From assembly GCF_000152965.1 (NCBI RefSeq), contig NZ_CH902583.1, positions 3,291,694 through 3,355,693 on the forward strand: a stretch of 64,000 bases of DNA, written 5' to 3'. The notes beneath the pieces were generated by a model that was given only the letters and a program-made list of their open reading frames with translations, searched no databases and was not told the DNA's origin. This DNA comes from Roseobacter sp. MED193 (GTDB lineage Bacteria > Pseudomonadota > Alphaproteobacteria > Rhodobacterales > Rhodobacteraceae). Below, one piece after another: positions 1 to 64,000 of the stretch; position 1 is the stretch's first letter; each line of letters opens with the position of its first letter. The translations under genes were made by a program, and so were the position numbers.

Positions 1-483
1 AGAAGACAAAAGCTGATCCAGTTTGTTCCAGAGGGCCGCGCCCTCTGGCTCCCCTGTCGAGAACGTCTTGCCGCCAACGATGTTTTTCGACCAGGATAAA
101 GGAAGCTCTGACCAGTTCCGTTCGTCGAGGAACACCGGTTGCGTCAGAACCCTGCATCCGATCAAGCTTTGCGGGCTGACGCGTTCATCTTTTCGATAGT
201 TTTGAATGAACGCGACGAAATCGGTCAGGCTTGCAACGCCGTTTGCCTGCCCGAACGCGTCCCAGGCAATCTTGATTGGCAAAATGGTTGCCGTCGATAG
301 GACGCCGAAGCCCCCGATAATATTTCGCGGTGATTTCAATCGAAAAACAAAGAATTCGCCGGGGGTTATTGCTCGAAAATTTGTAGCGCTTGGCTGCCAG
401 AAGTTCACTTCGGAATGTGGAGAGCTCCTATACAGAAAATCGAACCATCGGTTATCTGTGTTGGAAATGAAGAGATTGACCAT
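1..483 (-). CDS. HNH restriction endonuclease-like protein, N-terminal part (runs off the left edge)
   Basis: Reading the minus strand from an ATG at 483 gives an open frame of 161 codons to the window edge, with no stop. The start resembles the N-terminal domain of COG3440-type predicted restriction endonucleases: MVNLFISNTDNRWFDFL, then a VNFWQPS segment, an FRLKSPRNIIGGFG segment, LPIKIAWDAFG, and IGCRVLTQPVFLDE followed by NW and WSKNIVGGKTF. In that family this region is a nucleic-acid-recognition module and the HNH nuclease lies at the C-terminus, which is outside the window, so the catalytic part cannot be judged. It points away from the prophage genes to its right. Family assignment is from recalled motif similarity and is fairly sure; a role in defence against foreign DNA is inference. 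Confidence 0.75.
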   Translation of the reverse strand, partial: MVNLFISNTDNRWFDFLYRSSPHSEVNFWQPSATNFRAITPGEFFVFRLKSPRNIIGGFGVLSTATILPIKIAWDAFGQANGVASLTDFVAFIQNYRKDERVSPQSLIGCRVLTQPVFLDERNWSELPLSWSKNIVGGKTFSTGEPEGAALWNKLDQLLSS

Positions 484-602
484 GTTTCCCGAAATACCTC
501 ATGAACCCAAGGGTAAGGCTACGAGCAAGATGCCGATCTGACAAACAGGATTGTTGTCCGTCGGGCCTTGCCAACGCGCATTTGTCAACCCGTTCTGACT
601 CT

Positions 603-647
603 GTGAGACATTTTTCGGTGAGACATCGCGAGGCGAGACAAATCCGG
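603..647. repeat. Three tandem 15-bp-period direct repeats in a gene-free stretch
   Basis: The octamer GTGAGACA occurs at 603 and 618, and GCGAGACA at 633, spaced exactly 15 bases apart. The repeats lie in the 484-902 gap between the divergent HNH gene and the ParB/methylase gene. No convincing gene, tRNA or terminator was seen in the rest of this gap. Spacing and position suit an operator or iteron array bound by a dimeric or oligomeric protein, but the binding protein is unknown. Confidence 0.45.
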
Positions 648-902
648 CGCTGAGCGGTAAAAGTTCGATATACTCGCGAGAGAAGTGGGTGGCAGGGCGA
701 TTGTACGGGTCCTTCCTGGCCGTAAACGTATACGGGGGGGCGAGGCGCGACGCTTTCCCAGTGACACCTCACAAAATACCCGTTTCGTTTCGCTTTGACG
801 AAAACACCAAGAAAACAAGGCCTGCCGGCCTGACAACCTGCGCCTGAAGCGAAACGGGGATCCGACCCTATTTCGCTTTCACGGCATTCCAAGGACATTC
901 AC

Positions 903-2135
903 ATGGATGTGGTCGACCTGCCGCTCGAGCAGATCATTCCCTATGCGCGCAACCCGCGGAACAACGCCGAGGCTATCGCCACGGTCGCGGCCTCGATCCA
1001 GGAGTTTGGCTGGCGCCAACCCATCGTCGTGGACGAGGCGATGGTCGTTTTGGCCGGCCACACCCGGCTTGAAGCGGCGCGCAAGCTCGGCTTCAAAACA
1101 GCGCCGGTGCATATCGCGACAGGTTTGACTGCCAATCAAGCGCGTGCCTTCCGGATCATGGACAATCGCTCGGGTGAGAACGCTGAGTGGGATGAGGGGC
1201 TGTTAAACCTCGAACTCGCGGATTTGCTAGATGCGGAGTTCGACCTTGGCCTGACGGGCTTCAGCGAGGATGAGTTGAATGCGTTGATGTCCGGCTTGAA
1301 AGACGACGGTGGCCCGCAGGAAGGCGAGGACGATGTACCGGAAACACCGGAGGATCCGGTCAGCCGACCGGGCGATCTCTGGGTGCTGGGCAAGCATCGT
1401 CTGCTTTGTGGGGATGCGACGGTGGCCACAGATGTTGGGCGCGTGCTCGATGGCGTGACACCGCTTTTGATGGTGACCGATCCACCTTACGGTGTGGAAT
1501 ACGATCCCAGTTGGCGCAACGACACTGGCGCCGCTAAAACCAAGCGCACCGGAAAAGTGCTGAATGATGATCGTGCGGACTGGCGCGAGGCCTGGGCCTT
1601 GTTTCCAGGCGATGTGGCCTATGTTTGGCACGGGGCGTTGCATGCCACCACTGTTGCAGACAGCCTTGAAGTCTCCGGCTTCAACATTCGCTCCCAGATC
1701 ATCTGGGCCAAGGACCGGTTGATTTTGAGCCGTGGGGATTATCATTGGCAACACGAGCCATGCCTCTATGCCGTGAAGAAAACCGGCAAGGGCCATTGGG
1801 CGGGCGACCGAAAGCAGACGACGCTCTGGCAGATCGCGAACAAGGATCAAGATGCCGACACGGTCCACGGGACGCAAAAGCCTGTGGAATGCATGCGCCG
1901 GCCGATCTTGAACAATTCAAGCCCGGGTCAGGCGGTTTACGAGCCGTTCATGGGATCGGGCACCACGCTGATTGCGGCCGCGACGACGGGGCGGGTCTGT
2001 TACGGCATTGAGCTGAACCCGGCTTACGTCGATGTGGCGGTTGCGCGCTGGCAGAAATTCACAGGCAAGCAGGCCATTCTTGAAGGTGGCGAGCAGAGCT
2101 TCGATGCGCTGAAATCTGAGCGTGAGGCCGCATGA
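903..2135 (+). CDS. ParB/Sulfiredoxin-domain DNA adenine methyltransferase (phage)
   Basis: A 410-residue protein. Residues 1-85 form a ParB N-terminal-like domain (LEQIIPYARNPR, and AGHTRLEAA near 51-59). After a linker comes a beta-class amino-methyltransferase domain: catalytic DPPY at 193-196, SAM-binding EPFMGSGTTL near 345-355 and a GIELNP segment. DPPY indicates N6-adenine or N4-cytosine methylation of DNA; the family usually methylates adenine. ParB-methylase fusions are common just before terminase genes in alphaproteobacterial prophages, where they probably protect phage DNA from restriction or mark it for packaging. The ATG at 903 is the first start after the upstream gap. The gene overlaps the next by four bases (ATGA). 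Confidence 0.9.
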   Translation: MDVVDLPLEQIIPYARNPRNNAEAIATVAASIQEFGWRQPIVVDEAMVVLAGHTRLEAARKLGFKTAPVHIATGLTANQARAFRIMDNRSGENAEWDEGLLNLELADLLDAEFDLGLTGFSEDELNALMSGLKDDGGPQEGEDDVPETPEDPVSRPGDLWVLGKHRLLCGDATVATDVGRVLDGVTPLLMVTDPPYGVEYDPSWRNDTGAAKTKRTGKVLNDDRADWREAWALFPGDVAYVWHGALHATTVADSLEVSGFNIRSQIIWAKDRLILSRGDYHWQHEPCLYAVKKTGKGHWAGDRKQTTLWQIANKDQDADTVHGTQKPVECMRRPILNNSSPGQAVYEPFMGSGTTLIAAATTGRVCYGIELNPAYVDVAVARWQKFTGKQAILEGGEQSFDALKSEREAA

Positions 2136-2359
2136 AACAGTCCCGGCTCATGTCTCTGGTCGAGGCTATCACCAACGTGATCGTCGGCTACGGCGTTGCG
2201 GTTGTCACGCAGATCCTGATCTTTCCGATCTTTGGGCTGCAAACAACGTTGGGACAAAATCTTGTTATGGGCGGGATCTTCACGATCGTCAGCGTGTTCC
2301 GATCGTTCTGTCTGCGGCGGCTCTTTGAGGCTCTTAGGGTTGCGGGGCAGCGCCGTTAG
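2132..2359 (+). CDS. DUF7220-like small phage membrane protein
   Basis: A 75-residue protein beginning MKQSRLMSLVEAITNV, with a hydrophobic stretch (VIVGYGVAVVTQILIFPIFGL) and a second one (LVMGGIFTIVSVF) before a basic tail. It looks like the short two-helix proteins found next to phage methylases and terminases and grouped as DUF7220. Function is not known. The ATG overlaps the stop of the methylase gene, so the two are probably translationally coupled. Confidence 0.7.
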   Translation: MKQSRLMSLVEAITNVIVGYGVAVVTQILIFPIFGLQTTLGQNLVMGGIFTIVSVFRSFCLRRLFEALRVAGQRR

Positions 2360-2592
2360 TTCAGCCCAAGGCCTTTCAGGCAGCTTGCCGTATCCATCAG
2401 CTGATGGGTCGGGATCTCGACCGTAATAGTGAAGCTGTCGGCATAGGTTTTGGCGTAAACGCCACCAACGTCCATCAAGGCGGTTTCAATCTCATCGAGG
2501 ATGACGGTGATGCGGCTTCGGTCGAAATGATCGGGCAGCTTGCGAATGGCGATGCGGATGGTGCTGGTTTCCATGGCGTTGGCACCGTTCAT
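2356..2592 (-). CDS. Small hypothetical phage protein
   Basis: A 78-residue reverse-strand frame whose start ATG overlaps the stop of the gene upstream of it (ATGA at 2589-2592), which supports a two-gene unit. Sequence starts MNGANAMETSTIRIAI; a later in-frame ATG at 2574 is also possible. Alternating hydrophobic and polar residues suggest a small folded domain. Its 3' end overlaps the end of the DUF7220-like gene tail to tail. I do not recognise the family. Confidence 0.55.
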   Translation of the reverse strand: MNGANAMETSTIRIAIRKLPDHFDRSRITVILDEIETALMDVGGVYAKTYADSFTITVEIPTHQLMDTASCLKGLGLN

Positions 2593-2858
2593 TCTGCGTA
2601 TTCGCCTTCGCTGAAGGCGCTGTCGGTGATGCGCTTCAGCAGGTTTGCGTAGTGTTCGAGGGTTCCGGCATGGCCCCAGCTGACCTCGTCGGGGTGGGTG
2701 TTGAAATGCTCGTCGCTGAGCGCCTGCAGTCTGGCAAGCATCGCGTCGATCTCGGCTTTCCTGGTCATGAAGGTGTCCAGTGCGGCTTCATGATTCCGGC
2801 GCGCCTTCTCGGTGCGCAGTTGGTGGCGGGGCGTGGTTTGCGGGTTCAGGCCGGGCAT
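2589..2858 (-). CDS. Small hypothetical phage protein
   Basis: An 89-residue reverse-strand gene. I place the start at the ATG at 2858 (MPGLNPQTTPRHQ) because it follows an AAGGAGA ribosome site seven bases upstream; an earlier ATG at 2894 has no clear site. The protein is charged and mostly helical (KARRNHEAALDTFMTRKAEI), with an acidic C-terminus. It is the first gene of a two-gene reverse-strand pair between the methylase and terminase genes. Function unknown. Confidence 0.55.
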   Translation of the reverse strand: MPGLNPQTTPRHQLRTEKARRNHEAALDTFMTRKAEIDAMLARLQALSDEHFNTHPDEVSWGHAGTLEHYANLLKRITDSAFSEGEYAE

Positions 2859-2974
2859 CTTGGCGTCTCCTTCAGGTGCATCGTTTGTTGTCATCAGCTT
2901 CGCTCTGCGGGGGCTGCCTATCCAGTATAATCGATGCAATTTCAGTGCTTTGATCGACGCGAAGGGATTATCTT

Positions 2975-3571
2975 GTGTCAGCAGCGACCCAACCCATCAG
3001 CGTGATCGCTCGGCTTCTGGATCTGTCAGAACGGCGGGTCCAACAACTGAGCCGCGAAGGCGTGATCCCGAAGGCTAAGCGCGGGCAATACGACCTCATC
3101 GGGTCCGTGCGTGGCTATGTCCGCTATCTGCGTGATCAGGCCACGAAGGCGCAGGCCGGTGCGCCGGATTACGCGGCCGAGCGGGCGCGCTTTATTCGGG
3201 CGCGGGCCGACCTCGCCGAGATGGAGGCGGAGGAGAAGCGGCGCGCGCTGATCGCGGCCGAACAAATCGAGGCTGCCTGGATTGCGGTGCTTGCGCTTCT
3301 GAGAACCCGCCTGCTGGCACTGCCTGACCGGCTGGCGCCGCAGGCCTTTGACCAACCCACTGTCGGAGACACCCGGACCCTGATCCGCACTGCGATCTGC
3401 GAGGTGCTCGATGATCTCGCGCAGCCAGACATTGAACTTGAAGCCGACATTGACCTTGCAGGGGTCAGCGATCCTGAAACGGACAGTGGCGAAAGCATTG
3501 GCGGTTCTGAAGCCGCCGCCGGACTTGACGATCAGCGATTGGGCCGATCAGAACCGACGGCTGAGCTCTGA
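2975..3571 (+). CDS. Terminase small subunit (Nu1-like)
   Basis: A 198-residue protein with a GTG start. Residues 5-35 form a winged-helix or MerR-like DNA-binding segment (ISVIARLLDLSERRVQQL, then GVIPKAKRGQYDL), followed by a long charged helix (RARADLAEMEAEEKRR) and a helical dimerisation region. This is the layout of lambda Nu1-type small terminases, which bind the packaging site and recruit the large subunit. It directly precedes the large terminase. The last 160 bases overlap the annotated start of that gene in another frame. The acidic C-terminal tail may contact the large subunit. Confidence 0.82.
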   Translation: MSAATQPISVIARLLDLSERRVQQLSREGVIPKAKRGQYDLIGSVRGYVRYLRDQATKAQAGAPDYAAERARFIRARADLAEMEAEEKRRALIAAEQIEAAWIAVLALLRTRLLALPDRLAPQAFDQPTVGDTRTLIRTAICEVLDDLAQPDIELEADIDLAGVSDPETDSGESIGGSEAAAGLDDQRLGRSEPTAEL

Positions 3572-5381
3572 GGCCAGCGCAGAGCCGGGTCAATGGCGCA
3601 CGAGCCGCGCCGAATACCAGCGCGGGATCATGGATGCGATCTCAGATCCGGCAGCGGAAAGCGTCGTGATCATGTCGAGCAGCCAAATCGGGAAAAGTGA
3701 GTCGATCCTTAATATGGTCGGCTACCACATCGACCACGATCCAGCCCCGATCATGGTGGTGATGCCGACGGAACGGGATGCGGAAACCTGGTCGAAGGAC
3801 CGCTTCTCGCCGATGGCGCGGGACACGCCCTGCCTGCAGGGCAAGATCGCCGATCCGCGCTCGCGAGACGGCAACAACAAGATCCTGCACAAGCGGTTTC
3901 CGGGCGGGCATTTGACTATTGTCGGGGCCAACGCACCCTCGGGGCTTGCGAGCCGCCCGATCCGCTTGCTCTTGTGCGACGAGGTCGATCGCTATCCGTT
4001 CAGCGCAGGTGCTGAAGGCGACCCGGTCAACCTCGCGAAGAAGCGGACGGTGACATTTTGGAACCGCAAGATTGTGCTGGTCTCAACGCCGACGAACAAG
4101 GGCGCCAGCCGGATTGAGGCGGCGTTTGAGGAAAGCGATCAGCGCCGGTTTTGGGTGCCTTGCCCGACGTGTGGTCACAAACAAATCCTGACCTGGGGGC
4201 AGGTAAAATGGGACAAGGATGAAAACGGCGGCCATCGCCCTGAAACTGCGAGTTACCATTGCGCAGACTGCGACGCGCCCTGGAAGGATGAGACCCGCTG
4301 GGGTGCCATTTCCAAGGGCCGCTGGATCGCAGAGGCGCCGTTCGACGGAACGGCTGGATTCCATCTGAACGAGATCTATTCGCCCTGGGTGCGGCTAGAG
4401 GCCATGGCCAAGGCGTTTCTGTCGGCGCGTGCGGGTGGGGACGAGACCATGAAGACCTTCGTCAACACCTCGCTGGGTGAGACCTGGATGGAAAGCGGCG
4501 AGGCGCCGGACTGGCAGCGGCTTCAGGGGCTGAGAGAAGATTGGCGTGCGGGCACGGTTCCGGCGGGCGGGTTGTTTCTGACCGCGGGCGCCGACGTGCA
4601 GAAAGACCGGATTGAGGTTGATGTCTGGGCTTGGGGCAGGGGCCTGCAAAGCTGGCTCATCGATCACATCGTGATTGAGGGAGGTCCCGGAGATCAAGCA
4701 TGCTGGCAGAAGTTGACCGACCTCTTGGGCCGGACTTGGGCTCACGCCAGCGGCACGCCGATGACCATCGCGCGGCTCGCAATCGACACAGGTTACGAGA
4801 CTGCAGCGGTCTACGCTTGGGCGCGACAGGTCGGATTTGGGCAGGTGGCTCCCGTGAAAGGGCTTGAAGGCTTCAACCGTGCGAGCCCTGTCACGGGTCC
4901 GACGTTTGTCGATGCGACGATCGCGGGCAAACGTCTGCGAAGAGGGGCAAGGCTTTGGACGATCGCCACGTCGACCTTCAAGGCCGAGACTTACCGTTTC
5001 CTACGGCTTGATCCGCCGGAAACCAGCCCGAGGGATGAGGAAAAGTTCCCTCCCGGCTTTCTCCATCTGCCGGGCTGGGTCGACGCCGAATGGCTAAAGC
5101 AGTTAACGGCCGAACAACTGGTCACGGTCAAGAACAAGCGCGGGTTCGCGAAACTCGAATGGCAAAAACTGCGTGAACGCAACGAGGCGCTCGATTGCCG
5201 CGTCTATGCCCGCGCGGCCACTTGGATCCTCGGCGCAGACCGCTGGTCGGACGCGCGGTGGGAGGAATTGGCCGCACAGTTTGCTGTCTCTGAAGCCAAG
5301 GGCGCCGCCTCTGCCGGGGGCACGCAATCTGTACGCAAGGCACAGGTGCGCCGCGTTGCGCGGTCAACATACATGGGATGA
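3411..5381 (+). CDS. Terminase large subunit (GpA family)
   Basis: The motor and nuclease that packages phage DNA into proheads. The N-terminal ATPase has ISDWADQNRRLSSEASAEPG near 41-60, a Walker A-like SSSQIGKSES near 89-98, and Walker B LLLCDEVDRY near 187-195. Two CxxC zinc-binding pairs (CPTCGH and CADCDAP) follow. The C-terminal nuclease domain starts with AGADVQKDRIEVDVW near 395. At 656 residues it is the usual length for the GpA family. The ATG at 3411 gives a 161-base overlap with the small subunit; internal GTG or TTG codons around 3485-3500 are alternative starts that would leave a shorter overlap. Confidence 0.92.
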   Translation: MISRSQTLNLKPTLTLQGSAILKRTVAKALAVLKPPPDLTISDWADQNRRLSSEASAEPGQWRTSRAEYQRGIMDAISDPAAESVVIMSSSQIGKSESILNMVGYHIDHDPAPIMVVMPTERDAETWSKDRFSPMARDTPCLQGKIADPRSRDGNNKILHKRFPGGHLTIVGANAPSGLASRPIRLLLCDEVDRYPFSAGAEGDPVNLAKKRTVTFWNRKIVLVSTPTNKGASRIEAAFEESDQRRFWVPCPTCGHKQILTWGQVKWDKDENGGHRPETASYHCADCDAPWKDETRWGAISKGRWIAEAPFDGTAGFHLNEIYSPWVRLEAMAKAFLSARAGGDETMKTFVNTSLGETWMESGEAPDWQRLQGLREDWRAGTVPAGGLFLTAGADVQKDRIEVDVWAWGRGLQSWLIDHIVIEGGPGDQACWQKLTDLLGRTWAHASGTPMTIARLAIDTGYETAAVYAWARQVGFGQVAPVKGLEGFNRASPVTGPTFVDATIAGKRLRRGARLWTIATSTFKAETYRFLRLDPPETSPRDEEKFPPGFLHLPGWVDAEWLKQLTAEQLVTVKNKRGFAKLEWQKLRERNEALDCRVYARAATWILGADRWSDARWEELAAQFAVSEAKGAASAGGTQSVRKAQVRRVARSTYMG

Positions 5382-5605
5382 GTGTGGGCATGGCCGATTT
5401 GGCGACACTGAAACTCCGCCGGGAGGCTCTGACTTCGCAGCGCGCCTCGGGCGTGGCCCGGGTCAGCTACGATGGAAAGACGGTGGACTATCGCAGCCTT
5501 GCCGAGATCGACCGGGCCATCGAAGCGCTGGATCGCGAGATCGCCTTGGCAGAGGGGCGGCAGATCGTGCGCCATGTCCGCGTGACAGCGACCAAAGGCC
5601 TCTGA
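5378..5605 (+). CDS. gpW-like head-tail joining protein
   Basis: A 75-residue protein resembling lambda gpW: an N-terminal helix (LATLKLRREALTSQRASG), a beta hairpin (VARVSYDGKTVDYRS) and a C-terminal helix (EIDRAIEALDREIALAEG). gpW family proteins sit at the connector, stabilise packaged DNA and let tails attach. The start ATG overlaps the large terminase stop (ATGA); a second ATG at 5390 is possible. Its place between terminase and portal is the lambda order. Confidence 0.82.
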   Translation: MSVGMADLATLKLRREALTSQRASGVARVSYDGKTVDYRSLAEIDRAIEALDREIALAEGRQIVRHVRVTATKGL

Positions 5606-5610
5606 GCGAA

Positions 5611-7116
5611 ATGGGGATGTTTGACCTGTTCCGCCGCCCCAAGCCGGGCGGCCCTGAAGCCATGCGCGCGCGTCTCGAAGGGGCGATGGCCAAGCGCCGG
5701 CTGCGCGGTTGGAACCCACCGCTCGAGAACATCAACGCGCTGGTTGCCTCGGGTGGCCCGCGATTGCTGGCTCGATCACGCGAGTTGGTGGTGACCAACG
5801 GCTATGCTGCCAATGCCTGCGAGGCCTTTGCCGCGAACCTCGTCGGCGACGGCATCAAGCCGTCCTCGCTCATCACGGATGCGGCGCTGCGCGACCAGGT
5901 CCAGAAGCTCTGGCTCGCCTGGACGGACGAGGCGGATGCCGATGGGCTGACCGATTTCTACGGCCTGCAGGCCATGGTCGCGCGCGAGATGTTTGTGGCG
6001 GGCGAATGCTTCGTGCGGCTTCGGCCGCGCCGCGCTGAGGATGGGCTTCTGGTGCCACTGCAATTGCAGATTCTTCAGTCGGAGATGCTTCCGTTTGAGA
6101 AAACCGAGACGGATCCGAACGGCAACCGCATCCGTTGCGGGATCGAGTTTGACCTGATCGGGCGCCGGGTGGCCTATCACTTCCGCCGCCGCCATCCGGG
6201 TGACAGCACGGATCAGCGGGTGGCCGTGCCGGACACGGTGCGCGTGCCGGCCGAGGAAGTGCTGCACATCTACCGGCCGATCGATGCAGGCCAGATCAGG
6301 GGCTTGCCGCATGTGGCGCCCGCCATGGTGCGGCTGTTCCTCTTGGACCAATACGACGACGCCGAGCTTGACCGGAAGAAAACAGCCGCGATGTTCGCGG
6401 GCTTTATCACCAAGACTGCCCCCGAAGACCCGATGATGGGAGAAGGCGAAGCCGATCTTGATGGCGCGGCGATCGCCAGCCTCGAGCCCGGCACCATGCA
6501 GGTGCTGCTGCCGGGCGAGGATGTGAAGTTCTCAAGCCCCGCGGATGTGGGTGGAGGTTACGAGGCGTTCCAGTATCGTACGCTCTTGGCGGTCTCGGCC
6601 TCACTGGGTCTGCCCTATCACCTTGTCACCGGCGATGTCCGGCAGGCAAACTATTCCAGCCTGAGGGCAGAACTCGTCGAGTTCCGGCGGCGTATCGGCC
6701 AGTTGCAGCACGGCGTCATTGCCCATCAGCTTTGCCGCCCAATCTGGCGGCGTTGGCTGGAAACAGCTGTGCTGTCGGGCGCGCTGGATGCAGATCAGGT
6801 TGTCGCGCGACCCGTGCAATGGATCCCACCCCGCTGGGATTGGGTCGATCCCTTGAAGGATATCCAGGCGCAGGTTCTGGCGATGGAAGCGGGCCTGACG
6901 TCCCGGCGCAAGGTGGTCGAGGCAACGGGCTACGACATCGAAGAGGTCGACCGCGAGAATGCCTCTGACGCGAAACGGGCAGCCGATCTGGACCTGACCT
7001 ATCGCGCGAGCCCCGGCGAAACACAGGGCGCGCGCACTACGCCGACGGCCGTGCCCGACCCAAACACACCCAACGAGGACGGCAGCGGGTCGTCCACGAC
7101 ACCGCAGCAGGAGTAA
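5611..7116 (+). CDS. Phage portal protein (lambda gpB family)
   Basis: The dodecameric vertex through which DNA enters the head. I start at the ATG at 5611 (MGMFDLFRRPKPGG), which leaves 501 residues, the normal size; the open frame continues far upstream but that part overlaps the terminase and gpW genes. Recognisable portal segments are NPPLENINALVASGGPRLLARSREL, the AANACEAFAANLVGDGIKP region and GLPYHLVTGDVRQANYSSLRAEL near 330-355. The last 50 residues are a polar, low-complexity tail. It precedes the head protease as in other lambda-like head modules. Confidence 0.93.
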   Translation: MGMFDLFRRPKPGGPEAMRARLEGAMAKRRLRGWNPPLENINALVASGGPRLLARSRELVVTNGYAANACEAFAANLVGDGIKPSSLITDAALRDQVQKLWLAWTDEADADGLTDFYGLQAMVAREMFVAGECFVRLRPRRAEDGLLVPLQLQILQSEMLPFEKTETDPNGNRIRCGIEFDLIGRRVAYHFRRRHPGDSTDQRVAVPDTVRVPAEEVLHIYRPIDAGQIRGLPHVAPAMVRLFLLDQYDDAELDRKKTAAMFAGFITKTAPEDPMMGEGEADLDGAAIASLEPGTMQVLLPGEDVKFSSPADVGGGYEAFQYRTLLAVSASLGLPYHLVTGDVRQANYSSLRAELVEFRRRIGQLQHGVIAHQLCRPIWRRWLETAVLSGALDADQVVARPVQWIPPRWDWVDPLKDIQAQVLAMEAGLTSRRKVVEATGYDIEEVDRENASDAKRAADLDLTYRASPGETQGARTTPTAVPDPNTPNEDGSGSSTTPQQE

Positions 7117-7120
7117 ACCC

Positions 7121-8101
7121 ATGAAATCCTGGTACACGATCCGTGCCCGTACCTCGGGCACGGAAGTGCTGATCTATGACGAAATCGGCGCCTATGGCGT
7201 CACAGCGAAAGGGTTTCTCGCGGAACTCGGCGTATTACCCGAAGACGCTGCCATTGATCTGCGCCTCAATAGCCCCGGCGGCTCGGTCTTTGATGCCGTC
7301 GCTATTTACAACGCGCTGAAGCGGCACGCGGGCGAGATCACCGTCTGGATCGATGGCATTGCCGCCTCGGCGGCAAGCTACATCGCCATGGCGGGCGACG
7401 CGATCGTCATGCCCGAAAATGCCTTCCTGATGATCCACGACCCGTCGGGGCTGGTGATGGGCACGGCCGAGGACATGCGCGCCACGGCCGAGGCGCTCGA
7501 CAAGGTGAAGGGCAGCCTGATCCAAGGCTATGCGGGAAAATCCGGCAAGCCTGACGATGAAATCGCCGCCCTGATGGCAGCAGAAACCTGGCTTGATGCC
7601 AAAGACGCGCTGGATCTTGGCTTTATCGACCGCATTGCCGAGCCCGTGAAACTCGCCGCCTCATTTGATGTGGCGCGGTTCCGCAACGCGCCGCCCGAGT
7701 TAGTTGAGGCGGTAGGTGAACCCGATGAGCCCGCAGCCCCGGAGCCGCAGGCCGAGGGTGTTGCAGACGCCAACACCCAGCCTGACCCCGAACAATCGGC
7801 TGCGGAAGCGCCAACCGTGGCCGCAAGTGAGCCCACAATAGCCGACACTGCGACCGTGCGCGCCGAGGCCATCGCTCATGCGCGGGCCGTCATCGATCTC
7901 TGCCGTCTTGCAGGTCAGCCACAGATGGCTGGCCGCTTCCTCGAGGAGGACTTGGGTCTCGACGAGGTCCGCAATCGGCTGCTCGCGGCAAAGGCCGAGG
8001 CAACCCCTGACATCACCGCTGCCCATGCCCAACCCGGGCGCGCGGCCACCACCCAATCCTGGGGCGAGGTCATCGCCCGAACCTTCAAGACGAAAGGCTA
8101 A
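7121..8101 (+). CDS. ClpP-like prohead maturation protease
   Basis: A 326-residue head protease of the ClpP/crotonase fold. Residues 1-200 carry the protease: NSPGGSVFDAVAIYNALK near 50-67 (oxyanion region), DGIAASAASYIAMAGD near 78-93 with the likely nucleophile Ser83, and MIHDPSG near 104-110 with the likely catalytic His106. The C-terminal third (about 205-326) is Ala/Pro/Glu-rich and then helical; in this phage group that region often acts as an internal scaffold. It cleaves head proteins during assembly. It lies four bases after the portal stop. Confidence 0.92.
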   Translation: MKSWYTIRARTSGTEVLIYDEIGAYGVTAKGFLAELGVLPEDAAIDLRLNSPGGSVFDAVAIYNALKRHAGEITVWIDGIAASAASYIAMAGDAIVMPENAFLMIHDPSGLVMGTAEDMRATAEALDKVKGSLIQGYAGKSGKPDDEIAALMAAETWLDAKDALDLGFIDRIAEPVKLAASFDVARFRNAPPELVEAVGEPDEPAAPEPQAEGVADANTQPDPEQSAAEAPTVAASEPTIADTATVRAEAIAHARAVIDLCRLAGQPQMAGRFLEEDLGLDEVRNRLLAAKAEATPDITAAHAQPGRAATTQSWGEVIARTFKTKG

Positions 8102-8107
8102 CGCATC

Positions 8108-8479
8108 ATGACGACGCTTACTGAAGGCAAACACGCGGGCGGCTTCCTCGTCTGGGAAGTGCTCCGCGATTACACCCGAGATGCCGTGACCATCGCCTCC
8201 GGGGCCGGAAGGCTCGAGCCCGGCACGGTGCTCGGCAAGATCACCACGGGCGGCAAATACACCGGGCTCGCACCGGCCGCGACGAACGGCAGTCAGAATG
8301 CTGCTGGCATTCTCTGGGCCGGTGTCGATGCCTCAGCGGCCGATGCGGCTGGTGTCGTCGTCCTGCGCGGCCCCACGCTTGTGAACCAGCATGAGCTCGT
8401 CTGGCCCGACGGCGCGACCGAGGCCCAGATCACCGCCGCCACCGCGGCTTTGGCCGCACTTGGCATCATCTTGCGCTGA
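8108..8479 (+). CDS. Head decoration protein (lambda gpD-like)
   Basis: A 123-residue protein with the hallmarks of gpD: an N-terminal MTTLTEGKHAGGFLV, a central GTVLGKIT and KYTGLAPAATNGSQNAAGIL, then the VVVLRGPTLV segment. gpD trimers bind the expanded capsid and stabilise it against internal DNA pressure. It lies between protease and major capsid genes as in lambda. Confidence 0.9.
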   Translation: MTTLTEGKHAGGFLVWEVLRDYTRDAVTIASGAGRLEPGTVLGKITTGGKYTGLAPAATNGSQNAAGILWAGVDASAADAAGVVVLRGPTLVNQHELVWPDGATEAQITAATAALAALGIILR

Positions 8480-8503
8480 GCCTGAGAGAGAAAGGACATC
8501 CCC

Positions 8504-9517
8504 ATGGCAACCATGGACATCTTTGAGGGCGACGCCTTCAGCATTATCGAGCTCACCCGGGCTCTGGAAAACATCCCCTTCAAGCCGGCAATCCTATCGG
8601 GTGCGGGCCTGTTCGGATCGCGCGGCGTGCGTCAACGCACCGTCATGATCGAAAGTCGCGATGGCACGCTGTCGCTGATCCCGTTCTCGGAGCGCGGCTC
8701 GGCCTATGAGCAGCAGGTTCCCGAACGGCGCGACATGCGTGCTTTCGTTTGCCGCCAGTTCAAGAAGCAGGACGTGCTCTGGGCCTCGGAAATCCAGGCC
8801 ATCCGCGACTTCGGCTCGGAAACCGCGCCCCAGCAGGTGCAGACCGAAGTGGCTCGTAAGATGGCACGTCTGCGCAACGACGCCGAGGCCACCTTTGAGT
8901 TCCACCTTTTCAACGGCATCCAGGGTGTAGTGAAGGACCCCAAGGACGGCGCGACGGTCATCGACTACTACACCGAGTTTGGCATCACACCGGCGGCCGA
9001 GGTGGATTTTGATCTCGACAATGCGAGCCCGGCCTCGGGTGCGCTGCGCAAGCGTTGCCAGGCGCTGATCGAAAGCGTCGAGGACAGTCTTGGCGGGTTG
9101 GCTGCCGGGCAGGTGCAGCTGCGCGCCGAATGCGGCTCTGCCTTCTTTGCCGATCTGGTGGCCCACAAGGAGGTGCGGGAAACCTACCTCAACACCGCTG
9201 CCGCCGCCGATCTGCGTGGCCGTGTAGGCGAAGAGGTCAGCTTCGGCGGCATCACCTTCCGTCGCTATCGGGGCGGGCTTGGCTTCGGCGTGCCGACCGA
9301 CAAGGCGTATTTCTACCCGGAAGGTGTCGAGGGTCTCTTCGAGATCTACTATGCTCCGGCCGACACCTTCGAGACGGTCAACACGTTGGGTCTGCCGCTT
9401 TATGCGCGCATGATCCCTGACCGCGACCGTGATGAATGGGTGCGCCTCGAGATCGAAAGCAACCCGCTGCCGATCTGCACCCGGCCGCAGGTTCTGCGGA
9501 GTGCAAGGCGGACCTGA
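8504..9517 (+). CDS. Major capsid protein (lambda gpE family)
   Basis: A 337-residue protein of the gpE major capsid family, forming the icosahedral shell. Typical features are the N-terminal MATMDIFEGDAFSIIELT, a long E-loop-like region (QRTVMIESRDGTLSLIPFSERG) and the P-domain and C-terminal segments with GVPTDKAYFYPEGV and FEIYYAPADTFETVNT. A GAGAGAAAGGA ribosome site precedes the ATG. Its stop overlaps the next start (TGATG). Confidence 0.92.
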   Translation: MATMDIFEGDAFSIIELTRALENIPFKPAILSGAGLFGSRGVRQRTVMIESRDGTLSLIPFSERGSAYEQQVPERRDMRAFVCRQFKKQDVLWASEIQAIRDFGSETAPQQVQTEVARKMARLRNDAEATFEFHLFNGIQGVVKDPKDGATVIDYYTEFGITPAAEVDFDLDNASPASGALRKRCQALIESVEDSLGGLAAGQVQLRAECGSAFFADLVAHKEVRETYLNTAAAADLRGRVGEEVSFGGITFRRYRGGLGFGVPTDKAYFYPEGVEGLFEIYYAPADTFETVNTLGLPLYARMIPDRDRDEWVRLEIESNPLPICTRPQVLRSARRT

Positions 9518-9828
9518 TGACGGTGGTTGCAGCTGCGATCGAGGCTCTCTTTGCTGATCCAAACCTCTCAATCGAGTTCTGGCATCGTGATGGAGAGGGG
9601 AGCTTCACAAGGGGAAGGGGCATCCTGCGCAGGCCTGATGAGATCACGGAGTTTGGGTCGGCGCGGCTCTTGTCTGACACCACCCGGATCGATGTTCGGG
9701 TGGCGGATATCCCAGCACCTCGGCCACAGGAGCAAATCCTGATCGGCGACGAAACCTTCCTGATCCAGGGCGAACCACGACGTGATCGGGTGCGTTTGGT
9801 CTGGACGCTGGAGCTTGCCCCTGCATGA
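9517..9828 (+). CDS. Head-tail joining protein
   Basis: A 103-residue protein starting MTVVAAAIEALFADPNLS at the ATG overlapping the capsid stop. It is rich in beta strands (RLLSDTTRIDVRVADI and QEQILIGDETFLIQGEPRRD), like the small ATP-binding or head-completion proteins that follow gpE in this phage type. Its position between capsid and DUF6441-like genes supports a connector role. No catalytic residues are evident. Confidence 0.7.
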   Translation: MTVVAAAIEALFADPNLSIEFWHRDGEGSFTRGRGILRRPDEITEFGSARLLSDTTRIDVRVADIPAPRPQEQILIGDETFLIQGEPRRDRVRLVWTLELAPA

Positions 9829-10454
9829 AACTCGGCCTCGACATCAGCCCTGATCTGGTCGCAGTCATGGCCTCGGAAATCGAAGCCGGCGAAAAGGCCG
9901 TTACCGCTGCTATGCGGGAGGCGGGAACCGGGCTCAAGACCACCTGGCGCGGCCAGATAACACAAGCTGGACTCGGCCGACGGTTGGCAAACTCTATCCG
10001 TAGTCAAACCTACCCGAGAGCGGGCGAAAGCCTGAACGCTGCAGCGCTTGTCTGGTCGAAAGCCCCAGAGATTGTCGGGGCACATGACACGGGTCCGCTG
10101 ATCCGCTCGAAAGATGGGTTCTGGCTCGCGATCCCGACGCAAGCCGCTGGACGCGGGTTGCGGGGTGGAAGGATCACGCCTGGCGAATGGGAACGGCGAC
10201 GGGGCTTGCGGCTGCGCTTTGTTTACCGCCGTCGAGGGCCAAGCCTGCTCGTCGCCGATGGGCGGTTGAACAACCGCGGGCTCGGCGTGGCATCGCGCTC
10301 GAAGACTGGGCGCGGACGTTCCACGGTGCCGATCTTCCTGTTGGTGCCGCAGGTCAAGCTGCCGAAGCGGTTGAACCTCGACCAGGATGCCGAACGGGCG
10401 CTCGACAGCGTGCCAGGGCTGATCGTCGCGAATTGGGTGAAGACACGAATTTGA
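9825..10454 (+). CDS. DUF6441-like phage head-tail protein
   Basis: A 209-residue basic protein. The start MKLGLDISPDLVAVM, the AAMREAGTGLKTTWRGQI helix, and the WLAIPTQAAGRG segment match phage proteins annotated DUF6441, which lie between capsid and tail terminator genes. The family is thought to act in tail completion or connector assembly, like minor tail protein Z. It overlaps the previous stop by four bases. The tail terminator that should follow is displaced by an inserted reverse-strand pair. Confidence 0.72.
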   Translation: MKLGLDISPDLVAVMASEIEAGEKAVTAAMREAGTGLKTTWRGQITQAGLGRRLANSIRSQTYPRAGESLNAAALVWSKAPEIVGAHDTGPLIRSKDGFWLAIPTQAAGRGLRGGRITPGEWERRRGLRLRFVYRRRGPSLLVADGRLNNRGLGVASRSKTGRGRSTVPIFLLVPQVKLPKRLNLDQDAERALDSVPGLIVANWVKTRI

Positions 10455-10469
10455 CTAACCGGGCAACCT

Positions 10470-11861
10470 CTAAGAACGTCGCCCGAACAGGCTACTAAGG
10501 ATGCCTTCCTTTTTGGCGGGCTCGGTCGTCTCAGTCTCAGGCGGCGACTGAATGGTACTGTTCCATGGACCCGAGTTTTTGGGCACCTCGACCGATGTAG
10601 CTTCTTCGGTTCGGACTGGAGTTGGGAGAACAGCGTCTGGGACTGATGGCTCCTCCGAAATTTCATCATCTTCTTCTGTTCCGTCGCCAGCAGAGGGTGT
10701 CAGCCAGTCGCTATCAGGTCGACAAACAAGCCGGGCGTGGTCGTATGCCCACTTAAGCTTATAGACTGTCTCTCCGCTGTATCCTCCAGCAGCGGTACGC
10801 GTGACAACAAGAGCGAGATCGACCTTGTCATCGTCGACAAGCGCAATTGGCAACAGCAGGCTAATCGCGTTTGCCTTAGGATAATAAAGTGGAATCGCTG
10901 TCTTGAAATTCCATCGCGCACGCTTGACCGCAAGAGATATCGCGTCGTCAATGCGATTGCGGATATCGCGATCCGTCCGGGCATCAGCGACAAGCGCGTG
11001 CCTGAATTCGCGAAGGAAAGCCGCACGTTCGGGCTTTTCCATCTTAGATGGATCTTTCCATTCGATACCAGAAGGTATGTGTTTTTCTAGAAAGTCAGAC
11101 GGGTATCTGTCTTTTTCGATGCTGTCGTAAACGATGTGGTCATAACGAGGTTGTATTGCTGTATCGGGGTCGAAAATTACATCTTCGGCCTTGTCAAAGT
11201 ATTTTGGTGCCGGAGGAAGTGGGTTGAAGTTACGGGCCAATGTTTGGCCCTCCCTCCCGATATTGGGTCGGCAGAATGCATGAAACTTCCAAGGGCGTGG
11301 TGGTCGATCATTCTGTTCATAGAGGGCGAAGATGGGATCGTAGCGATCGTCAACTAAACCGGTATTGAAGGCGGCCCAACTCTTACCACCGTGTGCAACT
11401 TCGGCGACCTGTCCGTCACGATATTGCTTATAGAAGGTGTTGATCAGATAGTTTCTTAGGATGGGGAAAGGTGTGCGCGGGTTATGATTGTCGCCATATG
11501 CCCAATCTTCATCAAGCGCGATTTCTGCCAGATCGTGCAGGACGCCGCGGACCGAGTTTCCTCTCGGATCAAGATCATCGAGCTGGGTAAAACCCCATTG
11601 GAGTAAATAAGATGACGGGTGGCCTGTTAGCCGAAATTCCTCATGCTCGTAACCTGCGGCAAGGCGGACATTCCTAGCTTCTAGCGTACCCGGCTTTCGC
11701 TTGCTTTCAGCAGCGTCAAAATCGACAATTTCGCCGACCGCACAACGAACAGAGGAATCCTTTACCGTGGTAATATGGAAGAACACATCTTCTGACTGAC
11801 CATCAACCTCAATGAATCCAAAGCCTTTGTCATGTATAAACGCCTTGATCTTTCCCTGCAT
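10470..11861 (-). CDS. Cold-shock domain protein with DUF3825-like domain (phage cargo)
   Basis: A 463-residue protein with three parts. Residues 1-68 are a cold-shock domain with both RNA-binding motifs (KGFGFIEV and DVFFHIT). Residues about 75-390 resemble DUF3825: WAYGDNHNPRTPFPILRNYL, FNTGLVDDRYDPIFALYE, and AISLLLPIALVDDDKVDLAL. The C-terminal tail (about 395-463) is Pro/Glu/Thr-rich, ending SSLFGRRS. The cold-shock domain implies binding to single-stranded RNA or DNA; the function of DUF3825 is not established. The gene runs against the late operon and sits where lambda-like phages have none, so it is a cargo gene expressed independently. Ribosome site and promoter were not resolved. 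Confidence 0.8.
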   Translation of the reverse strand: MQGKIKAFIHDKGFGFIEVDGQSEDVFFHITTVKDSSVRCAVGEIVDFDAAESKRKPGTLEARNVRLAAGYEHEEFRLTGHPSSYLLQWGFTQLDDLDPRGNSVRGVLHDLAEIALDEDWAYGDNHNPRTPFPILRNYLINTFYKQYRDGQVAEVAHGGKSWAAFNTGLVDDRYDPIFALYEQNDRPPRPWKFHAFCRPNIGREGQTLARNFNPLPPAPKYFDKAEDVIFDPDTAIQPRYDHIVYDSIEKDRYPSDFLEKHIPSGIEWKDPSKMEKPERAAFLREFRHALVADARTDRDIRNRIDDAISLAVKRARWNFKTAIPLYYPKANAISLLLPIALVDDDKVDLALVVTRTAAGGYSGETVYKLKWAYDHARLVCRPDSDWLTPSAGDGTEEDDEISEEPSVPDAVLPTPVRTEEATSVEVPKNSGPWNSTIQSPPETETTEPAKKEGILSSLFGRRS

Positions 11862-11951
11862 GTAGCCCCTCTAGCCGCCCGGCTTTTATTGATTTTTCGG
11901 TGCCCCGACTCAACCTGTCACCAACCCCGCCATGTTAGCCGCTCAATGGCG

Positions 11952-12128
11952 TCACTTCCAGAAGCGGTCGACTTTGCGTTCTTCGCGCCGAGCCTGGGCT
12001 GCGGTCCGCGGCTTGTACTTGTCGGGGTTGGAGGATGCCTTTCCCTTGCCATAGCCTCGACCCGGTTTGCCCTTTGACCCGGACTTCTCATAGCCGTTGC
12101 CACTCGATTTCTTGCCAAATAGTCCCAT
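11952..12128 (-). CDS. Small basic protein, partner of the cold-shock/DUF3825 gene
   Basis: A 58-residue protein starting MGLFGKKSSGNGYEKSG at an ATG with a strong CAGGAGG ribosome site six bases upstream. It is almost entirely Lys, Arg, Gly and Ser, ending ARREERKVDRFWK, and is probably unstructured with nucleic-acid affinity. It lies 90 bases upstream of the cold-shock/DUF3825 gene on the same strand and is likely its co-transcribed first gene. I do not recognise the family. Confidence 0.65.
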   Translation of the reverse strand: MGLFGKKSSGNGYEKSGSKGKPGRGYGKGKASSNPDKYKPRTAAQARREERKVDRFWK

Positions 12129-12202
12129 TTTAGCCTCCTGAAAAATGACCAACAGCCACAAATAGGAACTCGGTTCCACGCCTTCAAGGCTGAATGTAAA
12201 AT

Positions 12203-12622
12203 ATGCCCACCCCACGCGAAACCATCCTCACCGCGCTGCATGCGCGGCTTTCGTCGTTGCCCGCAACCGCTCTGCGTGGAGAGATGCTGCCCGAACGCGT
12301 GCCTGCCGATGGCCTGCTGATCCTGCGCGACGGTGATCCGGGGGAACCCGAGGTGACGCTGTCACCGCTGCGCTACCACTACCAGCACCGCGCCGAGATA
12401 GAGGCGGTCGTGCAAGGAACGAAGGACCGTGACGCTGCTTTCGACACACTCTGCGCCAGCATTGGCGCAGTGATCACCGCCGATCGAACATTGGACGGCC
12501 TTTGCGACTGGGTGGAGGCGGAAGCACCGCAGCCGGTCGATCTGCCTGTTGAAGGTGCGGCAAGCCTGAAGGCGGCCGTGATCAGGGTGTCCCTGTTCTA
12601 CACGACGAGCGATCCGCTTTGA
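12203..12622 (+). CDS. Tail terminator-like protein
   Basis: A 139-residue protein (MPTPRETILTALHARLSSLP) of the type that follows head-tail joiners in alphaproteobacterial prophages; it is often misnamed acyl-CoA transferase in databases. The pattern of an N-terminal helix, LILRDGDPGEPEVTLSP, YHYQHRAEIEAVVQG and a final strand VIRVSLFYTT resembles the gpU fold, which caps the tail tube and stops its growth. It is the first late gene after the inserted reverse-strand pair. Confidence 0.7.
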   Translation: MPTPRETILTALHARLSSLPATALRGEMLPERVPADGLLILRDGDPGEPEVTLSPLRYHYQHRAEIEAVVQGTKDRDAAFDTLCASIGAVITADRTLDGLCDWVEAEAPQPVDLPVEGAASLKAAVIRVSLFYTTSDPL

Positions 12623-12647
12623 TAAGCGCCTGCATGCTGTTCCAAGG

Positions 12648-12853
12648 CTAAGCGCGCTGAGCGTTGGGATTGTCTCCAAGGAACAGCAGGAGAAGGCAGG
12701 CCAAGATTGGTGAAAACAGCAGGCTCAGAACCACCCAGCCAAAGGCACTGCGGCCACGCTTCGTGGCCATCCCCGCGGGCAGCAGGATGTAAATCCACAG
12801 AACAAAAAAGAGGGCTGCCAGCCGAAGATGATAGGGAAAATCGTTTCAAACAT
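12648..12853 (-). CDS. Small membrane protein needing a -1 frameshift
   Basis: An ATG at 12853 has a GGAGG site seven bases upstream. Its frame (MFETIFPIIFGW) makes only a meaningless 42-residue peptide. The -1 frame instead encodes a convincing two-helix membrane protein: LRLAALFFVLWIYILLPAGM, then ATKRGRSAFGWVVLSLL, FSPILACLLLLFLGDNP, ending at 12648. The join falls on T TTC CCT, which fits the X_XXY_YYZ slippery pattern in the correct phase. Either a programmed frameshift yields a 68-residue protein, or an indel has broken the gene. It lies reverse to the late operon, between tail terminator and tail tube. Confidence 0.5.
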
Positions 12854-12958
12854 GGCAGCCCCTCCAGCGCGCCTGTGATCTGAAACCCAAGGTAAATCTG
12901 GGTTTTGTGACGCCACTTCACGCTTTCAACACTTTATCTGGTAATGGAGAAATTTCCA

Positions 12959-13900
12959 ATGGCACGAGCCCAAGGGGCGCGGGCGCTAATGGCGCTTGCG
13001 TTCGAAACGACTTATGGCACGCCACCAGCGAGCGGTTTCTCAAAGATGCCCTTTGCCAGCACCACGCTGGGGGCGGAGCAACCGTTGCAGACTTCGGAGC
13101 TCCTGGGTTATGGCCGGGATCCGCAGGCACCGATCAAGGACGCGGTGACGGCGGACGGTGACGTGGTGATCCCGATCGATGCCGAGGCCTTCGGCTTCTG
13201 GCTGAAGGCGGCGTTCGGCACTCCCACGACGACTGGAACTGAAGCACCCTATACCCATGAATTCCGCTCCGGAAACTGGGCGCTGCCGAGCTTCTCGGTC
13301 GAAACTGGAATGCCGGAGGTGCCGCGCTATGCGATGTATTCCGGCTGCATGGTGGACAGCCTCAACTGGCAGATGGCCCGCTCCGGGTTGCTGACCGCGA
13401 CGGCCAGTATCGTGGCGCAGGGCGAGGCCATCGCCACGAACAGCGCGGTAGGGACACCCGCCAATATAGTGCTGAACCGATTTGGCCATTTCAACGGAGC
13501 CATCACGCGGAACGGCGCGAACATCGGTAACGTTGTCTCTGCCGACCTTACCTATGCCAACAATCTCGATCGCATTGAGACGATCCGGGCAGACGGCAAG
13601 ATTGATGGCGCGGATCCGTCCATCGCGGCTCTGACGGGCAATGTCGTCGTGCGCTTCGCCGATCAGACTCTGGTCACCCAGGCGATCAATGGTGAGGCCT
13701 GCGAGTTGGAATTCTCCTACGCGCTGCCCACTGGCGAAAGCCTGACGGTCACCGCGCATGCTGTTTATCTGCCTCGCCCGCGGATCGAGATTTCCGGCCC
13801 GCAGGGCGTGCAGGCCACCTTTGATTGGCAGGCCGCGAGTGATCCGGTGGTGGGCCGGATGTGCACCGTCACGCTCACCAATGACCGCGAGGTTTACTGA
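12959..13900 (+). CDS. Major tail tube protein
   Basis: A 313-residue protein beginning MARAQGARALMALAFETTYGTPP; I choose the ATG at 12959, with GGAGAA upstream, over the one at 12944. This start and the repeated immunoglobulin-like strands (FNGAITRNGANIGNVVSADLTYANNLDR and VVRFADQTLVTQAI) are typical of phage tail tube proteins, which polymerise around the tape measure into a non-contractile tube. Its stop overlaps the assembly chaperone start. Confidence 0.88.
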   Translation: MARAQGARALMALAFETTYGTPPASGFSKMPFASTTLGAEQPLQTSELLGYGRDPQAPIKDAVTADGDVVIPIDAEAFGFWLKAAFGTPTTTGTEAPYTHEFRSGNWALPSFSVETGMPEVPRYAMYSGCMVDSLNWQMARSGLLTATASIVAQGEAIATNSAVGTPANIVLNRFGHFNGAITRNGANIGNVVSADLTYANNLDRIETIRADGKIDGADPSIAALTGNVVVRFADQTLVTQAINGEACELEFSYALPTGESLTVTAHAVYLPRPRIEISGPQGVQATFDWQAASDPVVGRMCTVTLTNDREVY

Positions 13901-14262
13901 TGCTGCGCTTGAACCTGTCGAATGAACCGCGCTGGCTTGATCTCGGCCATGACGTCCGCCTGCTGGTCGAGCCGCTCACCACCGCCATCATGCTGGCGGC
14001 GCGCAGCGACCCGTCCATCGTTGCTGCAACAGCGGATGCCGAAACCAGCGCCTCCAACGACGACCTCGCGCGCATCGTGGCCAAGGCCGTCGCGCGCATC
14101 GTCGTGAAGGACTGGGAAGGCATTGGCGACGAGGACGGTAAACCACTGGCCCTGACCCCTGAAGGCATCGACGCGCTCTTGGAACTCTGGCCGATCTTCG
14201 AAGCCTTCCAGACCAAATACATCGCCGGCGCGCTCATTTTGGACGCGGAAAAAAACGCCTGA
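13900..14262 (+). CDS. Tail assembly chaperone, zero-frame product (gpG-like)
   Basis: A 120-residue protein (MLRLNLSNEPRWLDLGHDVR) between the tail tube and tape measure, the position of lambda gpG. In long-tailed phages this protein coats the tape measure during tail assembly, and a frameshifted longer form (gpGT) recruits tube subunits. The C-terminal codons GAA AAA AAC GCC TGA contain a slippery heptamer, and an open -1 frame continues for about 110 codons downstream. Confidence 0.85.
   Translation: MLRLNLSNEPRWLDLGHDVRLLVEPLTTAIMLAARSDPSIVAATADAETSASNDDLARIVAKAVARIVVKDWEGIGDEDGKPLALTPEGIDALLELWPIFEAFQTKYIAGALILDAEKNA
14250..14256 (+). promoter_or_regulatory. Programmed -1 frameshift slippery site A AAA AAC
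   Basis: The bases A AAA AAC lie in the correct codon phase of the gpG-like frame, six bases before its stop. This is the classic bacterial -1 slippery heptamer. Slippage here joins the zero frame to the open -1 frame that ends at 14588, as in the gpG/gpGT system of lambda-like phages. Confidence 0.85.
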
Positions 14263-14588
14263 CCGCTCTCGCCGACTGGGAGTTCGGCGGGGGCGGTGAC
14301 TATTGCGCGGCTTGTCCAACAGTTTGTACGGAATGCCCACGCACTCTCCATCAACCCCTGACACTCGAGGGCTGGCAGATCTGGGATCTGGTCCAGCGCT
14401 TAGGCGGCCAGATGCGCGTGGCTGGCGGTGTAAGCGGCGGTGCTGTTGTCGGCTGGGACATGGGCACGGCCCTGCAGCTTGGGGCGGCCCTTGGGCTTTC
14501 GCCTCTTTTCATCGCGGAACTCTTGCCACCCATTGAGGCGGTGATGGTTCGCAAAACCAACCAAGAGATTGAACACCGCCATGGCTGA
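14250..14588 (+). CDS. Tail assembly chaperone frameshift extension (gpT-like part)
   Basis: The -1 frame after the slippery site is open for about 110 codons and ends in TGA at 14586-14588, overlapping the tape measure start. It has no start codon of its own in a sensible place, so it is expressed as a fusion with the upstream frame, giving about 229 residues. It reads KRLTALADWEFGGGGDYCAACP, with four cysteines in 15 residues (CAAC, then CTEC), then LEGWQIWDLVQRLGGQMR and LGLSPLFIAELLPPIEAVM. The Cys cluster could bind zinc. A conventional gene caller would leave this 300-base gap empty. Confidence 0.8.
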   Translation, partial: KKRLTALADWEFGGGGDYCAACPTVCTECPRTLHQPLTLEGWQIWDLVQRLGGQMRVAGGVSGGAVVGWDMGTALQLGAALGLSPLFIAELLPPIEAVMVRKTNQEIEHRHG

Positions 14589-17022
14589 AAAACGCGTTTC
14601 CGTCCGCCTGTCAGCGACCGGGGGGCGCCAGGTGCGTGCCGAGCTTGATGGTGTCGGTGCGGCAGGTGCCCGCGGCATGGGGCGTCTGAGCCGCGAGCTG
14701 GACCAGGCGAACGCGCGCATGGCGGTTTTTGCGCGCTGGGCCCGCATTGCTGCCACGGCTGCTGCGGCCGCGCTTGCTGCGGCGGTTGTTTCGATGACCC
14801 GCTCGACGGTTGCTGCCGCCAACGAGATCGATCAGCTGTCCCAAGTGGCCAATGCTGCACCAGAGGTGTTCCAGCGCTGGTCGGCGGCTTCAGCAACGGT
14901 GGGCATCGAACAGGAAAAACTCGCGGACATCCTTAAGGACGTGAACGACCGCGTGGGGGATTTCCTGCAGACGGGCGGCGGCCCGATGGCGGATTTCTTC
15001 GAGAACATCGCACCGCGGGTGAGTGTGACCGCTGACCAGTTCGCCCGGCTTTCAGGGCCGGAGGCGCTGCAGCTCTATGTCGACAGTCTCGAACGCGCGG
15101 GCGTCAGCCAACAGGAAATGACCTTCTATCTCGAGGCCATGGCGTCGGATGCCACGCGGCTCATCCCGCTCCTGAAAAACGGCGGGGCGGAGATGACCCG
15201 GCTCGGGGCCCAAGCCCAAGCCCTCGGCGCAGTCCTGGAAACCGATGCGATCGCCGCCATGCGCCGATCTGAACTGGCGCTGGTCAGCATCGGTCAGGTC
15301 TTCACTGGCGTACGCAACCGGATCGCTGTGGCGCTGGCACCGTCGCTGGAGGCGGTGGCCAACGCCTTTGTGGCTCTCGCGTCAAGCACGAGCCCGATCA
15401 GCCGTGCCTTTGATACGGTTCTCGCCAATCTCGACCGCCTCGGGATCTACGCCAGCACATTTGCCACCTTCCTCGCTGGTCGCTGGGTGGCCGCGATGGC
15501 CGCGGCCACTCTGTCGGTCCGCGGGCTTGCCACGACGCTTGTGATCCTGAAAGGCGCTCTCATTCGCACGGGCATTGGCGCGCTGATCGTCGGGGCAGGG
15601 GAACTCGTGTACTGGTTCACTCGTCTGGCGTCCGGGGCCGGCGGCTTCGGCGAGGCCATGGGGCTTTTGAAGGATGTCGCCGTCGAGGTTTGGGAGCGGA
15701 TCAAGATGGGGGCCTCCGCTGCAGGGGCCCAGGCCACGGCGATGTTTTTCGATCTGAAGGCCGATGCCGCGACGGGTATGGCCGGGGCCATCGACAGCGT
15801 TGTCGCCTTTGGTAACACAACCGCAAACACCTTCGAAGGCGCGCTCCTGGCCGTGCGCGAGATCTGGTCGCGATTGCCCGATGTGATTGGAGATCTCGTC
15901 TTCTCTGCTGCCAACCGCATGCTCGACGGGATCGAGGCCATGCTGAACGGCGCGATCCGCCGGGTTGATGCCTTCACTGGCAAGATCCGTGATGCTCTTG
16001 CTGCGGTTGGCATTGATACGACCTTCGGCGAAATCGGCGAGCTCAACCTCGGCGACATTGAAAACCCCTTTGCAGGGGCCTCGGCCGATGCCGGGTCCGC
16101 TGCTGCGGAGGCCTTTCGGCGGGCCTTCGAGGACAACCCATTGACGGCCCCCGACCTTGGCCTTGATGGTATCGCCGCCGAGGCGTTGACGACCGCCAAC
16201 ACATATCGTCAGGCAGCAACCGATCTGGCCACGGGGGCCACGGCGCCGCTGACCTCTTGGGGTGCGCTGCGGGATGCCGTCGCGGAGACAGGAGACGATG
16301 GGGCGGCGGCGCTGGACGAGGCCAGCACGTCTGCGGACCGCTTTGCGGATGCGGTGAGCAGGGCGGGTGGTGCGGCCGGAAAGGCCAAGGACACGATCGT
16401 CACGGGCTTTGGTGCCATTTCGAAGTCGCTGTCGGACTACGCGAAGTCGGCGCTTGATTTGGGCAAGGGTCTTGGTGAGAGCCTTATGGGTGCCTTTCGA
16501 GGGGCGGAGAGCGCCTTTCGCAGCTTCGTTGAAACCGGCAAGCTTGACTTCAAAAGCCTCGTGCGTTCCATTCTCGCCGATCTTGCGGTTCTGGCCTTCA
16601 AACGCGCCGTGCTGGGCCCTCTTGCCAACGCGCTGTCGGGCATTTTCGGCGGTGGGTCTGTGACGGCGGCCGTCTCGCATGCGGGTGGCATCGTCGGTTT
16701 GTCTGGCCATCAAAGGCAGGTACCCGCACTGGCCTTCGCTGGCGCACCAAAATTGCATGCCGGAGGCTGGGCGGGATTGCGTCCGGATGAGGTGCCGACG
16801 ATCCTGCAACGCGGTGAGCGAGTGCTGAACCGTCGCGAAGCTGCCGAGTATAGCAGCGCGCGCCAAGGTTCCGGCGGCATAACAGTGAACATCGATGCCC
16901 GGGGCGCGCAGATGGGCGTGGCTGAACAGATCGACGCCCGGCTGCGTGCCGTTCTGCCGGAAATCAAACGTGTTGCCATCCAAAGCGTCGCTGAGCGCCG
17001 CGCCAGAGGCTATGCCATATGA
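14581..17022 (+). CDS. Tail tape measure protein
   Basis: An 813-residue tape measure protein that sets tail length and helps DNA ejection. I start at ATG 14581 (MAEKRVSVRLSATGGRQVRAEL). It has a hydrophobic Ala-rich segment near 50-70, a central TM-like region (FATFLAGRWVAAMAAATLSVRGLATTL near 295-320), long helical stretches, and a conserved C-terminal block typical of this family: GGIVGLSGHQRQVPA, HAGGWAGLRPDEVPTILQRGERVL and NIDARGAQM. At this length a tail of roughly 120 nm is expected if the usual residue-to-length rule applies. Confidence 0.92.
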   Translation: MAEKRVSVRLSATGGRQVRAELDGVGAAGARGMGRLSRELDQANARMAVFARWARIAATAAAAALAAAVVSMTRSTVAAANEIDQLSQVANAAPEVFQRWSAASATVGIEQEKLADILKDVNDRVGDFLQTGGGPMADFFENIAPRVSVTADQFARLSGPEALQLYVDSLERAGVSQQEMTFYLEAMASDATRLIPLLKNGGAEMTRLGAQAQALGAVLETDAIAAMRRSELALVSIGQVFTGVRNRIAVALAPSLEAVANAFVALASSTSPISRAFDTVLANLDRLGIYASTFATFLAGRWVAAMAAATLSVRGLATTLVILKGALIRTGIGALIVGAGELVYWFTRLASGAGGFGEAMGLLKDVAVEVWERIKMGASAAGAQATAMFFDLKADAATGMAGAIDSVVAFGNTTANTFEGALLAVREIWSRLPDVIGDLVFSAANRMLDGIEAMLNGAIRRVDAFTGKIRDALAAVGIDTTFGEIGELNLGDIENPFAGASADAGSAAAEAFRRAFEDNPLTAPDLGLDGIAAEALTTANTYRQAATDLATGATAPLTSWGALRDAVAETGDDGAAALDEASTSADRFADAVSRAGGAAGKAKDTIVTGFGAISKSLSDYAKSALDLGKGLGESLMGAFRGAESAFRSFVETGKLDFKSLVRSILADLAVLAFKRAVLGPLANALSGIFGGGSVTAAVSHAGGIVGLSGHQRQVPALAFAGAPKLHAGGWAGLRPDEVPTILQRGERVLNRREAAEYSSARQGSGGITVNIDARGAQMGVAEQIDARLRAVLPEIKRVAIQSVAERRARGYAI

Positions 17023-17615
17023 CCGTTCCAACACTTCCCCTACATCTGGTTGGAAGCCTCGAGCGGGGCCTGGTCGCGAGTGTGACGGCTGCCACCTCGG
17101 GTTTTACCGGTAGCCAGCAAGTGCAGGACTGGGGCGGCGAATGGTGGGAGTTCACCTTCGAGATTGCGCTGACCAGGGGCCGGGATGCGCGCCGCCTGGC
17201 GGCCTTCTTCGCCGGGCTTGGCGGAATGCGCGGGCGTTTCCTGTTCTGCGATCCCTCAGCCGGTCGCTCGGATCTCCTGGCCGATCCCATTGTCAGCGGT
17301 GCCGGGCAGACCGGGAATGCGCTTGTCACAAGCGGATGGGCGCCCTCATCGCCTGCGCTTGAGGCCGGTGACTTCATCTCGCTTGGCAGCGATACCGATA
17401 CGCGGCTTTATCAGATCACCGCAGATGCCGTTGCGAATGGATCGGGCGCGGCCACCCTGAAGATCACGCCCCGTCTGCGATCCTCACCCTTGAACGGCGC
17501 CGCCCTGGAAATCATCGCACCTGCTGTCCTGTTGCGCCTCACCGGCCCGGTGCCGACCCGGATTACCCGAGCCGACAGCCACCGTTTCAGCGTTACCGCC
17601 CGGGAAGCGCTCTGA
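17019..17615 (+). CDS. Distal tail protein
   Basis: A 198-residue protein overlapping the tape measure stop by four bases. It starts MTVPTLPLHLVGSLERGL and contains QDWGGEWWEFTFEIALTRG and LGGMRGRFLFCDPSAGRS, a pattern of phage minor tail proteins located directly after the tape measure. By position it should form the ring at the distal end of the tube. No enzymatic motif is seen. Confidence 0.75.
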   Translation: MTVPTLPLHLVGSLERGLVASVTAATSGFTGSQQVQDWGGEWWEFTFEIALTRGRDARRLAAFFAGLGGMRGRFLFCDPSAGRSDLLADPIVSGAGQTGNALVTSGWAPSSPALEAGDFISLGSDTDTRLYQITADAVANGSGAATLKITPRLRSSPLNGAALEIIAPAVLLRLTGPVPTRITRADSHRFSVTAREAL

Positions 17616-18175
17616 TGAGCCGGGATGTCACAGCAGGTTTTGCGACGGCGCTGTCCGAACAGTCGTTGCGCCCCATTCTGCTCTTCGAAGGGGAATTTGC
17701 CTCGGGCTGGGTGCGGGTCTGGACGGGGCTTGGGGAACTTCCCTGGGACGGCAAGATCTGGTCCGGGTTGGGCAGTCTCATCAGCATTGGCGCTTTGGAA
17801 GAAACCAGCGATGTAGTCGCCAGCGGCACCATGATCTCGCTCTCGGGCGTGCCGCTCGAGATGGTTGGGATTGCCATCGAGGAAGCGCGGCAGGGCAAGC
17901 CGGGACGGGTCTGGTTGGGACTACTTGACGATACCCTGAACGTCATTGCCGATCCGGTACAGGCCTTCCAGGGCCGGCTCGATGTGCCGGAGATCACCGA
18001 CAATGCGCAAAGTTGCACGGTAACGATCAGCTATGAAAGCCGGCTCATCGATCTCAATAGACCGCGCAGTTGGCGCTACACCCACGAAAGCCAGCAAGCG
18101 CTTCACCCCGGCGACCGTGGCTTTGAACATGTCGCGACCATTCAGGACAAGGAAATCACCTGGGGGCGTGGGTGA
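17615..18175 (+). CDS. Phage tail tip protein
   Basis: A 186-residue protein beginning MSRDVTAGFATALSEQSLRP, with RVWTGLGELPWDGKIWSGLG and the DVPEITDNAQSCTVTISYESRLIDLNRP region. The start touches the previous stop (TGATG). Proteins with this sequence pattern precede the DUF6950 and tail tip genes in many alphaproteobacterial siphophages and gene-transfer-agent-like clusters. Role inferred from position. Confidence 0.7.
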   Translation: MSRDVTAGFATALSEQSLRPILLFEGEFASGWVRVWTGLGELPWDGKIWSGLGSLISIGALEETSDVVASGTMISLSGVPLEMVGIAIEEARQGKPGRVWLGLLDDTLNVIADPVQAFQGRLDVPEITDNAQSCTVTISYESRLIDLNRPRSWRYTHESQQALHPGDRGFEHVATIQDKEITWGRG

Positions 18176-18576
18176 GGCGGCCGGATTGGCAAGTTCGACT
18201 GGCTGGTGCCATTGAGGCGGCGCGGGAGATGCCTTTTTCCTGGGGCTCTCGCGATTGCGCAACCTGGGCTTTCGATATTCGGCGTGACCTGACCGGCAGT
18301 GAGGATGTCGCAGCCCTCTGGCGGGGCCGCTATCGCACGGCACTAGGCGCGCATCGCGTCATGAAACGCCTCGGCTGGGACAGTCTCGAAGCAGCCGGGC
18401 GGGATCTACTCGGGACGCCATTGCCCACTGTTTTGCAGGCCAAGCGTGGCGATCTGGTTCTGGGCGGGTCAGGCCCAGCTTACGGTGTTTGCGTGGGAGC
18501 CAAAGTTGTGTTCGTTGCCCCGGATGGTCTGACGTTTCTGCCGCTTGTCTCCTGCTCGCTCGCCTGGAGGGTCTGA
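18172..18576 (+). CDS. DUF6950-like tail protein (NlpC/P60-related)
   Basis: A 134-residue protein with a GTG start in the overlap with the previous stop (GTGA). The PFSWGSRDCATWAFDIRRDLTG segment, RGRYRTALGA and AKRGDLVL match DUF6950. The Cys in RDCATW corresponds to the nucleophile of NlpC/P60 cysteine peptidases, so it may cut peptidoglycan as the tail tip enters the cell, but a matching catalytic His is not obvious. It sits before the large tail tip gene, where lambda has gpK. Confidence 0.78.
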   Translation: MRRPDWQVRLAGAIEAAREMPFSWGSRDCATWAFDIRRDLTGSEDVAALWRGRYRTALGAHRVMKRLGWDSLEAAGRDLLGTPLPTVLQAKRGDLVLGGSGPAYGVCVGAKVVFVAPDGLTFLPLVSCSLAWRV

Positions 18577-18581
18577 GGCTC

Positions 18582-21146
18582 ATGCCACCAGTTGTTCTTG
18601 GGGTTGCCGCATTGGGAGGCGCGGCCCTTGCTGCGGGCGGGATCGGTGCTGCGCTGGCGGCCGGCGGTCTCATCGGGATCGCGGCGAACTTTGGCGCCTC
18701 GATGCTGCTGTCCGCAGCAGCGCAAGCGCTCATGCCACAGCCCACGGTGGCGATGCAGGCGCGAACCGTGACCGTGCGCGAGCCGGTGATGCCCCGGGAG
18801 ATGGTCTATGGCCGCGCGCGCAAGGGCGGGGTGATCGTCTTTCTTCATGCGGGTGGCGACAAGGATCAGTACTTGCATCTGGTCATCGTGCTGGCGGCCC
18901 ATCGCGTCAAATCGATCGGGGCAATCTACTTCGAGGGAGAAGAGGCCATCAATGCCAACGGCGCGGCGCAGGGTCGTTGGTCCGGCAAGGTCACAGTGGA
19001 GAAGCGCCTCGGAGCGGAAGACCAGGCGGCCTTTGCAGGGCTGGTCGAAGAGGTCTCCGAGCACTGGACGGAGGAGCACCGTCTGGCAGGCTGTGCCGCG
19101 ATCTATCTGCGCCTCACCTACGATGCGGACGCTTTTCCGGGGGGCATTCCCAACATCACCGTCGACATGGAGGGGAAAGACGACATTCTGGATCCGCGTT
19201 CCGGAGACCAAGTCTACACAGAAAACGCCGCCCTCTGCGTGGCCGATTACATGGCGCATGCCACTTACGGGATTGGGGCAGGCATCGGCGCTGAAGACGG
19301 TATCGATCGCGATGCGCTGGTTGAGGCCGCGAATATCTGCGACGAGGCAGTGCCGCTTGCGGTTGGTGGAACGGAACCGCGCTACAACTGCAATGGCGTG
19401 GTGACACTGTCGGAAAGTCCGAAAACCATCATTGAGGCGATGCTGACCGCCATGGCAGGGCGCTGCATCTGGCAGGGCGGGCGATGGCGGCTGCAGGCCG
19501 GGGCCTATCGCATCCCGGAGATCATGCTTGGCGCGGATGATTTGCGAGAGGGCGGGTTACAGCTCACCACACGTCTCAGCCGGGCCTCCAACTTCAACGC
19601 CGTGCGGGGTCAGTTTGTCAGTCCGGAGAATGACTGGCAGCCTGATGACTTTCCGGCTTACGCCTCGGACGTCTACCTCACGGAAGATGGCGGCGAACGG
19701 ATTTGGCGGGATATTGCGTTGCCGTTCACCATCTCGGCCGCAGCCGCCCAGCGGTTGGCCAAGATCGAGCTGGAACGCGCGCGCCGCCAGATGAGCGTGA
19801 AACTCGATGGCAAGCTGAGTGCCTGGTCCGTGGCCGTGGGGGAGACGGTGCAGCTTGATTATGCTCGCTGGGGCTTTGCCGCGAAGCCCTTTGATGTGCA
19901 GTCGATGCGGCTGGACCTGGTGCAGATGGGCGATGCGCCGCTTTTGGTGCCGGAACTTGTTCTGCGCGAGACCTCACCGCTGATCTACGATTGGGACGCG
20001 TCCGAAGAGCAAATCTACGCAGCCGCGCCGCGCACAAACCTGCCATCGCCCTTTGCCGTGGCGGCTCCAGGGCGACCGGAGATTTCCGAAGAGCTGTACA
20101 TCACCCGCGATGGTGGGGGTGCGAAGGTTTTGATCTGGGTGACCTGGGCGGCGGCTGCCTCCAGCTTTGTCGGCCAGTATCAGCTGGAGGGGCAGCGTGA
20201 CGGGGGCGCCTGGCTCGATTGTGGCCGCACCGGTGGCACCATGCTGGAATTGCGTGATGCAAGCCCGGGACACTGGAAGTTCCGCGTCAAGGCGATCTCG
20301 GTATTGGGTGTGTCTTCCGATTGGCGAACGCGCGAGGCAGAGATCCTCGGGCTCACCGCTCCGCCCGAGGCGCTGCAAAACGTGACACTGCAGACGGCGG
20401 GCGGTCTTGCCGTCCTGAAATGGACCAGGGCAGCCGATCCGGATGTGCGTGTGGCGGGCAATATCGTCATTCGTCATAGCACCGAAGGCATCCCCTCCTG
20501 GGCCAACAGCTATTCAATGGACCGTGTGGCGGGATCGGAAGCCATTGCCGTGGTGCCGCTCAAACCCGGCAGTTATCTGCTCCGGGCCGAGGACAGCGGT
20601 GGTCGACTCGGGCCGGTGACGACCATCAGCACCAAGGGGGCACAGGCGCTGAGTTTTGCGCCCATCGACAGTTTGCGGGCCGATCCGGGCTTTCCGGGTG
20701 GGACGACGGACCTCGCGGTGGTTGGCGGCACGCTGCGGCTGGCCACCAGTACGGACGAGGCAGGCGTACCCGGCACCACCACTCTGGGAGGCCTCTACAG
20801 CTTCGGGGCAGGGCTGGATTTTGGCGCGGTCCGCCGCCTTCGGCTGCGTAGCCAGATCAGCGTGGCGGCGCTGGCGCTTCTGGATCAGATCGATGCGCGG
20901 ACGGAACCCATCGATGCCTGGGCGGATTTTGACGGCACCGAAGGGGCGGAAATCGACGTGGTCGTTGAGGTGCGTGAAACTGATGACGACCCTCTTGGGA
21001 CTCCCAACTGGGGCCCTTGGGGCCGTGTCGACAATCATGAAATCGAGGCCCGGGCAATAGAGGCGCGGGCCTGGCTCAGGACAGGAGATCCGGCGTTCAC
21101 GCCGGTGGTCACTGCCCTGCGGCTTCATGCGGACGAGGTGGCTTGA
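18582..21146 (+). CDS. Host specificity / tail tip protein (gpJ-like)
   Basis: An 854-residue tail tip protein. The ATG at 18582 follows a GGAGGG site. The N-terminus has a Gly/Ala-rich hydrophobic segment (residues 5-45, VAALGGAALAAGGIGAALAAGG) as in gpI/gpJ-like proteins, followed by VMPREMVYGRARKGGVIVFL, LVIVLAAHRVKSI and CNGVVTLSESPKTIIEAMLTAMAG. From about residue 510 there are fibronectin type III-like repeats (APGRPEISEELYI, PPEALQNVTLQTAGG) and a C-terminal beta domain. It contacts the receptor and determines host range. Confidence 0.88.
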   Translation: MPPVVLGVAALGGAALAAGGIGAALAAGGLIGIAANFGASMLLSAAAQALMPQPTVAMQARTVTVREPVMPREMVYGRARKGGVIVFLHAGGDKDQYLHLVIVLAAHRVKSIGAIYFEGEEAINANGAAQGRWSGKVTVEKRLGAEDQAAFAGLVEEVSEHWTEEHRLAGCAAIYLRLTYDADAFPGGIPNITVDMEGKDDILDPRSGDQVYTENAALCVADYMAHATYGIGAGIGAEDGIDRDALVEAANICDEAVPLAVGGTEPRYNCNGVVTLSESPKTIIEAMLTAMAGRCIWQGGRWRLQAGAYRIPEIMLGADDLREGGLQLTTRLSRASNFNAVRGQFVSPENDWQPDDFPAYASDVYLTEDGGERIWRDIALPFTISAAAAQRLAKIELERARRQMSVKLDGKLSAWSVAVGETVQLDYARWGFAAKPFDVQSMRLDLVQMGDAPLLVPELVLRETSPLIYDWDASEEQIYAAAPRTNLPSPFAVAAPGRPEISEELYITRDGGGAKVLIWVTWAAAASSFVGQYQLEGQRDGGAWLDCGRTGGTMLELRDASPGHWKFRVKAISVLGVSSDWRTREAEILGLTAPPEALQNVTLQTAGGLAVLKWTRAADPDVRVAGNIVIRHSTEGIPSWANSYSMDRVAGSEAIAVVPLKPGSYLLRAEDSGGRLGPVTTISTKGAQALSFAPIDSLRADPGFPGGTTDLAVVGGTLRLATSTDEAGVPGTTTLGGLYSFGAGLDFGAVRRLRLRSQISVAALALLDQIDARTEPIDAWADFDGTEGAEIDVVVEVRETDDDPLGTPNWGPWGRVDNHEIEARAIEARAWLRTGDPAFTPVVTALRLHADEVA

Positions 21147-21376
21147 TGGCCCAAACCCAAAGCTTTGTGATCGAAAACGACAGCGGTCTGGCGGTCCGCA
21201 CAAGGATCAACGAGGTGCTGGCCGCGCTCCAATCGGCGAATGCTGGACCAACCGGGCCGACCGATACACGCCCAGGCATGCTGTGGTTCGACACGAGTGC
21301 CTCACCACCTGTTCTGAAGATCCGCGATGCGCAGGACAGCGCGTGGCAAGAGTTCCTCGACGGCGGGACATACTGA
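21146..21376 (+). CDS. Small phage tail-associated protein
   Basis: A 76-residue protein starting MAQTQSFVIENDSGLAVRTRI, with VLAALQSANAGPTGPTD and PGMLWFDTSASPPVLKIRDA. This is the repeat unit often found at the N-terminus of tail fibre proteins in marine phages, here as a free-standing gene. Start ATG overlaps the previous stop (TGATG). It likely attaches to the tail tip or acts as a fibre base. Confidence 0.65.
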   Translation: MAQTQSFVIENDSGLAVRTRINEVLAALQSANAGPTGPTDTRPGMLWFDTSASPPVLKIRDAQDSAWQEFLDGGTY

Positions 21377-21403
21377 CAAGACCAAATCATCTGGAAGGCC
21401 ACC

Positions 21404-21715
21404 ATGACCGAAGGCAGCTTCATCGAAACCATCAACAGCGTCTTTGGCGGCGCGCTGACCACGCTGATCGGCGCCTTTACCGGGCGGCTGATGTACCATT
21501 CCGGCGAGGTCAAGCTTGGTCGACGCCGGTTCGTTGGCAAGGAGCTCCTGTGGGAGGTTCCTGTTGCGGTCGGCATGGCGATCATTGGTGAAGCGGTCGC
21601 AACCTACCTCGGACTGACGCAGCCTGTCAGTACCGGGTTGGTGGCCATGCTGGCCTATCTTGGCCCCCGTGGCACGGAAGCGCTGCTCTGCGCCTGGCTC
21701 GGGCGCAAGAAGTAG
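21404..21715 (+). CDS. Putative holin (LydA-like)
   Basis: A 103-residue protein beginning MTEGSFIETINSVFGGALTTLIGAFTGRLM, with a hydrophobic first helix, a charged loop, and further hydrophobic segments (VPVAVGMAIIGEAVATYLGL and VSTGLVAMLAYLGPRG). This is the layout of LydA-family phage holins, which open the inner membrane at the end of infection. It lies just before the endolysin and spanin genes, forming a lysis cassette. A GGAAGG site precedes the ATG. Confidence 0.75.
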   Translation: MTEGSFIETINSVFGGALTTLIGAFTGRLMYHSGEVKLGRRRFVGKELLWEVPVAVGMAIIGEAVATYLGLTQPVSTGLVAMLAYLGPRGTEALLCAWLGRKK

Positions 21716-21796
21716 GGCTTCAGCCCAACCCGACACAAAGACAACCACCAATCAACTCACCCGCCGTTCCGCGCGCGGGGCAAGGAGGCTCTTGCC

Positions 21797-22729
21797 ATGA
21801 CCCCTTATGACATTGCCAAATCCTACATCGGCGCCAATGAAGGTCCCGGTCCGGAAAACAACCCGGTCATTCTCGAGATGTACGCCACGGTCGGCCACGA
21901 TTGGGTGGAGCATGACAGCGTGGCCTGGTGCGCGGCCTTTGTCGGCCACTGCCTGGAACAGGCCGGGATCCGCTCGACGCGCAAACTGACCGCGCGCTCT
22001 TATCTTGATTGGGGCGTGCCGGTCGATATCGCTGAGGCGCAACCCGGCGACATTGGCATCATCCCGCGAGGGTCTTCCGGCTGGCAGGGCCATGTCTTCT
22101 TTGTCGATCGGATCGAAGGCGGCTGGGTCTGGGGGCTGGGCGGCAACCAGGGGGATGCGGTCAATATCCGGCGCTATCCGGTCTCGAAGCTGCTTGGCAT
22201 TCGTCGAGCAAGACACGTATCTCCCGCCACGCGCATGTCAGTGCGCGAGGTGCAGCAGCGGCTGAAGGACCGCGGCTATCATGAGGTTGGCGTTGCCGAC
22301 GGCCAGATCGGGCCGCGAACGCGGGGCGCGATCTTGGCCTTCCGAGATGATCATGCATTGCCGCTGGTCCCGATCATCGATGTCGCTCTGGAAGAGGCCC
22401 TGGTGGCAGCAGAGCCGCGACCTGTGGCACCGGAGCGTGCAGCCGGCATGCCGAAGCGTAGTCGCATTGTTGCTGCTAGTGACGCCCAGATCGGTGTCGG
22501 GCTTTTTGGCGTTGTTGGAACCGTGACAGCCCAGGCCGCACCGATCCTGTCAGACGCCGAGGCAGCGCAGGACGGGGTGGCGCGGTTGTTCGATCTGCTC
22601 AGCTTGAACGATCGGCTGTCAGGACTGGCGCCTTGGATTGGCGTGCTCTGCTTTGTCGTGGTGATCATCTGCGCAGTGCATGCCCGCCATGCCCGGATCG
22701 AGGACCACCGCAGCGGAAGGACGATGTGA
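21797..22729 (+). CDS. Endolysin: TIGR02594-type NlpC/P60 amidase with PG-binding domain and C-terminal membrane anchor
   Basis: A 310-residue peptidoglycan hydrolase. Residues 1-142 match TIGR02594 proteins: AWCAAFVGHCLEQAG with likely nucleophile Cys45, and GWQGHVFFVDR with likely His99. Residues about 147-190 form a peptidoglycan-binding module (SVREVQQRLKDRGYHEVG, IGPRTRGAILAFRDDHALP). The C-terminus has a hydrophobic segment near 284-303 (APWIGVLCFVVVIICAVHA), so the enzyme may be held at the membrane until lysis. It follows the holin gene and its stop overlaps the GTG just before the spanin gene. Confidence 0.88.
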   Translation: MTPYDIAKSYIGANEGPGPENNPVILEMYATVGHDWVEHDSVAWCAAFVGHCLEQAGIRSTRKLTARSYLDWGVPVDIAEAQPGDIGIIPRGSSGWQGHVFFVDRIEGGWVWGLGGNQGDAVNIRRYPVSKLLGIRRARHVSPATRMSVREVQQRLKDRGYHEVGVADGQIGPRTRGAILAFRDDHALPLVPIIDVALEEALVAAEPRPVAPERAAGMPKRSRIVAASDAQIGVGLFGVVGTVTAQAAPILSDAEAAQDGVARLFDLLSLNDRLSGLAPWIGVLCFVVVIICAVHARHARIEDHRSGRTM

Positions 22730-22731
22730 AC

Positions 22732-22989
22732 ATGATGGGGTTGATCACCAGCATGCTGGCGGGGCTGTCGCGACGGGTGGCTCTTTGGTTCAGCCTCGGT
22801 CTGGCGTTGATGGTCGCGCTCGCAATCACCTGGCGACGGGGCAGGGCGGCTGGCAAGGCGGCCTACGCAACCCGTCGCGCCGAGGCCCGCATTCGCGGGC
22901 TCACCACTTCGAGGGATATCCGTCATGAAGTTGAAACCTCTGATCCTGCTGATCTCGATCGCCGCCTTGACCGCTGGATGCGGGATTGA
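22732..22989 (+). CDS. Putative inner-membrane spanin (Rz-like)
   Basis: An 85-residue protein with one N-terminal membrane segment (VALWFSLGLALMVALAIT) followed by a short, highly charged helix (GRAAGKAAYATRRAEARIRG). ATG at 22732 chosen; a GTG at 22726, overlapping the endolysin stop, is also possible. Its end overlaps an out-of-frame lipoprotein gene, the arrangement typical of Rz/Rz1. It is shorter than most i-spanins. The pair would fuse inner and outer membranes in the last lysis step. Confidence 0.65.
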   Translation: MMGLITSMLAGLSRRVALWFSLGLALMVALAITWRRGRAAGKAAYATRRAEARIRGLTTSRDIRHEVETSDPADLDRRLDRWMRD

Positions 22990-23128
22990 TCGGCGTTTCC
23001 TGCGAGAGGATTGCGACTGGGCCCAGCCGATCCGCCCTGCGCGCGCCGATGTGCTCTCGGAAAACACCAAATCCCAGATCCTCGCCCATAATGAGATTGG
23101 CGCGCGTCTGTGCGGGTGGCGCCCATGA
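22925..23128 (+). CDS. Putative outer-membrane spanin lipoprotein (Rz1-like)
   Basis: A 67-residue protein with a signal peptide and lipobox: MKLKPLILLISIAALTAGC, with the Cys at residue 19 as the lipidation site. The mature part is 49 residues, with two later cysteines. It overlaps the upstream i-spanin-like gene by 65 bases in another reading frame, which is the usual spanin architecture. Position directly after the endolysin supports this. Confidence 0.72.
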   Translation: MKLKPLILLISIAALTAGCGIDRRFLREDCDWAQPIRPARADVLSENTKSQILAHNEIGARLCGWRP

Positions 23129-23144
23129 CGTTGACCCGTGGCTT

Positions 23145-23828
23145 TCAGTTGCGGCCGCAACACTGCTTGTATTTGCGGCTCGAACCGCAGGAACATGGAT
23201 CGTTCCGGCCGGGTCGCGGACCTGCTTTGAACGGTTGGCCCGGGAGGTTGGCCGGAACCTGCCCGGCGAGTTCGGGGCGAGATTGGTGGAGGATCGTCGC
23301 CACGCAGTTCGGGATCAGATCGGGGGCTTCACGGTCGATCTCATCGATCTCGTCATCCGTGAAATTGCTTTTTCCGATGTAGATGTCCTGCAGCGCCATG
23401 ATGAAGATCATCGTCGCCTGCGTTTCTTCATCTGCTGCATCCAGCAGATGTGACCAGGTATCCGGTCTGAGGCCCATCGCGCGGGTAAACCCATCGACCC
23501 AGGGTTCCCAGAGGGTCTCATCGCTGTTGGGATCGACCTCATAGATAGGCTCAATCCAGAGCGCATGCGTGATCGCGTCGGCCACGGAATTGTAATGGGC
23601 CATGACGGCACCGATTGTCTCTTCGGCTGTCTTCTGGTCGGGAAAACCGGCTTCACCTGTTTCCCCCCAAACGTGCGGCAACCATTCGGATGGTGGAATC
23701 ATATCCGGACAGGCCAGAACGCCGGTCACATACCCATCCAGCTCGCTGAGCGTCATGGGCATGCACTCCGTGGGCAGCGCATGCAGCAACACGCTGAGGC
23801 GATCAAGGCTTTGTTCGGATTGTCCCAT
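23145..23828 (-). CDS. UPF0149/YecA-like protein with SEC-C zinc motif (phage cargo)
   Basis: A 227-residue protein on the strand opposite to the late operon. Residues about 12-185 match the UPF0149/YecA helical domain (MTLSELDGYVTGVLACPDMIPPS, then WVDGFTRAMGL). The C-terminus has a SEC-C zinc-binding motif (GRNDPCSCGSSRKYKQCC), as at the SecA tail, where it binds ribosomes or SecB. Such proteins are common in bacterial chromosomes, and here one sits between spanin and fibre genes of a prophage, so it is probably cargo. Function unknown. Confidence 0.8.
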   Translation of the reverse strand: MGQSEQSLDRLSVLLHALPTECMPMTLSELDGYVTGVLACPDMIPPSEWLPHVWGETGEAGFPDQKTAEETIGAVMAHYNSVADAITHALWIEPIYEVDPNSDETLWEPWVDGFTRAMGLRPDTWSHLLDAADEETQATMIFIMALQDIYIGKSNFTDDEIDEIDREAPDLIPNCVATILHQSRPELAGQVPANLPGQPFKAGPRPGRNDPCSCGSSRKYKQCCGRN

Positions 23829-23915
23829 GCAGTTTCTCCCGGCATTTCCGGGGGTTTCTTAGCCGTGAGTTTGCCAAGTCGCAATCCGGCGCAATACCGG
23901 CTTTTGGAGCGAAAC

Positions 23916-24263
23916 ATGACGACTGCCACTTTGACCGAAGGTCCGGCCGTACTCGTTGGCTATGAATACCGTCTGCAACTCGAGGCAGAGAGCGCGGTGT
24001 TTCCAAACGAGGCGCGCTTTGCCGGGCAAGTTCGGAGAAACGCCAACGCCGAAACCGTGCTGGCCACGCTCACGAGCGAAGGTGGTACGATCCTGCGCCG
24101 TGGCGACAACACGCTGGAACTGATCATGCCTGAGACGGTGACGGCCGAACTCACGCCTGGGTCGGTCGTTTTGGATCTGGTGCGAACCGATCTCGCTCCA
24201 CCGCAGCACCTGAATGTCTTTCTGGAAATCCCCGTTCTGCTGCCGGTGACCCGAGGGCTGTAA
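23916..24263 (+). CDS. Tail fibre or baseplate accessory protein
   Basis: A 115-residue protein; ATG at 23916 (MTTATLTEGPAVLVGYEYR) preceded by a GGAGCGAA sequence. It is all-beta in character: YRLQLEAESAVFPNEARFAGQVRR and NTLELIMPETVTAELTPGSVVLDLVRT. This resembles immunoglobulin-like N-terminal domains of baseplate or fibre proteins. It begins the tail fibre gene group. The function assignment rests on composition and context. Confidence 0.6.
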   Translation: MTTATLTEGPAVLVGYEYRLQLEAESAVFPNEARFAGQVRRNANAETVLATLTSEGGTILRRGDNTLELIMPETVTAELTPGSVVLDLVRTDLAPPQHLNVFLEIPVLLPVTRGL

Positions 24264-24265
24264 TC

Positions 24266-24493
24266 ATGTCCGAGGTTGTCAATCTCATTCCTGCGACGGG
24301 TCCGATCCGGATTCGGGTCGCTTCACATGAACCGATCACGCTACGGCTTGGCGCGGGTCCAATCAGACTGCGTCTGCTCGGCACGCCAGGTCCGCAAGGT
24401 ATCCCGGGCCCACAAGGCGACAAGGGCGATCAGGGTGATCCCGGGATCACCATTCTTCCCACCGATACTCCCATCAATGGAGGACATTTTTGA
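24266..24493 (+). CDS. Short collagen-like phage protein
   Basis: A 75-residue protein with a C-terminal collagen-like Gly-X-Y run of about seven triplets (GTPGPQGIPGPQGDKGD continuing QGDPG). N-terminal half is beta-rich. Collagen-like segments in phage fibres form rigid trimers and are recombination-prone. It lies two bases after the previous gene and its stop overlaps the next start (TGATG). Confidence 0.65.
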   Translation: MSEVVNLIPATGPIRIRVASHEPITLRLGAGPIRLRLLGTPGPQGIPGPQGDKGDQGDPGITILPTDTPINGGHF

Positions 24494-25608
24494 TGGCCAA
24501 TACCATCCAGCTCAAACGCCGTGTCTCGGGCAATGCCGGTGCGCCGGCCGCGCTCAAATCCGGTGAACTGGCCCACAACGAGGTCGACGATACGCTCTAT
24601 GTCGGTAAGGGGGATGACGGATCAGGCAATGCTACCACGATCCTGCCCCTTGGCGGCCGAGGGGCGTTCATGGATCTTGGGAATTCCCAGACCATCGCAG
24701 GTGCCAAGACTTTTTCGCGGGTCCCCAAATCTGCGCAAGACGCGTCCGCGGCAACCGACCTTGTGCGCAAATCGCAATTCGATGCGGGACTTGGGGGAAA
24801 GGCATCGGCTAGCCATGGGCACGCGATCGGCGATGTGAGCGGGTTGCAGACGGCGCTCGATGGCAAATCCGACGATGCGCATGGCCATGTGATCGCGGAT
24901 GTGACGGGATTGCAGACGGCGCTCAACGAAAAGGCGCCCCTTGCGTCACCTGCGCTGAGCGGCGCGCCGACCGCCCCAACGCCCACATCCGGCACGAACA
25001 CGACCCAGATCGCGACGACGGCTTTCGTGCAGTCAGCGCTTGCGGGCTTTGGGGCAGGCGACATGCTCAAGGCCACCTATGACAGCAACGCCGACGGCAA
25101 GGTCGATGCGGCGGAGGCTGCCGATAGTGTGCCCTGGGCTGGCATCACGGGCAAACCATCCAGCTTCACGCCATCAACGCACAGCCATGCCATCGCGCAA
25201 GTGACCGGGCTGCAATCTGCCCTGGACGCAAAGGCGCCCTTGGCGTCGCCCGCATTGACCGGCACGCCAACAGCGCCCACGGCGACCAATGGCACCAGCA
25301 CGACGCAGGTTGCCACGACCGCCTTTGTGGCGGCCGCCATCGGCGCGCTGATCGATGCGGCACCCGGCGCGATGGACACGCTGAATGAACTGGCCGCTGC
25401 TCTTGGCGATGACCCGAACTTCGCCACCACAGTCACCAATGCACTCGCGGACAAACTGGCCAAGGCATCGAACCTTGCGGATGTGCCGAACAAGGCGACA
25501 GCGCGTTCGAACCTCGGGCTTGGATCCATTGCCACCCAGGCGGCCAGCAACGTGACCATCACCGGCGGCAGTATCTCCGGGGTCGCGCTCGATGGCGGGA
25601 CATTCTGA
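24493..25608 (+). CDS. Tail fibre protein with duplicated adhesin modules
   Basis: A 371-residue fibre protein starting MANTIQLKRRVSGNAGAPAAL. It contains repeated HGH...VTGLQ-ALD/N-K modules and two near-identical blocks: APLASPALSGAPTAPTPTSG and APLASPALTGTPTAPTATNG, each followed by a T-TTQ-ATTAFV segment, the latter a common phage fibre motif. The tail ends NLGLGSIATQAASNVTITGG. Such repeats trimerise and support receptor-binding. The N-terminus (SGELAHNEVDDTLYVGKGD) is shared with other fibres that attach to the tail. Confidence 0.82.
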   Translation: MANTIQLKRRVSGNAGAPAALKSGELAHNEVDDTLYVGKGDDGSGNATTILPLGGRGAFMDLGNSQTIAGAKTFSRVPKSAQDASAATDLVRKSQFDAGLGGKASASHGHAIGDVSGLQTALDGKSDDAHGHVIADVTGLQTALNEKAPLASPALSGAPTAPTPTSGTNTTQIATTAFVQSALAGFGAGDMLKATYDSNADGKVDAAEAADSVPWAGITGKPSSFTPSTHSHAIAQVTGLQSALDAKAPLASPALTGTPTAPTATNGTSTTQVATTAFVAAAIGALIDAAPGAMDTLNELAAALGDDPNFATTVTNALADKLAKASNLADVPNKATARSNLGLGSIATQAASNVTITGGSISGVALDGGTF

Positions 25609-25653
25609 TCCCCGACAGCTTCGACTTCATAGTCAGACAAGGAGGCAGGCCAC

Positions 25654-26487
25654 ATGGCCCTCAAGATGAAACGCTCCGCCGTGGCGGGCAAAGTGCCCAC
25701 GGCAGGGCAACTGGATCTCGGCGAGCTTGCGGTCAACACCTATGACGGCAAACTCTATCTGAAACGCGACGATGGCGCTCAGAGCATCCAGCGGCTGGCC
25801 AATGCAGGCCAGGACGAGGGTTTTGAAAACCTAAATGCCCGCAAGCTCACCTTCGACAATCTGGAAAAATCGGGGCTCGCGGGTGATGGCGATCTGGGCT
25901 TCGATGCCTCGCAGGGATTGATCCTCTACCGCACGCAACAAGGCGTGGATGGCGCGGTCACGGTTCTCGACGGGGCGAACATCGAGGCGGGTGACGGTAT
26001 TGCCATCACCAATACGGGGCTGGGAGGAACCGGCACTCAGAAGTTCACCTTCAGCGCAACATCTGGTTTGCCGTCGCTTTCGGCGGGCGCCAGCATTCGA
26101 AGTCGAGTTGATGGGCGAACCAATACGACCAGCACCAGTTGGATCACTCGCCATACATTCGAGTTTCTTCAAGGTGGCACGATCCGCGTCGTGCATGATT
26201 TGATGCGTTCTGGAAACTCAGGTCCTCAAACCCGAATCCGGCGTTTGCGCAATGGTTCCTGGACTACAATCGCGACCTATACCGCGACCACCAGTTGGGT
26301 CACGAAGACAGCTGATGTCGCCGTGAAAATGGGAGATCAGGTGACGGTTCAGCACAAAGGGGCGACCACCGGTTCCGGAAAAGACATCCAGTATCACAAT
26401 ATCTACATCCGCAATGTCCGGTTCCAAACAGGGGGTGCGGATCTCTACCCCGGCATCTCGAAAGCAGTGGAGGGCAACAGTGTATAA
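25654..26487 (+). CDS. Second tail fibre / receptor-binding protein
   Basis: A 277-residue protein whose N-terminus (MALKMKRSAVAGKVPTAGQL, DLGELAVNTYDGKLYLKRDD) is the same attachment module as in the preceding fibre. From about residue 140 the sequence changes to a beta-sandwich rich in Ser/Thr (SIRSRVDGRTNTTSTSWITR), which likely forms the tip. An AAGGAGG site precedes the ATG. The overlapping 3' end holds the start of the next gene. Confidence 0.78.
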   Translation: MALKMKRSAVAGKVPTAGQLDLGELAVNTYDGKLYLKRDDGAQSIQRLANAGQDEGFENLNARKLTFDNLEKSGLAGDGDLGFDASQGLILYRTQQGVDGAVTVLDGANIEAGDGIAITNTGLGGTGTQKFTFSATSGLPSLSAGASIRSRVDGRTNTTSTSWITRHTFEFLQGGTIRVVHDLMRSGNSGPQTRIRRLRNGSWTTIATYTATTSWVTKTADVAVKMGDQVTVQHKGATTGSGKDIQYHNIYIRNVRFQTGGADLYPGISKAVEGNSV

Positions 26488-26905
26488 TCCACGATTTCTG
26501 ACAGAGGATGGCGACCTGATCGCTGTCGATATCGATCCCGACACGATTGCGACATTCGAAAAAGGGGTTAATCCAGAATACGAAACGGCCCTCGAAGGCG
26601 GCTACGGATCCGTCGCGCCATATGCTCGGATCGTCGACGATGGTCTCGCCAGGCCAGACCCGGTCGTTTCCCGGTTTCAAGCAAAGGCAGCGCTCCTGCA
26701 GATGGGACTCCTTGATCAGGTTGAAGCCTTGATGGCGGGAATGGACGCCATGACCCGGCTTGCCTGGACAGAGGCGGTTGAGTTCCGTCGCTCAAGTCCG
26801 CTCCTTAATAGCCTTGCGCCGTATCTGACATGGCCGGATGGGACGGCGCTCACCGAGACCGATTTGGACGACCTGTTCAATCTTGCCCAAACCATCGAGG
26901 TGTAA
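26480..26905 (+). CDS. Putative tail fibre assembly protein
   Basis: A 141-residue protein with a GTG start at 26480 preceded by GGAGGG, overlapping the fibre gene stop. The N-terminal part has PRFLTEDGDLIAVDIDPD; the C-terminal part is helical and matches a common phage motif (FQAKAALLQMGLLDQVEALM, then AWTEAVEFRRSSPLLNSLA). Proteins with that C-terminal block follow fibre genes in many prophages and are thought to aid fibre folding. Not catalytic as far as can be seen. Confidence 0.65.
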   Translation: MYNPRFLTEDGDLIAVDIDPDTIATFEKGVNPEYETALEGGYGSVAPYARIVDDGLARPDPVVSRFQAKAALLQMGLLDQVEALMAGMDAMTRLAWTEAVEFRRSSPLLNSLAPYLTWPDGTALTETDLDDLFNLAQTIEV

Positions 26906-26910
26906 TTCTG

Positions 26911-27420
26911 ATGCGATACGAACAGATCCTGCTTGCTGAAGCCACGCCGCATTTTGAAACGATTGCAGAGATCGTGGCCGCTGTGCGTGAAACCAAGGCT
27001 TTGCCACCCATAGACGCACTGTCGGTGCTGCAGAGTTTCGCCAAACGTGGCGATACCGCCGCGCTGGCTTGGGAAGGGGACCGGCTCGTCGGTTGCGTCT
27101 GCCTTGGGGCTTGCCATCACTTCATCTCGAGCCCCGACTGGGTGCCGGTCAAGGTTCGGCTGGTCCGCGACGGCATTGATCTCGCTAAGGTTGGATGCAC
27201 GCATTTCGTCTATTTGCATCCCGACTTTTGGGGGCAGGGAATGACGCTGGCGCTCACGGATCAGGCGCGGCGATCAAACCCGATGTTCACCCATACGCTG
27301 CTGCATGGGTTTGCGACCAAGGAATTCGAGGATTGGGCTGCCGGCCTGGATGGAGTGATCCAGATCGGCACGCGACAGGGGCAAAGCGTATTTGTGCGCG
27401 GTATTGCCGGGGCAACTTAG
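26911..27420 (+). CDS. GNAT-like acetyltransferase at the end of the phage late region
   Basis: A 169-residue protein starting MRYEQILLAEATPHFETIAEIV. The FVYLHPDFWGQGMTLALTDQA segment resembles GNAT motif A, which binds acetyl-CoA, although the classical R/Q-x-x-G-x-G/A loop is only partly matched. GNAT genes are found at the end of tail modules and may modify the fibre or a host protein. It is the last forward-strand phage-like gene; no integrase or attachment site follows. Confidence 0.55.
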   Translation: MRYEQILLAEATPHFETIAEIVAAVRETKALPPIDALSVLQSFAKRGDTAALAWEGDRLVGCVCLGACHHFISSPDWVPVKVRLVRDGIDLAKVGCTHFVYLHPDFWGQGMTLALTDQARRSNPMFTHTLLHGFATKEFEDWAAGLDGVIQIGTRQGQSVFVRGIAGAT

Positions 27421-27695
27421 AAGCAGGTTTCTTTGCGGCCGGTTTCTATCCTCGCGTAGGTATAGGCCCAGTAACCTTTAGGCGATTGCCGGTTCTGTTC
27501 GCCAACGGGTAGCGCGTCTCGCTGAACGCCACGAGACTACGGAGAGAGCCAATGTGATCCAACGACGGATCCTGCAGGCGGCAGCTCGTCGTCGTCGTAG
27601 TCACAACGGGCAGGTTGACCAGCACACCGCGTACCATGGAAGCGCCGCCGCATAGAGAAAAACCTTCACTCAATGCCGGTTTCCTCAGTAACCAG
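27421..27695. other. Gene-free junction between prophage late region and Zorya operon
   Basis: About 275 bases without a supported gene between the last prophage gene and the zorD stop. I saw no tRNA, no clear attachment-site repeat and no strong terminator hairpin. A reverse-strand frame here (ending near 27446) is a continuation of an out-of-frame shadow of zorD and has no start of its own. This is where a prophage end could lie. Confidence 0.4.
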
Positions 27696-30600
27696 TTAAA
27701 GATACGAGATCGACCCGTCCAAGTTCTTGGGGCCCATTGGTGTATCGTCTCGTTTGAACACCATCGCCATCGCGGCGGTGACGGGATCCTCAACCCGCGT
27801 TGCACCACCGTCCGAGAGCATCTGCTGCAACCGGCTCGCGTCTTCCTCAGTGTCTCCCATCGGCCAAAGGGCGGAAGTGGCAAGGCGCCGTTTTCGGGCC
27901 ATCAGACTATGCAGGAGGCAGTCGAAGGAGTTGTGCTGGTACCCAGGGTGGATCGCCATCGGGACGTGCACGGTGACGGGCTTGGACTGCCCGATGCGAT
28001 GGACACGATCGTTGCACTGCTCCTCCACGGCCGGGTTCCACCAACGTGACAGGTGGATCACGTGCGTGGCTGCCGTCAGCGTCAGCCCGGTCCCCGCCGC
28101 CTTAGGACCGAGAACCAGAAGATCAAAGCCCTCGTCGCGGGCGAGGTGCCGTTGAAACCGGTTCACGATCTCTTGCCGACGCGGGATTGGGGTACTTCCG
28201 TTGATCAAATCGACACGGGGAAGACCGAACTCTCGTTTCGTGAGCTCGATGAACCGGTGTTGCATCTTTACGTGCTCGATGAAGACCAGCGCGCGCTCGC
28301 CCCGGTCCTGCACCCCGCGCAGGATGTCCATCGTCGCCAAGAGACGGGCAGACATGCTGATATAGGTTTCGTCTTCCGTCGGTGACGATGCGTCAGGGTG
28401 TACGGAGACGGACCGGATATGATGGAGCATCTTGAGTGCGCCGCCTCGGGTGCCGGAGGCAAGCTTTCCACGCGCCGTCTCGTAAGCGGCGGCCTGCGCT
28501 TCCGGCATGAGCCGCGGGTGCAGACGGCGCGATTTTTCTGGAAGGTCGCGGGCGACATCCTCTTTCAGACGACGCAGCGCAACCGGAGGAAGGCCGCTCT
28601 GCGGCTCGAACATTAGCGAATAGAGCTCGCGCATGTTTCCTTCCGCGGGCTCCCCAAACTTCTCCCGGAACGCCTTCAGTGAGCCGAAACGGCCCGGGGT
28701 GAGCTGCTCCATGATCGCCCACAGGTCAACCGTGCTGTTCTCGATCGGGGTGCCGGTCAGCCCGATCCGAAAATCCGCATTGACCGCGAGCGCCGCTTTG
28801 GCGCGCAAGCTCACGGGGTTCTTCACCGCCTGTATTTCGTCGAATACGGCGGTCGAGAAGGGAATTTTCGCTAGCGAATGTTGGTAGTTCGTCAGCGTCG
28901 TGTAGGTGGTCAGCACCCAGTAACGATGCCCACGCCCCTCATCGATCGCCTCCTCCAGATCGCGGAGGTCCAGCAGCGTGTTTCCGCAATCGGTTTCGAT
29001 GCCCTGCTGGCCAGGCCGCTTCTTGCCTCCGAGGGCTGATCCGTAGAGCCGGACCACATTGCCGAGTCCGGGCGCCCGCAAGTGTTTGTCGACCTCTTCC
29101 TCCCAGTTCACGAGCAGCGAGGTGGGCGCCACTACGAGGACTGGCCCGGCGCGCCCGGCTTCCGAGCGGGACATGTTCTCCTTCATCCAAGCGAGAAATG
29201 CGATCGCCTGAAGGGTTTTTCCTAGCCCTTGCTCGTCCGCGTTCAAGATCCCTGGCAGTCCTGCAGCCCAAGCCTCCAGCTTCCAGAGAAAACTCTCCGT
29301 CTGGTGTCCTTTGAGGGCTGATTTCACCACTTCCGGGAGCGCGTCCGAGGCGAGCCGGGTGCGCGGGCTGATCTTTGCAGCCCAGGTGAGGTCCTCGAGG
29401 TTGTCGGCGGTGTCGAGGATGATAGGCCCGATCCGCGGATCGATTTCCTCCCCGATCACTGGTTTATTTTCTGGCTCTTCCCGCTTCCGGATGGCTTCGA
29501 GACGCTGCTCGAGCGCGGCGCGACTTGTCTGGGTCGCGGGGATCTCGGCGCCGTCGACGTTCACCGACGGCTGTCCGTTCGCGATTGCTGCATCCACCTG
29601 CTGGATGAGCCGCTCGACCTGGTCCGGGGCCATCGCCTCGATTATTTCGGCTGCCGCTCCGGTGAACGCCTCAGGCAGCCATGTTGTCCCGGACCCAGTG
29701 ATCTCGAGCGCCGGTTTCTCGTAGACGGTGAGCCCGATCACCCGATCGGAGTATTCCCGTGTCTCTACAAAAGCGGGCTCTGCCGTTTGCTCAATCAGCT
29801 CCTGCTCCTGGGCCGGCGACAGCCCGTCCAGTTTGCCTTTCGAGCGCAGATGGTCCGTGATCGCCTCGGTGACCTTCTGACGTGGATTGCGGACGAACGC
29901 GGCTCGGGTGACCGGATCCGCTCGTTGCATGTCTGTCATAATCTTGAGGACCGGGGTGGCGGCGGGGTCCACGACCAGATAACTCTGCCCGCCAAGCTTG
30001 TAAGCGGGGCGGGCGCCCCGCGCGAAGGCCTTGTCCTGAAAAGCGCGAAGCCAACCCTCCTGCAGCTCCGCCTCCGCCTCGCTGATCTGCTCCCCGTCAC
30101 GTTCCGCGGCCTCGACCCTCTCGCCGAGAAATGGGATGATCGCGAACTGGTCCTCGCCCTGGGGGCTGATCGAGAACCGGTCCGTCAGGGTCACTTCGAG
30201 CCCAGAGAGGAAATCGGTCATCCCGAGGCGCGCTTCCGCATCGGCCCGGTACATCCGGACCCCGGGCTCAAGGGCGCGCCGAAAACGGGCAAGCGCCTCC
30301 CAGTGCTCCTCGAGGTCAGAGCCGGCCCGGAATCGGTCCGCTACCTCAAGCGCGTCCAGCATCCATCTCGGGAGGCGGCGAAGCCCGTCGGCCCCGTCGC
30401 CCGCGGTCTCCAGGATCGCACCGGTCCGATGGGCGATCTCCTTTCGGCCCGCCCGGACCCAGTCATGGGTCAGGCGGAAATCGGGGCTGCCGATCTGGCC
30501 CATGACGTCTGTGCGCAGGGTGAGGTCCACCAAGGGGGGAAGACCAAGCGCGTCCGCCGTCTCCGAGGAGAGCGCGCTCAGCGTTCTGTGAGAGAGCTGA

Positions 30601-30794
30601 ATACGGTCACTCCCGATCTCCACCTGATCGCCTGCCTCCTCTGCGGTGGCTCGTAGATCGGCCAACGCGAAGCTCAGCCGCTTGTCGTGATCGAAATCTG
30701 GCACCGTCCCACGTGAGAGGAGCCGGTCCAGCAGGGACTGGCGAGACCTGAACTCGAGGGTGACCCAGTCCTGATCATAGGTAAGCTGGATCAT
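27696..30794 (-). CDS. zorD: Zorya defence protein ZorD, SNF2-type helicase
   Basis: A 1032-residue SF2/SNF2 helicase. The C-terminal half carries the motor: motif I DEQGLGKTLQAIAFLAWMKE near 518-537, motif II VFDEIQAVKN near 650, motif III GLTGTPIENSTVDLW near 680, and motifs V-VI AAGTGLTLTAATHVIHLSRW and NDRVHRIGQSKPV near 900-935. The N-terminal half (1-480) is Zorya-specific and helical. In type I Zorya, ZorD acts with ZorC on invading DNA. It is the fourth gene of zorABCD and its start overlaps the zorC stop (ATGA). The length is near that of characterised ZorD. All motor motifs look intact. Confidence 0.9.
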   Translation of the reverse strand: MIQLTYDQDWVTLEFRSRQSLLDRLLSRGTVPDFDHDKRLSFALADLRATAEEAGDQVEIGSDRIQLSHRTLSALSSETADALGLPPLVDLTLRTDVMGQIGSPDFRLTHDWVRAGRKEIAHRTGAILETAGDGADGLRRLPRWMLDALEVADRFRAGSDLEEHWEALARFRRALEPGVRMYRADAEARLGMTDFLSGLEVTLTDRFSISPQGEDQFAIIPFLGERVEAAERDGEQISEAEAELQEGWLRAFQDKAFARGARPAYKLGGQSYLVVDPAATPVLKIMTDMQRADPVTRAAFVRNPRQKVTEAITDHLRSKGKLDGLSPAQEQELIEQTAEPAFVETREYSDRVIGLTVYEKPALEITGSGTTWLPEAFTGAAAEIIEAMAPDQVERLIQQVDAAIANGQPSVNVDGAEIPATQTSRAALEQRLEAIRKREEPENKPVIGEEIDPRIGPIILDTADNLEDLTWAAKISPRTRLASDALPEVVKSALKGHQTESFLWKLEAWAAGLPGILNADEQGLGKTLQAIAFLAWMKENMSRSEAGRAGPVLVVAPTSLLVNWEEEVDKHLRAPGLGNVVRLYGSALGGKKRPGQQGIETDCGNTLLDLRDLEEAIDEGRGHRYWVLTTYTTLTNYQHSLAKIPFSTAVFDEIQAVKNPVSLRAKAALAVNADFRIGLTGTPIENSTVDLWAIMEQLTPGRFGSLKAFREKFGEPAEGNMRELYSLMFEPQSGLPPVALRRLKEDVARDLPEKSRRLHPRLMPEAQAAAYETARGKLASGTRGGALKMLHHIRSVSVHPDASSPTEDETYISMSARLLATMDILRGVQDRGERALVFIEHVKMQHRFIELTKREFGLPRVDLINGSTPIPRRQEIVNRFQRHLARDEGFDLLVLGPKAAGTGLTLTAATHVIHLSRWWNPAVEEQCNDRVHRIGQSKPVTVHVPMAIHPGYQHNSFDCLLHSLMARKRRLATSALWPMGDTEEDASRLQQMLSDGGATRVEDPVTAAMAMVFKRDDTPMGPKNLDGSISYL

Positions 30795-33016
30795 TTTTGT
30801 CCGCCCTTTCCGCCCCGGCGCAGCTCCTCATAGAGCATTTGAAGCTCCGCGACCTCTTTCGGACGAAGGTCCGGACTTCCCTCTCTCAGCTTCCGCACCG
30901 CGACCGCGAGAGGCTTGCGCTGATCGAATGTGCGCTTCCACATCCCGAGATCTTCAAGCGCGTCCGCATGCGCGCGAAGGAGATCAAGGCGCCCCTTGGC
31001 GTTATCCGGGAGCTGCGGGAACTTCTGGCCTCCAGATTCCGCGACTTCTTTTTTCGGAACGGTCTTGGACCGGGTGGGCTGACTCGATATCGGAGGCGGC
31101 GCAGCGAATGATACGAACAGGTCATCCAGATCCACACCGCTCGTTTTCAGGTTGAGAAGCAGATGCTCCAGCGCGTTTCTCAAACGAAGCGGAGGTTCGC
31201 CCTTTACCGCCCGAACCCATGCCAACCCTTCTCTGGATTTCGGCGACAGAGCTGGTCGGGTTCTACCTTTCTCGGGTGCCTCCAGATACGCGAGAACCGC
31301 TGCGGCCGCCGCAGGACCGTAAGCTATCATCCGGTCCGTGAGACTGGGGAACCGGACCTGTTTCAAGGAGGCCGCATCGCCGGAATCGGTTTGTACCGGC
31401 TGCGAGGTCTCAGGCTGAACGCGCTGTGCGGCTGCAACTCTTGCGGGAGGTGCGGCGGGTCGACTGGTGGGGTTGGAGAGTCCCGTAGCGGAAGATGGTC
31501 GCATGGCACCTGTTGAACTGAAAATGTCTTGACCGGATGTTGAAGCGCCAATTTCGCGCCGAGAAGGCTGAAGATCAGTGTGGCGCGGCGTTGGGGTGTG
31601 CCGTGATGGAGTGGTTCTACGTGTCGGTGTACGCGGCCTGAACACTTTTGTGTAGGGCCGCGTTTGTTGCGACCATGGCACATCAGCGTTGATCATGTCC
31701 CTGACCCAGCGGCTCCAAGATGGAATGCTGCTGTGTGATTTGGAGGCGCCCGAAGCCCTCCGGTCCGACGCGCGCATGATCTGATCACAATTATACCCCT
31801 CCTCGAACAGCTTCGGTGCCATGGGGTCGGCGATGTCGAACACGTGCGTCCGGTAGCTGTGACACCCGTCCACCATAATCTTGTTCCCGATCTTCATGAT
31901 TAGGAGGGATGTGTTCTGGCGCGCCTGCTGATACCCGACCCGGGTGTGGGCGTTCTTCGCATCCTGACGCATGAGGTGTTGGCGTGCATACTCGAATGCC
32001 TGCGAGGACAAAGCCGCCCAAGCCGCATCTATCTTTCCCTCATCGTAAAGCTTAAGCCAAAAATCCCGGCGCGGCGGCCACATTGCGTCTTTCTGGGTAG
32101 CGTCAACGACCCCGGTGAAAAAGCGCATATCTTCCCGTGTCAGCCAGCGGTGCACGATCGCCATGTAGCGCTCGTCAATACCGCCCCATACCCCACCAGA
32201 TTTGATCCGCGGATCCCCGTAGAGCTCGATCAGGGTTTCCACGAGGTAGGATCTGAGTTTGTCCTCCGGAGTTTTTTCTAGCCATGGATAGATAAGGGCT
32301 TCGATCGCCAGCTCAGCTCCTGTGTTGCGGCCCACGTCCTTGCCCGGTGGGCGTAGCCATCTGATATACCAGTCAATCAGGTCCCGCTCGGACAGATGTG
32401 GCTGGACAATAGAGGTTAGGGACCGGTGGGCGAAATCCATGAACCCGCCGCCATGTGGGTTGCGAACCCCGAGACCGAGGAGTTCTGTGTAGGGGGCAGA
32501 CATCTTCGACATCCGGGCCGCGAGCCGTTCCGGACCTGACACGGGATCCATGAGTTCCGGGATAGCCTCCAGAAGGAGACGTCCGGTTGTGCTCATCCGC
32601 CGAGCCGCCGTGCCGAGTGCGGTCGCGAGTGCGGTCGTGTGCGTACCCTTGGGGACGTAGCTGTCGAGATAAGCGCGCAGCAGCCCGGACAGGAAGGTCT
32701 CGGATGTTGATAAGTCAATCTCGGCGTAGAGGAAGTCTCGCGTCCGGGCTAGGTCAGGGCGCTCCCGCCGTTCCGCGTCGAAAACGGCCGAAGCCGCGGC
32801 TACCACGAAGGAGAGGCGGGTTTCCTCCCAATCGCTACGTTCAACACGATCCCGGAGCTTTTGCGCCAGCGCCTCGCGCTCCTTCTCTGTTCTGGCCACC
32901 TGAACGTCGGGCCAGCGTTCCCGCACCCGGTCAGCGGCCGCTTGCAGGTATCGAAGCTCCGGAACGGACAGGGCTGAGAGCTGCCCTGCCTTTTCAAGCG
33001 CATCCATGAGGCTCAT
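30791..33016 (-). CDS. zorC: Zorya defence protein ZorC (EH-signature domain) with long C-terminal extension
   Basis: A 741-residue protein with the Zorya ZorC (EH_Signature) region over residues about 1-450: WYIRWLRPPGKDVGRNTGAE near 216-235, RRDFWLKLYDEGKIDAAWAAL near 316-336, SLLIMKIGNKIMVDGCHSYR near 370-389, and SHSSIPSWSRWVRDMI near 427-442. ZorC is thought to bind invading DNA with ZorD. From about 455 the sequence is Pro/Arg/Thr/Ser-rich and then helical, so the protein is markedly longer than the Escherichia coli type I ZorC (about 560 residues, from memory). It overlaps zorB and zorD by four bases each. Confidence 0.88.
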   Translation of the reverse strand: MSLMDALEKAGQLSALSVPELRYLQAAADRVRERWPDVQVARTEKEREALAQKLRDRVERSDWEETRLSFVVAAASAVFDAERRERPDLARTRDFLYAEIDLSTSETFLSGLLRAYLDSYVPKGTHTTALATALGTAARRMSTTGRLLLEAIPELMDPVSGPERLAARMSKMSAPYTELLGLGVRNPHGGGFMDFAHRSLTSIVQPHLSERDLIDWYIRWLRPPGKDVGRNTGAELAIEALIYPWLEKTPEDKLRSYLVETLIELYGDPRIKSGGVWGGIDERYMAIVHRWLTREDMRFFTGVVDATQKDAMWPPRRDFWLKLYDEGKIDAAWAALSSQAFEYARQHLMRQDAKNAHTRVGYQQARQNTSLLIMKIGNKIMVDGCHSYRTHVFDIADPMAPKLFEEGYNCDQIMRASDRRASGASKSHSSIPSWSRWVRDMINADVPWSQQTRPYTKVFRPRTPTRRTTPSRHTPTPRHTDLQPSRREIGASTSGQDIFSSTGAMRPSSATGLSNPTSRPAAPPARVAAAQRVQPETSQPVQTDSGDAASLKQVRFPSLTDRMIAYGPAAAAAVLAYLEAPEKGRTRPALSPKSREGLAWVRAVKGEPPLRLRNALEHLLLNLKTSGVDLDDLFVSFAAPPPISSQPTRSKTVPKKEVAESGGQKFPQLPDNAKGRLDLLRAHADALEDLGMWKRTFDQRKPLAVAVRKLREGSPDLRPKEVAELQMLYEELRRGGKGGQK

Positions 33017-34116
33017 TCCGATCCCCCTGCGGCGCGCAGCGCCTCAAGTCGGCGTCCGACTTCTTCCACCTCCTCGACGGTACTTGGCGCGTACATGATG
33101 ATCCGAAGATCGATCCGCCGGTTCGCGGCCTTCCCCTCGGTCGTCTCGTTGGTTTCAATCGGTCGCATCTCCCCGTAGCCTGAGACGGACATGACCGGCT
33201 GGTCGCGAAGGTTTCTATGAGCCAAAATGCCTGCTACTTCTTCTCGTATTGCGAAAAATGTCTCGTTAGCTCTTCGTGTTGACAGTGTAACGTTGTCGAT
33301 ACGTCCTCGATCACTGTCCGTGTGTCCCTCGATCTGGACCGCCTCGATCAGGGCGTTTCCGCTCTCACAATCCGGCCCTCGCTCCGCCCTCTCCCCGAGG
33401 GTAAAGCAGACGAGGATCTCATCCAGAAGACGACCCATGGTCTCCACGATCGCGCGTTGACGCCTCTCGAGCTGGGGTGATCCGCTGCGGAAAAGGCCTT
33501 CCCCCTGGAACCGGAGCGCGTCCTGTTCCGGGCTGATCACGACCTGAAGCTCCGGAAACTCGATCAGGAGCCGGTCGCGAAGTTCAACGAGGATCTCCCT
33601 TCGCTGGTCAATGGCCTGGGAGAGGTAGGCCTCGAGCGGGTTGACCACCTGGAGCCGTTCGATCTTATCCCGCAAACGCTTGATCTCCTCCCGCAAACGC
33701 TCGATCTCTTCGACAAGCTGGTCGATCCGGGAACGCAGGTGCTCGTTCTCCTCCTCCAGTTCAGCAACCCGGGCCCGGAGCGCCTCATTTTCGTCTCGCA
33801 GCTGGTCGAGTTCGCTGAGCAGCCGGTCTCGCTCGGCGGTAACCGTCTCCAACTCGGACGTGACGCGGGCAAGTTCGGCCTCGAGGGCCTTAACAGAGGC
33901 GCGCAGGTCCTGGTTCTCGACACGCAGTTCGTCGCGCTCCTGACGGACCCTCTCATATGCGGTCAAGGGGACCGACTCGTCATCGTTGAGCTGGGTCGCG
34001 AAGAAGGCGAGCAGGATCATGATGATCAGAAGGAAGCTGATCGTCATGTCCGTCATCGTGACAAAGACGGACTCCTCCTCCTCAGCGCGCGTCCGGTTTC
34101 GCTCCAGCCGGCGCAT
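33013..34116 (-). CDS. zorB: Zorya defence protein ZorB, MotB/OmpA-like stator with long coiled coil
   Basis: A 367-residue stator subunit. It has a charged N-terminus, one membrane helix (TISFLLIIMILLAFFATQ near 25-42) with Asp23 in MTDMTI as the likely proton-carrying residue, and a C-terminal OmpA-like peptidoglycan-binding domain near 195-345 (IEGHTDSD at 262-269, NRRIDLR at 332-338). Between them lies a roughly 100-residue heptad-rich coiled coil (about 55-157). With ZorA it forms a proton-driven motor in the inner membrane that senses phage entry. It lies two bases after zorA and overlaps zorC (ATGA). Confidence 0.9.
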   Translation of the reverse strand: MRRLERNRTRAEEEESVFVTMTDMTISFLLIIMILLAFFATQLNDDESVPLTAYERVRQERDELRVENQDLRASVKALEAELARVTSELETVTAERDRLLSELDQLRDENEALRARVAELEEENEHLRSRIDQLVEEIERLREEIKRLRDKIERLQVVNPLEAYLSQAIDQRREILVELRDRLLIEFPELQVVISPEQDALRFQGEGLFRSGSPQLERRQRAIVETMGRLLDEILVCFTLGERAERGPDCESGNALIEAVQIEGHTDSDRGRIDNVTLSTRRANETFFAIREEVAGILAHRNLRDQPVMSVSGYGEMRPIETNETTEGKAANRRIDLRIIMYAPSTVEEVEEVGRRLEALRAAGGSE

Positions 34117-34118
34117 GC

Positions 34119-36161
34119 TCAGTGCCTCTGCTCAGGACGAAACTTCTCCGCCTGATCAACGATCTCACGCATTGTATCCAGCGCGGGCGCCAGCTCGCCG
34201 TTCATCTTGCGGACATGCTCGGCAAACGTGTCGAGCGACGTCCGGACATGAGAGGCAAACTGATTAAACGCCGCGCCGAGTTTGTCATCCATGTCGTCGA
34301 TCTGTTCACGCTGTCGCTCCATATGGTCTAGCCCCTCCCCCAACTTCGTGAGGGACGTTTCGATCAGTTTCTGCTCCGCACTCAGCGCGGCTTTTGCAGC
34401 GTCCAGAACTCGCGCCGCGTTCTCTGCGGTCTCCCTGGAAGACCTGGTAACGGTCTCTGCCGCGTTCGCCGTACTCTTCGCAAGCCCAGTGGTTGCGGTT
34501 TCGATCCGCTCCACACTGCTTCTGACCGGCCCGGCCGCCACTTGCAGGTCCCGCGAGGCGGTTGTGAGAGTTTCGGCCGCAGATCGGGTCGCGTCTCCGC
34601 CGGACTTGATGTGACCAGCCGCGGTTGCGATCTGAACAGACCCATCTTTCAGCCGGTCCGCCATCTCGTCGAGTTGCCCCACCACCAGGGTGATCGGCTC
34701 CAGAAGATCGGCCTGGATACTCTCTCGGAATTCGCCCGAGGCGGACAGGAGATCATGCCCGCTGCGCGTGACTAAATCCACCATGCCGCGACCCGCCTCG
34801 GAGATCGCCCCTTCGACCTCCACGCCAGCCGTTTCCATTCGGGAACGGACCGCGTCGGATCCGCTGGCGGCGGCGGCGTCGAGTTCCTCGCGGAACGTTC
34901 CGGCGGAGGCGCGCATATCCGCAGCCGCCTCTTTAAGCGCGTCCGCCCCCTCGGCGGTGTTTCGCCGGATTCCTTCCAGCGTCTCGTTCATGATCCCGAG
35001 GAGCTTCTCTGCGCCGGCATTCAGAGTTCCGTCCGTCGTTTGAGCAGCTGACGCAAGTCCGGCTGACAGGTCTTCTGCCGCTCTGGCGAGCTTAGCCACG
35101 GAGGTCTCCATCTCCTCTCCCATCTGTCCGGAGCTCCGGTCCATCCGGTCGGATAGGCTCGCAATCTTGTCCCCCGCGGCGGAAAGCTGCGCGCTGGCGT
35201 CGGAAAGCGCCCGCCCCACATCGTCCGAAAACCGGGATGAGAGATCGGTCACCATCTGTCCGACCCCGTCGGCGCCGGCCTTTCCGACCTTGTCCAGCAG
35301 CGGGGCCATGGCCGTGCTGATCGAGCTTGAAATGGATTCTGGGATCTCTTTCTTAAGTGAACTGCCGAGCTCGGCCACCAGTGTGGTACCGATCTCTAGG
35401 AAGCTGTCCTTCTGGCCGCGCGCGATCTCGAGTTGCTCCATCGCGACCCCTTCGAGGCTAATGAAGCTTAGTCGGCTTTCCAACTCTGCGCATAGCGTGT
35501 GAATTCGTCGCTCCACCCGCCCCGTGAGCGAACGCAGGACGATCGTGAAAATGATCGAGGCCAGCAGTCCGGTCAGAGACATGATGAACTTGGCGGAGGC
35601 TGCGCCGAGAAGGCCGTCGAGGGATGCGCGCATTTCTTCGGGAGAGGCGTCGCTTAGCCCAGTGATTTGTTGAAGTGCCGAGATGAGACCGAGAAAAGTG
35701 AGGAAGAGACCGACAGTCACGAAAAGGCCCGGCATGTAGCGGGAAAATCCCGGGCCGAAATGCAGATCCTCAAGGTTGAAGAAACTTGAGGGGCGCACGC
35801 TGTTTCGCAGGACTGGCTGACCAGCGCTCTTATCCTCGATCATGGTTTCACGAAACTCGTCCCAGGCAGCTGTGATATGGGTGTAGCCTTTCCGAGCCCG
35901 GACCTTTTTCACTTCCTGACTGATCTTGTTCACTTGAGTGGCGAAATCGAATTCGTCCTTAGCAGCCCGTACTTGACCTTCTAGCCAACGGAGGGACGTC
36001 AGTTTTCTGTGAGCACTGATCCCCACAACCAAAACGGATAACAGGAGCCAAATCAGGATCCCGATCGAAACCAAACCAGGCGCCTGTTCTTTGGTCAGGA
36101 ACGATGATCCCCAGAAAATGAACCGGGACATACTCGTTCCGATATCCGCAATAAACTCCAC
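34119..36161 (-). CDS. zorA: Zorya defence protein ZorA, MotA/ExbB-like motor with long cytoplasmic tail
   Basis: A 680-residue motor subunit with a GTG start preceded by GGAAGGAAG. Membrane helices are near 31-49 (VSIGILIWLLLSVLVVGIS), 145-165 (LFVTVGLFLTFLGLISALQQI) and 190-210 (AKFIMSLTGLLASIIFTIVL), the last two being the MotA/ExbB core. From about 225 to the end it is a long helical tail of polar heptads (Ala, Ser, Glu, Asp rich), as expected for the ZorA tail that signals to ZorC/ZorD in the cytoplasm. First gene of zorABCD. The start is 135 bases downstream of the HEPN gene stop, so an own promoter or readthrough are both possible. Confidence 0.92.
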   Translation of the reverse strand: MEFIADIGTSMSRFIFWGSSFLTKEQAPGLVSIGILIWLLLSVLVVGISAHRKLTSLRWLEGQVRAAKDEFDFATQVNKISQEVKKVRARKGYTHITAAWDEFRETMIEDKSAGQPVLRNSVRPSSFFNLEDLHFGPGFSRYMPGLFVTVGLFLTFLGLISALQQITGLSDASPEEMRASLDGLLGAASAKFIMSLTGLLASIIFTIVLRSLTGRVERRIHTLCAELESRLSFISLEGVAMEQLEIARGQKDSFLEIGTTLVAELGSSLKKEIPESISSSISTAMAPLLDKVGKAGADGVGQMVTDLSSRFSDDVGRALSDASAQLSAAGDKIASLSDRMDRSSGQMGEEMETSVAKLARAAEDLSAGLASAAQTTDGTLNAGAEKLLGIMNETLEGIRRNTAEGADALKEAAADMRASAGTFREELDAAAASGSDAVRSRMETAGVEVEGAISEAGRGMVDLVTRSGHDLLSASGEFRESIQADLLEPITLVVGQLDEMADRLKDGSVQIATAAGHIKSGGDATRSAAETLTTASRDLQVAAGPVRSSVERIETATTGLAKSTANAAETVTRSSRETAENAARVLDAAKAALSAEQKLIETSLTKLGEGLDHMERQREQIDDMDDKLGAAFNQFASHVRTSLDTFAEHVRKMNGELAPALDTMREIVDQAEKFRPEQRH

Positions 36162-36296
36162 TGCTGTCTTCCTTCCTGCTCATACGCCGCTTTGCCTAAG
36201 TCGATTTGTTACTATCCGCAGTTGTGTGGTGATTTAAATATCAACTGAATGGATTTTTTGGCGTTCCTAACCATAAGGTTAAAATTCCTATCGCAT

Positions 36297-36959
36297 CTAT
36301 TCCACAACCAGATAAAACGGCTGTCCCCAATCCTCGTTTGGATTGTCCATCATGATGTCGACAAAGACGGGCATGAGGAAAGCCAGGATGGCGGCACCAT
36401 CTCCGACCTGATCGCGATTCACGCCGCCGTTCCAAGTGGCGCCACCATGGATCAGTTGGTTCCTTAGGACATAGAGACGGTCGAATACCAGGCCCAGCAA
36501 TCGCACAGTGTCACGAGCTTGCACGGCTTGAGTGAACACGCGGGCCGAGGAAACGAACCGATCTTCCCAGTCTTCATTGTTTGGAATGCCGTTTTGATTG
36601 AGCCAGAACGGGTTGAACACATGTTTGTTTTGCATGAGCATTCGGATTGGTCCGCTGAAGGCGCTCCAAATCGCATCGTATATGCGGTTCTCTTGGTCCA
36701 GACTTACAAGCCTCTGGAAGAACTCATTAAATGTTGTGCGTTCGCCGGTTGGTATTTCTTGAAAATCCGCTTCCTTTGCATAAGCCGCATTAAAAGCGAT
36801 CCATAGAAACAGAAACTGGCCATCAGGATCTTCGCACATCTCGGAGCGTTCAATCCAACTGATTGCACGGTGCACTCTCAATCCCATCGTAGAAGGAAAG
36901 TTATCCCTAATGGAGCGCTGTTTGGCTTTGAGATCTGCATGGGGAATACTGCCTTGCAT
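36297..36959 (-). CDS. HEPN-domain protein
   Basis: A 220-residue protein of the HEPN superfamily. The C-terminal RNQLIHGGATWN segment near 176-187 carries the Rx4H motif (Arg176 to His181) found in HEPN ribonucleases, and the LFLWIAFNAAYA segment near 50-61 is typical of one HEPN subgroup. Many HEPN proteins cut RNA in toxin-antitoxin or phage-defence systems; others only bind. Located between a WYL regulator and zorA on the same strand, 26 bases after the regulator. Whether it belongs to the Zorya system, or forms a separate pair with the regulator, cannot be told. Confidence 0.75.
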   Translation of the reverse strand: MQGSIPHADLKAKQRSIRDNFPSTMGLRVHRAISWIERSEMCEDPDGQFLFLWIAFNAAYAKEADFQEIPTGERTTFNEFFQRLVSLDQENRIYDAIWSAFSGPIRMLMQNKHVFNPFWLNQNGIPNNEDWEDRFVSSARVFTQAVQARDTVRLLGLVFDRLYVLRNQLIHGGATWNGGVNRDQVGDGAAILAFLMPVFVDIMMDNPNEDWGQPFYLVVE

Positions 36960-36985
36960 ATTGCGGCTCCAATTGGGTGAGTGCT

Positions 36986-37969
36986 TCAGGGTAGGGACGG
37001 GAAATCGGCGCGTTGATAGCCTTGGACGAAGTCGCGCAATTCCGGTGGGTCAATGACCTCGACGGCATCGCCCCACTCGTACAGGAACCATGACATTTCG
37101 AGCCACCCGGCGGCAGTAAAGCGGACAACCAGGCTTCCATCTGCCTGGTACTGCAAAGTCTGCTTTGGATGAAACCGAAACTCCGAGGCACGCTCGGCAG
37201 CTTCCGGCTTGAACCGCCATACCACCTCTTTGAGTTGATCAGGGTCATGATAGGCGCCGAATGCCTGGGCGGCGTAATTCTCGATAGAAAACCCATTTTC
37301 GGGGATGAACCATTCATCCAGGCATTTTGCCGATTGAATGCGATCCATTCTAAAATTCAGCAACTCGGCACCACGATCTGGTTGCTTGGCAATGAGATAG
37401 CTGCGTGGTCCCAGAAGCAGACCGTAAGGCTCGATGGTTCGGGCTTGATCCGAGCGGCCGCTATAGATGATTTCCAGACGAAACGGCCCTCTGAGCCCCT
37501 CCGTTACAGCGTCAGCAATCTTTTGATTCAGCGGCACACGCGGCCCCGGGCGAGTCACTTGGCCCAAGGCTTCCAGGACGGCTTCCGCGTCTGTCTCCGC
37601 GCGCTTTGCGTCGCGTGCGGAAAGGCGCAGCATCAAGCCATTTCTGGTGTCCTCCAGAGCCTGTGCATGGCGCAGCCGGCCTTCTTCCTTGGCGCGGCGA
37701 CTGGCGATCTCCAAGGCCTCAACCGCGGTTTCCTGATGGGGCTGAAGCTGGGCAATGGTTGGATCGTCGACCTTCCAATAGGAACGTCGATCTGAACCGG
37801 TCTGTTTGGTCACATTTGCAAATGTCAGCTCAAGTGCATCGGTCATGCGTTGTGCGGTTCTGTGGGATACAGAAAACTCTGCCCTAATATCCTCAAGGCT
37901 CACGCCGAAGTGGCGTGTGGAGGCCATCAAGGCGAGGCGCAACAGATCTTGGGCTTTTGCAAAGGACAT
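36986..37969 (-). CDS. WYL-domain transcriptional regulator
   Basis: A 327-residue regulator. Residues about 1-70 form a helix-turn-helix (AKAQDLLRLALMASTRHFGVSLEDI and VSHRTAQRMTDALE). The middle and C-terminus hold a WYL-type ligand-binding domain (TIEPYGLLLGPRSYLIAKQ near 180-200) and a WCX-like extension. WYL regulators often control defence loci and may sense nucleic acid fragments or small nucleotides. As first gene of the WYL-HEPN-zorABCD stretch it probably represses or tunes the genes downstream of it. The ATG at 37969 is the only good start. Confidence 0.85.
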   Translation of the reverse strand: MSFAKAQDLLRLALMASTRHFGVSLEDIRAEFSVSHRTAQRMTDALELTFANVTKQTGSDRRSYWKVDDPTIAQLQPHQETAVEALEIASRRAKEEGRLRHAQALEDTRNGLMLRLSARDAKRAETDAEAVLEALGQVTRPGPRVPLNQKIADAVTEGLRGPFRLEIIYSGRSDQARTIEPYGLLLGPRSYLIAKQPDRGAELLNFRMDRIQSAKCLDEWFIPENGFSIENYAAQAFGAYHDPDQLKEVVWRFKPEAAERASEFRFHPKQTLQYQADGSLVVRFTAAGWLEMSWFLYEWGDAVEVIDPPELRDFVQGYQRADFPSLP

Positions 37970-38033
37970 GTAATTACCGTGACAGAAATTGACACCCGCA
38001 GGATTGCCGCGGGTGCCATGTTTGTCCAGAGCT

Positions 38034-38198
38034 TTAACGCTCCGCTGATTCCTTGAGGAAAAACGAGATCAGAACGCCGAGCGGTCCAAGTAAGAACCCA
38101 AGGGCTGCTGCAAGGCCTGCCTTGGATGGAGCACGGTCGCGTGCGACCATGTAGCTAAGGCCCGCGCAAACGATCCAGAGTAGTATCATGACTTCCAT
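38034..38198 (-). CDS. Small membrane protein
   Basis: A 54-residue protein from an ATG at 38198 with an AGGAGAA site six bases upstream. Two hydrophobic segments (MILLWIVCAGLSYMVA and AALGFLLGPLGVLISFFL) flank a basic loop (RDRAPSKAG). The layout resembles short proteins of the bacteriocin-like or membrane-modulating kind, but no family is recognised. It lies on the same strand as the secreted-protein gene at 38239, separated by 40 bases. Confidence 0.7.
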   Translation of the reverse strand: MEVMILLWIVCAGLSYMVARDRAPSKAGLAAALGFLLGPLGVLISFFLKESAER

Positions 38199-38238
38199 AG
38201 TATTCTCCTATTTGAGAGTTTGTTGTGTGAATGTGATG

Positions 38239-38742
38239 TCAGCCGTTTGAACGGCCTAAACGGAGGGCAGGGGCATGACATGTCAGTCGTGAACCTCCAT
38301 CCGATGACGTTGTGATCTGTGCCGCAGCAATGCCTTTTGGCTGCGCCCAAGCGGCCACTTGGGCTTGGGCCTGGTACAGCTCCAAACTCAACTGCGTCCG
38401 GTTTTGTGAAAGATTTGCGGGCCAAAGTATTTTGGGCCCATCGCTGCGGCCATTGTCGGACGTCCAGCTAGCGCAAATCCGTTGGACCTGCAGACCATCG
38501 ATCGACCAAGGCATCTGTGCCTCAAAGCATTGTAACGGGGCAGGTGGCAATTCGGACGGGAGATGAATGACGCTATTTGCCGCCAATGCCAGCACCGCCG
38601 CAAACGCATCAGGCGCGTTTTGGCATTTAAGCTCGTTGATCACATAGGCGTCCACGGTCGGTTGCGGCGCGGGCAATACCGCTATCTCCTCGGCCATGGC
38701 CGATGTTGCAATGAATGCCAAAGCAAGGACGGAAAGCTTCAT
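38239..38742 (-). CDS. Secreted protein, paralogue of the gene at 42652
   Basis: A 167-residue protein starting at ATG 38742 after a GGAGGATCC ribosome site. It has a clear signal peptide (MKLSVLALAFIATSAMA) and a mature part with four cysteines. The segment PQPTVDAYVINELKCQNAPD and the QCFEAQMPWSIDGLQVQRIC segment align with the protein at 42652-43155, which has the same length and Cys spacing. Function unknown; likely periplasmic or exported. Confidence 0.75.
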   Translation of the reverse strand: MKLSVLALAFIATSAMAEEIAVLPAPQPTVDAYVINELKCQNAPDAFAAVLALAANSVIHLPSELPPAPLQCFEAQMPWSIDGLQVQRICASWTSDNGRSDGPKILWPANLSQNRTQLSLELYQAQAQVAAWAQPKGIAAAQITTSSDGGSRLTCHAPALRLGRSNG

Positions 38743-38780
38743 GGTGGATCCTCCGTAGTCGGGTTTTTTAGGCTCGCGCT

Positions 38781-39473
38781 TCATGAGTTCGACTTTGTCC
38801 AGCCGGCACGACGCGCCTCGGCTTCGGTGCAAAACCAGCGTTCCCCTTGGGCCTCATTGATGCGGGTCTTGGCGTACCAACGCATGCCTGGCAGGTGATA
38901 GATGCGTTTGCCCTTCGAGCTGATATTGCCCTTGATGCGGCAATCGCCTGAGGGTTCAGAACGGTTACTTGCATCCAGTCGCTCGCCGTGCCGCCATGCA
39001 CTTGGCGACACAAAGTCTCCGCTCCAAATGCCAATGCCGGCTTGTTTCGCGGCGATCTCATCTGCGGCGTAGTCGTGCGAATATTTGAGATATGCGACGG
39101 CCCAGCCCGAGCGCACCATCCACTGGTTCAGATCTTGGGAATCCAATGCGCAGATAGCTATAATGCGCCCGTAGCGATCCTTATCAGTCTGTCGACAGGT
39201 CACATGCGCCCGCCCGATCTGGTCGGCCAGTGCCAGTGCGGCTTGCTGACCGCAGCGCCATGTGCCCCGCTCGGGATGTTTGCAGGATTGTCCGCTTTCG
39301 GGAGCATCAATTCCGTGCAGCCGAAACCTCTGCTTTCCCATACCCAGCGTATCGCCATCGATCACGCTGACCTGTCCGGTCCAGGCGTTTTCCGATTGGG
39401 CCGCGATCGCGGGGATGGAAGCAGCCAGAAGGACCGCCACGACGAGGAGGTGTTTTACGCGCGCAACAAACAT
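38781..39473 (-). CDS. Secreted thermonuclease-like protein (SNase domain) with C-terminal sunset-type domain
   Basis: A 230-residue exported nuclease. I start at ATG 39473 (MFVARVKHLLVVAVLLAA), which gives a signal peptide ending AIAAQS. The SNase domain spans about 30-150: VSVIDGDTLGMGKQRFRLHGIDAPE with the Asp and Arg of the catalytic site, and DKDRYGRIIAIC. The C-terminus (about 175-230) has CRIKGNISSKGKRIYHLPGMRW, typical of a domain found after SNase in many proteobacteria. It would degrade extracellular or periplasmic nucleic acid. It runs with its neighbours on the minus strand. Confidence 0.85.
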   Translation of the reverse strand: MFVARVKHLLVVAVLLAASIPAIAAQSENAWTGQVSVIDGDTLGMGKQRFRLHGIDAPESGQSCKHPERGTWRCGQQAALALADQIGRAHVTCRQTDKDRYGRIIAICALDSQDLNQWMVRSGWAVAYLKYSHDYAADEIAAKQAGIGIWSGDFVSPSAWRHGERLDASNRSEPSGDCRIKGNISSKGKRIYHLPGMRWYAKTRINEAQGERWFCTEAEARRAGWTKSNS

Positions 39474-39545
39474 AGCGTCAGATCTCCAGAGCAAGGGAAG
39501 GGTGGGGCGGTGGAGTGGTCACCGCCCCGTTATCCGGCAGCCCAC

Positions 39546-40652
39546 TCACTCACCAGCTGCCAGATAAGGTCGTTGCGCGATGTGATCTTCATCAGAACGG
39601 ATCTTCGCTACGCGCTCAGCCTCAGGTGTTCGTTCCTTGGTAGACTGGCTTGGCAAGTCGCGCAGTAGCGGTTCGCGCGCAGTGAGCATCACCAGGAGCA
39701 TGAACACGAAGGGGAGGGCATCGATGGCGGCTGCCGCGATCCAGGCTTGCAGGGCGGCGCCGAACATCTGTGCACGCGTTGCCTCGCCGACGGAGAAGGG
39801 CACGAAGACAGGCGCCTCTACGAAAACGCGTTCGCCGGCGATGTCCTTGGCCTTGCTTTGCAGGCTGGATGTTTCTGGCGTCAGTTCGGATGACAGGTTG
39901 GTCACTGTGACCATGCCGGTGGCCGCTACCAGAGGCATGTGATCAACCGCGTTCAGCTGATCGATCACGGCCGAGAGGTTCTGGGCAGCGCGACCAAAAG
40001 CCAGTTGATCGGATGAGGACGCGGCCGTGCGCAGATCGCTCACATACTCCAGCCCTTGCAGGCGCAGGGTTTCTACCTCTGCGGAAAGGGCTTGCAACTG
40101 TTGGCTTGTTGTCTGGAAACTTTGCGCCGCACCTTTATAGGTTTCGCATCGCTGGCCACAGCCTGTACCGGTACCATTCAGGCCACTGGCTTCCAGGTTG
40201 GCCTTGCCTTCCATGGTCGCACCGGCTGCCGAGGTGATGTCGACAAGAGGTTGAAAGCTCTTGGCTGCAAGGGCTGATTGGGACAAGGCTTTGGAATAGG
40301 CATCCACACGATCCGTCAGCTCCGCGGAAACCGACGCCTTGCCGGCCATGGCGGCCGCGATGTTTGAGGCAGATGACATAAGGGCAAAACCCACACCCAA
40401 GGCCCCAATAATCACGATGACGCTGACGCCCAAAGAGCTACGAACGCGCTCTGCTGCTTCGATCAGGACATGCCAGAGCACGCCCAGAGCAAATGCGATG
40501 ACCACACCTGTCAGAACGGGAATGAACCATCCGGCGGCGGGGTCTGAGGCGTGCAGACCAATTGTTGTACTGACGGCTGCCAGAATTGCGCAGCCAATCG
40601 CGGCAAACCGTAAAAAGCGCGCTGCACGCGCATGGATTGTCAGATCGTTCAT
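39546..40652 (-). CDS. Multi-helix membrane protein of unknown function
   Basis: A 368-residue protein from ATG 40652 (MNDLTIHARAARFLRFA). Three N-terminal hydrophobic segments (AAIGCAILAAVSTTIGLHA, WFIPVLTGVVIAFALGVLW, VSVIVIIGALGVGFALMSS), then a soluble helical domain of about 190 residues (ASVSAELTDRVDAYSKALSQ), then another pair of hydrophobic segments near the C-terminus (AALQAWIAAAAIDALPFVFM). The tail is charged. Such a layout could be a membrane sensor or an assembly factor, but I recognise no family. Confidence 0.7.
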   Translation of the reverse strand: MNDLTIHARAARFLRFAAIGCAILAAVSTTIGLHASDPAAGWFIPVLTGVVIAFALGVLWHVLIEAAERVRSSLGVSVIVIIGALGVGFALMSSASNIAAAMAGKASVSAELTDRVDAYSKALSQSALAAKSFQPLVDITSAAGATMEGKANLEASGLNGTGTGCGQRCETYKGAAQSFQTTSQQLQALSAEVETLRLQGLEYVSDLRTAASSSDQLAFGRAAQNLSAVIDQLNAVDHMPLVAATGMVTVTNLSSELTPETSSLQSKAKDIAGERVFVEAPVFVPFSVGEATRAQMFGAALQAWIAAAAIDALPFVFMLLVMLTAREPLLRDLPSQSTKERTPEAERVAKIRSDEDHIAQRPYLAAGE

Positions 40653-40836
40653 TTTCAAAACCTTTCTTCCTCAGGGCAGCAGGCCGGGTGATGTGTGCAG
40701 ACACAGTCCCGCCGTCTTTACGAGTTGTTAATTGGGCATCTGGGGTGTCAAAAAGAGTCGCGAACGAAATAAGAACGAAGTTAAGGTGTTGAAATTAAAC
40801 AATTCCATTTTGATCTGGGCTGTGGAAACCGTCGAA

Positions 40837-40873
40837 ATTTGTCGGTAACACTCTTTTGGGGGCACGTTCTGGA
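40837..40873 (+). repeat. Upstream box, copy 1 (TAACACTCTTT...GGCAC-TTCTGGA)
   Basis: A 37-base stretch containing GTAACACTCTTTT and CACGTTCTGGA, in the gap between a divergent pair (40652 minus and 40921 plus). A very similar 38-base stretch lies at 42538-42575. Could be a promoter or operator shared by two transcripts, or a trace of a local duplication. Confidence 0.5.
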
Positions 40874-40920
40874 TTGCGGTTAAAGCTCAACAGTGCTCTA
40901 TCAGCCAGCAGGAGAAGGCG

Positions 40921-41319
40921 ATGAATAATTTTAGACTTTCGTTAGAGTATCTTCGGGAGGCAAATAGGACCTCTCGTGACAATAAATTGGTTTTGTCCGA
41001 TCTGTTTACACCGTTTCCTGAAAAGTTTGGGCTGCGCGGAGATCCCTATTTGTGGGGCATGATGGCCGCTCGTTTGAACTACTCTTGGCTGAACGAAGAC
41101 GAGGATGAACCCCTTTCCTTGGAGGGGGAAATCAAGCGAGCATTTCGTGAATTGACAGGCCAGAACTGGGATGACGCACCAGACGAATTTCAAGTGGAGG
41201 CGTTGAACCATGGCGGTATGTCGGGCGGTTGGATCAGCATGGATTGGTGGCGTCGTACAGGTTTGCCGCTATTAAGGGACAGGTTTGACGCCGCGGATGT
41301 ACACTTGCGCAATGCGTAA
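40921..41319 (+). CDS. Hypothetical protein
   Basis: A 132-residue protein starting MNNFRLSLEYLREANRTSRD after a GGAGAAGGCG ribosome site. It is Asp/Glu- and Trp-rich in the second half (SWLNEDEDEPLSLEGEIKR, GQNWDDAPDEFQVEAL, GGWISMDWWRRTGLPLL). It reads like a small cytoplasmic protein such as an immunity or antitoxin-like protein, but there is no recognisable motif to prove this. The local base composition is more AT-rich than the phage genes. It is the first of four short same-strand genes. Confidence 0.6.
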   Translation: MNNFRLSLEYLREANRTSRDNKLVLSDLFTPFPEKFGLRGDPYLWGMMAARLNYSWLNEDEDEPLSLEGEIKRAFRELTGQNWDDAPDEFQVEALNHGGMSGGWISMDWWRRTGLPLLRDRFDAADVHLRNA

Positions 41320-41358
41320 TTGACGGCTTCCGATATAGATTTCTTCAGTGGGGAACAA

Positions 41359-41616
41359 ATGAACAAAGGGTACTTTTCTGGTCGTAAGGCGCCAGCGCTT
41401 AGTGAGAGCGAAATCACCGCACGAGGCAATTTTCTCATGCAGGCGGCACAAGAGTTGGCTGAGTTTTGTGTAAAGCGAAAATTCAATGACTATGGCGTCT
41501 ACAAAGAATCTGACAATGATGGGGCAACCATTTGCTTCTGTGCGTATGACAATGAAATTCATTGGAAATACGATAGTTGGGCAGCTGCAGCCGCCGATGG
41601 ATGGCAAATTGACTAA
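41359..41616 (+). CDS. Hypothetical protein
   Basis: An 85-residue frame; ATG at 41359 chosen (MNKGYFSGRKAPALSESEIT) rather than a TTG at 41320. Contains a helix (AQELAEFCVKRKFNDYGVYK) and a C-terminal aromatic segment (CFCAYDNEIHWKYDSW). No family recognised. It follows the preceding gene by 39 bases. Confidence 0.5.
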   Translation: MNKGYFSGRKAPALSESEITARGNFLMQAAQELAEFCVKRKFNDYGVYKESDNDGATICFCAYDNEIHWKYDSWAAAAADGWQID

Positions 41617-41637
41617 ACTTATGAAGTGGATGAAAAA

Positions 41638-42201
41638 ATGGCAAATACGACCATCGCTAGACAAGTCGAAAATGTACTTGGGATGATCCGCTCTGGCGAT
41701 TTGGCGGCACCTCAGCTCGTCAATCTTTTTGAAAACGTGAATTCCCACAAGGAGGTGTCCGACCAGCAACGGGAGGAGGTCGTCGAGGCAATCCAGGATC
41801 AGCTATGGGCCACCAGCAAGAGTAGCGCCAAAAAAATCTTCGGACCGAGAAACCGCGATACACAGGAAAAACTTCAAAAATTTCTGGATGAGCTTAAGGC
41901 GCGCCATGACCTTTCTCAAAACCAGCATAAAACAAAGGTCAAAGTTGGTGGAAACGTCCTGAAAGGAGAGGCTCTGATTTATGATTATATTTCGTATCGC
42001 AACAGCGAAACGAAAATGATTGCTCATATGGCTTTTCGCAGGATTGCAGAAGAAGACACGCTCGAAATAGCGGTCAAGAAAGTGCACGTTCAAGATCAGC
42101 ATGGGGCTGGAGAGCAAGAAACCCTATTTCAAGAACACGAGTTCAACGAGGCTTGTGAAGCCTTCGAAAAACACCTGACCGAAGTAGTGCAAGGGATCTA
42201 A
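41638..42201 (+). CDS. Hypothetical protein
   Basis: A 187-residue protein. I choose ATG 41638 (MANTTIARQVENVLGMIRSG); a GTG at 41626 is possible. Largely helical and charged, with a mid-protein YDYISYRNSETKMIAHMAFRR segment and an acidic C-terminus. The surroundings are other unknown genes; the AT-rich composition suggests acquired DNA. Function unknown. Confidence 0.6.
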   Translation: MANTTIARQVENVLGMIRSGDLAAPQLVNLFENVNSHKEVSDQQREEVVEAIQDQLWATSKSSAKKIFGPRNRDTQEKLQKFLDELKARHDLSQNQHKTKVKVGGNVLKGEALIYDYISYRNSETKMIAHMAFRRIAEEDTLEIAVKKVHVQDQHGAGEQETLFQEHEFNEACEAFEKHLTEVVQGI

Positions 42202-42286
42202 CTGTTCAGATAGGAGTTTCGGTTGCTTCCTCGATTTGCTTGGCGAAGCCCCAGGTGCAAAATTGAAATTTTCAAGGATACAAAAA

Positions 42287-42496
42287 ATGAGTTTGCAAAG
42301 GCAGGATTTTGAACTTCCAGACAAAGTCATGGACAATTTGAATCGAGCTATTCAGGAAATCTCGAAGGACTATCGTAGAAACGCACCGCAGGAAGATCCT
42401 CTTGACGGCCTTTCAGTTGTATTCAGCTTTGTTCCGGGGCTGGAGCGTCAGATCGAGGTTCATTTGGGCGGGCGATGCGTTGATGTCGACTGTTAG
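42287..42496 (+). CDS. Hypothetical protein
   Basis: A 69-residue protein from ATG 42287 (MSLQRQDFELPDKVMDNLNR) after an AAGGA site. It has one amphipathic helix and a short beta end (EVHLGGRCVDVDC). No family recognised. It closes the run of four small genes. Confidence 0.5.
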   Translation: MSLQRQDFELPDKVMDNLNRAIQEISKDYRRNAPQEDPLDGLSVVFSFVPGLERQIEVHLGGRCVDVDC

Positions 42497-42537
42497 GTAG
42501 TTGAACGCAAGCATTGTTTTAGTCAATGCGGTTCCAG

Positions 42538-42575
42538 ATTTGACCGTAACACTCTTTGTGTTGGCACATTCTGGA
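42538..42575 (+). repeat. Upstream box, copy 2
   Basis: Second copy of the box at 40837-40873, with CGTAACACTCTTTGTGTTGG and CACATTCTGGA. The inner AACAC-TCTTT-GTGTT can form a short hairpin that is absent in copy 1. It lies 76 bases upstream of the secreted-protein gene at 42652. Confidence 0.5.
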
Positions 42576-42651
42576 CGGCTGAAGTTCCGCTCTCGGCAAG
42601 AGAATCGTGGCTGGCGCAGTTGGGCATCATGCAATGTCAGGAGGGACACCG

Positions 42652-43155
42652 ATGTTGAAAACATTAATCTTGTTGGGGCTGGTCTTCGCCGGTCCGACGC
42701 ACGCAGAGGTAACTTTGCGACCTGTGCCTCAAGTCAACGTGGACGAATTTGCATTGGATCAACTTCAGTGTCAGCAAGAACCCGACAGTGTTCGGTTGAT
42801 AATGGCCCTCGCGGTTAACGATCTCGTGGACCTGGAGAAGAATATTGGCCGCGAGGCTGTGGACTGCTTTGATCTGGAAAAGACCTGGGTTTTAGAAGGT
42901 CTGCCGGTGACGCGCATATGTGGCGTGTTCACCAATGGAATAGATCACTTCATGTTCCCGGGCATTGCGGAGAATTGGACACTTTCGGAAATGTTCCCGA
43001 GTATTCGTTTATCCTTGTTCTCAACCGCTTCGGTAAAGAAGGCTGAAGACTGGGTATTGAAAAATGATCTGTGGGCCGAGGCAGAGCCGACGCCTGTCGG
43101 AACCAAGGTGGAATGCGGCTACTTGCAGTATGAGCAATTCCTGCCACGGGGCTGA
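42652..43155 (+). CDS. Secreted protein, paralogue of the gene at 38239
   Basis: A 167-residue exported protein; ATG 42652 follows an AGGAGGGACACC site. Signal peptide MLKTLILLGLVFAGPTHAE. The mature part aligns with the 38239-38742 product over its length: PQVNVDEFALDQLQCQQEPD, VDCFDLEKTWVLEGLPVTRIC and a C-terminal Cys, with matching cysteine positions. Role unknown. An IS element sits 118 bases downstream. Confidence 0.75.
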   Translation: MLKTLILLGLVFAGPTHAEVTLRPVPQVNVDEFALDQLQCQQEPDSVRLIMALAVNDLVDLEKNIGREAVDCFDLEKTWVLEGLPVTRICGVFTNGIDHFMFPGIAENWTLSEMFPSIRLSLFSTASVKKAEDWVLKNDLWAEAEPTPVGTKVECGYLQYEQFLPRG

Positions 43156-43283
43156 GATGAAATCTGCGATTTTGCGGTGCGATTTCGACAACGATGCCTG
43201 GTTTATCCGGTCATCAAAGCGTTTTCGGCCTTGTTGACGATGAAAAGCGATTGTTCGAAATCCGTTAATGTTAGGGTCAGGAC

Positions 43284-43673
43284 TCATAGCCAATAGATAA
43301 CGAGTGCCGCGAGAGCGATTGCGGACAGAAAGACTTTTGGACATCTGTCGTATCGGGTTGCCACTCGCCGCCAGTCCTTGAGCCTGCCGAACATGATCTC
43401 GATGCGGTTGCGTCGTTTATAGCGGCGCTTGTCGTATTTCACGGCCTTCCTGCGTCGCTTCCGAACTGGGATGCAGGGACGTATCCCTTTGCCTTTTAAC
43501 GCTTCTCTGAACCAATCGGCATCATAGCCTCTGTCGCCAAGCAGCCAGTCGACCTTCGGCAGACCGCGCAGCAACGCCCGCGCACCGATGTAGTCACTGA
43601 CTTGTCCTGCGGTCACAAAAAGGTTCAGCGGTCGGCCTTGGCTATCGCAGATGGCGTGCAGCTTCGTGTTCAT
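43284..43673 (-). CDS. IS5-family transposase, downstream part (orfB)
   Basis: The 129-residue part beginning MNTKLHAICDSQGRPLNLFV, with LLGDRGYDADWFREAL (the second catalytic Asp region) and NRIEIMFGRLKDWRRVATRYDR (the DDE glutamate motif with Y-R-E spacing of IS5 transposases). The in-phase frame continues upstream to the orfA overlap without a stop, so it is normally made as a fusion by -1 slippage. Ends two codons after LVIY in the left inverted repeat region. Confidence 0.82.
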   Translation of the reverse strand: MNTKLHAICDSQGRPLNLFVTAGQVSDYIGARALLRGLPKVDWLLGDRGYDADWFREALKGKGIRPCIPVRKRRRKAVKYDKRRYKRRNRIEIMFGRLKDWRRVATRYDRCPKVFLSAIALAALVIYWL

Positions 43674-43693
43674 GCCCCCCTTAGTGCGGCCAA

Positions 43694-44047
43694 TCAGACG
43701 CCCACGCCCCCCTTTTTGGCGCTCATGCTGGTCGCTGTTCGATGGGCTTTCAGATAGGTGGCGTCGATCATGACGGTCTTTTCTTCGCCGTGCTCGGCCG
43801 CAAGTCCTATCATCATCTGTGCGAATATGCCCTTATCGCTCCACCGCTTCCAGCGGTTATAAAGCGTCTTATGCGGACCGTATTCCCTGGGTGCATCTCG
43901 CCATCTTAAGCCATTGCGATTAATAAAGATAATCCCGCTCAGCACACGCCGATCATCGACGCGAGGTTTGCCGTGGGACTTCGGGAAGAAGGGCTCAAGA
44001 CGCGCCATTTGCGCATCTGTCAGCCAGAAAAGATCAGACATGTTCAC
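43694..44047 (-). CDS. IS5-family transposase, upstream part (orfA) with -1 slippery site
   Basis: A 117-residue part starting MNMSDLFWLTDAQMARLEPF, with the N-terminal IS5 helix-turn-helix and a first catalytic Asp in MIDATYLKAHRTA. On the minus strand the coding sequence carries A AAG GGG (window positions 43709-43715) in correct phase, a perfect X_XXY_YYZ heptamer. A -1 slip there leads into the frame encoding RGRLIGRTKGGMNTKLH, which gives the complete transposase. Confidence 0.85.
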   Translation of the reverse strand: MNMSDLFWLTDAQMARLEPFFPKSHGKPRVDDRRVLSGIIFINRNGLRWRDAPREYGPHKTLYNRWKRWSDKGIFAQMMIGLAAEHGEEKTVMIDATYLKAHRTATSMSAKKGGVGV

Positions 44048-44106
44048 CGCTCGTTTTTGAACCGTGAATCACGCCGCCAACCGGAAATCAATGGGTCCTG
44101 AGCCTA

Positions 44107-44481
44107 GTGGATGAACAAGGCTTGCGTCGGCCTTTCGCAACAGCGTTTGGATAAGAGCGGCAGCAACACACAGCTTTCGGCGGTGCACGTCCAAAGAACC
44201 TTAAGGACACTTTGGGCTCAATAAGGCGCCAAAACGGTTAGACTTCTCGCCGTCTATATTTTTCTGAATTCGATGATCTTAGGGTGACAAAAGCTGACGT
44301 GAACGAAATGGAAACGCGCTTAACCTATTCACAATGCTATATTTTAAGCCCCATCCATCATGTGGTGTTCCCGCATTATTACTCGTAGCCTCGACCCAAG
44401 AGACGGATTCGCATGCGTTTGCCAAAACTCTTGGGCGCGGTCGGTTCTACTCTCAGATTTAATCGCATTTCGGGAGAAATC
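44107..44481. other. Gene-free region upstream of the nuclease-helicase gene
   Basis: About 375 bases between the IS element and the start chosen for the next gene. An in-frame ATG at 44413 would add 23 residues. The stretch AATGCTATATTTTAAGCC near 44332-44350 is the best candidate for promoter -10-like sequence, without a clear -35 partner. No RNA gene or other frame is supported. Confidence 0.35.
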
Positions 44482-47400
44482 ATGCGGAAGACCGATGGAA
44501 TAACCTTGCTGTCAGCTTCAGATCTTATGAAGTTTTTAGGCTGCACGTATTCCACAGTGCTGGATATTGACCGCATGAATGGTGGCGGCCCCGAGCCACG
44601 CGCAGACACGGATGATGCTCGTTTGCTTCAGCAACAGGGCGATGCGCATGAGCTGGCGCACTTGGAAAAACTGAAGGCGCAAGGATTGAGCGTTGTGGAA
44701 ATCGAACGCACTGAGTTGTTCGATGATGCGAAACGCACCCGTGAGGTTCTGGCTCAAGGGGCCGACGTCATTTTCCAAGGGGCGTTTTGGTCTGAAAATT
44801 GGGGTGGCTGGTCCGACTTCCTGGAGCGCGTAGATACACCGTCGGACCTAGGTGACTTCAGCTACGAGGTCGCCGACACAAAGTTGAAACGCAAGCCGCA
44901 TCCAAGCCATGTTCTGCAGCTGGTTTTGTATTCTGACCTCTTGGCTGAGATCCAAGGCGTGGCACCTGAATATGCACATGTTGAATTGGGCAATGGCGAG
45001 CGCGCGACGCTGCGGCTGGCGGATTACGCTGCCTATGCCCGTATGGCACGCGAACGGCTGGAAGCTTTTGTGGCCAATCCTGAACCAGCGCGCCCCATGC
45101 CCTGCGCCAGCTGTGGCCTCTGTCGATGGGCTGATCATTGCGAGAGTATTTGGCAGGCCGAAGACAGTTTGTTCAATGTCGCCAATATCAGTCGTGGTCA
45201 GGTAAAGAAGCTTGAAGCCGCAGGCGTCAAAACCTTGGAAGACCTTTCGAAGCTCGATCACCCTGTTCGGGGAATGGCGGAAAACACACGGGTTCGTTTG
45301 ATCACGCAGGCTCGCTTGCAACAGGCCCGCAAAACCGGCGAACCAGATTTCGAACTGCGTACACCCGAGCCAGGCAAGGGATTCGACCTTTTGCCGGAAC
45401 CCCAGCCGGGCGATCTGTTTTATGACATTGAAGGTGACCCGCATTACGACGGTGGTCTCGAATATTTACATGGGCTTTGGTTTGATGGCGCGTTCAAGGC
45501 GTTTTGGGCCCATGATCATAAGGAAGAAGCTCAGGCACTTTCGGACTTGTTGGACTTCTTTCGCGCCCGGATTGAAGAATACCCGACCGCGCGCATTTAT
45601 CATTACGCGCCATATGAAATCACCGCGCTCAAGCGGCTGACTTCCAAATACGGGATTGGCGAAGCCTTCTTGGACCGCCTTTTGAGAGAGCGCAGGTTCG
45701 TTGACCTGTTTGCTGTCGTTCGCGGTGGGCTGATTGGGTCGGAGCGCAACTATTCCATCAAGTCGATGGAAGCATTTTATGACCGAAAGCGCGACGGCGA
45801 GGTCACGACTGCCGGCGGCTCGGTCGTTGCCTACGAGCAGTGGCGTGAAACGCAGGAGCAGCAAATTCTCGACGAGATCGAAGACTACAATCGCATCGAC
45901 TGCATTTCGACCGAAGAGTTGCGAGATTGGCTTGCGCGTATTCGTCCTGCTGGTCCCTGGCCTGCGTTGGTTGCGGATGCGCAAGAGCAAGAGGATGAAG
46001 AAGACGCCGAGGCGCTTGCATTGCGCGCACAGCTTGCAGAAAGCGGTTTACCCGAAGACCGGCAGTCGATGTTGTTTGACCTGGGAAGTTTCCACAAACG
46101 CGAGGTCAAACCGGCTCAATGGGCCGTGTTTGAAAGTGCGTCGAAGGACGAAGATGACCTGATTGACGACCTGGATGCTCTGGGTGGTCTTGTGGCGGTT
46201 GGAGCGGTTGAGCCGATCAAGCGCTCATTCGCACGTGAATACAGCTTTCCACAGCAAGAAACCAAATTGCGTCGAGGGAAAAAAGCCACCGTGCCGGCCT
46301 TAGATATGCCTCCTGTGACTGTTGGCATTGAGGCCATGGATCGCAGCGCGCGAACAATCAAAATCAAGGTTGGCCCAGGCAAAGCTGATCTGCTGACTGA
46401 TCATCTATCGCTACATCCGGACTGGCCTCTGCGAACCGATGTCATTGCTTCGGCGTTGCAAGATGTGATCGCGGATCAATGCGGTGGGCGAGTATATAGT
46501 GCGGTGGACGATCTTCTGTCGCGTAGCCATCCTCGACTTCGAAGCGGCCGCCCCCCTGATCTTGCTGGCGGGGGAGACCCGGTCGAGGCAACAATATCAG
46601 TTGTAAACGACATGGAGGGATCGGTCCTGCCAATCCAAGGGCCGCCCGGTACGGGCAAGACTTATGTGAGCGCCCGCGCAATCCTGTCATTGGTGCGCAA
46701 AGGCTATCGCGTTGGTGTGGCGTCAAACAGCCATGAAGCCATTCGCAATGTGCTGATGGGCTGCGTTTCGGCGGTGGAGGAGGGCGTTCAAACGGAGATG
46801 CCTGATTTGGTGCACAAAGTTCCCAGCGACAACGATGGTTATCCGGATGGCTGCGCAGTTAGGCGCACAAAATCCAATGACGAGGCTGCCGCAGGCGGTG
46901 ACGTGGTTGGTGGGACCGCATTTTTCTTCGCGCGAGAGGAAAACATTCAAGCTTTCGATTGGCTCTTTGTCGATGAAGCAGGGCAGGTGGGTCTGGCCAA
47001 TATGGCCGCGATGGGTCGTTCTGCGCGCAACATTGTCCTAGTGGGCGACCCACAGCAATTGCCCCAGGTAATCCAGGGTGCACATCCGGAGCCTGCGAAC
47101 TTGTCTTGCCTCCAGTGGATGCTCGGCGAGCACGCGACTGTTCCCGCCGATCGGGGTATTTTCCTTGCGACGACGCGCCGGATGCATCCTGAGGTGTGCG
47201 AGTTTATTTCAGACCAAGTGTATGAGGGCAGGCTGTCGAGCCATCCGGACACCGAAAACCAGTCTGTCGATTGCCCGTCACTTCCACCTTCTGGTGCCTA
47301 TTGGGTGCCGGTTGAGCATCAATCCAACGCACAGATTGCGCTGGAAGAAGTTCAAGCAATCAAAGCCGCCGCCGCGGACCTTCTCAAGGGGACGTGGACG

Positions 47401-47778
47401 GACAAGGACGGAACCACACGGCCGCTCCGGGAAACCGACATCATTGTGGTCGCTCCTTACAATGCCCAAGTCAATGCGCTTCGAGACGCGCTGCCAGCGG
47501 CCATTCGTGTTGGCACCGTTGATAAGTTTCAGGGGCAGGAAGCACCTATTTGTCTTGTGTCAATGACCGCGTCGTCGGCAGATGAGACACCACGAGGCAT
47601 GGAGTTTTTGTTTTCGCTGAATCGCATCAATGTCGCGGTCTCACGCGCTAAGGGTCTGGCCTTGGTTTTCGGCGCGCCGCGCTTGCGCGAAGCCAAGTGC
47701 GATACGGTGGCACAAATGCAGCTGGTGAATACTTTGTGTGCGCTAGAAAAGCGTATTCTATGTTTTTTTGTTCAATAA
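44482..47778 (+). CDS. TM0106-type RecB-like nuclease fused to RNase H-like and Upf1/DNA2-type helicase domains
   Basis: An about 1,100-residue fusion (ATG 44482 with GGGAGAA just upstream; 44413 possible). Part 1 is a RecB/Cas4-like PD-(D/E)XK nuclease: YEVADTKLKRKPHPSHVLQL and a four-cysteine cluster MPCASCGLCRWADHCE, which in Cas4/AddB relatives binds an iron-sulfur cluster. Part 2 is an RNase H-like DEDD domain: FYDIEGDPHYDGGLEYLHG, YHYAPYEITALKRL and YNRIDCISTEEL. Part 3 is an SF1 helicase: Walker A GPPGTGKT, VDEAGQVGLANM, GDPQQLPQV, TVDKFQGQEAP and NRINVAVSRAK. All motifs look intact. It heads a same-strand group with two membrane proteins. A DNA defence or repair role is inferred. Confidence 0.88.
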   Translation: MRKTDGITLLSASDLMKFLGCTYSTVLDIDRMNGGGPEPRADTDDARLLQQQGDAHELAHLEKLKAQGLSVVEIERTELFDDAKRTREVLAQGADVIFQGAFWSENWGGWSDFLERVDTPSDLGDFSYEVADTKLKRKPHPSHVLQLVLYSDLLAEIQGVAPEYAHVELGNGERATLRLADYAAYARMARERLEAFVANPEPARPMPCASCGLCRWADHCESIWQAEDSLFNVANISRGQVKKLEAAGVKTLEDLSKLDHPVRGMAENTRVRLITQARLQQARKTGEPDFELRTPEPGKGFDLLPEPQPGDLFYDIEGDPHYDGGLEYLHGLWFDGAFKAFWAHDHKEEAQALSDLLDFFRARIEEYPTARIYHYAPYEITALKRLTSKYGIGEAFLDRLLRERRFVDLFAVVRGGLIGSERNYSIKSMEAFYDRKRDGEVTTAGGSVVAYEQWRETQEQQILDEIEDYNRIDCISTEELRDWLARIRPAGPWPALVADAQEQEDEEDAEALALRAQLAESGLPEDRQSMLFDLGSFHKREVKPAQWAVFESASKDEDDLIDDLDALGGLVAVGAVEPIKRSFAREYSFPQQETKLRRGKKATVPALDMPPVTVGIEAMDRSARTIKIKVGPGKADLLTDHLSLHPDWPLRTDVIASALQDVIADQCGGRVYSAVDDLLSRSHPRLRSGRPPDLAGGGDPVEATISVVNDMEGSVLPIQGPPGTGKTYVSARAILSLVRKGYRVGVASNSHEAIRNVLMGCVSAVEEGVQTEMPDLVHKVPSDNDGYPDGCAVRRTKSNDEAAAGGDVVGGTAFFFAREENIQAFDWLFVDEAGQVGLANMAAMGRSARNIVLVGDPQQLPQVIQGAHPEPANLSCLQWMLGEHATVPADRGIFLATTRRMHPEVCEFISDQVYEGRLSSHPDTENQSVDCPSLPPSGAYWVPVEHQSNAQIALEEVQAIKAAAADLLKGTWTDKDGTTRPLRETDIIVVAPYNAQVNALRDALPAAIRVGTVDKFQGQEAPICLVSMTASSADETPRGMEFLFSLNRINVAVSRAKGLALVFGAPRLREAKCDTVAQMQLVNTLCALEKRILCFFVQ

Positions 47779-47802
47779 GTTGAAAATTTGAAAGGAACTT
47801 AG

Positions 47803-48267
47803 GTGAAGGTAAATCAAGGAGAGATGGCTGTTAGTTTCGAAGAGGCAATGCAGCAGGTCAACGCGGCCCCCAGTCTGAGGAAGATCAAAAACTATCTGGA
47901 TAACTCTAACATGTCGGCAGATATGAAGGCGATACTGTATGACATCGCAGGTTTCTCGATCAAAGTTGGACAGACGGTGATTGCAGTTGGGCGCCGGATC
48001 TTCGAAATTGCATCCGGGCTGGTCGTGAAATTTCCAAATTTTACATTGTCGACGTTGGTTGCAGTCGTGATCGGTGTAGTCCTCAACGGTGCTTTGGGGG
48101 GGCTTCCGGTGATCGGCGCACTGGCAGCGTTTTTTTCAAAACTACTAGTTTTGCTGGGTATGGCTAAAGGCGCTATTGACGACATTCGCGACAATGCTGC
48201 CAAAAGTGAGATGCAGCGCGTTTCGGCTCAGTTTGATGCACTGGGGCTAGGAATAGTAAAGCTATGA
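47803..48267 (+). CDS. Small membrane protein downstream of the nuclease-helicase
   Basis: A 154-residue protein with a GTG start after AAAGGAAC; an internal ATG at 47824 is also possible. It has an N-terminal soluble helix (FEEAMQQVNAAPSLRKIKN) and two hydrophobic stretches (FTLSTLVAVVIGVVLNGALGG and IGALAAFFSKLLVLLGMAKG). Its stop overlaps the next start (ATGA), so it is coupled to the TerB-like gene. Not recognised. Confidence 0.7.
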   Translation: MKVNQGEMAVSFEEAMQQVNAAPSLRKIKNYLDNSNMSADMKAILYDIAGFSIKVGQTVIAVGRRIFEIASGLVVKFPNFTLSTLVAVVIGVVLNGALGGLPVIGALAAFFSKLLVLLGMAKGAIDDIRDNAAKSEMQRVSAQFDALGLGIVKL

Positions 48268-49175
48268 CTGAATTGCAAACGGTTGAGGAACAGGTCCACT
48301 CTTTTGATGATGTGTGCCGCGTTGTTGCGAATGAAGAAAAGTTTAAATTAAAGCTGGGCATTGGGCGTGATGCATTTACGTCACTTAAAGCTGCAGGTGT
48401 CGTAGGGCAGCTTTGGGATGTTGGCGGCGCGGCAGGAACTGGTGTTACAGTTGCCTCTTCTGGTGCTGTCGCCTCAACTTTTTTTGGGTCTTTCTGGACT
48501 GGCATCGGTTTGGCCACAGCTGCCACGCCAATCGGGTGGGTAATTGGTGCTGCAGTCGTTTCAGGCGGCGCATATTATGGGGTTTCAAGGCTATTTCGCT
48601 CCTATGCGGGTAGTCGCGTTGACGAAGTTCCAAGGTTTATCAATACGGGCCTTGATGTTCTTGCAACCTCTGCGCTGGATTTACTCGGGAGCCTTGCCCT
48701 CAAAGTCGCTTTGATTGATGGTACTTTTGATGAAACTGAGCGGTCGGCCATGGTCGACTATTTTGTCGAAGAGTGGGGGTATGATGCGGACTATGTCGAT
48801 CACGCGATCGACGTTCTGGAGCAGAACATCGCTATGTCGCGGCTCTCCGACATGGCAGCGGAACTCGCGAGATTTGCAAGTGATAACCCGGATTGTGATT
48901 ACGCATCGATTCAGAAAGAAATCCTGGCACTGTTAAACGAAATTGCCGAGGCTGACGGGAATCTGGACGAGCGCGAGGAGATGGCAATCCAAAAAGTTGA
49001 AGAGGCGTTTCGAGCTGGAAACTCTTTGTTGTCCTCAGCAGGCAATGTAATCGGATCGACTGCGTCTGGCGTTGTTGCGGGAGTTGGCGTTGTTGGAAAA
49101 AGCGCTGAAAGCACTTATTCGAGCGCGAAATCTGCATTTGGTACCTTGTCCGGAAAATTTTGGTTCAAAAAGTAA
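48264..49175 (+). CDS. TerB-like protein with glycine-rich membrane segment
   Basis: A 303-residue protein. Residues about 40-115 are Gly/Ala-rich and hydrophobic (GGAAGTGVTVASSGAVAST, PIGWVIGAAVVSGGAYYGVS), probably a membrane insertion or pore-like helical hairpin. Residues about 145-255 resemble the TerB helical fold: ALIDGTFDETERSAMVDYFV and LLNEIAEADGNLDEREEMAI, with the paired acidic turns of that family. It overlaps the previous gene by four bases. TerB-like domains often occur in stress and phage-defence operons. Function here unproven. Confidence 0.75.
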   Translation: MTELQTVEEQVHSFDDVCRVVANEEKFKLKLGIGRDAFTSLKAAGVVGQLWDVGGAAGTGVTVASSGAVASTFFGSFWTGIGLATAATPIGWVIGAAVVSGGAYYGVSRLFRSYAGSRVDEVPRFINTGLDVLATSALDLLGSLALKVALIDGTFDETERSAMVDYFVEEWGYDADYVDHAIDVLEQNIAMSRLSDMAAELARFASDNPDCDYASIQKEILALLNEIAEADGNLDEREEMAIQKVEEAFRAGNSLLSSAGNVIGSTASGVVAGVGVVGKSAESTYSSAKSAFGTLSGKFWFKK

Positions 49176-49361
49176 CAAGAGATTTGTCACTAATCCAACG
49201 GAACTGCAGTTGTAGAGTCTCATCTTGCTGGTTGTCCGGTGTGTATTGGCAAATACGAACCGCGCTCGAGAACCGGAAACCTCGTTGACTTTCAAAGCTT
49301 TACGCCACTAGGTTCCCGTACGGAGGCTAGATCTTCACTCTTTTTCTAGGAAAACATCGGG

Positions 49362-50096
49362 ATGGCGCTTTTTGGTAAGCAATTCTTCAAAAGCTCAGAT
49401 GCCCGTGCAGAGGACGCATACAGATCGGGTGTGTTGGCGGTGAGCGCCAAAGACTTTCAAGGTGCCTATACTCATTTTAATCGAGCAGCCGAAGGTGAGC
49501 ATGGTTCGGCGTATTACAACCTGTTCCTTCTGCACGGAGGCGGATATCTACCCACATTCGACCTCGATGCCGCCGCGGACAATTTCTACAAGGCGGCGGC
49601 TATCGGTCACCCCAAGGCAGAGCAGCAACTGTACATGTTGGAGGGCGCTGATCGGGCCGGTTTTGGTATGGATAACCTTGCCGCACTGGCTTCAGGCTCT
49701 GTCGAAACCGGTTTTCTTCCACCGATTCTAATGGTCTGTTCGTGCCGTTTTGTAAGCGCCGTTAGCATCAAGTATGGTGCTTCGATGGACGTCATTGCCT
49801 ATGAGTTGGACGCCGCTAGCTCCAGCGAAGACGGATACGTCCAGGCTTTCATTCGTCGAACGGGAATAGAATCCAGTTTCTATCGGGGAGGCTTAGATCG
49901 ACTTGTCGAAGGATCTGCTGCCGACCAAATCACCGATGGGCTGAATGAATTCAGCCTGGCCCTCGGCCGGTCTGGAATGGGCAGTAAACTTGGAAAAATG
50001 GCCAGATGCACCGTTGTCGGTCATATGATCAAGAAATCCTATCTGGGGGAGAACGCAGCACCGCTTCTAGGCGTCAAGTGGTTCTTCGAAGTCTAA
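49362..50096 (+). CDS. Sel1/TPR-like protein
   Basis: A 244-residue protein starting MALFGKQFFKSSDARAEDAY. The ALAVSAKDFQGAYTHFNRAA-type and DAAADNFYKAAAIGHPKAEQ segments are two Sel1/TPR-like helical repeats, used for protein binding. The second half is helical with aromatic patches. The gap from the TerB-like gene is 186 bases, so it may have its own promoter. It is followed at once by the small gene at 50097 and then the helicase. Confidence 0.65.
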   Translation: MALFGKQFFKSSDARAEDAYRSGVLAVSAKDFQGAYTHFNRAAEGEHGSAYYNLFLLHGGGYLPTFDLDAAADNFYKAAAIGHPKAEQQLYMLEGADRAGFGMDNLAALASGSVETGFLPPILMVCSCRFVSAVSIKYGASMDVIAYELDAASSSEDGYVQAFIRRTGIESSFYRGGLDRLVEGSAADQITDGLNEFSLALGRSGMGSKLGKMARCTVVGHMIKKSYLGENAAPLLGVKWFFEV

Positions 50097-50252
50097 ATGA
50101 ACAACGAAACGCCGACCCTTGGTCATCACCTGTACCGCGAAACGGACAAGACCAAAACCGCTCGTCGCTTTATCGCCCGTTTTCGGTCTCACAAACGTGC
50201 ATTGATACAGTTAGTTCTAAGTTTCACATGCGACAGTGGGCGTTTTAGATAA
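50097..50252 (+). CDS. Possible small coupled gene
   Basis: A 51-residue frame starting at the ATG directly after the previous stop (TAAATG), and ending in TAA that overlaps the helicase start (TAATG). Sequence MNNETPTLGHHLYRETDKTK then an arginine-rich part (RRFIARFRSHKRALIQ). Both junctions suggest translational coupling, but the frame is short and lacks its own ribosome site. Confidence 0.35.
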   Translation: MNNETPTLGHHLYRETDKTKTARRFIARFRSHKRALIQLVLSFTCDSGRFR

Positions 50253-53107
50253 TGATTGAGTGGCTGGTAGGCGCAGCTGTTTTTGGACTGGTCGGGGAGC
50301 TCTTCGGTGCATCGCGGCGGCCGTCTTCGCCGCCGTCTTACCAGCCCAACAACACCCGCCCAAAGTTTACCCTGACACCGCAGGCTGCCGAGGAGCAGAA
50401 GCCGGAAACCGCGTGGGATGCCGCAAAGTTCCATGAGTTGTCGGTGGCCTTGGACTGGCTTGAAAGGCCTTGTGGGTACCCTGCGGCTTGCGAAACGCCA
50501 CCAGTCCTCTCAGAGGCAGCGAAATATCGGGGTTTTCTGAAGCAAGAGTTGGCCCGCTTGGAAGATACGATTGACGACGAGGCAGTCTGCGAACGGATCC
50601 GCGACTTCTTGAAAGATCCCAACCTGGTCAGGGATGGCGCTATCGCGGCGCAGCTGGAACGCGATCTGACCCAATGGGAGAGCTTTCTCGACAAAGTGGA
50701 GATACAGCCGCTTTCGGCCGAGCAGCGTCGCGCCGTCCTAAGCGAAGAAGATGCCACCCTCGTTCTCGCTGGTGCGGGGTCGGGCAAGACAAGCGTGATC
50801 ACTGCAAAAGCCACTTACCTGTTGAAATCGGGTATCCGCGAGCCTGGCGAAATACTCCCGTTAGCCTTTGGGAGAGAGGCCGCAAATGAGATGGCGTCGC
50901 GAATAGGGCAGGCATGTAACGCTCAAGTTAAGGCATGGACATTCCATGCGTTGGCCTATCACATCATCGGCGACGTTGAAGGGACGAAACCACCGCTTGC
51001 TTCACATGCCGGGGACCAGAAGCGGTATTCTGCTGTGATCCGCCGGATCCTTCGGCAGTTGGTCGCGAATGACAAGAAAATCGCGGATATGCTTTTCGAT
51101 TGGTTCACTCAGTTCCCCATCGAATGCGGCAGCGAATGGGACTACGAGACCAAGCACGCTTGGTATACCCACGTTGAAAGCCTCAATCTCCGCACCCTTC
51201 AAGGCGAAAAGGTCCGCAGCTACGAAGAGTTCCTGATTGCTAACTGGCTGTATCGAAACGGCATCGAATACGAATACGAGCCGCAGTACGAACACCGCCT
51301 GCCGGACTCGGGTCGGCGTGGCTACACTCCAGATTTTCGGCTGACCGAAAGCGGCATCTATATCGAGCATTTTGGCGTCCGGAAAGAAAAATCGCCAATT
51401 GGATTTGGTGAAATGCTGGTTACTGCGCCATTTGTCGACCGGAAAGAGTACTTGGCTTCGATGGAATGGAAGCGCAAGATCCATGCCAGCTTAGAAACGC
51501 AACTCATCGAAACCTATAGCTATGAACGTCAAGAAGGTCGCCTTCTTGAGGCGTTGGCCGAAAAGCTCGGTCCGCATGTAACGCTGCGGCCGCGAGCGAT
51601 TGAGACCATCTACGACCGGGTCGTCGAGATGGGGCATATCGATAGCTTTACCCAGCTGCTTGGCACATTCCTGCTTCAGTTCAAAGGCGGCAGCTATACT
51701 CGAGCAGGGTGCCAATCGAAAGCGGACAGGCTCAACATGGGCGAGCGCGGCAAAGCGTTCTTGGCTGTATTCGAGCCAGTGCTTCGCCAATATCAGATTG
51801 AACTGGGCGAGAGGATCGACTTCGAGGACATGGTTCTTCGGGCCGCTGGATACGTCGAGAGTGGGGCGTATCAAAGCCCGTTCCGGCACATCCTCGTCGA
51901 CGAGTTCCAGGACATCTCGCAAGATCGGGCACGTCTTGTTGGCGCCTTGAAGACTCAGCATGGGGATGCCCGGATTTTCGCGGTTGGGGATGACTGGCAG
52001 TCGATCTACCGTTTCGCTGGTGCGGACATCCATATCATGCGCAGCTTTGGCTCCAGGTTCGGCGGCGAGTTCGGCCCCCAGAAGGATATCCATCAAGTTG
52101 TGGACCTCGGCCGCACTTTCCGGTCGGTGGACAAGATCGCTCTCGCAGCGCGACGGTTCGTTCTTCAAAACCCCGCACAGATCGAAAAAACCATTATTCC
52201 GGCCGCCGAAGCAGAAGGCCCGGCATTGCGTGTCGTTTGGACGAAGAGGGCCAAACAGGAGAATGAACTCTTGGAAACCTTGGCCAATCTGACGGAAGTC
52301 AGGACCGAGGATCGCGGGTCCGGCAAGGTGGCCAGCGTTCTCCTTTTGGCAAGGTATCGCCACGAGCGGCCCGACATGGCGGCTATCGGGCGAAAGTTCC
52401 CAAACCTGTCGTTGAGTTTTAAGACGATCCACGGCTCAAAGGGCCTTGAAGCCGATCACGTCGTCATCCTTGGATGCAACAATGGCAAGTATGGTTTCCC
52501 GTCCGAAATCACCGATGACCCGATCCTGAGCCTTGTCTCACCGGAAGGAGAGCCATTCCAACACGCCGAAGAACGGCGGATCATGTATGTGGCTATGACC
52601 CGTGCACGCACAACCGTTACGCTGCTGGCGTCCGAAGCCGAGCCATCATGCTTTGTTCGGGAATTGGTTTCCGATACAGAGTACGGACTAGCGACTTCGA
52701 CCGGGTCGATGGCCGGTCATGTGCCTTGCAGCGAATGCGGTGGACGCTTGCTTCCAGTGCCCGCCCGGGATGGCCGAGTATGGTATCGATGTGAGCACAA
52801 TCTTATGTGCAGAAATTACATGCCCGCCTGCAGTCAATGCGGGATTGGGATTCCCACGGTTTCGGGGGCTTCGGGTATCCTCGAGTGCTCACATTGCGGC
52901 GCCAGCCACCATGAATGCCCGAAGTGTTCCGATGGGTGGCTTGTCGAGAGGCATGGACCCTACGGCGATTTCTTCGGCTGCATTCGCTACCCGGATTGCA
53001 CAGGAAAGGCCAACGTGTCGGAAGTCAGATCACGCGAGGCGGGACAAATTGAGGGGGTGGGCGACATTGAGCAGGCCGCTACGAGGCCAAGTGCGAGATC
53101 AAGATGA
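50252..53107 (+). CDS. Helicase IV/UvrD-like helicase with nuclease-like insert and C-terminal zinc ribbons
   Basis: A 951-residue SF1A helicase. After a hydrophobic N-terminus (residues 1-20), motif I is LVLAGAGSGKTSVITAKA near 168-185. A helicase IV-type PD-(D/E)XK-like insert follows (RGYTPDFRLTESGIYIEHFG near 355-375), then motif II ILVDEFQDISQDRARL near 550, motif III GDDWQSIYRFAGAD, motif V TIHGSKGLEADHVVILG near 728, and motif VI YVAMTRART. The last 130 residues hold several Cys pairs (CSECGG, CSQCGIG, CSHCGAS, CPKCSDG, then FFGCIRYPDC), like topoisomerase zinc ribbons. It probably unwinds damaged or foreign DNA. End of the second island. Confidence 0.9.
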   Translation: MIEWLVGAAVFGLVGELFGASRRPSSPPSYQPNNTRPKFTLTPQAAEEQKPETAWDAAKFHELSVALDWLERPCGYPAACETPPVLSEAAKYRGFLKQELARLEDTIDDEAVCERIRDFLKDPNLVRDGAIAAQLERDLTQWESFLDKVEIQPLSAEQRRAVLSEEDATLVLAGAGSGKTSVITAKATYLLKSGIREPGEILPLAFGREAANEMASRIGQACNAQVKAWTFHALAYHIIGDVEGTKPPLASHAGDQKRYSAVIRRILRQLVANDKKIADMLFDWFTQFPIECGSEWDYETKHAWYTHVESLNLRTLQGEKVRSYEEFLIANWLYRNGIEYEYEPQYEHRLPDSGRRGYTPDFRLTESGIYIEHFGVRKEKSPIGFGEMLVTAPFVDRKEYLASMEWKRKIHASLETQLIETYSYERQEGRLLEALAEKLGPHVTLRPRAIETIYDRVVEMGHIDSFTQLLGTFLLQFKGGSYTRAGCQSKADRLNMGERGKAFLAVFEPVLRQYQIELGERIDFEDMVLRAAGYVESGAYQSPFRHILVDEFQDISQDRARLVGALKTQHGDARIFAVGDDWQSIYRFAGADIHIMRSFGSRFGGEFGPQKDIHQVVDLGRTFRSVDKIALAARRFVLQNPAQIEKTIIPAAEAEGPALRVVWTKRAKQENELLETLANLTEVRTEDRGSGKVASVLLLARYRHERPDMAAIGRKFPNLSLSFKTIHGSKGLEADHVVILGCNNGKYGFPSEITDDPILSLVSPEGEPFQHAEERRIMYVAMTRARTTVTLLASEAEPSCFVRELVSDTEYGLATSTGSMAGHVPCSECGGRLLPVPARDGRVWYRCEHNLMCRNYMPACSQCGIGIPTVSGASGILECSHCGASHHECPKCSDGWLVERHGPYGDFFGCIRYPDCTGKANVSEVRSREAGQIEGVGDIEQAATRPSARSR

Positions 53108-53216
53108 CATTGTGAACGAGCAATTCAGCTCGTCAAATTGCCAGCAGCTCCGAGACAAGGGTTGATTTCCAACCGGCCTCGAACAAACAAGAGCAGAAAT
53201 AGAGAAAGGAAAATCA

Positions 53217-53404
53217 GTGTTTGGCCTTTTCAAGAAGGAAGCCCAGAGCAAGCTTCGCGTCATGGGGCACGATTTGGACGTCGTTTCGATAACTCGAGAC
53301 GGGAAAATACTTTTCACTGGAGAAGCAGCCCGAAAGTTTCCCAAAGACCATTTTGAGGGCACCATCATGGAGGTTGCGTTTGTCTGCAAATCCGGTAGCC
53401 CATA
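53217..53404 (+). pseudogene. Gene truncated by the IS3-family element
   Basis: A frame starting MFGLFKKEAQSKLRVMGHDL runs 63 codons (ending CKSGSPY) before the IS3 element begins at 53405, then continues into transposon sequence and stops at 53573. The surviving part looks like a real small-protein start with alternating beta strands (VVSITRDGKILFTGEAARKF). The missing 3' part does not reappear to the right of the element, so more than a simple insertion happened. Confidence 0.65.
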
Positions 53405-53430
53405 TGACCTGCCCCCCGAGGCTCCCGCGT

Positions 53431-54288
53431 TCATAACGAGAGTTTGCGGGTTCGGATTTCATATTCCTCGGTTTCGGTTTGGGCAAGCGCGTCGGGCGCG
53501 GAGCCTTCAAATTTCTCAAGCGCTCGACGCGCTTCTACGGGTGTTTGGTTCGCAAGAGATGAGTGCGGCCTGACGTTGTTGTAGTCGTAACGCCAGAGCG
53601 CCAGTTTTCGGCGGGCATCCTCCAGGCTGTCGAACATCTCCTCGTTCAGCAGCTCGTCGCGCAAACTGCCATTGAAGCTTTCGATAAAGGCATTCTGCTG
53701 CGGCTTGCCCGGGTCGATGTAATGCCAGTCCACGCCATTGTCGTTGGCCCATTTCAGGATCGCCCGACTGGTGAACTCCGTCCCATTGTCACTGACAATG
53801 CTGGCGGGTTTCCCATAGATGCGGACAAGGGCATCTAACTCCCGGGCGACGCGCGCCCCTGAGATGCCGGTGTCGGCCATCAGGCACAGGTTCTCACGGC
53901 AGCAATCATCGTTCACAGCCAGAATGCGGAACCTGCGCGATGCCCCGAACGTGTCGGACAAGAAGTCCAGCGACCAGCGCTCACCAGGCTTGAGGGCCTC
54001 AGGCATCGGTGTTCGTGACCCACGGGCCCGTTTGCGGCCCCGTCGTCGCCTGACGCCAAGCTTTTCCTCCGTATAGAGTCGATACAGCTTCTTGTGATTC
54101 ATGATCATTCCCTTGCGTTCCAACATCACGCCGATCCGCCGGTAGCCAAATCGGCGGCGCGTGTTCGCAATAGCCTTCATCTCCTTGCGGATCTCGGGAT
54201 TGTCCGGCGGACGGTCGCGCCTGACAGTTTTGGGATCGACACCAACAAGACGGCAGACCCGGCGCTGCGAGATGTCGTGTTCCCGCAT
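53431..54288 (-). CDS. IS3-family transposase OrfB (integrase core)
   Basis: A 285-residue integrase-core protein, [20 protein letters not shown] with a helix-turn-helix start and the DDE triad: [17 protein letters not shown] (first Asp), [12 protein letters not shown] (second Asp) and [16 protein letters not shown] (Glu). The frame is open upstream past the ATG ([16 protein letters not shown]), so the active protein is probably an OrfAB fusion made by -1 slippage near the end of orfA. Complete as far as seen. Confidence 0.9.
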
Positions 54289-54326
54289 TGCACGGAGCGC
54301 TGCCGCTCGTCGCTTGGTCGGCGTCG

Positions 54327-54590
54327 TCAGCTCTTTCCCAGCAAGTCCTTCAGCACAACGTTGTCCAGCATTGTATCAGCCAGCAGGCGCTTGAGCTTGG
54401 CATTCTCATCCTCCAGCGCCTTCAGCCTGGCCGCATCCGACACTTCCATACCGCCATACTTCGACTTGAACTTGTAGAACGTGCCCTGACTGAGCCCATG
54501 CTTGCGACACACCTCCGCCGTCGGCATTCCGGCTTCTTGTTCTTTGATCATCCCAATAATCTGGGCTTCCGTGAAACGGCTCTTTCGCAT
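54327..54590 (-). CDS. IS3-family transposase OrfA
   Basis: An 87-residue DNA-binding protein: [20 protein letters not shown], then an HTH ([20 protein letters not shown]) and a leucine-zipper-like helix ([20 protein letters not shown]). It ends [10 protein letters not shown], and the orfB frame begins in the -1 phase at this point. Confidence 0.9.
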
Positions 54591-54658
54591 CTGTTTGCTC
54601 CTTCGAAAGGTTGAGCAAACTCTACATCAGAACGCGGGAGGTTTCGGGGGGCAGGTCA

Positions 54659-54865
54659 GACAGGTGTGGTATCCTTAGCGACGGTCAGGTTAAGTCCCGG
54701 CCTTTGGGCCCTCAAAGCCTCGGCCAAGGCTTTGCAGATCATGGGGTGCTGCGCAGAATTGCACTGAAGCACAACTGTAGAATGTTCTTTACTCGACACC
54801 GGAGTCACCAAAAAAATGAGCAGGGCGGCAATCAAGCCGCGGAAGGTATAATCTCGTTGAAACAA
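54659..54865 (-). pseudogene. Secreted protein gene cut at its 3' end by the IS3 element
   Basis: A minus-strand frame of 69 codons with a TTG start, MFQRDYTFRGLIAALLIFLV then a signal-peptide cleavage region (TPVSS) and STVVLQCNSAQHPMICKALAE. The stop (TGA at 54656-54658) is supplied by the terminal bases of the IS3 element, so the original C-terminus is gone. It is on the opposite side of the element from the truncated plus-strand gene at 53217. No ATG start is seen, which lowers certainty. Confidence 0.45.
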
Positions 54866-55083
54866 TTGTTTTACTCAAAGTTGCACCGGACACTGTCTTC
54901 GCTAATTTAGCGTTCACTTGTCAAATGCATTAAGAACTTGGCAAGAATGAGGGTGCAAATTGGGCAAAAATGTGCCGGGAAACCCCTGCAGCGCGTTTGA
55001 TACTGTGTGGATGAGGGCTGCCCCCGGAGGTGAATACCATCCCCAGGAGACAACCGTATTTGAGGGTCACCTAGCCTGCAGGC

Positions 55084-56385
55084 TTATTGGCCAGTTTCAA
55101 GACTTTCAAACATGAGGCCAACGGCTGTCCGTGGCGCAAAGCCCTTCCAGTAGCTGTGATCAGGCAGTTCCTTGCCCGCGTCATCCCGCGAGATCACGCC
55201 GTCTGCGGCATTGGGAACCAGCTCTAGGTAGCTGGTCTTGTCTGCCTCTGCCTTGAGGTGAAGCCCCATAAACGCCGTGGCAAAGTGCTGGGTGATATTG
55301 TTCATTCGGTTGGTGTCCCAGACTGCATCCGCGTAGTGCTCAAACGGTATGAAGTCGAGATTGTCGACCGGTTCCCAGCTCTCAATCGGAGCAGGCATTG
55401 GCGCGGCGGCATTGTGATTTGCGCCTTCAAAAGTCAGTAGGTGGCGGTTGGTATTGACTGCTCCCTCAAAGATTTTGCGCATCGCCGGATAGACTGAGAC
55501 ATCGTCGACGCTGCCGGCCATCATCATCAGCGGTTTGTTGATCCCGGCCAGGCCGGTCGCGTCCCAAAAACCGGTGTTCATACCCCAAGGCCCAATTGCA
55601 ATGACAGCTTTGACGCGCTCATCATTCAGCGCGGCATGGCTTTCGGAACCCGCCTGATGACGTGCGAGCAGACCCGCTGGAGTACCCCAGCTATACTGAG
55701 TAGCGGCCTCGGTCACGCCTGCACCGGCAAAGATCAAGGCGCCGTAGCCGCCCATGGAGTAGCCGATAACACCGGTCTGATCGGTGTTAATGATATCCCC
55801 CAAAGGTCCTTCAAGAGCTTCCATCTGATCAATGACAAAACGCTGATCAATTGGCCGGTTCAACAGGGTGGAACCAAAAGCGGCCTTGTCGGAATAGGTG
55901 CTGTCGCGATGATCTATCGAGACGGTGACATAGCCCTTGGTCGCCAGGTTCTCGCCCAGATGGGACAGCAGGTAGCGATTTCCAGGATAGCCATGTGAAA
56001 TTACGACCAGTGGGTAGGTCTCGCCACTGGCTGGGGTGGCATCACGGGCGGCGCGGCCGTGCAGGGTTACTTCGGTCTGGCCGTCGCGCAGAAAGGCACG
56101 ATAGCTGCCGCCCGCTTCTGTTCCGGCTGCCGCTGGATACCAAACCTCAACCGTGAGGTCACGATCATAGAGCGGTTGAGCATCGTCTGTGGTGTTGAGG
56201 ATATCATTTTGACCCGGATTGGTGAATTGCAGCGTTTGAACCCCGATGGGATAGGCGCCAAAGGTCGCCAGTTCCGGCGCATCCGGCCGAATGCGGTCTA
56301 TGCGGTTTTCTGCAGCGGCTGCGATAGGCAGCGCTGTCGCAGCCAGGGCAAGCCCCATGCCAGCGGCGAAGTTTATCTTAGACAT
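55084..56385 (-). CDS. Secreted alpha/beta-hydrolase (dienelactone hydrolase or lipase-like)
   Basis: A 433-residue exported hydrolase. ATG 56385 follows GGGAGAAAAAA; the signal peptide is MSKINFAAGMGLALAATALP with cleavage near AAAAE. The esterase fold has VISHGYPGNRYLLSHLGENL (oxyanion HGYPG), DHRDS, and the nucleophile GYSMGGYGAL (GxSxG). A late EGANHNAAAP supplies the likely catalytic His. It resembles platelet-activating-factor acetylhydrolase-like esterases. It is divergent from the MocR-type regulator with a 600-base gap, which could control it. Substrate unknown. Confidence 0.85.
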   Translation of the reverse strand: MSKINFAAGMGLALAATALPIAAAAENRIDRIRPDAPELATFGAYPIGVQTLQFTNPGQNDILNTTDDAQPLYDRDLTVEVWYPAAAGTEAGGSYRAFLRDGQTEVTLHGRAARDATPASGETYPLVVISHGYPGNRYLLSHLGENLATKGYVTVSIDHRDSTYSDKAAFGSTLLNRPIDQRFVIDQMEALEGPLGDIINTDQTGVIGYSMGGYGALIFAGAGVTEAATQYSWGTPAGLLARHQAGSESHAALNDERVKAVIAIGPWGMNTGFWDATGLAGINKPLMMMAGSVDDVSVYPAMRKIFEGAVNTNRHLLTFEGANHNAAAPMPAPIESWEPVDNLDFIPFEHYADAVWDTNRMNNITQHFATAFMGLHLKAEADKTSYLELVPNAADGVISRDDAGKELPDHSYWKGFAPRTAVGLMFESLETGQ

Positions 56386-56984
56386 TTTTTTCTCCCAACT
56401 TGGTCTATATTTGTGGCGCCTCGCAGGCGCGGTGCTCCTCTGAGCAAGGGGCAATGCTGGTCTACTAGGGTCACAATGTAACATCTTGCCACTGTGGCGC
56501 CGAACTGTGCTGCCTAAGGGCCCTCGATGGGGAACAAAGGTCAGCCCCGGGCAGGCCGCCGGGCGGAATTGGATAGCCGTAGCAGTTTAGTTTTCGGCGA
56601 TCGCGCGTCGCCTGTTGACAGAAGAAAAAGGAGCAGGGCTCTGGGTCAAGTCTCTCTAAGGCACCGTTGGCAATAACGCAGCGTTTCTTTCAAGGCGGCA
56701 AGCGACAGGAGGCCCAGGTGACAAAGCTCTCTCTGAATGCCTCTGCCACAGGCGTAATGTGGTGACAGCTGTGCCAAGCTTGCTCAATTCGCTCGGGCAT
56801 AGGGCGATCGCGACCAGATCTGCCCCCGGCGACGGCAAGGAGTTGCTTGCCCGGAAATGCTGGCGCTGAAGGACGTAGAGCTGAGGGCTAGTTCAAACAG
56901 GATTAGCACTGATTGCCCTTTTCTGGATGTTTGATAATGTGTCAAAATTAGAGATTTTGGCAGGCCAATTTTGTGAGATCGAAG
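56386..56984. promoter_or_regulatory. Divergent intergenic region with an inverted repeat at 56943-56959
   Basis: About 600 bases between a hydrolase (minus) and a MocR-type regulator (plus). The palindrome CAAAAT-TAGAG-ATTTTG lies 25 bases before the regulator start, where an autoregulatory operator might be. No convincing gene was found; short reverse frames here lack ribosome sites. Confidence 0.35.
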
Positions 56985-58433
56985 ATGAAACAGACGCCTT
57001 GGCTGGGCTTTTCGATTGATCGTGGGGCCGCTATGCCCGTGTTCGAACAAATCTGCGCTGCCATTCGCCTGCGGGCGGCATCAGGGGATTTAGCACTCGG
57101 GAGCAAATTGCCGCCGACCCGTGTGTTTGCCACAGAACTGGGGGTGTCGCGCTCCACCATCGTGACCGCCTATGAACAACTCGTTGCGGAGGGCTATCTC
57201 AGTAGTCAGCAGGGGTCTGGATATCTGCTCTGTGCCTCTGGGGAAGTGGAATTAACCCAGGTGCGTGACCTTACCCCTCCTGCCGCAAGTGAACCTGTGG
57301 CACGGAATAGTGGCCTGCAACCGCGTTCTTCCGCGGCGCGCCCCTTTCGTGCAGGTAGCCCAGATATGCGGCTGTTCCCATATCGACAATGGGCCAAGAC
57401 GGTGGCGCGGGTCTGCCGTTCAGACCCTCAGTCCCTGTTCCTGGGAAGCAGCGGCTTTGGTTCCTTGGCGCTACGCCAGTCTATCTGTGATCATGTGGCG
57501 GAATGGCGGGGCATCTCAGCGCTGCCAGAACAGGTGATTGTGACTGCGGGTGCCACGGATGCCCTGGAGATTTGCCTGCATGCCCTCGCAACGCCTGGCG
57601 ATCGTGTGGCGCTGGAGGATCCTGGCTACAGGCCCTTGCAGTATTTCATCAATGCTCAGGGCTTGGTGTCTGACTTTCTGCGGGTGGACGACAGTGGCGC
57701 GGTTCTTCCATCTGGTAGGGTTGCTCCGCGGTTGGCAATTTTGACACCGTCCCACCAGTTTCCGCTGGGCGGAGCCATGTCCCCGGCGCGCCGAATGGAA
57801 TTCATTCAATGGGCGAGCGAGACCGAGGCCTGGATTGTCGAGGACGATTACGACAGCGAGTTTCGCTACGCTGGGCGACCGATACCGGCCATGGCCGGTT
57901 TCGACCAACTGCACCGGACTCTATATGTCGGCAGTTTTTCCAAGATCTTTTCAAATGCGCTGCGCCTTGGTTATCTGATCCTTCCCGAACCTCTTGTCGG
58001 GCGCTTTGGAGACAGCATTCAACGTTTTGGCCCTAAGGCCAGCAGCATGCCGCAGCAACCGCTGGCGGACTTTATTGACAAGGGGGAGTTCTATCGGCAC
58101 CTGCGCCGGGTACGGCGGATCTATGCAGAGCGTCGTCGGTTTCTTTTGGAAAAATTGGCCCAAGATTTCAGTGCCTACGGGTACTGTGTGGACCACCAGG
58201 CTGGCATGCAGGTGGTGTTTCATTTGACCTGTACCTTAAAGGACCATGAAATCTGTGCGCGAGCACGGGATCTGGGGCTGAGCATTGAGCCCCTTTCTGG
58301 ATTTGTGCAGGCACCCAAACCAGAAAGGGACGCGTACAATGGATTACTTCTCGGCTTCTGTGGCTACAGCGTGCCAGAGCTAGAGCTGGGATTGGCACAG
58401 TTGCTAAAGGTTTTACAACAGCTGTCCTGCTAA
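56985..58433 (+). CDS. MocR/PdxR-type transcriptional regulator (GntR fused to aminotransferase fold)
   Basis: A 482-residue regulator. The N-terminus is a GntR winged helix (FEQICAAIRLRAASGDLALG, LPPTRVFATELGVSRSTIVT, GSGYLL). From about residue 110 on is a fold-type I PLP domain: VIVTAGATDALEICLHALAT, EDDYDSEFRYAGRP, and VGSFSKIFSNALRLGYLI with the PLP-binding Lys. MocR proteins use PLP-type effectors to control amino acid, taurine, ectoine or vitamin B6 genes; the target here is unclear. The ATG at 56985 is chosen over a GTG at 56973. Confidence 0.9.
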   Translation: MKQTPWLGFSIDRGAAMPVFEQICAAIRLRAASGDLALGSKLPPTRVFATELGVSRSTIVTAYEQLVAEGYLSSQQGSGYLLCASGEVELTQVRDLTPPAASEPVARNSGLQPRSSAARPFRAGSPDMRLFPYRQWAKTVARVCRSDPQSLFLGSSGFGSLALRQSICDHVAEWRGISALPEQVIVTAGATDALEICLHALATPGDRVALEDPGYRPLQYFINAQGLVSDFLRVDDSGAVLPSGRVAPRLAILTPSHQFPLGGAMSPARRMEFIQWASETEAWIVEDDYDSEFRYAGRPIPAMAGFDQLHRTLYVGSFSKIFSNALRLGYLILPEPLVGRFGDSIQRFGPKASSMPQQPLADFIDKGEFYRHLRRVRRIYAERRRFLLEKLAQDFSAYGYCVDHQAGMQVVFHLTCTLKDHEICARARDLGLSIEPLSGFVQAPKPERDAYNGLLLGFCGYSVPELELGLAQLLKVLQQLSC

Positions 58434-58673
58434 CCCTGTTGGTCTTGCGAGGAAGCAGGCGAGGAGAGGGTGGAAATAGCGCTAGAAGGCAGTCAACCTT
58501 TGGGTTGTATTCTCCCTGTCTGGTATTCTCTCAGAGTGGTGTATTTGAAGATTATGTCGAATATTGACTAGTTTTTGAGGAGAAGCAGAAGCGTGCACAG
58601 GTCGAAATAACGGAATGTTAGGACGCATTTCCTAGGCAGGGAGGAAGCGTTTGTTTATGAGGACCATCCGAAA

Positions 58674-60578
58674 ATGCCCCAGTTTTTGTTCCGTTTGCCT
58701 GTGAGGATATATGCCTTGGCGGCCCTAGCCGTGGGGCTGGCCGCAGTTTTGACCTTTGTTCTTTTGTCGCGCTCTGTCAGCAATGCCTATGAAATGCGCG
58801 AGAAAGAGCTCAGCAGCCTCACCGACGCCTTGATTAGTTCACTGGCTCATCTTGATGAACAGGTACAGGCGGGTTCCCTTAGTCTTGAGGACGCACAGGA
58901 GCAGGGCAAAACCCAGATTGAACTTCTGCGGTTTGGGACGGCCGGATATTTCTTTGCCTTCGATGAGAACAACGTCATGCGGGCTCATGCCGTTGCCAAA
59001 CAGCTGATTGGCAATGTGCAAACCGATTTCGAAGACGTAAACGGTGTGCGTGTCTTTGAAGAATTTAACAATGTTATCAAAGAAAACGGTTCTGGTGCGG
59101 TAATCTATCACTTCAACAAGCCAGACTCGGAAATCCAGCAAGCAAAGATGGGCTACGTCAAGGCTTTTGCACCTTGGGGCTGGATCATCGGCACAGGCGC
59201 CTATGTTGAAGATATCGAAGCTGAACTGAACACCATGCGCTGGACCGCAATCGCGGCCCTGGCAATCAGTCTCGCTTTGCTCGCGATTGGCGCAACTGTC
59301 ATTACCCGCAGCGTGACAATCCCGGTCAATGCGTTGAAAAACCGGATGCACTCCTTGGCCGAAGGGGATACCAGCTCAGGCATTCCGGCAGCCACAAACC
59401 GAAGCGAAATTGGCGATATGGCCCGTAGGTTGGAAGTTTTCCGCCAGTCCCTGATCCGTCAAAAAGAGCTGGAGGGCCAGCAAAAAGAGCGGGATGCAGA
59501 GCAGGCCGAAGTTGTTTCGATCCTCAGCCGCAACCTGTCCGCGCTGTCGCAGGGCGATCTTACCGTAAGTATCGGCAATGACTTCCCTGAGGATTACAGC
59601 CAGCTTCGCCAGGACTTTAACAAGACAATTGAAACGCTAAGCGGGACAGTGTCTCGAATGATCGAAGCCACCAACTCCATTCGCAGCGGTGCCGCAGAAA
59701 TCAGTCAGGCCTCGGATGATTTGTCCCATCGTACAGAAAGCCAGGCCGCAACGCTGGAAGAAACCGCTGCAGCGCTGGATGAGCTGACCGCAAGCGTGAA
59801 ATCTGCCGCAGAAGGGGCCAGCAGCGTTGAGGCCACGATGGATGCGGCCAAACAGGAAGCTGAAGCCAGCGGCGAGGTGGTACAAAGCGCGGTTTCTGCC
59901 ATGACCGAAATCGAAGAGAGCTCGAACCACATTGGTCAAATCATTTCGGTGATTGACGACATTGCGTTCCAGACCAATCTGCTTGCCTTGAACGCAGGTG
60001 TAGAAGCGGCCCGTGCAGGCGAGGCAGGTAAGGGCTTTGCTGTTGTGGCCTCTGAAGTGCGGGCGCTGGCGCAACGCTCCTCAGATGCGGCGATGGAGAT
60101 TAAAACGCTGATTGGGGATAGCTCGAAACAGGTCGCCCGGGGTGTGGATCTCGTGGGCAAGGCGGGCGAGGCGCTGGACAGCATCGTCGGACAGGTCAGC
60201 CATATCTCTAAACTGGTCTCAGGCATCGCCGAAGGGGCGGTGGAGCAGTCAACCGGGCTGAACGAGATCAACACAGGCGTGACCCAGCTGGATCAGGTGA
60301 CCCAGCAGAATGCCGCTATGGTGGAAGAGGCTACCGCTGCTGGGCATCTGCTGAGCACAGACTCCTCTAAACTGGCTGAACTGGTTGCGATCTTTAAGGT
60401 CGACGGGAGCGCCCCGGTTGCTCAGATGCCCACGGTGGCGGCCAATAGCACGCCCGCGGTAGCGCCATCCGCACATGGGGATGACGACTGGGATCTTGAT
60501 GAAGTTTCACCAGCGCCAAGTTCAGTCAGCGCCAGCGTGGATGGAAATGCGGCTAAGGATATGTGGCAGGACTTCTAG
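58674..60578 (+). CDS. Methyl-accepting chemotaxis protein with single Cache domain
   Basis: A 634-residue chemoreceptor. Membrane helix 1 near 12-31 ([20 protein letters not shown]), a periplasmic single-Cache (sCache/dCache-like) sensor to about 185 ([39 protein letters not shown]), helix 2 near 192-212, HAMP region ([20 protein letters not shown]) and the signalling hairpin near 435-465 ([20 protein letters not shown] then [13 protein letters not shown]). It ends DMWQDF, a Trp/Phe C-terminal tail like the CheR/CheB tether of other receptors. It senses a small ligand, not predictable from sequence. Confidence 0.93.
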
Positions 60579-60685
60579 TTCAGCTCGCAGATTCTGACCT
60601 TCGGCCCCCATCACTTTTCCTGAAATATTCCGGGGGAGCCCCCTACAAAGGGGGTGAGGGCAGAGCCCCTGAATGCTCAAAAAGT

Positions 60686-60717
60686 AAAATCGCCCGGCAA
60701 ATTTGCCGGGCGATTTT
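60686..60717. terminator. Bidirectional rho-independent terminator (perfect 32-base palindrome)
   Basis: The sequence AAAATCGCCCGGCAAA, followed by its exact reverse complement, forms a perfect palindrome. A-runs and T-runs flank a GC-rich stem, so it can stop transcripts from both sides. It lies between the convergent chemoreceptor and icd genes. Confidence 0.92.
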
Positions 60718-60744
60718 CTTTGTTTGGACTCGATGGGACAACCT

Positions 60745-62958
60745 TTAGTCGATAATGGCGTTCAGCGTGGCCGAGGGGCGCATCACTTTGGCTTTCAATT
60801 CAACAGAGGGGCGGAAATAACCCCCGATGTCGGCCGCCGGACCCTGAGCTGTGGCCAGTTCTGCAAGAATGGCTGTTTCACCTTCAGCCAGTGCCTTGGC
60901 AATGGGAGCAAACTGCGTGGCCAATGCGGTATCATCGCTTTGTGCTGCCAGAGCTTCGGCCCAGAACCGGGCAAACCAGTAATGGCTGTCACGGTTGTCG
61001 GGCTCACCGACTTTGCGCGAAGGGGACTTGTTCTGGTCCAGAATGCCCTGGGTCGCCACCTCAGCGGCAGCGCCCAAGACGCCGGCTTTGGCATTGCCCT
61101 TGCTATCGGCCAGGAAGTTCAGGCTTTCACCCAAAGCGCAGAACTCACCCATTGAATCCCAGCGCAGGTGGTTTTGCTCGACCAACTGTTGCACGTGCTT
61201 CGGCGCAGAGCCACCAGCACCGGTTTCAAACAAGCCGCCGCCTTTCATCAACTTCACGATCGACAGCATCTTGGCAGAGGTGCCTAGCTCGAGGATCGGG
61301 AACAGATCGGTGAGGTAATCGCGCAGAACGTTGCCAGTAATGGCAATGCTGTCCTTTCCTGCGGTGATGGTTTTCAGCGACTGTGCCGTGGCTTCGCGAG
61401 GCGCCATGATCTGGAATAGGTCGGCTTTGCCTGCGGCTTCGAGTGCGGGCTGAACATATTTGATCAGCTCGGCGTCATGGGCACGGTTCGCGTCCAGCCA
61501 GAAGATCGCTTCCGAACCGGTGAGACGCTGACGATCCAGGGCCAGTTCGATCCAATTTTCAATCGGTGCCTGTTTGGCTGTGCAGGCACGCCAGATGTCG
61601 CCAGCCTCAACGTCATGCGAATGCAAAGTTTCGCCATTGGCCAGGACCACGCGGATGGTGCCATCGGCAGGGGCTTCAAAGGTGGTGGGGTGGCTGCCGT
61701 ATTCTTCGGCCTTCTGCGCCATCAGCCCCACATTGGCGACAGAGCCAGCGGTGGTGACATCTAGCGCGCCATTGGCTTTGAAGAAGTTGATGGTCTCATC
61801 ATAGATGGTGGCATAGCAGCGGTCGGGGATAACACAGTTTGTGTCGCCCTTGTTGCCAGCCGCGTCCCAGCCTTTGCCACCAGCGCGGATTACCGCTGGC
61901 ATGGATGCGTCGATGATGACGTCCGAGGGTACGTGCAGGTTGGTGATGCCCTTATCGCTGTCCACCATGTACATGGCCGGGCGCTCGGCGGTGACGGCTT
62001 CAATCGCAGCCATGATATCGGCATTACCCGCAACGCGGTCCAGCAGATCCCCCATGCCGGAGTTGGCATTGACACCCAGCGCTTCCATTTCAGCGCCGAA
62101 CTTGTCGAAGACTGGCGCAAGCCAGGCTTTGACAGCGTGGCCAAAGATGATCGGGTCGGAGACCTTCATCATGGTGGCCTTCATGTGCAGCGAGAACATG
62201 GTGCCGTCGGATTTTGTGTCCTCGATAGCTTCGGCCAGGAAGGCACCCAGAGCTTTGGCGGACATGAAGGTTGCATCCGCAACGGTGCCAGCCTCCAGCG
62301 GCCAGCCGTCTTTTAGCACAGACACAGTGCCGTCCTTGCCAACAAACTCGATCTTGGCGTCGCCAGCTTGAGCCGCGGTAATGGTGGCTGAAACTTCATT
62401 GGCATAGAAGTCATTGCCAGGCATGGACGAGACCTTGGTCTTGCTGTCAGCGACCCAGGCCCCCATCGAATGCGGGTTGTTCTGGGCGTAGTTCTTGACC
62501 GCACGGGCGGCACGACGATCCGAGTTGCCTTCGCGCAGAACAGGGTTCACCGCCGAGCCTTTCAAGCCATCATAGCGAGCGCGCGCTTCTTTTTCCGCGT
62601 CGGTGGTGGGCTCTTCGGGATAGGAGGGAATGTCATAGCCCTGGCCCTGCAGCTCCTCGATGGCGGCCACAAGTTGCGGTACTGAGGCTGAGATATTGGG
62701 CAGCTTGATAACATTGGCATCTGGTGTTTTGACCAGTTTGCCCAGTTCGGCCAGATCGTCTGTCTGGCGCTGATCCTCGGTGAGCTTCTCTGGGAAGGTC
62801 GAGATGATGCGGCCTGCCAGGGAAATGTCCTTGGTCCCAACGCTCACATCGGCGGCGGCGGCAAATTTGCGGATGATGGGCAGAAAGGACGCCGAGGCCA
62901 GCTCGGGGGCTTCGTCTACGATGGTATACAGAATGTCTGGGTTTGATTTTTCTGTCAT
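60745..62958 (-). CDS. icd: NADP-dependent isocitrate dehydrogenase, monomeric type
   Basis: A 737-residue single-chain isocitrate dehydrogenase of the TCA cycle, converting isocitrate and NADP to 2-oxoglutarate. ATG 62958 ([20 protein letters not shown]), with AGGTTGAG just upstream. Family segments present: [20 protein letters not shown] with substrate-binding residues, [42 protein letters not shown], and the late [20 protein letters not shown]. The length is normal for the monomeric form (about 740). No mutation of key residues was noticed. It is convergent with the chemoreceptor and divergent from the glycosyltransferase-like gene. Confidence 0.95.
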
Positions 62959-63318
62959 GTTTCTCAACCTTTCAGCGATAACGGAAGCTTTGTTGACGTT
63001 GTGTAGCAACGCTACATCTCAAGAACGAGGCGGAACAGACCGCGCGCGGGACAAGGGTTTCCGGGCAGGGGCCATTTATGCTCCCATTTAGAGCAGGAGC
63101 GCGGCCGGTGCAATCATTAGGATGCGCATTTGGCTCGGCAGATTGACGCGGCGCAGCATTTTTCTGCACTTGTGGGTGTCTCTCTGCGCCTTTTGGTCTG
63201 CCAGGCAATCCTTTTGCGTTACGGGGCTCTGCTTTGGGGATCTGGGCATTTGAGGTAAATTTTAACTACTCTTGATGGCAGGGAGGCAGTCTGACCTCTG
63301 CTAGCAAGGAAATTGCCG
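62959..63318. promoter_or_regulatory. Divergent intergenic region between icd and a glycosyltransferase-like gene
   Basis: About 360 bases with no supported gene. It must contain the promoters for both divergent genes. I could not identify clear -35/-10 pairs or an operator; a short AAATTTTAACTAC stretch lies near 63257-63270 on the plus strand. Confidence 0.4.
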
Positions 63319-64000
63319 ATGTCCAGAACAGCGCCACAATCCAGCCTTTTGATCTATGCCCCGGTTCCGCTCCATCTCTTTGAGGGAGAGTTGTATATTG
63401 AACGTCAGGCGGTGAACGGTGTGCGACTCTGGGCCCGGCATTTTGAAAAGATCACGGTGATGATGCCTGTCAGTCCGACCGCGCCTCCAGCGGGCTGGGT
63501 GCCATTGCGCCAATTTCCCGAGGCGCTGTCGCGGGTCAGTATTGAACCTTTGCCTATGGCCTATCGCCCGGATCAGTTCTTATACAGTTTGCCTCAAACG
63601 CTCAGCCGGATTCGAGAGCTGATCAAAGAGGCAGACTACCTGAGCTTTGCCATTGGTGGATTGTTCGGGGATTGGGGGGCTGTTTCCTGCCTAGCGGCGC
63701 ACCAGATGCAACGCCCTTTTGCGGTTTGGACTGACAGAGTTGAATCCGAGGTCATGCGTCAATCTCAGGATCGGCCGAGAGACAGGGCCTTGGATCAGAC
63801 CACTTGGCGCAGCCGGTTGCGGGGGCGGCTCTATCATCGACCCATGGCCTGGCTCGAGGAAGCCGTGATACAGCGCGCTGATCTGGGCCTGTTCCATGGG
63901 GCGGAGACCTACAAAGCTTATCACGGTTTTTGCCGCAACCCCCAGTTGGTCCATGACATCCACATCGCCGAGGAGGATCACATTCGTGATACCGCCCTTG
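63319..64000 (+). CDS. Glycosyltransferase-like protein (5' part, runs off the right edge)
   Basis: An open frame of 227 codons from ATG 63319 (MSRTAPQSSLLIYAPVPLHL), preceded by AGCAAGGA. It starts with a Rossmann-like N-terminal region, LLIYAPVPLHLFEGELYIER, followed by LWARHFEKITVMMPVSP, and contains SFAIGGLFGDWGAVSCLAAH and QRPFAVWTDRVESEV. This pattern is that of family 4-type glycosyltransferases with an N-terminal acceptor domain, such as those in surface polysaccharide synthesis in this bacterial order. The C-terminal nucleotide-sugar domain lies beyond the window, so the activity is inferred. Confidence 0.6.
   Translation, partial: MSRTAPQSSLLIYAPVPLHLFEGELYIERQAVNGVRLWARHFEKITVMMPVSPTAPPAGWVPLRQFPEALSRVSIEPLPMAYRPDQFLYSLPQTLSRIRELIKEADYLSFAIGGLFGDWGAVSCLAAHQMQRPFAVWTDRVESEVMRQSQDRPRDRALDQTTWRSRLRGRLYHRPMAWLEEAVIQRADLGLFHGAETYKAYHGFCRNPQLVHDIHIAEEDHIRDTAL

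Follow-up and report, generated by a model that had tools for sequence, protein, structure and literature searches.

A complete, probably functional type I Zorya operon beside a prophage late region in Roseobacter sp. MED193

The zorABCD operon and its surroundings

The window (the whole 64-kb stretch of Roseobacter sp. MED193 DNA that was analysed) exhibits four co-directional ORFs in the gene order of type I Zorya, a prophage late region facing them on the opposite strand, and two further genes upstream. The features, in order of position, are as follows.

3411..27420 (+): prophage late region (terminase gpA, portal, protease, capsid E, tail, fibre; last ORF 26830-27420)
27696..30794 (-): zorD, 1032 aa; SNF2 helicase, Walker A GLGKT at aa 523-527, DEIQ at aa 652-655
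30791..33016 (-): zorC, 741 aa; EH_Signature core (aa 26-441) and a C-terminal extension of about 300 aa
30794..31339 (-): ZorC C-terminal region, aa 560-741; no family match found
33013..34116 (-): zorB, 367 aa; TM helix, ion-site Asp23, heptad stalk, OmpA-like peptidoglycan-binding domain
33640..33966 (-): ZorB stalk, aa 51-159; hydrophobic with a period of 3.5 residues, free of Pro and Gly (coordinates computed from residue numbers)
34119..36161 (-): zorA, 680 aa, GTG start; MotA/ExbB-like motor subunit with a long cytoplasmic tail
36297..36959 (-): HEPN-like protein (RX4H), 220 aa; upstream neighbour, outside core Zorya
36986..37969 (-): 327-aa transcription regulator of WYL/WCX type; the closest solved chains are 9pfq and 8tp8

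A sequence-only reading of this DNA had not covered the ZorB stalk, the extra C-terminal region of ZorC, the upstream WYL-HEPN pair and the recent-looking join with the phage.

That reading had proposed a complete type I operon with junctions of 2-4 bases. None of the four reading frames contains a frameshift or a stop. A 2-bp gap separates zorA from zorB, while the B/C and C/D junctions measure 4 bp as claimed and are overlaps. Rfam at gathering thresholds gave no match within the window, and promoter and terminator scans at the zorD end found nothing.

In the profile search that had been recommended, the best PADLOC matches of all four proteins are type I Zorya models: ZorA1 (E-value = 1e-285, across 680 of 680 aa), ZorB1 (8.9e-114), ZorC1 (8.4e-145, covering aa 1-441) and ZorD1 (0, covering aa 2-1030). 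The strongest rivals outside Zorya, DpdE for ZorD (6.4e-69) and the coiled-coil LmuB for ZorB (3.5e-8), are far weaker. Pfam finds MotA_ExbB and OmpA domains in the motor pair and EH_Signature in ZorC (7.6e-48). Among solved structures, the Shewanella ZorAB complex (PDB 8vvn, chains C and B) matches ZorA and ZorB with E-values of 3.2e-12 and 1.2e-9, and ZorD matches PDB 8qy7 (ZorD) with 2.7e-69; ZorC has no solved-structure relative at E ≤ 1. ZorA narrowly passes the NCBIfam subfamily cut-off (195.5 against 190). The score of ZorD against the NCBIfam equivalog (293.6 bits) is far below the cut-off of 1500, a single-model threshold that we do not take as type-defining, though a reader may. Pfam identifies only SNF2-rel_dom and Helicase_C in ZorD, the Mrr-like nuclease region named for ZorD being without a match. 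ZorD1 is also the best match of an orphan SNF2 gene on the left side of the prophage (7.5e-109), so a hit to a ZorD model, taken alone, is not specific. Four type I models as best hits, on one strand and in the known order, are far beyond chance. Judged by its sequence, the MED193 operon is a member of an already known defence system, and we predict, with a probability of roughly 0.9, a type I Zorya system that is complete and probably functional.

Conservation of motor, wall-binding and helicase residues

For the alignments the near-identical copies L002 and L003 were left out throughout, L128 and L134 were dropped as copies of L044, and ZorD hits with no ZorB found were dropped before counting. 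ZorB and ZorC of L049 were also excluded; its ZorB was later added, its ZorC (566 aa, uncertain start) never.

ZorA residues T155 and S195 align with T147 and S184 of E. coli ZorA, and the ion-site residues are invariant among the aligned relatives. ZorB Asp23 aligns with D24 of the Shewanella protein (8vvn_B) and is invariant in 19 of 19 ZorB sequences, MED193 included; a D24N substitution is reported to abolish defence (PMC11890865). The same source reports that wall binding and defence depend on ZorB residues H186, L199, R203, R254 and R259. At a constant offset of 79, MED193 ZorB has matching kinds of residue (H265, L278, R282, R333 and R338), all invariant in the same 19 sequences; the correspondence is by residue kind and spacing, Serratia ZorB itself being outside the alignment. 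The GLGKT and DE motifs of ZorD are likewise invariant (20/20, MED193 included). The motifs described as intact from the sequence alone are thus present and conserved. Both a better-matching other system and a loss of key residues were looked for, and neither was found.

A cassette at the tail end of a prophage

The zor operon and the phage genes converge tail to tail, with 275 bp between the zorD stop and the point where the last phage ORF ends. The distance of 275 bases had been given correctly in the sequence-only reading, which took it for the start of the operon; it is the zorD 3' end that lies there. The Zorya cassette is 98-100% identical in Shimia and Sulfitobacter, and the adjoining Shimia phage genes are 85-92% identical. 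Against the near-identical copy L002, identity is 86% on the phage side of the junction with zorD and 98% beyond it, and the join between Zorya and the phage end looks recent. Two other loci, L004 and L045, are homologous from 27663 to 36181, interrupted at the stalk in L004 and at the ZorC extension in L045; upstream of 36181 there is no homology to either, save a separate HEPN gene in L045. By these comparisons the Zorya operon is a separable mobile cassette.

A related prophage in the same genome ends in a complete BREX system at the same position. The last phage ORF was compared in five copies (MED193, L002, L070, L106 and L107), of which four are directly followed by an opposite-strand block of defence type: Zorya, Zorya, WYL-HEPN and BREX. 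No such block was recognised in L107, by clustering or by eye, and none was seen within 3 kb of L108, a related sixth tail end without the last phage ORF. The tail end of the prophage is likely a defence cargo site common to a group of prophages. The recurrence of these blocks speaks against the view that Zorya belongs to a chromosomal island and merely adjoins the prophage, to which we nevertheless give only a shade below even odds. In favour of that view, an island of about 80 kb is delimited by a tRNA-Ser (at about -25.2 kb) on one side and by host DNA from 54659 on the other, and sibling genomes G390 and G395 carry about 11 kb of other DNA at the island site. The zorD side of L003 joins non-phage DNA, to judge by the 94 bases that remain up to the contig end, and the phage with all the right-hand cargo would amount to about 70 kb, presumably large for one capsid.

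The left end of the prophage lies near a serine recombinase. A search for an attachment site as a repeat of the tRNA-Ser end gave nothing longer than 14 bases, and ZorA and the HEPN-like protein had no match in the phage collection. In the BREX prophage a gene next to tRNA-Met, at first supposed to encode an integrase, proved to be DUF4172/Fic, and the idea was dropped. Two related prophages of one genome that end in different large defence operons, Zorya and BREX, offer a natural setting for studying the exchange of such systems.

The ZorB stalk

Between its membrane helix and wall-binding domain, ZorB exhibits a stalk of 109 residues without proline or glycine, about 16 nm long if fully helical. 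Its hydrophobic period is 3.50, with a hydrophobic fraction of 0.81 at two core positions against 0.08 elsewhere. The span from the membrane aspartate to a conserved arginine of the wall domain is 149 residues, mostly heptad stalk. Across 37 ZorB-like proteins this span ranges from 34 to 226 residues. The anchors were set by hand, profile alignment and regular expression being unusable for many sequences. Eighteen of the ZorB sequences were added to the aligned set: in L129 and L130 the annotated gene order is zorABCD, zorA, zorC and zorD are present in L049, and L131, L135, L137 and L138 entered through ZorD-like hits; the other 11 were taken in without a check for neighbouring zorC or zorD, and some may be other MotB-like proteins or Zorya types.

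Among 25 length changes reconstructed by parsimony, a mean of 11.2 (range 8-14 in 500 random reconstructions) are divisible by 7 against 3.6 expected, an approximately 3-fold excess. Of the moduli 3 to 15 only 14 is enriched besides 7, and the least favourable reconstruction still gives P = 0.019. The pairwise excess of congruent lengths among 21 distinct lengths is weak (p = 0.04). The heptad phase relative to the TM aspartate is concentrated (R = 0.95 over 25 sequences), with a Rayleigh p that is overstated because the sequences are related. Exceptions exist: the 3.5-residue period is absent in three of the 25 long spans (L118, L124 and L131), the phase is shifted in L054, L055, L118 and L131, and the span of L004 is shorter by 44 residues, which is not divisible by 7. 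Stalks are 57 to 186 residues long (about 8-28 nm if helical); the stalk is therefore not a fixed ruler.

From the observed repeat, phase and length pattern we infer, tentatively and at somewhat less than even odds, that the stalk may be a continuous two-stranded coiled coil rigidly transmitting torque or strain between wall and pore. With similar reserve we suggest that the ZorB membrane helix may continue in heptad register into this rigid periplasmic stalk, evolution favouring length steps of whole heptads. The stalk might instead be a mere spacer, coiled because two ZorB chains adjoin, with heptad steps arising by repeat slippage in the DNA, a possibility that we also place a little short of even. 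Similar heptads are repeated within the stalk, its length varies widely even among close relatives, and slippage alone could still produce the length and phase patterns; yet the phase stays near one value despite differing stalk sequences, L117 and L116 of other families among them. If the rigid coupling is true, ZorAB would sense strain or torque through a stiff lever rather than act as a motor on a floppy tether. The phase tied to the aspartate and the length bias towards sevens provide for a mutational test of rigid coupling, with in-register and out-of-register changes.

The C-terminal extension of ZorC

The ZorC extension of about 300 residues is present in only 5 of 19 aligned relatives and absent in 14. 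Its C-terminal region matches no PADLOC family, and Pfam on the whole protein gives only EH_Signature. Weak matches alone occur, in 2 other genomes among 390 (E-value = 8.5e-5 and 5.7e-4, one with a stop), and the structure model of the region is poor (pLDDT 65).

Genes upstream of the operon

The HEPN-like protein carries an RX4H motif, of which R166 and H171 are invariant in 23 of 23 aligned sequences. Its predicted model is all-helical (pLDDT 86.6); Pfam gives no match, and the best PDB match, with an E-value of 0.95, does not reach the threshold of 0.001. It is unlikely that this gene and its WYL neighbour work as components of a Zorya system extended to six genes, in which WYL would switch the system on and HEPN would be an RNase effector. 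The genes share one strand, zorA begins 135 bp after the HEPN stop, and no promoter-like site was found on the coding strand of this gap; scans for promoters and terminators over 35950-38350 gave numbers within about 2 standard deviations of shuffles. Among 389 other genomes, 31 have a HEPN relative, which co-occurs with ZorA in a genome at P = 0.003 (0.010 with all 12 ZorA genomes counted) and lies on the same contig in 4 of 9 other genomes with a full-length ZorA match (at about 0.5, 4, 9 and 16 kb). Co-localisation of BrxR-type WYL regulators with Zorya is also reported in PMC9122601. Against this, 17 of 35 HEPN loci have WYL next to HEPN on the same strand, 14 of these 17 without zorA in the fetched stretch, and HEPN is found in the fetched stretch at just 5 of 22 zorA loci, three of them near-identical. 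The L004 cassette lacks homology upstream of zorA, and the HEPN gene of L045 is divergent. The pair as an obligate part of Zorya is not supported by these neighbourhood counts or by L004 and L045.

Predicted function

It is highly improbable that the operon is a decayed, non-functional remnant: recent mobility and bordering mobile DNA may often be a prelude to decay, but all four frames are open, the key residues are invariant, and dN/dS is 0.09-0.30 in 12 of 12 gene comparisons (dS >1 in 8 of 12).

Carried over from published work on other type I Zorya systems, the mode of action would be as follows. ZorA5B2 would form an ion-driven motor of the inner membrane, with the C-terminal domain of ZorB gripping peptidoglycan. 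An incoming phage would disturb the envelope, upon which ions would flow and ZorA would turn about ZorB; the ZorA tail would then gather ZorC and the ZorD helicase for an attack on DNA. Overproduced Zorya I or ZorCD is reported to cause host strand breaks (PMC11890865). The predicted feature that distinguishes this lineage is wall-to-pore coupling through the long ZorB stalk.

Comparison with known systems

The type I Zorya systems of Shewanella sp. ANA-3 (PDB 8VVN), Serratia marcescens ATCC 274 and E. coli have the same gene set and order as the MED193 operon and share its motor, ion-site, wall-binding and helicase residues. In contrast, Shewanella ZorB (8vvn_B) has an Asp-Arg span of only 41 residues, against 149 in MED193, its wall-binding domain lying close above the membrane helix, and MED193 ZorC has about 300 extra C-terminal residues, which 14 of 19 aligned relatives lack. 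The relatives in Shimia, Sulfitobacter, Jannaschia, Rhodobacter, Bosea, Tatumella and Zymomonas plasmids possess the same four genes and differ in stalk length, Zymomonas ZorB being almost stalkless (span 42).

Type II and III Zorya share the kinship of ZorA and ZorB but carry ZorE or ZorF/ZorG, as these types are defined in passages of PMC11890865 and PMC8565338, whereas MED193 has ZorC and ZorD. The MotAB, ExbBD and TolQR motors have MotA_ExbB and OmpA domains in common with the MED193 pair, which adds the ZorC/ZorD operon and a long ZorA tail. The SNF2 helicases of Dpd and DISARM exhibit the same fold and are the next-best PADLOC matches of ZorD, but the full-length ZorD1 match is far higher. 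A Dpd or DISARM four-gene system was rejected on these lower scores and on the partner genes, which match ZorA, ZorB and ZorC instead.

Identity and integrity of the Zorya operon

The four Zorya ORFs, zorA (34119-36161), zorB (33013-34116), zorC (30791-33016) and zorD (27696-30794), all on the minus strand, were recovered by ORF calling and translation at exactly the positions proposed in a sequence-only reading of this DNA. Its tight gene junctions hold as well (a gap of 2 bp or an overlap of 4 bp). zorD converges tail to tail on the final phage ORF (26830-27420, plus strand), with 275 bp between the two gene ends. That reading had also assigned the system to type I. The profile search bears this out, the best PADLOC match being a type I model for all four proteins (ZorA1, E-value = 1e-285; ZorB1, 8.9e-114; ZorC1, 8.4e-145; ZorD1, 0). 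The PADLOC families reported for ZorA (n = 19) and ZorC (n = 9) contain only Zorya models. Since ZorD1 is also the top match (E-value = 7.5e-109) of an orphan SNF2 gene elsewhere on the island, the weight of the ZorD match lies in its being full length and inside the operon.

Pfam identifies MotA_ExbB in ZorA (4.5e-5, narrowly above the Pfam cut-off), OmpA in ZorB (1.6e-8), EH_Signature in ZorC (7.6e-48), and SNF2-rel_dom with Helicase_C in ZorD. The NCBIfam subfamily model of ZorA is passed, barely, and ZorD stays below the NCBIfam ZorD equivalog cut-off (294 vs 1500 bits). Solved relatives in the PDB are 8vvn for ZorA and ZorB and 8qy7 for ZorD; ZorC had none at E ≤ 1. With this operon, type I Zorya gains a new member.

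The key residues named in the sequence-only reading are all present: Asp23 of ZorB pairs with D24 of 8vvn_B, and the ZorD Walker residues (GLGKT and DE) are invariant in 20/20 aligned sequences. ZorA T155 and S195, aligned with E. coli T147 and S184 and invariant in 20/20 sequences, presumably line the ion path. Five wall-binding residues of ZorB are needed for defence according to the ZorAB section of PMC11890865. Their presumed counterparts, matched to the Serratia protein by one constant offset of 79 in numbering, are H265, L278, R282, R333 and R338, all invariant in the 19 aligned ZorB. dN/dS ranges from 0.09 to 0.30 in all 12 comparisons (four genes against loci L004, L010 and L045), eight of these values being rough because dS exceeds 1. 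Judged from these alignments, zorABCD looks intact and under selection.

Limits and distribution of the cassette

DNA homology of the window to L004 (Jannaschia) and to L045 covers 27663-36181, that is, the four zor genes, with gaps at the ZorB stalk (L004) and at the ZorC extension (L045); the sole further homology is a separate HEPN gene in L045. The ZorC extension follows the EH core, which ends near residue 441, and adds about 250-300 residues in 5/19 aligned ZorC (window, L004, L005, L010 and L044). It comprises a Pro/Ser/Arg-rich stretch and then a conserved region, whose only matches in 390 genomes of the order are its own copy and two weak ones. ZorA matches at E ≤ 1e-20 occur in 13 of the 390 genomes, three of them partial. 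At Zorya loci L054 and L055, ZorA is only 481 aa long (676-702 aa at the other 20 loci) and the ZorB stalk phase is shifted.

In Shimia (L002) and Sulfitobacter (L003), WYL, HEPN and Zorya genes are about 97-100% identical to the window. The L002 phage genes are 85-92% identical, the step in identity sitting at the zorD end; in L003 the 94 bases between the end of homology and the contig end differ from the phage tail sequence of the window.

Genomic setting

Starting from a serine recombinase near -15.4 kb, the prophage continues with its terminase, portal, capsid and tail genes; a tRNA-Ser lies at about -25.2 kb. The following features belong to the region or to the related prophage of the same genome:

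L086 17354 to L085 3744 (window about -22.3 to -16 kb), left of the prophage: Mza-like restriction island
10470-11861, minus: cold-shock and DUF3825 protein, inserted against the phage late gene direction
36297-37969, minus: WYL regulator and 220-aa HEPN-like protein; the two genes recur together at many loci of the order
44413-47778, plus: RNase_H_2 and SF1 helicase protein, 1121 aa
48264-53107, plus: TerB-domain protein, 244-aa unknown protein, UvrD-like helicase with zinc ribbon
53405-54658: IS copy exactly at the right island border, 100% identical to G000:C1:3680480-3681733
L106 4733-18610, minus: complete type I BREX operon (BrxA-B-C-PglX-PglZ-BrxL) at the tail end of the second prophage
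L109 606-1460: WYL regulator after the BREX operon

Host synteny with a sibling restarts at 54659, directly past the IS copy; siblings G390 and G395 carry about 11 kb at the island position. An IMG/VR provirus with a 100% identical ZorD ends, by computed position, within the operon at the zorC start, so it does not fix the prophage border. The Mza-like island encodes the orphan SNF2 helicase and a HATPase protein (MzaB match, 2e-40), together with a C-5 methylase and a Vsr-like gene recognised by eye. The genes at 48264-53107 are a possible further defence unit.

This genome has a second copy of the last phage ORF, at 2.04 Mb. Beyond it, on the opposite strand, come the BREX genes, placed and oriented relative to the prophage as the window's Zorya genes are. 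Genome G299 has two copies, one followed by WYL-HEPN (L070) and the other by no recognised system (L107). Defence-type blocks thus stand at 4/5 copies. At L108, a sixth, related tail end without this ORF, none was seen within 3 kb.

The Shimia contig carries another related prophage close to its Zorya region (L103, L108; about 63-117 kb), with McrB/McrC-like genes, named by eye, between the two prophages.

The WYL-HEPN pair

The HEPN-like family is present in 32/390 genomes, and its RX4H motif is invariant in 23/23 aligned sequences. Among 15 matches listed of 27 on plasmids, 11 are named "HEPN domain-containing"; the predicted model found no fold match in the PDB. A same-strand WYL gene directly adjoins the HEPN gene at 17/35 loci. 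The helicase-nuclease family of 44413-47778, whose best PADLOC match is MkoA (5.5e-47, covering the helicase part), is found in 21/52 sequences compared and at 19/35 HEPN loci. A helicase-nuclease gene is often close to the pair, as are McrB/McrC-like genes, which were named by eye.

The solved chains nearest to the WYL protein are 9pfq and 8tp8; the latter we take to be Caulobacter DriD. DriD is described as activated by ssDNA (PMC12340889). The identity of 8tp8 is unsure, because the 914 aa given for DriD in PMC9122601 misfit a 347-aa chain. Co-localisation of BrxR-type regulators with Zorya has been published there.

A long ZorB stalk

In the window ZorB, Asp23 and Arg172, the latter in the wall-binding domain, lie 149 residues apart; in 8vvn_B this span is 41, as read from the alignment. 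The extra part (aa 51-159) is without proline or glycine and has a hydrophobic period of 3.50, with 81% hydrophobic residues at two core positions vs 8% elsewhere. Among 37 ZorB-like sequences (19 aligned, 18 found by profile from L049 and further loci) the span varies from 34 to 226 residues. Fifteen spans, with seven distinct lengths (100, 135, 142, 149, 156, 177 and 226), fall in class 2 modulo 7; the other 22 fall in classes 6 (n = 9), 3 (n = 7), 0 (n = 3), 4 (n = 2) and 5 (n = 1). A tree from the conserved ZorB parts requires 25 length changes. Multiples of 7 account for a mean of 11.2 of them (8-14 in 500 random reconstructions), vs 3.6 expected. Of moduli 3-15, 7 and its multiple 14 alone stand out. 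In 25 sequences with spans of at least 95, the hydrophobic phase is far more concentrated when counted from the membrane Asp (R = 0.95) than from the wall domain (R = 0.42).

The 44-residue difference between the L004 and window spans counts against heptad steps. The 3.5-residue period is absent from the L118, L124 and L131 stalks, and the phase is shifted in L054, L055, L118 and L131. The sequences behind these statistics are related and so non-independent; a plain pairwise comparison of lengths gives a weak result (p = 0.04), and under the least favourable reconstruction P is 0.019. With its long ZorB stalk and the tendency to heptad steps, the system is a variant that merits a direct test.

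The words "coiled" and "linker" are absent from the main text of PMC11890865, and among the Zorya papers listed no title or abstract opening mentions a stalk; we do not claim that it is unpublished. PMC11890865 describes component sizes as well conserved in each Zorya family; the ZorB spans found here depart from that description.
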